This document shows positions 1 to 23,444 of a stretch of 23,444 nucleotides of DNA, piece by piece. The stretch is taken from contig JAHLKH010000293.1 in the NCBI GenBank assembly GCA_025526915.1, forward strand, positions 1 to 23,444, in the 5' to 3' direction. The notes beneath the pieces are model-generated. The model was not told the origin of the DNA. It ran no database searches and saw only the letters and a list, made by a program, of their open reading frames with translations. Numbering within the stretch: position 1 is the stretch's first letter; each line of letters opens with the position of its first letter. The stretch is from Entophlyctis helioformis (lineage: Eukaryota > Chytridiomycota > Chytridiomycetes > Chytridiales > Chytriomycetaceae). Made by a program: the position numbers and the translations under genes.

Positions 1-122
1 AGTCGCTGGAAGAGGGCAGGCGGCGCGCAATCGACAACGATAGAGTGAACGCAGTGTATATTATGGAGACTTCGGTGCCGGCTGAGCTGGTCATTGACTA
101 CCGCGATCTGCTGGGCGAATGA
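1..122 (+). CDS. C-terminal end of an unidentified protein (partial)
   Basis: An open frame enters at the left edge and ends at TGA 120-122, giving 39 residues that finish NAVYIMETSVPAELVIDYRDLLGE-stop at normal amino-acid complexity. I do not recognise the family, and 39 residues are too few to assign a domain. The start, and any upstream exons, lie outside the window. The next gene (BRICK1-like) is on the opposite strand, so the two converge tail to tail. Support is only the open frame and a protein-like composition; the stretch could be chance. Confidence 0.4.
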   Translation, partial: SLEEGRRRAIDNDRVNAVYIMETSVPAELVIDYRDLLGE

Positions 123-177
123 CTAAACCGAGCTGTTCATTGGGAGTGCAGACGGACGTGTGGTGCGGTGTGCGAGG

Positions 178-634
178 CTATTTCGTGGGCTGTGCCTTTG
201 TTTGCGTCTGCGTCTGTGATGGTGTCTGTGTCTGGCGTCTCTGTCTGTGGTGGGTCAAACGACGCGACCTGGTTGTTGAGACGCGCAGTGGAGTGAGCAA
301 GATGCCAGACACGAGAGTGGAGTGAGTGGAGGCGTGTGAGTGAGTGCTGCGAGAGAGATGATATAGAAGACGTACACGGGCTTCAAAAGGTCGCCATGCT
401 TGCGCTCCGATACGCTCCAGCCTCGTGTCAAGAGACGCCATCTTGTCGCCGAGCGTGTCCCTCTGTGTTGGCAGGCACGGCCGGTCCAGCATGGCACGGC
501 CGAGCATGACCGGCAGACGGCAGACACACGGACGCACCAAAGCGCTGCAGGAACTCGGTCAGGTCGACAATGCCCCGCGATATCGTGTGTATAAAGTCGC
601 GGGCCTCCCAGTCCGCCTTGAGGACACCACTCAT
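178..634 (-). CDS. BRK1: BRICK1/HSPC300-like subunit of the SCAR/WAVE complex
   Basis: This is a small coiled-coil protein. The family's role is to form part of the five-subunit SCAR/WAVE complex that activates Arp2/3 actin nucleation at the leading edge. Exon 1 (634-530) starts at ATG 634 and encodes ADWEARDFIHTISRGIVDL then TEFLQRFGAS. It parallels the HSPC300 pattern of a DW, an aromatic/isoleucine helix, then a D/E-F-L-x-x-F motif. A 67-nt intron (529-463, GTGTGT...ACACAG, phase 0) leads to exon 2: RDTLGDKMASLDTRLERI, matching the family's second helix. Family members are about 75 residues. Here the literal frame runs on to a stop at 178 (about 129 residues) with a low-complexity tail. 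A one-base indel near 415 would instead continue the helix as ERKHGDLLKP, ending near 255. The C-terminus is therefore uncertain. Its start codon lies 60 nt from that of the divergent TUG gene. Confidence 0.72.
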
Positions 635-694
635 CTCGCTGCCATGCGCCCGCTGATGCCATGTTGCGACCTTGGCCGTCAACTCGCAAACAGA
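635..694. promoter_or_regulatory. Putative shared promoter between divergent BRICK1 and TUG genes
   Basis: Only 60 nt separate the minus-strand ATG at 634 from the plus-strand ATG at 695. No TATA box is visible. Promoter elements probably overlap both 5' ends, so this interval is called from gene orientation alone. If either start is really further upstream or downstream, the interval changes. Confidence 0.35.
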
Positions 695-3166
695 ATGTCT
701 TCGAACGTGATCGTTGAGCTGGACGGCTCCGCCGCTCAAGAAGGCGACCATCAAGACCACGCCTGCCATGTCGCTCAAGACCGTGCTGGTGCAGACGTGC
801 GAGAAGCTCTCGCTGCCCAACCCCGACGCCCTACATCCTCAAGTGCGTCGCTTGGCCTCGTGGGCTGCGGACCCTGGTCTTGGCCGGCAGATGGATCGGT
901 GGACGGAGATGCGAGCTGCGTTGATGCTGACGCTTGTTGCGCCGTGTGGTACCGTGTGGTACCGTGTGGTGCCGTGTGGTGCGTGTGGTGCCGTGTGCAC
1001 AGGTCCAAGAAACAGACCCTGGACCTGTCGCTGTCGGTGCGCTTTGCCAACCTGGCGCAAGGCGCTCGCTGACGCTGTGCAAGCGGTCGTCTGATGCAGG
1101 TACCTCGCACTGGATCAACCCTGGCTTGCCAGCTTGCCATCTGGTCAGCCAGTCCCGCCAGCCAGTCCAGTCGCTGACCATCCCGCATGGACACCAGGCG
1201 GCCCGCCCGTATCGGCGGTTGTCAACGTGGCTTTGCAGCTGGACGACGGCGGCCGGCTCACGGACAGGTTCTCGCCGTCCAAGACGCTGTGGCAGATTCT
1301 CGAGCACTTTGAGCAAGTGGCTCGGCGTCCACAACGGCCACGAACGGCGGCAGTGCGCGGCTGCGCTGAACCTCACGCGCAGAACAGGCGTGCCGCCCGT
1401 GTCGGGCAAGGGAGCGATGCTGGGCGTTCAAGAGCATCGTGTCGACCAAGCCGGCCGTGTACATGATGCCCGTCTGCGTGTTCATTGAACCAGGAGGTGT
1501 GCATTGCCAGACTGCGAGTCTGCATTCAGTTCACGACCGACCGATCGAGCTAACAGCAGATGCCGCTGGTGTGTTGCTAGTACTCGACGATCGAGAAGCT
1601 CAAGTCGATGACGCTGGGCGATGCGGGGCTGGAGAGCGGCAGCGGTGTCATCCGGCTGCTGTTCAGATACATGAACGAGCCCATTGATGCGTTCATGGCC
1701 GAGATTCAGGCGGCTGCTCCTGCCCGCCCTGTTGCGACTCCTGCTGCGACTGGTCGAGCAGCCGACGCGTCCATCGCCCGCGTCGACGCCTACGCCCGTG
1801 GCCACGCCTACTGCGGCGGCACCGAAGCCGGCACCTTCTCCTGTTCCCACTCCGACACCCGCTGTGGAGCCTGCTCAGCCTGCTCAGCCTGTGTCAGCAC
1901 CTGCACCTGCACCTGCACCTGCCCCGATCCCCACACCTGCAGGCAGGCGTGGCACCTCAAGCAGCTACTGCACCTGCAACTGCTGCAACATCACGCTCAG
2001 CAGCACCAACAACAGCACCAACGGGCAGCAGCCGCCGATTGCACCACAGACGACCCCAGAGGCCATGGATGTGGATGCGACGGATGCCAAGACTGAGCAG
2101 ATTGTCGAGCACAATGTGCGCATCTTTCTGCCGCCGCCAGCGGACATGCCGACACGCAAGAGTGAGTTGCCCGATGGAGCCTCCACGTGCACATGGGATG
2201 AGACGAGTGCGGACTGACGCAGCAAGCAATGCGATGCCGCACGGTGCAGTCGAGTTACCGGACTCGTTCTTCCAGCTGACGCCGCACGAGGTCAAGGCGC
2301 TTGTGGCGGCGCAGCAGTCCAAGTCGCGCAAGGCGTCCCGAGGCACCGCTGATGACGCGGTCGATGCGCGAGCGCGAAGAAGAGGCCAAGCGGCAAAAGT
2401 ACCCAAAGACGCTGCTACGTGTGCGGTTCCCGGACCGCATGACGCTGCAGGCGGCGTTTTGGTCTGGAGCACCCCGTAAGAGCCTGCAGTCTCTCTGTCA
2501 AAGTGTTGGCAGGAAAGTGCCAGAGGGAGGAGACTGACGCGTTGGGGGCGTTGGTATCTGTGACTGCGAATGCAGTCAGCGAGGCGTACGCGCTTGTCAA
2601 GGAGCATCTGCGCGAGCCAGACGGGCGTTTGTGCTGTACGTGACGCCGCCGCACCGGAACCTTAAGGCGAGCGAGACGTTCTGGGCGGCGCAGCTGGCCC
2701 GGCGTCGCTCGTGTACTTTGGCTGGGCCGACGAGCCAGGGGTAGAGACACCCGAAGGTCCTGTTCTTGGCACGGCGGCGTTTGGGATTGCGGAAGCGTTT
2801 CCGGTGTCGGATGTCGACGATGTTGTGGCTCGGCAGCCGGGCCATGGCGACAAGGCGGCAGCGGCGGCCGAGGCACGGTCGGCGGCCGAGTCAGCGAGGG
2901 CAGCAGCAGCCGCAGCGGCCGCAGCGACAGTGGGCGATAGTGAAGAGGGCGAGAGCGACGCACAGATTGCGATGGAGCTCGAGCGCGAGCGGCAGCGGCA
3001 GCGCCACAATGCGGCTGTTTTGGGCGGACAGGCGGGCGGCGCGGATGCGCAGATGGACGACGCGGAGCTGTACGGCGAGGGCAGCGGGAGCGGGGCCGGC
3101 AGCGGGGCCGGAGGAGGCGGCAAGGCCAAGTTTCCAAAGTGGTTCCGTCCGACTTCTGGCCGCTGA
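695..3166 (+). CDS. ASPSCR1: TUG/ASPSCR1-like tether protein with UBL and UBX domains
   Basis: The family binds the AAA ATPase p97/Cdc48 through its UBX domain and acts in membrane-trafficking retention. Landmarks in order: N-terminal UBL (VLVQTCEKLSLPN, then LDLSLSVRFANLAQGA across intron 843-1002); second UBL-like block (VVNVALQLDDGGRLTDRF) after intron 1100-1197; MTLGDAGLESGSGVIRLLF after intron about 1497-1580; a Pro/Ala/Thr linker; ELPDSFFQLTPHEVKALV after intron 2162-2249; the UBX domain (YPKTLLRVRFPDRMTLQAAF, intron 2476-2575, YVTPPHRNLKASETFWAAQL, LVYFGWADEPG); and the family's C-terminal tail KFPKWFRP. The start is ATG 695, giving MSSNVIVELDG. About eight single-base frame breaks (for example near 725, 830, 1070, 1495, 2335, 2630 and 2700) must be bridged. 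Splice phases and motifs are intact, so assembly indels are more likely than decay. Function is known for animal TUG and yeast Ubx4; transfer here is inference. Confidence 0.88.
946..1000 (+). repeat. GTGTGGTACC/GCC short tandem repeat inside TUG intron 1
   Basis: About five imperfect copies of a 10-nt unit (GTGTGGTACC or GTGTGGTGCC) fill the 3' part of the first TUG intron and run up to its acceptor at 1001-1002. It explains the long shadow ORFs on both strands here. Confidence 0.7.
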
Positions 3167-3193
3167 GAGGGCGGGAGCGTCGGGCCGTGTGGG

Positions 3194-3199
3194 AATAAA
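3194..3199 (+). terminator. Polyadenylation signal AATAAA of the TUG gene
   Basis: A canonical AATAAA hexamer lies 28 nt after the TUG stop codon, an appropriate position for 3'-end formation. It is supported by sequence and position only. Confidence 0.5.
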
Positions 3200-3228
3200 C
3201 GCCAGTTGTTTGACGGCCAGATTGTGGC

Positions 3229-3274
3229 GGCGTCAGGCGGCGTAAAGCGGCGTAAGGCGGCGTAAAGCGGCGTG
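3229..3274 (+). repeat. Short tandem repeat (GCGGCGTAAA type)
   Basis: Four to five copies of a 10-11 nt unit (GCGGCGT with AA, AAA or CA spacers) lie between the TUG 3' end and the next gene. It is a simple-sequence expansion with no obvious function. Confidence 0.65.
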
Positions 3275-3438
3275 GCTGTGCACACACGCACACGTGAAAT
3301 CGGCGACTTTGAAGCGGAGGCGTTGCACGGGCGGAAGATTGGTTGGCAACTTGCCCTCGTCAGCATCGACGGCCTGCCTGCCTGCCAGCCTCCAAGCCAG
3401 CCGACAACGAAGCCAGCCAGCCAGCTACAACGACGCAC

Positions 3439-4761
3439 ATGGCCGATCCGTCGCAGTCGCCGCTGTCGTTTCTGGCGTCCGTGGTGTCGGCCCAGCCGCC
3501 CACGCCGACCACGCAGACGCACGCCAAGGGCCTGCCCGTCGGCCTGCCCGTCAGCCAGCCGAGTGGAGCGCCGGGCGGAGCGCTTTCTCTCTCGGGGACG
3601 CTGCCGGCGACGCACGGTGCGTGTCTGCTGGAGCTGCACGAGTGCCTGCATGAGTGCCTGTGTGTGGCGGCGACTAGATGGCCAGGTGTGGTGCACGGCT
3701 ACACGGCCGCACGGCTGCACGCACAGGCAGCCTTCTAGCAGCCTTCAGCCTTCAAGCCAGCAACGAAGCCAGCCAGCCAGCGGCGCCTCCTCATTTGCCG
3801 CCTGGTGCACACTCCGCCTGGTGCACGCACACGCACGCACGCACTGGTGCACACATCCACGCAGCCCGCCACAGCCAGCGTGGAGTGTGCACCGTCAGCG
3901 TGTGCACCGCACCGCACTGCGCTGCACTGTGCCATCCACGCCGCGCACCCTTGCACTGACACGCCGCCTGCCGTCTCCACCTGCCCGCCCTCTGCCCAGA
4001 TCCCACCTCCCACGCCAACCACCACCGCCTGCACGCCTCCCATCGCCAAGGCATCCGCCATCTGCGCCGCTCGTCTTCCTCGCCAAGGCCGTCTACTGCA
4101 CACTCGGACGCAGACGCAGACGCAGACACCAACGCCGACGCCAACACCGACACCGACATGGCCGACGCCGTTCACTCGGTGCACGCCGCCCCCAGCAGCG
4201 CCGTCGCCAACAGGCTCGTCTTTGTGACGACGCCGTCCGATGCCTCGCTCGCCCTGTACTGGCTGCCCGCCTCGCTGGCACCGCCCCCGCCCTCGTCCTC
4301 GCCCTCGCCCTCGCCCTCCCCTGCCCCCTTCCTCAAGCTCTCCGAGCTCGACGTCCTGCTGGGCTTCCCCGTCGGCCACATCGCCGCCCTCTCGCCGCAT
4401 CTGGCCTCGCATCCGTCCACCTCCGCGGCCGTCGTCTCGCTGCCTGCGTCCGCGTCGGTGGCGGCTGCATCGACGGCATCAGCAGCATCGACGGCGGCAT
4501 CGACGGCGGCCCCGCCCTCGCCCGCGCACGACGTCTACGTGCGGCCCGACGTGCTGCTCCACGTCGCAAAGAGCCTCGAGGCCAGCCCCGCCCACTCGGA
4601 CTTTGTGCGCAGCCTCGCCGACATCTCGCGCGACTCGGTGCTGTCCGGCAAGGCCGGCGCAGACCTCGTTGCCCTGGGCATCGTGCCGCATCTCTCGCCC
4701 GTCCCCGTGTCGCGCCTGCGCATCGTGGAGACGCTGCTCAATCCATCCCTGCCGTCGCTGC

Positions 4762-4792
<31 letters not shown>

Positions 4793-6744
4793 TGCGGCCG
4801 CGGCCGCTGGTGCACAGCTGCCCACTGCGGCGGATCTGCCGTCGTCATCGTCTGGCCAACATCATACGCACCACTCTCACCACCACTCTCACCACCACTC
4901 TCAACAACAACAACAACATCAGCAGCAGATGGACAGGCCCAAGGATAGAAAGCGGCCGGCTGACCAACTGTCGTCGCCCTCGGCTGCGCTCCATTCCAAG
5001 CCGCCGCTCCGCATCGTCACCCATGCTGCCTCTACCGGATCGCTGCGCTCCAACATGGGTGTCAGCGAGTCGGACCTGTCTCGCTCTGCGACCGCCGCCA
5101 ACGCCGCCACGGTCGCTACTCCCTCGTCGAGCCGGCCGTCCAAGCTGCGCAAACGCCTGTCCATCGACACGGCGTTCCCAGAGCGATCGTCGCAGGATGC
5201 CTTGGTCATGGACCAGGCGATACGGCTCAAGCAGCAGCAAGAGGCCATCATCGAAGCCCGAAAGAGTGGGTTCCTTGCACGCATCGGCTGCCATGCATGT
5301 GCTCGCCATCGTCTGACTGTTGATATTGCACGCATCCACAGAGTCATCCCAGCAACAACAGCCGCAGCAATCCCAACAACAGCCGCAGCAATCCCAACAA
5401 CAACAGCAGTCGGCATTCTCGCGTCCAGTGGGCCGTATCCGCGCTCCCGTCGCACGCGCCGACATGCCCAGCGCTTGGGCGTCCATTGACCATCTCGTAT
5501 CCCCGCGCGGCGAGTTCCCCAACCGCGAGCTGCCCCTGCCGCGCAACTTTACCCACGAGATCCGTTCCATACATCCGTTTGGCAACAACAGCGGTGCCGG
5601 CATAGACGCGGGCAACTCATCGTCGCTGTCGTCATCGTCGCTCCGATCCCACGGCCAGCATGGCGGCCATGGCGGCGTGGACAGCATGAACCACCATGGC
5701 AACAGCAACACTATCGATAACAACAACGACACCTCTAATCACTCGATGCATACCAAGCACATGCTGCCGCCCATGCCTGCCACCGCACATCCGAGCGCGC
5801 CTGGTGCCATTCGCGGCTTCTTTCCCCCACCAGCCAGCCAACAGCAGCAGCAACAACAGCAGATGCATTCCAGCTCGTCGTCGGTTTCGTCCAAGGCTGG
5901 ACAACGCGGATCCAAGACGGGCATGCATGGCGGCGGATCGGCCCACAACCGGCCGCTCAAGATCTCGACGGCCCTGGCAACCAACTCTGGGCCACTGCCG
6001 CAGCACGGCGTCTCCGCGTCAGCAGCAGCAGCAACGGGCGGCAACAGCAGCAGCACCACCAGCAACAGCACAAAGTCTGCCTCTGCCGGCAACCTGCTGT
6101 CAACGGGCCAGCCGTACACAGCCAACGGCCCGTCGTCTGGGCAGCCGCCGTCAGCCTTTCCGCCGCCGGCCATGTCACGCCAGGCGTTTCTGGGTGTGTT
6201 CGAGGCCATGTACGACCAGCACGAGACGCAGCTGCGGCTGCAAGCGACGCTCAAGGACCAGATCCGCAAATCGTCGACGCTCCTGCAGACGCTGCAGTCG
6301 TCGGGGCAGATGATCGAGGGCCTTGTGCGGCTGCATTTCCGCGAGATGCAGGTCGTGTACGGCGAAAAGTTTGGCACGGCGCTGACAGACCTGAACCGCC
6401 GGCTGGTGGGGATCGAGAACCGGCTGGGGATCCATGCGTCGGGCAGTGGTGGTGGTGCTGGTGCCGGTGCCGGTAGCGTAGGTGCTGTGGAGGACAGCGC
6501 GAATGCTGGCGGGACTGGCGTGGAAGACAGCACGAATGCCGGCGACCTGGATGAGGGCGAGAGTGCTGCGGGCGGCGGGCTGACCTCGATGGCCACCAGC
6601 AAGGGCGGCGACGCGGCAGACGACGACGGCCGTGGTGCACACGCAAGAGGCGGGATGGACGCCGAGCTCGACGGCCTGCGGTCGCGAGTCGATGCCGCCG
6701 AGCGGCAAGCGCGTTCGTTTGTTCGCGAAGATGGATCTGCATAA
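3439..6744 (+). CDS. Unidentified low-complexity protein with C-terminal helical segment
   Basis: Preferred model: exon 1 3439-3616 (MADPSQSPLSFLASVVSAQ...), intron 3617-3999 (donor GTGCGT; pyrimidine-rich acceptor ending CTGCCCAG), exon 2 4000-5265, intron 5266-5341 (GTGGGT...CACAG, CTGAC branch), exon 3 5342-6744. Total coding length is 2,847 nt in one frame, about 948 residues. If exon 1 is wrong, translation starts at ATG 4158. Residues after 4158 show moderately ordered blocks (VANRLVFVTTPSDASLALYW; FLKLSELDVLLGFPVGHIAA; VRPDVLLHVAKSLEASP) between Ser/Ala/Pro tracts. Exon 3 opens with Gln-rich repeats and ends in an 85-residue helical block around 6173-6430 (FEAMYDQHETQLRLQATLKD, SSTLLQTLQSSGQMIEGLVR, LHFREMQVVYGEKF). 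Gln/Ser/His richness suggests a nuclear or regulatory protein, but I cannot name the family. No frame breaks are needed. The next coding region starts only 47 nt downstream. Confidence 0.75.
5342..5415 (+). repeat. Polyglutamine-coding CAG/CAA tract
   Basis: Mixed CAG and CAA codons encode repeated QQQPQQSQQ units immediately after the 5266-5341 intron. Similar Gln runs recur near 5840-5865. They are in-frame coding microsatellites of the preceding gene. Confidence 0.7.
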
Positions 6745-6791
6745 ATCGGCACCTGAAACTTTTTCTTCATTTTGCCCATAAATAGAAATTG
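6745..6791 (+). promoter_or_regulatory. T-rich 47-nt spacer: core promoter or intron 3' end
   Basis: This is the only spacer between two same-strand coding regions. It holds a pyrimidine tract (CTTTTTCTTCATTTTGCC) followed by CATAAATAG. That is either a TATA-like element for the downstream gene, or a polypyrimidine tract with an acceptor (AG at 6784-6785). In the latter case an in-frame phase-0 donor GTTCGC at 6721 would join the two coding regions. Sequence alone does not decide. Confidence 0.35.
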
Positions 6792-7623
6792 ATGCAGGAG
6801 GACACCAGCCCGCTGGCATCGCCCGTCAGTGCACCCACATCGCCCACCGACGCCGTTGCGTCCATGGAGCCCATGGAGGCCCTCGAGGCCCTGGCGCCAA
6901 TGGCAGGCAAGCTCGGCCTCGAGCAGCCGCTGCTGCCGCCATCGTCCCGCCTCACGTTCAACTTTGACGACCTGATGCTGTCGTCGCTGGCTGCCGCACC
7001 GCTGCTTGCACCCACCGCCGAGGAGGATGGCGACAGCGGCGCCAATGGCAGCGCCGGCGACGAGCACGTGTTGACGCCCGCGACGGCCATCCCGCTTTCG
7101 CCTGGAGCGGCCTCGCTCGGCGACGGCTGGCTGCTGGACCTGGACCAGGCGCTCCCGGCCGCAGCCGTCACGACCATTGAGCTCTCCACCACCACGACCA
7201 CGACCACCACCAAGACCACCACGGCCGATGATGCCGACGACGCCGTGCACCACGATGTTGTCGATGACGAATCCACCGGCTCTGGCGGTGCGCAGATGGC
7301 TGCCGACGACGGCACGCCCGCATCGCCTGTCGAGGCGGCCGACGCCGACACGACGTTCAGCGACTACGAGGACGCCCACGACGGCGAGGACGGCGAGGAC
7401 GCCAGCACCCCCACCGACGCTGCTGCCCCTGCTGCTCCCCCTGCCGACGACAAGCAGCTGTGGTTCAGCAGCGGCGAGTCAGGTGATGTGCACCACGAGA
7501 GCGGCACTGGCGACGCTGCAGGCGCCGCAGAGGAGCCCACGAACGCCACTTTTGAGCAGCACGGCGACGCTGCCGATGCCGATGCCGATGCCGACGACAA
7601 CGGCAGCGATGCCTACGACGACA

Positions 7624-7658
<35 letters not shown>

Positions 7659-10600
7659 TCCATCGACAGCCCGGGGCTGTTCCCGGTGCAGTTCATCCCG
7701 CCGGCCAAGCTGCACGACATCCTGGGCAGCCTCGACGACGAGCGCCTCGACTCGGACGAAGAGCCGCACGCGCAGCTGGTGCACTTTGTCGAGCAGACGG
7801 CGGCGGCGACCGCGCAGGACCTCGACGACCTGCTGGACGAGACCGCCGCGGCCGTCGAGTCGCGCCGCCCGCTGTCGGCCCAGTTCCTGTACGAGCACCG
7901 CCCGGCGCACCTCGACTTTGTGCACACGGCGCCGTCGTCGCTCAGCGAGACGCCCTCGGGCTCGCGCTTCCTCCTCGACGACTTTGGCCTGCCCGACCCG
8001 GCCGCGTCGTTTGTGTCCGTGTCCAACGCCGTGTCGCACCGGCTCTCGCAGGTCGGCCTCGCGTCGGCCGCGGCCGCAGACTTTTACAGCCTGAGCTACT
8101 CGGCCAACCCGTCGGCCGTCGCAGACAGCGAGCCGATGTCGATGCCGCTGAGGCGTCTGTCGACCGACATCGCGTCGTACCCCGAGCCCCTCGACGGCTC
8201 GCCCGACGTGGTCGACCTCAACCAGCAGTTCTACCAGAGCCAGTCGGCCGCATCCGGCAGCATCCACGGCGACTACGACGAGGCCCTTGCGTTCACGTAC
8301 GCGGGCGAGCCGGCCGGTCTGGACGGCATTGCCTTTGACGACCTGTACCCGCCGTCTGCGGCCAACGCCATCTCGACGTTTGACGACCTGTACCCGGCTG
8401 TGCTGCGCGACGATGGCGTCGACTCGGAGATTGACGACATGGGCGTGAGTGCTGATCGTGGCCTTGACCTTGACGTGGACCTTGACGTGGACGGGCTCCT
8501 GACGGCCATGATCGACGAGATGCAGGGCGCTGGCAATGACGACGACGACGACGACGACAACAACGAAGCGCAGCAGGACCAGGCACACGGCTCCGAGTAC
8601 GAGCAGTACCGCCAGTACCAGGAGATCCAGGCGCAGTACGAGATCCTGCAGCAGCAGTTTGCTGCCCAGTTTAGCAGCCCGGTCGTTGTCGAGCGTGGCG
8701 GCGTGCAGTTTGGCCAAGACTTTGACGGCGAGACGGTTCAAGTCGTTGAGGCGCTCCAGGTACGCGTGGTGTGCTGCTGACTTGTATACTGTTGTCGTGG
8801 CGTGTGCTGACGACGCGTGTTTTTGATGGGCTGGTGGCTTGGTGGGCTGTGCAGTACGGAGACGTTGAACGCCACGCCGAGATCGAGACGGCCTCTGTCG
8901 TGGAGCTTGTCGAGGCCGTCGAGATCGAGACTGTCGCCACCACGATCGAGGAGACTGTCGAGGTTGAGCAGCACGTCGAGACCATCGAGAAGCACGTCGA
9001 GATCGAGACCATCACCACCACGGTTGACGAGACTGTCGAGGTTGAGCAGCACGTCGAGATCACTGAGATCGAGACCACCACCGCCACTGTCGAGGAGACC
9101 GTCGAGGTTGAGCAGCATGTCGAAACCACTGAGATCGAGACTGCCACCACCACGGTTGACGAGACTGTCGAGGTTGAGCAGCATGTCGAGACCATCGAGC
9201 AGCACGTCGAGATCGAGACCACCACCACCACGGTTGACGAGACCGTCGAGGTTGAGCAGCACGTCGAGATCACTGAGATCGAGACCACCACCGCCACTGT
9301 CGAGGAGACCGTCGAGGTTGAGCAGCACGTCGAGATCACTGAGATCGAGACCACCACCGCCACTGTCGAGGAGACTGTCGAGGTTGAGCAGCACGTCGAG
9401 ACCATCGAGAAGCACGTCGAGATCGAGACCATCACCACCACGGTTGACGAGACTGTCGAGGTTGAGCAGCACGTCGAGATCACTGAGATCGAGACCACCA
9501 CCGCCACTGTCGAGGAGACTGTCGAGGTTGAGCAGCATGTCGAGACCATCGAGCAGCACGTCGAGATCGAGACCACCACCACCACGGTTGACGAGACTGT
9601 CGAGGTTGAGCAGCACGTCGAGATCACTGAGATCGAGACCACCACCGCCACTGTCGAGGAGACCGTCGAGGTTGAGCAGCACGTCGAGATCACTGAGATC
9701 GAGACCACCACCGCCACTGTCGAGGAGACTGTCGAGGTTGAGCAGCACGTCGAGACCATCGAGAAGCACGTCGAGATCGAGACCATCACCACCACGGTTG
9801 ACGAGACTGTCGAGGTTGAGCAGCACGTCGAGATCACTGAGATCGAGACCACCACCGCCACTGTCGAGGAGACTGTCGAGGTTGAGCAGCATGTCGAGAC
9901 CATCGAGCAGCACGTCGAGATCGAGACCACCACCACCACTGTCGAGGAGACTGTCGAGGTTGAGCAGCACGTCGAGATCACTGAGATCGAGACCACCACC
10001 GCCACTGTCGAGGAGACTGTCGAGGTTGAGCAGCATGTCGAGACCATCGAGCAGCACGTCGAGATCGAGACCACCACCACCACGGTTGACGAGACTGTCG
10101 AGGTTGAGCAGCACGTCGAGATCACTGAGATCGAGACCACCACCGCCACTGTCGAGGAGACCGTCGAGGTTGAGCAGCATGTCGAGACCATCGAGCAGCA
10201 CGTCGAGATCGAGACCACCACCACCACTGTCGAGGAGACCGTCGAGGTTGAGCAGCACGTCGAAACCATCGAGCAGCACGTCGAGATCGAGACCACCACC
10301 ACCACTGTCGAGGAGACTGTCGAGGTTGAGCAGCACGTCGAAACCATCGAGCAGCACGTCGAGATCGAGACCACCACCACCACGGTTGACGAGACTGTCG
10401 AGGTTGAGCAGCACGTCGAGACCATCGAGAAGCACGTCGAGATCGAGACCACCACCACCACGGTTGACGAGACCGTCGAGGTTGAGCAGCATGTCGAGAC
10501 CATCGAGCAGCACGTCGAGATCGAGACCACCACCGCCACTGTCGAGGAGACTGTCGAGGTTGAGCAGCATGTCGAGACCATCGAGCAGCACGTCGAGATC

Positions 10601-13600
10601 GAGACCACCACCGCCACTGTCGAGGAGACTGTCGAGGTTGAGCAGCACGTCGAGATCGAGACTGCCACCACAACGATTGACGAGACCATCGAGTTTGAAC
10701 AGCACGTCAAGATCACTGAGCAGAATGTGGAAACCATCGAGAAGCACGTCGAGACCACCGAGATCAAGACTGCCACCATTGTCGCTGCCGTTCGTGCACC
10801 ATCGCCTATTCATGATGGCGTGTTTGACGATTGGGAGGTTGTTGAGAAGCAGATCCACGTGCAGGACTACGAAACAGATGACGAGCACGTGGCTGCAGTG
10901 CAGTCGCCTGCCCAGGTCCTTCTCCCTGCTGCTGTGTGGGAGCGCATCTTCCTCCATGTGAGCAAGAGAGACCCTGCCAGCCTTCGCATCCTGCCCCTCT
11001 GCTGCAAAACGTTCCGCGATGTGTGCCGCGAGCCCTCTCTTCGCGCTTGCCTCCTCATCCATGAGTAAGTCTGTCCACGTCTCTGGCCTTGCACTCCAAA
11101 TCGCGACTTGAACTGACGCGCGTCTGTCTTTACGCCAATCAGCCACAGCCCCCAGCTGGTCATCCACCACATCTACACCACTGAGCCGCAGATGCTCACC
11201 TTTGAGCTTGCAGAGGCACTCCTTCGCCAGGGTGCGCTCCTGCCCAAGTTCTTGATCGAGACAGCCTACAGAGCCCATGCCAACAAGTCTGTTGTGCTGC
11301 CCGCTGGCACCGCCGAGTTCTTTGTCGCACATGGCTTCCGCGCGTATGGCGACAAGCTGCGCATTCGTGGTGTCGACCCTGTCGGTGAGTGTCGTTGCGA
11401 ACATTGCCATATGGATCGGCTGCGTCATGCTCACGTTTTGCTGCATACACGCAGATATCGAGGCTGCTGACCCCGACGAGGCTGCCGCCTCCCACGGCTG
11501 GCTGGACGACCCTGCCGAGCTGATCGTGTCGCTTGCTCGCCAGCCGCCCGACATGGACCGTCTTGCCGTCGTCGTCAATGAGCACCTGTATGTGCCCGCC
11601 CTCAACGCCAAGGCGCAGCAAGACTCGTTTGACCTCGGCGTCCTTTGGGACAGCTTGGCCAACCTCGCCAACTACGACCCCGTGATGCTGCATCACCTTG
11701 CCACCCATGCCGGCGTGTCCTTTGAGACGGCCAACGATGGCATCCTCCTGCGCGTGCTCCGCGACACCGAGTGGAGCATCGACACCGTCGCCTACATCCT
11801 CGCGCTCGGCTTTGTCATCACGCGCGCTGTCGCCGTCCCTCTGCTCATGGACACGCGCATCATGACACCCGACTTTGCCGGTGTGCGTGCGCTGCTCAAG
11901 GAGTACTTCCCGCACGACAAGCTTGTGGCCATGGTCGAGGACGCGCTCTACGAGCTGCTTTGCCAGAACCGCCGCGCGTCGATCCGCATTGTGGATTTCC
12001 TCATTGCCGAGTTCAAGGTCCCCGAGTCCACGATCGGCCGTGCACTTCTCGCCCACCCGTACGACATTCGCGAGATGCGCCTCAAGCGTCGCTACGTGCT
12101 GCCCATGGCCACGACGTTTGGCCTGGTGCACGGCGGCATGAGCGACGCCGTCTGGCCTGTCCTGGTTGCGCGCTTCGGCCTCGACCACGTGTTTGTCGAG
12201 TCGTGTCTCATTGATCTGCTGGTGGGCGGCACCGTGCGTGTGGCGAGCAACCCCAACGAGGTGGTCACGCCGCCTCCTGGCCGCCAGCTGTCCACGTCCA
12301 AGCAGCCCAACCGCATGCTGTTCTCGTGGATGCTCCGCCAGCGTCCGCCCGCACTTGATGAGGAAACCGAGGCGCTCTCGCGTGACTCGCTGGCTGCGCT
12401 CTACGACATGGGCGTGCCGATTCGCCCGGCCACGTTTGCGCCGGTCGCCTACATGATCTTTGCCACTCGCAAGGTGTCGCCGCGCTTCCTGGACTACATG
12501 ACGCGCATCGAGCGTGGCCTGCTGCGCATGACCTCCTCCAAGCACCTTGCGATGCCAGGCTCGTTCCCGCACGGCTCCAGCGACAGCTACGACCAGCTGT
12601 TCAATGTCGCCGAGTGGATGGCCACGTTCCGAGAGTTTGTGCTCGACGACCCTGCGTGGCTCGCCATCATGCCGGTCGAGACTGCCGCCAGCCACGCCGG
12701 CACCAACAGCAACCACAGCGTGACCATGTCGGCGGCTGGATCGGTTGCAGGCGACGATGACGCCGCTTCGTCCGTCGCGTCCATGGCGTCGCCGTCGGTG
12801 CGGTCGTCCATCTCGGTGCCATTTGCTGCCGCCAACTCGAGCGCTGCCGCCATGTCGACCGCCCCCAACCACCGCACGAGCTTCAGCAACCTGCAGGCTG
12901 GCCAGATCGGCATCACGCGCTCGACCATCAACGCGTCGTCGTCGTCCATCTTCTCGTCCAAGGGCCTGTTCCAGTCGCTCACCGAGACCGTGCGCATGAT
13001 GGACCCGCGCGACGGCCAGTGGAAGGAGCTCCGACGCTTCTACTACGCTCTCAAGGAGCTGGTTGCTCTTGCCGAGCACGTCCAGGAGGCCGCCAGCACC
13101 CAGGACTGGGTTCTCAGCAGCAGCGCCAGCAGCCTTGCCGAGCCCATGCTCCAGATGGACGATGTCGTTGACATGCAGAGCCCTGCCGTCCAATCCGAAC
13201 AGCTCTCGCAAGCCGAGACGGCAGACCTCGCCCCTGCGTCGAGCGAGCCCGTGTTTGATGGCGAGGATGTCGATGTCGATGCCGTCCACCGTCCCGACCT
13301 TGCCGTCACCACCATCGAGTCGGCCACCACGGCCATCCGCCTGACCGCGTCGACGGTCACGGGGCCGTTCCATATCTGGAAAAAGGACGTCGAGAAGGCC
13401 TTGCTGCCGCGGCTGCCGCGTCTGCCGGACCGCCGCACGACGACCGCATGCGATCCATGTCGGCCGGATCGCCCCATCTTGGCCGATCGTCGCTGCACTA
13501 TGACGGTCTGGCCGGCGAGCGGCCTGCCGGATGGACGATCGCTGCCATGGGGTGCTGTCAGCTCCACTCGTCGTGGGTGCGCAGCTGGTTCTCGCACAAC

Positions 13601-13606
13601 AAGTAG
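6792..13606 (+). CDS. Giant acidic F-box protein with long tandem repeat array
   Basis: Exons are 6792-8759, 8855-11064, 11143-11384 and 11455-13606; introns of 95, 78 and 70 nt begin GTACGC, GTAAGT and GTGAGT. The N-terminal 650 residues are Asp/Glu/Ser-rich, with an Asp run near 7626-7658 and recurring FDDLYP motifs. Exon 2 then holds about 24 tandem 22/26-residue repeats built on VEVEQHVE (8941-10690). An F-box follows at about 10917-11060 (LLPAAVWERIFLHVSKRDPA, SLRILPLCCKTFRDVC), which in this family recruits Skp1 and so a Cullin-1 ubiquitin ligase. The last exon encodes a helical-repeat-like region without frame breaks to about 13400. A single missing T after GGCCTT (13401) must be restored to reach MRSMSAGSPHLGRSSLHYDG and the stop TAG 13604. 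The coding sum is then an exact multiple of three (2,190 residues). The substrate-binding role of the helical region is inference. The 5' end could continue into the previous gene. Confidence 0.82.
7609..7660 (+). repeat. Poly-aspartate (GAC)n coding tract
   Basis: A run of GAC codons, interrupted by one AGC, encodes DDSDDDDDDDDDDD in the acidic N-terminal part of the F-box protein. A shorter GAC run lies at about 8538-8560. Both are trinucleotide expansions kept in frame. Confidence 0.8.
8941..10690 (+). repeat. Tandem 66/78-bp coding repeats with a 354-bp higher-order unit
   Basis: About 24 consecutive units each start ETVEVEQHVE. Ten are 66 bp (22 residues, continuing ITEIETTTATVE or a close variant), thirteen are 78 bp (26 residues, continuing TIEQHVEIETTTTTVD or a close variant), and the last full one is shortened to 19 residues. 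Five units in the order 78-66-66-78-66 make a 354-bp block occurring twice in tandem (9161-9514 and 9515-9868). The second 78-bp unit of each block carries K in IEKHVE and I in ETITTTVD. All units keep the reading frame. The array is acidic and beta-branched, and probably extended. Confidence 0.9.
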
Positions 13607-14027
13607 TTCATCCATTCATTCCTCCACACACCACCCTTTCTTCCTTCTTTTTGCCTCTGGGCTCTTACATCCGCGTCGGTCGGACCACTGCCCCAACATA
13701 CAAGCCCTGCCACCCACTACACGTCAATGAAGTTGAATGGTTCCTTTGCATTCTGGCTGTGTACTGGGCGAGCCTGCATGGCGAGCCTGCATGGCAAGCT
13801 GCATGCCACATGGAAACGCGGGATCGCGGCATGGTAGTTTGCTTGTGCAACCGGCTGCTTCGGCCATGGCGTAGTCTGCTATCAATGGCCTGCTGCTTCA
13901 TGGCCTTTCAGACCGAGACAGCCAAGCTGTTGGCAGGGATCTTGGCAGGTGCGCATCCATCTGTGCGATGGCGGACACGCCAGTTGCCGTTTGTGCAGCG
14001 AAGCCGACTTGGCCACGATCTCGACAT
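13607..14027. other. Intergenic stretch between F-box gene and COP1-like gene
   Basis: No convincing gene is visible. It begins with a pyrimidine-rich segment (13616-13650, CCTTTCTTCCTTC), likely 3' UTR of the F-box gene. It also contains a 13-bp direct repeat (GCGAGCCTGCATG at 13768-13780 and 13781-13793). The promoter and 5' UTR of the COP1-like gene should lie in the second half. An alternative COP1 start codon is at 13968. Confidence 0.5.
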
Positions 14028-17000
14028 GAACAGCCGCGAGCACGACGGAGCGCCGGACGGGCACAGGGCGGCAGCCACAGCGGCAGCATCCCTGGAAGCA
14101 CGGACAGCACGGGCAGGCGAGCCCGCCACCAACTGGCAAGTCCGGCATGCGTCTGCTGCCAGATGCTTGCCACCACGCCAGGCTGACCGCTGAGTGGGCA
14201 ACAGCCACATCTGTCTGGACGTCATCCGGCACGCCTACATGGCAAAGTGCGGCCACAGCTTCTGGTGCGTGCGCCTCGCCTGCTGCGCTTGCCTCGCCGC
14301 TTGCCTCGCCGCTTGCCTCGCTTCTCGCTGACTTGCGCACATGCCCGCCGCACAGCTTCGAGTGCATCCAGCAGCATCTGGACTCGCACGCTCCCCAATC
14401 GAGCAGCTCGCAGGACAGGGACGCTGCTGTCGACGCCCAGGCCCCTGCCCCATCTGCAGAACCCCGCTGGACCGGCAGCCAGGTCTTTCCAAACTTCATG
14501 TGTGCGTCGGTGGCGTGCCCCGCTGCATGCCGGCTGCATGTGCTGCCCCGACAACGCATGCGCTCTTGGCTGACTCGCGCCGTCCACAATGGCCGCTGCC
14601 CCAGTGAACGACCTGCTGTCGAACGTCGCAGGCAAGGCTGGCCCGGACAGCGCCGCCAGACCCAGCGGCTCTGTGTCGGGACGCAAGACGCTGGTCGTGC
14701 CAGGCACCGCGGCGGATCTGCCGGCAGAGATGAGCATTGCAGACATTGACGCCATTGTGTCGACGCTGCTCGCACACAAGCAGAAGCTCAAGCGCGGCGA
14801 CCAGGTTGTGGAGCTCAAACTGCTGGACGATTCCTGCAGCAAACATTGCACGAGAAGCAGTTGATCCAGGAGCAGTTGACTCGGCAGCTGGCGTGTCTGT
14901 CGGCGCGACATTGACACGGTGCGGCGTGTGTTTGCGCGCGTCGCTGTCGATGCCGGCGCCAAGGATGCCACTGTGGGCGAGGCCGAGTGCGGTGAGAGCG
15001 AGGGCGACCAAGGAGATCTGGACGTTGGCGTGCCTGTGACGCAAACTGGGCACGGCACAGCTCAAGCAAGCCAAGCACTGGGTACCAGTCTCGCAATTCG
15101 GCAGCAGCAGCAGCCAAAGCAGCAGCAGCCCAGGTCCCAGAAGCACCCGAGCAGGACGGGCGGCCAGCCAAGAGCATGCGCCATTTGGGCAGCACGTCTG
15201 CTGTTGGCGACATGTCCGCACCAACTGTCTTGTCAACAACGTCAGCTGCAGCTGCTGTAGCAGGCCAGGATGGACCGGCATCACTGCAGTCTTTTCGTCT
15301 CGAGTAGACAGCACAGAGCCTTTAGAGAGCCATACCTACACAGATGCCACACTCCACAAACGCACGCATTCGGTGAGCGTTTGCTTGTAGCCGAACCATG
15401 GCAAGAAAACGTGGACTGACTCGCAATGGCTGGATAGGAAATGGCCTCAGGCCAAGCGACACAACACAACTTGCACAGCCAAGAGCAGAGCAGCTTGGCA
15501 GCCAAGATCCAGTCCGCACCGAAAAAAGACGCAAGTCAACATCTCGTCGTTACCTGGCATTGAAAAGGCCGAGGAACGGCTGCCTCTTCTCAAGGCACAC
15601 ATGGCAGACCTGCAAGGATTCTACTTTGGTAAGCGGCTTGGAAATGGTGAGTTGTCGACAGGTCGACACGCGCGAAACGACGCCGCATTTGATTGTTTCT
15701 GCCACTGACAACAAGCACCACCCGGCTCGGCCACACGCCACAGCCAAGAGTGCAGAAGCAGACGTGAAAGACGCCCATCATCCAGCCACGGACCTTCCCG
15801 AGTCTCTTGCCAGATTCTCGTCGTCGCTTGCAAGTTTACGCGATACTCACGGTTCCGCACACTGGCCACACTCTTCTACGGCGACAACATGCTGCCGAGC
15901 GTGTCGTCGATTGTGTCCTCGATCGAGTTTGACAAGGACGACGAGTTTTTTGCCAGGCCGAGTCAGCAAGAAGATCAAGATTTACGAGTACGCGACCGTG
16001 GTTGTCGACCCACGAGAGCTGGCCAGCTCTGCCGGGTTCGTGACCAAGGACCAGAGAACCCTATGCGCACAACCGGCCTCGGATACAGCCGCGTTCCCAC
16101 CGAGCAGCCGCATCACAAGGCGTGCAGCAGCAAGTCGAGTCGGCTGTATTGCAGATTTTCGTCGCAGATGATGCAGCAGCAACAGCAAACAGGGCATTTT
16201 GCGTCACTGGATCGATCGCTTGTCAGAGCCGCCATGGATGCAGCCATTTATGGTGTGCAACTTGGTGGCATGGGCAGCGGAGCGGGATACTGAGCAGTAT
16301 CCTTGGCCGCGGAGGAGTGTCGCAACACAATTTTGCGAGCTCAATGGCAGGGAATGCGTCAGGGACAGGCTCGGGACGCGGGCGTCTGCATCGGCTGGTG
16401 ATCCGTCCATACCGCGTGCATCCGATCAAGTTGCCGGCGCAGACGCTGACGACGGCGATGTTGGCGATGGAGCGGACGAGCTTGACGAGGATGTGGATCC
16501 ACGCCTTGAGCATGTTCCCAAGTTCCCTGTTCGCGAGATGACGACCAAGTCCAAGGTCAGCTGCCTGTCGTTCAATTCGTACGTCAAGTCGTATCTGCTT
16601 GCATCAGACTACGACGGCATTGTCGGGCTGTGGGACACTGCGACTGGCACGAGCATCACGTTGTTCAAGGAGCACGAGAAGCGTGTGTGGTCGGTTGATT
16701 TCAGTCTGGCAGACCCCATGCGGATTGCAAGTGGCGGCGATGACATGAAGGGTATGCGAGCTGATGATTCACGTCTGGATGCATGGGCGTACGGCGGTGG
16801 CTGACTGACTGACTGGCTGGCTGGCTGGCTGGTGCGGATACAGTCAAGCTCTGGTCGGTCAATCAGCGACACTCGTTGCGACGATTTGACGCCAAGTCGA
16901 ACGTGTGCTCGGTCAAGTTCCATCCAACCTTCACCAACCACGTCGCGATAGGATCAGCGGACACCACGCGCACTACTACGATCTTCGCAATCTGAGTGCG

Positions 17001-17653
17001 CCGGTGCATGTGTTCAAGGGCCACCGCAAGGCCGTGTCGTATGTCAAGTTCCTCAACAACCATGAAATGGTGACGGCATCAACCGACTGCACCTTGCGGC
17101 TCTGGTCGTTACGCGATGGCGTGACAGGCACGGCGGGCAAGAGCGGCGTGCTGCCTGGAAACAAGCCAGACATGAGCGGCATTTCTGGAGGCAGGCAGCC
17201 AGTTTGGATGGATCGGCGATGACGCGCTGCAAGGAGGCCAGGATGGCGAGAACAGCAACTGCATCCGATCCTTCTCGGGGCACTCGAACGAGAAGAACTT
17301 TGTTGGGCTGGCGATCAACTGCGACTCTGAGTTTCTGGCGTGGCAGCGAGACGAACGAGATGTTTACATACTACCACCAGCTGTCGCGCCAGTGCTCAAG
17401 CACTCGTTTGGCACCACCATGGATCGCATCACGTAAGATGCAAGTGCATGCATGGCGTGTGTGACTGCGCTGACACGTGAACATGCCGCTGCTGCCGCTG
17501 TTGTTGTCTTCGTTGCTGGCGTGTCAGGGCGAGATGCTGCCGCAGACGGACCCTGCAGTTTGTGAGCTCGGTGTGCTGGAAGCGCAAGACGGGCAATGTG
17601 CTCGCGGCAGCCAACTCGCAGGGCAGATCAGGGTGCTGGAGCTTGTCGAATGA
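14028..17653 (+). CDS. COP1: COP1/RFWD2-like E3 ubiquitin ligase (RING, coiled coil, WD40)
   Basis: COP1 proteins ubiquitinate transcription factors, often with Cullin-4/DDB1 partners. Parts in order: RING ([20 protein letters not shown], then [10 protein letters not shown] after intron 14265-14355, then [11 protein letters not shown]); VFPNFM, then NDLLSNVAG after intron 14502-14604; coiled coil ([34 protein letters not shown]); introns 15373-15437 and 15647-15743; the signature [19 protein letters not shown] and [19 protein letters not shown]40 blades ([36 protein letters not shown], intron 16752-16843, [37 protein letters not shown]); intron 17433-17527; final blade [20 protein letters not shown], then a frame break, IRVLELVE and stop 17651-17653. 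The spacing to plant and animal COP1 is close. The first exon and start (14028, or 13968) are uncertain. About fifteen one-base frame breaks are needed, many in homopolymers. The first RING cysteine is not resolved. Confidence 0.9.
14281..14333 (+). repeat. CTTGCCTCGCCG tandem repeat in COP1 intron
   Basis: Three to four 12-nt copies (CTTGCCTCGCCG and close variants) lie in the intron between the two halves of the first RING zinc site, upstream of the CTGAC branch motif and the CACAG acceptor. Confidence 0.6.
16801..16832 (+). repeat. CTGA/CTGG tetranucleotide repeat in a COP1 intron
   Basis: CTGACTGACTGACTGG, then further CTGG units, fill the 3' half of the 92-nt intron 16752-16843. The repeat multiplies the CTGAC branch-point motif seen in other introns of this window, so several equivalent branch sites are available. 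Confidence 0.7.
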
Positions 17654-17800
17654 ACGAGGGTGGGCAATAGGGCGAGGGAATACCGGCAAACCGCCGGCAA
17701 ATGGCGCCGACATTCATCCAATTACCAAGCGTTTTGGAATTGGATTCGACCCGAGAGGCGACGAATGCAAGCCCACATATCACGTGATTGAAGGTTCGAG
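17654..17800. other. Short convergent intergenic region, candidate Fanzor guide-RNA/3'-end region
   Basis: 147 nt separate the COP1 stop (17653) from the Fanzor stop (17801). Besides room for two 3' ends, it contains two hairpins (17683-17697 and 17717-17744). In Fanzor and TnpB loci the guide RNA is characteristically encoded at the nuclease gene's 3' end, so this is the natural place to look. That assignment is inference from position; no guide RNA sequence family is recognised. Confidence 0.3.
17717..17744 (-). other. Perfect 11-bp hairpin with one bulge downstream of Fanzor
   Basis: TCCAATTACCAA (17717-17728) pairs with TTGGAATTGGA (17734-17744). All 11 bases of the right arm pair, with a single bulged A on the left and a 5-nt loop. 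It lies 57-84 nt past the Fanzor stop. It could be part of a guide-RNA scaffold, a transposon end or a 3'-end structure. Confidence 0.55.
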
Positions 17801-18269
17801 TCAGCAAAGAACATGCGACGACAGGCGGCGAGGCACATCCAACCAGGGGCTTACCTTGCACCATTGTTTGAAAATGATTGATAAGTGACCCGTTAGGTCG
17901 ATTGGGAGGTGCCCCGATTCAAAGTGTTGGTGGTTGTGCTGGAAGTCAGAGCACGTGGAGTGGCACTTGGACTTGCTGGCACGCTGTCTGCGTGTTGGAC
18001 GCTGCTGGACGACAGGCGGATCTGGTGCTGGAGGCTGCTGGACGACAGGAGGATCGACTGGCGTGTGCATCAAATAGAGCGGCCGGTGTCCAAAGAGCAG
18101 ATGCCACAGTGCGACCATCCCGATGTTGGTGGCTCCAAGCACATCGCGGTGGTAGACAGTCTTGCATGGTATGCACTCGTAGCGTCGCAGGTTGGTGCGG
18201 TTCTTGTCTGGGATCCGCTGCTTGCACTGCGGCACATCTGGCTGGTCAGGTTCTCGTTGCAGCGGTAGA

Positions 18270-18316
<47 letters not shown>

Positions 18317-21300
18317 TCAGTTGGTGCACAGATGGATGGATGGATGGATGGACAGCGTGGCATCAGACGCACATAGGCATATCCAGACGACCGGCAGATG
18401 CCTGATGAGAAACTTCTCAAACACAGCATGCCGGCCACCTTGGCCTGTAAAGTCGATGCCAAATGCCCAGACAACGGGAATGTCCTTCTCTGGGTTGCTG
18501 ACAGGGAGGCCTTGAGACGCAGCTGATGCGCGCTCTCCAGTCTTCGATCCTGCCAGCTTCATGATGCCCTCAAGAGCCTGTTCCGCGATCTGACGTGCTG
18601 TTGCTGCGCATGGTGAACCGCTTGGCCTTGACCTTCTGTGGAATGCCATGCCATGCCATGCCATCCAGTGCAATCAGCAGGCGATCAAGCAGCATGGCGG
18701 TCATGTCAATGGGCATCCAGAAACAGAAAACGTACCCGTGCATTCAGGAATGGCGTGCAGTACGCATGGCAGCGCAGATCCCAAAAGGCTCTCTCGCCAG
18801 GCTTGACGTTTGGATCGGCATGCTTTGCTGTCTTGAATGCAATGGCCGCCTGGATGTCGGCTGCCTTGGCATATCGATTGTTGAGCCTGGCACAAGAGGC
18901 AGGCACTGTGAGTTGATCTGGTCAAGAGTGCGCGTGGCAGAGTCATTGCATGCATACCACCGCTGAAGGCTGTGCTCGGCTCGTGCCATGCCAGAGGAGA
19001 GCACGTAGTTGGACTCGAGGGTATAGGTGAAGGTTGCCAGATCACCAGCATGCTGGACGCGCCATACATGTACCGCTCGCCCCAATCAATGCCGACAATA
19101 CGCACAAACCGGTAGCCCTTGTTGGTGAACAACTTGTTGGCTTTGACAATGTTGAGCAATCGCTGCGAGGCGTAGAAGCTGAGCTTGCCCTGTCATGCCA
19201 TGACATGAGTGAGGAATGTGCAATGCATGTGCACCAATGCGCGAGGTTGGCATGCAAGTGGCTTACAGGATTGGGCGCTTTTGGCTTGGCGGCTGATGGG
19301 TCGGCAGGATCGGCGGCTGTGGATGGCATGTCAGTCGGTGTGGACAACAAGTGTGCGTCTGGATTGGCACAGCAACTCACATTCGCCATCCAAGTGATCA
19401 TGCCCATCATGCCCATCGTCATCATCATCATCATCATCATCATCAGGCATGCCATCAGCAAGCCACGGCTGCTCGCCTAAAGATGCCATGTTGGAGCATG
19501 CAGATCAAGGCGGCAGTCAGAACCAATGTGTGCACCAAAGCATTCAAGCACGCCACATACTGCGAGGCGACTCTGGACGGTCTGTGCGATAGTCCAGCGC
19601 CAATTGAAAGATGCTGTATCCGTCCGGTCCGGAAGCTGCCCACCGCGGTCGGTTTGCTTGGAATTGCAGGAGGAAGACCATCGATCACGGCGTCTATAAA
19701 CTCCTGGCGCTCCTTGCCAACCAGACCCTCGTGCTCAGCCAGTTGCATCGCATCAGCAATGACTGCGTCATTTGCTTGGACCTGCTCAAACACCTCCTTG
19801 TCGGCCTCGTCTGGCGTCTGATAGCGGCCTTTCTTGGGCGGAGGCCGGGAAGGAGTATGTTGAGGATACAGAGCTCCTTGCATTGCTGAACGCCTTCTTG
19901 ATCGTCGTGTTGGATGAGCGAGGCCCAGCTGGCTTTTTGGTAGTCTTGGATAAAAGTGGAGTGTTAGCATCATATCATGTAGACATGGCATAAACAAGTG
20001 CGACCTACTGAGTACAGCAAGGAGCTGCAGTCGCAAGTATGCCAAAGCAGCACTTTGCTCGCCACGGATGCGATCATCACTACTCCCCATCACCGCCCAA
20101 AAGAGCGTTGTCTCGGTGATGAGGATGAAGGGATCGCGGCTGGCTGCTTGCGGGCACAGCTTGTTTGTCGTGCCAGCAAGCTTGGACAGCTCGTAAAAGA
20201 TCACGATCTCTGACCGAGACACATCAGGCACCAGCGTCTTGAGCTCGTGCAGCTCTTGCGGGACTGTATCAATACCGCTGTCCTCAGTGGCCGAGGAAGA
20301 GCTGGATGCCGCGTCCTTGGTGGTGGTGCCTTCCTGCCCCGTCGCTTCTTGGGCCTGCCGCCCTTGTTGGCTGACGAAGAGGTGGACCGGCCCCGCTTGA
20401 GACTTGAGGTGGGAGGAGCAGTGTCCAAAGTGGCCAGCGGTGTGGCGTCCTCGATCGCCGGTGGTGTAGCGTCCTTGGCAGCCTTGGCAGCAGCAGCCTT
20501 GGCGGCCTTGGCAGCCTTGGCGGTCTTGAAAAGTGCCGCAATCCACACTCTCACGTCCTCAATGGATGCACTGGGCATCATCTTGAGGGCCGCAGTGACG
20601 GCCAGCTCAGACTGGCTAGAGATGTAGTGCCGCGCGAGCATGCCACACACATCCCTGGCCAGATTGCTGTAAATGTCATCCTTGCATCCGCGCAAAGGCT
20701 GCCATCAAGCCTGTAGGGCAAGACAGCCTCCATAGTGCCCGCGTGCACAGCGTCTGCCGTCTGCGCACTTGTGTGCATCAAGGCCGACAGCTCTGCATCT
20801 GCCTGCATCACGGCTGACAGGATCGCGTCGGCCTGGATTGTCACCGTCTGCTGCGTCGCGTCCATCATGTCGACATCCATCATGGCTGCTCGCATCGTGT
20901 CCATCTGTGCCATGTCCATCATGGCTGCTTGCCGCGCGTCTTTCTGGAACGCGTCGCTGTTGCCTGTGGCCGCCTGCTGCATTGCATCAATCAGTGACAT
21001 GTCCATCAGCATTGTGCACGTCTGCATCATGTCCATCCGTACCGTGTCATCCTGCAGCTTGGCTGCGTTGGTTTGCAGCACCCTCCGCGTCCAGGTGCGA
21101 TGGATCGTCATTTGCATGACTGTTACGATCCAGGAGTGGATGGCATGCTTTGTTGCTTGTGGCTGCACCATCATGCTGTCCGCCAGGACATAGCCAAGAT
21201 GGCGCAGCAGCATGTCCACAGCACCGCCTCCACCTGATATACTGCTGGTGAGGGCCGTAAGCAGCTCATTTGCTGATGGAACTGCTGCTGCTGGTGGTGG

Positions 21301-21504
21301 TGGTGGCGGTTGGACGGCTGAAGATGAAGCGCCGGTGCTGCTGGCTGCTGTCGGCTGATTGTGCACATCATGCTCGTCCTGGATGCATGGGTCGTCAGGC
21401 TGCACAGGCAGCTCGTGCTCATCGTGCTCATCTGCTCGTCCTGCTCGTCCTGCTCGTCCTGCTCGTTTCTGCTCGTCCTGTCGTCTGATCGTCGAGGTCG
21501 CCAT
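17801..21504 (-). CDS. Fanzor (eukaryotic TnpB-like RNA-guided RuvC nuclease), multi-exon
   Basis: Fanzors are TnpB homologues that cut DNA with a guide RNA and are spread by transposons. Coding runs right to left, with introns 19945-20008, 19477-19560, 19317-19380, 19190-19266, 18636-18735 and 18271-18372. The N-terminal part (21504 to about 20300) is Met/Ala-rich, then has a basic NLS-like GGRPKKRRGRK (about 20335-20370). The middle part includes RSEIVIFYELSKLAGTTNK and DEADKEVFEQVQANDAV. The core is KLSFYASQRLLNIVKANK, RFVRIVGIDWGERY (RuvC-I Asp, 19085-19087), YVLSSGMARAEHSLQRW, WDLRCHAYCTPFLNARKVKA, KDIPVVWAFGIDFTGQGGRH (RuvC-II-like strand), ENLTSQMC with PQC, then YECIPCKTVYHRDVLGATNI (second Cys pair and RuvC-III Asp). 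The stop is about 17801. The E-x2-TS-x2-C order fits Fanzor better than bacterial TnpB. About ten one-base breaks interrupt it (for example near 18233 and 18390). The start is uncertain: ATG 21504 overlaps the upstream coding region, and both may be one gene. Confidence 0.82.
18272..18315 (+). repeat. (GT)22 microsatellite at a Fanzor splice acceptor
   Basis: An uninterrupted GT dinucleotide run reads as (CA)n on the Fanzor strand. It forms the end of intron 18271-18372 right up to its CACAG acceptor, just after the CTGAC branch motif. Length polymorphism here would alter the branch-to-acceptor distance of the exon that encodes the zinc ribbon. Confidence 0.9.
18330..18351 (+). repeat. GATG tetranucleotide repeat
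   Basis: Five to six GATG units lie in the same Fanzor intron, on the donor side of the branch motif. Confidence 0.75.
19419..19445 (+). repeat. (CAT)n tract encoding poly-Asp in Fanzor
   Basis: A trinucleotide run, read on the minus strand as GAT codons, encodes an Asp-rich stretch (MPDDDDDDDDDGHDGHDH) in a small Fanzor exon (19476-19381). Confidence 0.8.
21425..21480 (-). repeat. GACGAGCAG-type tandem repeat at the gene junction
   Basis: Read on the minus strand, AGGACGAGC units repeat about four times and then degrade into GACGAGCACGATGAGCAC, which encodes DEHDEHELPV in the Fanzor frame. In different frames it gives GRA, TSR or DEQ repeats. It is the point where the upstream frame stops and the Fanzor frame continues, making an indel here likely. 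Confidence 0.6.
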
Positions 21505-23444
21505 GCATGTTGGGTTGCTTGGCAATCTTGGCAGTATCAAAGGCGCAGATCTTGAGAGCCGTGTCACTCTCGAGAGTCACCAAGCTGCCATAGCGAGGGA
21601 TTTTGTGTCGCTGCTGTGCGGGCCGGTGCCGTACATGTGCCAAACAATGATGCCCTGCTTGTGAACGCATCCACCTGACAAGAGCGTCGCGCTCTCGTCC
21701 TCATCAAAGTCCTCGGGTTGACATAGTAATACTGCGTCAGCTTGCCTTGGCTTGCCTCCAGGACACAGTACTCCAGAGGCAGAGGCGCGTCTGCATTCAG
21801 CTTGACCAGATCCGCGACCATGGCGCCGATCAAGGCAAGGGCAGCACGCCACAAGCCGGCCGTGAAATAGTAGACTGTGAGGGTGGTGTCGTGGCTGATT
21901 GAACTGGGTGTCTGCTCGGCGAGTGGTGTCTTGGTTTGGGGCCCAAAAAACTTGGTGTTTGCGAGATCGCATGACTGCATCTCCTGCATACCACACAAGT
22001 CAGCATCCACAAAGCCAAGCAAACAGAGCAGCATGCCGATCAAAACCCCATACCGCCATTTGACAATCTGCTCAGGCGGCTGTGTGCATTGCCTTTAGGT
22101 CTTGGCTGTCCTTTGGGATGGGTGGCCGCGGCAAGTGTCATGACTGGCATCGCAATCATGCGGCCGAGCTTTGCAAGCTTCTGACGAGTTGCCACTCGAC
22201 TGCCAGCAACCCATCTGTGGCATGACACACGTGTCAGCAAGCACATTCAAGGCACATGACATGCCATATGTCGCGTACGCCTTCTTCTTGCCAACAGTTC
22301 CGCCTTGCGAGCATGCAGGCCTGACTTCTTCTTGTTCTCTCTGATGATCTCCTGTAGTGTGGCCTTCTCTTTTTTCTTGGCACGCTCCTTTGTGTGCGCA
22401 GCCCGCTTGGCTGCCGTGAATTGGAATGGCGCCTGTGACGGTTGGATGCAGCATCAGGCGGCCATTCCAAGTGCACCAAACACAGCCACGATCGCCAATG
22501 GTGCACCAAACTCACCGTTGTCTCAGTGTCGGCAAGATCGCCAACGGGAAAGGTCTTGGAGCATGCCAGTGCTGCGAAGATGTTGTTGGACAACGTGGTG
22601 GCTTGGGCGGCGGTGGAGGAGGGCCAACCTGTGGAGTGGGATGGTGAGCAATCGCGCCAAATCATTCCATGCACATGCAGTCAGTGGAAGTCGAGACGCA
22701 CTGCACTTTGCTCAATGATGGACTGCAGCAGGGCGACGGCCTTTTGGCGCTGATTGATGAGTGTCGGCGGTTTGGCGTTTTCTGGATGTGGACCTATGGG
22801 GTGCTCCAGGAAATACAGCCAGGCTGAGGCCTTGTCGTGGATGCAGCGACATGGATCGGGTGCAAACTCGCGGTGGTCATCCTGCCGTGGTACTTCGACT
22901 TTCTGCGTCTCTGTGTCCAGTACTATGCATTCAACACAAATGGATCTGTGAGTGGATGGCTGTTGAATCATTTCAATGCAATCAACACCTACTGGGAGTG
23001 GATGTATGCCGGTGGGATGCGCCATGGCGGATTGGCAATCTTGTCCAGCTGCGTCTGCATTCTCATTGCTGCGTTCTGTCCAGAAGCAATGGATCAAGTC
23101 AGCCGCATTCAAAATCAGCAAATGCACGTGGTGCAAGAGCAACAGCATGCATTCAAGCCATGCAAACATACCAATGCGCGATAGATTGGCTCATCTGCTG
23201 GGAGGAGCTTAAAAATGCCATCTGCTCCAAGAAACTGCTCGCTGGCAATCTGCAGCAGCTGGGCACTTGCTGCTTTGCAGATGGCGCCAGGATGTCGCGA
23301 CGCGTGACAGCATCGTAGCTGCTCGCAAGGCGGTTGACTGTGCACCTGATGATGGTGTCGAGTGCCACATGGCAACCCTTCACCTCACTGAAGGCAGCAT
23401 CCAACCGCCTGCTGCCAACAGTGCTGCTGACAAGCTGCTCGACC
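21428..23444 (-). CDS. Unidentified seven-exon coding region, partial at right edge; may be the Fanzor N-terminus
   Basis: Coding enters at the right edge. Exons (minus strand) are 23444-23172, 23075-22993, 22945-22702, 22628-22516, 22432-22279, 22214-22054 and 21983-about 21428. All six introns have GT-AG ends and are 47-96 nt. Landmarks: RRLDAAFSEVKGCHVALDTI, QLLQIASEQFLGADGIFKLL, RMQTQLDKIANPPWRIPPAY, CVECIVLDTETQKVEVPRQD, NQRQKAVALLQSIIEQ, a Lys/Arg/Glu coiled-coil-like block (KERAKKKEKATLQEIIREN), RVATRQKLAKLGRMIAMPVM, DTTLTVYYFTAGLWRAALAL, PLEYCVLEASQGKLTQYYYV, and YGSLVTLESDTALKICAFDT. I recognise no family. A CVEC...CRC cysteine/histidine cluster is present. The frame ends at TGA 21425, inside a GACGAGCAG repeat whose other frame is the Fanzor ORF, and acidic DE/DEH repeats continue across. 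A single fused gene broken by one indel is therefore as likely as two genes. Confidence refers to coding status and strand. Confidence 0.62.

Follow-up and report, generated by a model that had tools for sequence, protein, structure and literature searches.

Sequences with the Ealt glutamate divide into a D-Phi-G clade and a DPG clade, and it is the DPG clade that holds the Fanzors, whose RuvC-I motif is described as "near exclusively" DPG (PMC10711439, in part). The same source argues for a single prokaryotic origin of all Fanzors, with DPG plus Ealt as their fingerprint. Fanzor genes within transposons can contain several exons, with five in CRe-1 and ten in CRe-2 and CRe-3, and the known Fanzor protein SPu-1-1p is 633 aa long (PMC3627910, in part). 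The locus described here lies in a 23,444-nt contig of the chytrid Entophlyctis helioformis (JAHLKH010000293.1; the whole stretch is referred to as the window) and is a copy of a mobile DNA transposon family with well over a hundred copies. The best explanation, to which we give a probability of about 0.8, is a large cut-and-paste-type DNA transposon carrying one 19-exon gene, whose protein of ~1,965 residues ends in a RuvC/zinc-ribbon nuclease of the TnpB/Fanzor superfamily. The DNA itself shows the copy number, inverted repeats, 8-bp target duplications, common exon-intron structure, single long open frame, catalytic motifs, and, between subfamilies, a much smaller divergence of the 3′ catalytic part.

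Element ends were detected 79 times (left) and 164 times (right) in the 29.6-Mb genome, with none in a reversed-pattern control. At least 150 matches to the Cas12f1-like TNB zinc ribbon (PF07282) were found, 150 of 205 candidates having been scored and all 150 exceeding the cut-off, though this counts zinc-ribbon matches overall and may include members of other families. In a repeat-family search, 40 of 298 candidates were scored, and their main pieces, except the window's, are 84-95% identical. The terminal inverted repeats are ~25 bp long and imperfect (19/25 positions identical). An 8-bp target duplication with at most one mismatch flanks 8 of 10 copies (7 of 9 distinct sites), against a mean of 0.19 and a maximum of 2 in the shuffled control, and no duplications of 5-7 or 9-12 bp occur in the same 10 copies. 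Inverted repeats combined with target duplications of fixed length characterize cut-and-paste DNA transposons. The element is ~9 kb (roughly 9,000 bases) long, and short end-to-end derivatives of ~1 kb are also present. Non-LTR retrotransposition, raised by the seemingly variable length of the first flanks, is rejected because introns are retained and the duplications measure 8 bp once the left end is placed correctly. In exons 1-4, 6, 12, and 12-19, Pfam scans recognized neither a transposase nor any serine-recombinase family such as the IS607-type enzyme tied to Fanzor2.

The original prediction placed the locus at 17801-21504 and considered it domesticated to spliceosomal expression. Introns and a basic stretch do exist, but domestication is contradicted by the copy number, element ends, and target duplications of a dispersed family with inverted repeats, 164 right ends, and several long open frames, and multi-exon Fanzor genes are already known within transposons (PMC3627910, in part). 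We therefore regard a domesticated, single-copy host Fanzor as extremely improbable. The proposed extent also proved too short for what is a multi-copy element, which reaches from near 17656 to beyond the end of the contig (23444), overshooting both limits, and the gene itself continues past the upper one (Table 1).

Table 1. Features of the transposon copy in the window
Feature	Positions	Strand	Basis
Transposon copy, right (3′) end to contig end	17656..23444	-	copy homology limits
Exon 6, partial, cut by contig end	23172..23444	-	gene model
Exon 7	22993..23075	-	gene model
Exon 8	22702..22922	-	gene model
Exon 9	22516..22628	-	gene model
Exon 10	22279..22432	-	gene model
Exon 11	22054..22214	-	gene model
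Exon 12, longest exon; low-complexity DEQ repeats and basic KKRRGRK	20009..21983	-	gene model
Exon 13	19561..19944	-	gene model
Exon 14, acidic repeat	19381..19476	-	gene model
Exon 15	19267..19316	-	gene model
Exon 16, RuvC-I GIDWG (19093-19079)	18958..19189	-	gene model
Exon 17	18736..18886	-	gene model
Exon 18, VVWAFGIDFTGQGG strand	18373..18635	-	gene model
Exon 19, Ealt glutamate and TS, zinc ribbon, RuvC-III HRDVLGATNI	17888..18270	-	gene model
Conserved right end, candidate guide-RNA scaffold, finishing in 3′ inverted repeat	17703..17918	-	copy identity
Extra ~47 nt past usual right end, common to C140, C1, and C240	17656..17702	-	copy comparison

The contig stops within the element and lacks the left inverted repeat, all of exons 1-5, and a portion of exon 6; in a sister copy on contig C140, the left inverted repeat is at C140:47144-47168. 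On the right, most fetched copies lose homology at 17701-17707; in C1 and C240 it reaches 17651-17658. The exon 19 stop in the frame of the C140 copy falls near 17895-17893 (position read by eye). The frame breaks of the window copy look like assembly indels, and their reading as decay is less likely because the flanking host region differs from contig C140 by 25 indels but only 4 substitutions in 3,124 bases. The conserved gene predicted to sit tail to tail with the locus is a WD40 gene (PF00400, E 1.6e-7).

The consensus gene model comprises 19 exons and 18 introns in a single frame of ~1,965 codons. Its introns were picked by hand so as to keep the frame, and the test lies in their transfer to subfamily consensuses and copies. 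Across 21 aligned copies, the window's included, introns 12-18 have GT donors in 147/147 cases and AG acceptors at the aligned position in 137/147. With these introns removed, the consensuses of subfamilies f2, f3, and f4 contain no stops to the end of the model, those of f3 and f4 being built from two copies each and thus close to single copies; the f1 consensus has 4 stops arising from a simple-repeat shift, and the f5 consensus has no open frame. Introns 4 and 7 are not GT..AG at the aligned positions in copies outside f1. Of nine natural copies examined, that on contig C140 (C140a) gives 1,735 open codons when exons 3-19 are spliced, and its model frame has 1 stop against 63 and 39 in the other two frames. 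Among the same nine, C1 and C158 have 1,654 and 1,555 open codons; the three copies represent three different subfamilies, each exceeding 1,500. Exon 12 of copy C24 has no stops and lies inside a 750-codon open frame. The frame stays open through RuvC-III in six of the 21 natural copies, a group that excludes the window's copy. A codon-position test of the frames was uninformative, since the catalytic exons are nearly identical among copies. The GT-AG introns of the original prediction thus stand, while its count of six gives way to seven within the predicted stretch and 18 across the complete gene. The predicted long N-terminal extension and its basic stretch were also borne out: in the consensus model, ~950 residues of the protein lie upstream of 21504, and KKRRGRK (20350-20330) is encoded in exon 12.

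Once seven introns are removed, the C140 protein matches PF07282 at 39.2 bits (cut-off 26.3; E 8e-10), whereas unspliced pieces of the window reach at best E 4.1e-4, under the cut-off. Since the spliced protein scores this well, the assembly of motifs is not due to chance. The predicted motifs are present in the DNA of the minus strand: GIDWG (Table 1), AFGIDFTGQGG (18466-18444), ENLTSQ (18255-18238), and HRDVLGATNI (18151-18122). C140a carries the TnpB/Fanzor signature D-X(125,275)-[TS][TS]-X2-[C4 zinc finger]-X(5,50)-RD, with 188 residues between D51 and T240, TSQM-C, zinc cysteines C244, C247, C264, and C267, and, after five residues, R273-D274. The anticipated intron-containing, Fanzor-like RuvC/zinc-ribbon gene on the minus strand is supported. 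The Ealt glutamate (E237-NLTSQM-C244) stands six residues ahead of the first zinc cysteine and is invariant in 6/6 sequences. RuvC-I reads DWG in 6/6 aligned copies, not the DPG expected of Fanzors. Compared with the PMC10711439 pattern, the zinc-ribbon spacings of 16 and 6 fall inside C-x2-C-x(12,18)-C-x2-C-x(4,8)-D, and the 183 residues from RuvC-I to Ealt fall outside 120-160. All six C-terminal sequences are matched by models of TnpB, Cas12f/Cas12u, and phage "transposase" (for the first sequence, within residues 233-289), the searches picking up the zinc-ribbon/RuvC-III part only. Solved Fanzor structures gave no significant match, the predicted fold of the RuvC-II/zinc-ribbon piece (unspliced natural frame without RuvC-I) has a mean pLDDT of 37.7, and 46 pattern matches in viral contigs yielded no confirmed relatives. 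As part of the best explanation, the last ~330 residues are a putative RuvC/zinc-ribbon nuclease of the TnpB/Fanzor superfamily, with RuvC fold and RNA-guided cleavage predicted.

The N-terminal exons carry XPG/FEN1-like motifs, an unconfirmed, motif-based lead. The XPG family (PF12813) matches these exons at E 0.012-0.05, under the cut-off; FEN1 was absent from PDB searches with the N-terminal sequence, profile-profile comparison with four archaeal FEN1 proteins gave a probability of 0.05%, and the predicted fold of the XPG-like piece has a pLDDT of 36.1. It is quite doubtful that the giant polypeptide joins an XPG-type flap-endonuclease-like N-terminus to a predicted RNA-guided D-Phi-G/Ealt RuvC nuclease captured independently of known Fanzors. 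If true, the fusion would be the element's own mobility machine, combining guided cutting with end processing, and its catalytic module would move between otherwise old subfamilies.

The right end is 89-100% identical in 40 copies scored of 206 candidates. Its mean divergence between subfamilies is 11-16%, compared with 40% just upstream. The guide-RNA region suggested at 17.6-17.9 kb is plausible, as it falls in this conserved end. A variable hairpin there is self-complementary in 5 of 8 distinct sequences (P 0.003-0.023), the window's own being among the three that fail. Covariation is close to nil in an alignment of 16 of 27 collected right ends (RNAalifold term 0.11; 1/33 pairs changed on both sides), and Rfam gave no matches at gathering score in 17500-23444. 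Between subfamilies, introns 14-18 diverge by 2-10%, compared with 47% at third positions of exon 12 (last 1,264 nt), for which reason the 3′ catalytic part has probably been exchanged recently. The picture is not clean, because divergence in introns 12 and 13 (18-20%) is likewise below that of the surrounding exons, and exon 16, with RuvC-I, diverges by 17.8%. In the proposed mechanism, the conserved right end would be transcribed as a guide-RNA scaffold, with flanking host DNA as guide, and the nuclease would cut an empty site, or a sister chromatid, that matches the guide. Subsequent repair from an occupied copy would retain the element and bring exchange between copies. Insertion is ascribed to another enzyme, acting in trans or within the rest of the giant protein, because no transposase was recognized in the exons scanned.

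One alternative is that two adjoining genes are present, one 5′ with XPG-like motifs and a separate Fanzor-like one 3′. A Fanzor as short as SPu-1-1p is compatible with this, and the low-complexity stretch of exon 12 could contain a start, but C140a keeps the joined frame open across exons 3-19, as do C1 and C158, of other subfamilies, for 1,654 and 1,555 codons, and two genes seem unlikely. The same three open frames weigh against a dead, non-autonomous family with a relic nuclease frame, as does the resemblance of the window copy's breaks to assembly indels. Closure of 15/21 copies before the end of RuvC-III, the lack of a recognized transposase, and the ~1-kb derivatives point the other way, and we hold a dead family to be improbable. 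A further alternative concerns origin: a eukaryotic capture of another TnpB lineage, from the D-Phi-G/Ealt clade and not from the DPG/Ealt clade behind known Fanzors. In its favor are the invariant DWG, the position of Ealt ahead of the zinc ribbon, and the division of Ealt sequences with Fanzors on the DPG side (PMC10711439, in part), but one P-to-W change in a Fanzor1 would give the same pattern, and such a capture is at present doubtful.

A high-copy eukaryotic family that combines Ealt with DWG either broadens the Fanzor fingerprint or speaks for a second capture. The 164 right ends with their flanks provide a natural set within one genome for deriving guide and target-motif rules, and the much reduced divergence of the 3′ catalytic exons and introns in otherwise old subfamilies offers a testable case of guided cutting followed by copy-to-copy repair.

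Among described systems, the family resembles Fanzor1 of eukaryotic DNA transposons in its C-terminal signature and variable N-terminus, and in multi-copy carriers, some of which have inverted repeats, target duplications, or introns (Bao and Jurka, 2013; PMC3627910, in part). Unlike those Fanzor1 elements, it has DWG for DPG, 19 exons, ~1,965 residues, a ~9-kb length, 8-bp duplications, and no recognized transposase. SPu-1/SpuFz1 of Spizellomyces punctatus is likewise bounded by inverted repeats, between which no transposase has been found, and occurs as full, partial, and end-only ("ghost") copies, but it has one open reading frame in ~2.1 kb (PMC10432273, in part), compared with ~9 kb and 18 introns here. 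Subfamilies of MCi-2 from Mucor circinelloides differ 5′ and share a near-identical 3′ Fanzor region; MCi-2 has no inverted repeats, and its duplications measure 11-12 bp (PMC3627910, in part), whereas the present family has inverted repeats and 8 bp, with both ends and the last exons alike and the middle differing. Finally, D-Phi-G and Ealt occur together as in the D-Phi-G/Ealt TnpB clade, a likeness in motifs to a clade described apart from the Fanzor-holding DPG clade (PMC10711439, in part).

Judged from its ends and flanks, the element is a DNA transposon. Its termini (GGCCCGGTTCTCATACC and its counterpart) form inverted repeats, imperfect in that they agree at 19 of 25 positions, and eight of ten testable copies are flanked by an 8-bp duplication with no more than one mismatch. 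These ten remained from 20 copies with a left flank after removal of eight lacking a canonical start and two lacking a usable right flank. None of the ten carries a duplication of 5–7 or 9–12 bp and two carry one of 4 bp, while 10,000 shuffles of the 8-bp test gave a mean of 0.19 and a maximum of 2. Since the copies on contigs C67 and C297 have common flanks, the result corresponds to seven of nine distinct sites. An 8-bp duplication is missing from the remaining two of the ten copies, among them the sister copy on contig C140. Directly inside the left end lie tandem units of ~28 nt (e.g., GGTGGAATCGCTGTGATTGGTCGATCCT), variable in number among copies, each containing ATTGG, which is a reversed CCAAT box.

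The element is dispersed through the assembly (29.57 Mb, 482 contigs, with the window being the complete contig C293). A 1.4-kb RuvC-region query detected copies whose main pieces, besides the window, are 84–95% identical (40 scored of 298 candidates). PF07282 was scored at 150 of 205 candidate places and exceeded its cut-off at each, though not all of these places need belong to the element family. With up to three mismatches, the assembly contains 164 matches to the 26-base right end and 79 to the 25-base left end, against none for the reversed patterns. Pairing against a set of 102 right ends (coordinates for 100 of the 164, with two more from a comparison of right-end copies) joined 43 of the 79 left ends to a right end, spanning 7.2–9.8 kb in 29 pairs, more in ten, and less in four (three near 1.0 kb and one of 2.2 kb). 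One copy, on C23, is ~5.5 kb longer at oriented positions of about 1006–7661 than its counterparts on C49 and C168; a nested insertion is the presumed cause. Copies on C36, C122, and C60 have an identical 3′ flank, being either segmental duplicates or residents of a repeated target.

The gene was modeled on 21 aligned copies, which fall into five subfamilies (f1–f5, the last three with two copies each). GT-AG introns do separate the coding blocks, as the original prediction held, but its count of six gives way to seven in the C-terminal half, with GT donors in 147/147 cases and AG acceptors at the aligned position in 137/147. Upon removal of these introns, the f2, f3, and f4 consensuses are stop-free to the end of the model (804–825 codons), the f1 consensus, shifted within an acidic simple repeat, contains four stops, and the f5 frame is not open throughout. 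Six of the 21 natural copies (C140a, the sister copy, with C239, C168, C35, C158, and C1) are open through RuvC-III. Upstream, the model extends across 11 further introns to an ATG at consensus position 1516, from which a single frame continues, and consensus exons 1–11 contain no stops. A variable DEQ repeat throws the exon 12 consensus out of frame; exon 12 is stop-free in C24, C198, C239, and C140a. Outside f1, the aligned positions of introns 4 and 7 are not GT..AG, reflecting either shifted sites or a shifted alignment. Among nine natural copies joined over the exons they cover, the longest open run is in C140a (1,735 codons, exons 3–19), followed by C1 (1,654), C158 (1,555), C239 (1,325), C35 (1,068), and C168 (980), with 588–679 codons in C240, C49, and C5. 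C140a has one stop in the model frame, against 63 and 39 in the other two. Addition of 230 consensus codons (exons 1–2) brings the predicted full length to ~1,965 codons. Given these joined open frames in natural copies, one single protein appears to be the simplest reading of the gene.

The motifs named in the original prediction are present in the window on the minus strand.

Protein motifs of the element and the adjoining host gene, in window positions
Feature	Position	Strand	Basis
GIDWG	19093-19079	minus	window DNA
AFGIDFTGQGG	18466-18444	minus	window DNA
ENLTSQ	18255-18238	minus	window DNA
HRDVLGATNI	18151-18122	minus	window DNA
KKRRGRK	20350-20330	minus	window DNA
WD40 gene	16172-17436	plus	PF00400

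Across nine frames of the unspliced window, the single relevant family match is PF07282, under its cut-off (E 4.1e-4); against the spliced C140a protein the same family scores 39.2 bits (cut-off 26.3). Each of six aligned C-termini matches TnpB (NF040570; best 1.4e-6, far under its cut-off), Cas12u/Cas12f (best 6.6e-8), and a family of phage "transposases" (2e-9). Coordinates were given for the first sequence alone, where the hits span the zinc ribbon, RuvC-III, and Ealt, the glutamate six residues before the ribbon. Among the best rows of a PDB search with the C-terminus, next to unrelated proteins, are the mimivirus TnpB-like protein L79 (E 1.4) and an AI-designed RNA-guided nuclease (E 0.49), both short of significance. 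Neither of these two was found by a profile search with the C-terminus.

Exons 1–4 encode, in order, HVD, FHVDG, YEAD, NDSD, HTDF, and then GIAAA, which we take to be FEN1-like metal-binding acidic motifs. PF12813 (XPG_I_2) matches the N-terminal exons under its cut-off (E 0.012–0.05) and is also seen in two of six aligned sequences. PDB searches with these exons returned nothing relevant, an N-terminal profile did not match four archaeal FEN1 proteins, and a structure model of the XPG-like piece was uninformative. An XPG/FEN1-like N-terminus is a weakly supported lead suggested by the motifs.

Window positions 14527–23444 are 98% identical to a stretch within C140:35000–44900. As this includes the host WD40 gene, which is presumably COP1-like and ends ~200 nt from the right end of the element, the C140 stretch is probably the other allele. 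The host part (14527–17650) differs by 4 substitutions and 25 indels, and the element (17651–23444, about 5.8 kb) by 75 substitutions and 39 indels, of which one lies at the contig end. Indel density is thus similar in both and the indels look like assembly error; because they exceed substitutions 25 to 4 in the host part, the window contig may be an under-polished haplotig. Substitutions are ~10 times denser within the element (75 in ~5.8 kb vs. 4 in 3.1 kb), which fits either conversion templated by other copies or mis-polishing with their reads. Elsewhere in the window, a long tandem-repeat frame (...VEQHVEI...TTTVDETVE...) is open on both strands (8750–11068 plus, 8738–11671 minus) and, close to its C-terminus, gives an F-box match below threshold.

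Divergence between subfamilies, averaged over ten pairs of consensuses (11, 4, 2, 2, and 2 copies), is mosaic. It amounts to 38.5% in the final 1,264 nt of exon 12 (47.1% at third positions) and 32.8% in exon 13, 8.4% in exon 15, 4.8–8.3% in exons 17–19, and 2.3–10.3% in introns 14–18. Protein constraint cannot explain such low intron divergence, and we therefore infer that the 3′ part was recently exchanged between subfamilies. The picture is blurred by exon 16, which carries RuvC-I and is 17.8% divergent, and by introns 12 (20008–19945) and 13 (19560–19477), which at 19.7% and 18.3% are, unusually, less divergent than the adjoining exons (33–39%). Across the 40 copies that were scored out of 148, subfamilies included, the left 500 nt are 90–95% identical. 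Divergence between subfamilies is 11.4% in the right 130 nt, as opposed to 40.1% between the gene end and the right end.

In the C140 copy, the stop codon lies, by eye, at the beginning of this conserved right end. Between CTT and AAG the right end contains a hairpin whose sequence varies from copy to copy. Among 26 sequences, self-complementarity exceeds shuffles in five of eight distinct versions (P 0.003–0.023) and does not in three, the window's own included. An alignment of 16 of 27 collected right ends revealed no covariation, and Rfam gave no match. That the right end acts as a guide-RNA scaffold is plausible, though not proven. If it works like TnpB and Fanzor, as described in PMC10432273 and PMC10711439, the nuclease would bind right-end RNA, the host DNA flank would serve as guide, and the protein would cut the matching site without an insert; repair templated by an occupied copy would then restore and spread the element and homogenize its copies. 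What is seen here of this proposed cycle is the low 3′ divergence, the remainder being analogy.

In comparison with known systems, the C-terminus carries the Fanzor and TnpB signature as given in PMC3627910. Of the two Fanzor fingerprints in PMC10711439, Ealt is matched exactly and DPG is absent, replaced by DWG in all six sequences. The protein is therefore classed within the TnpB/Fanzor superfamily as a variant member; the original prediction of a Fanzor holds at superfamily level, but not as a canonical Fanzor. The three ~1.0-kb elements with both ends (C35:164492–165480, C109:11836–12879, and C436:7860–8911) resemble the 'ghost' elements of SPu-1.
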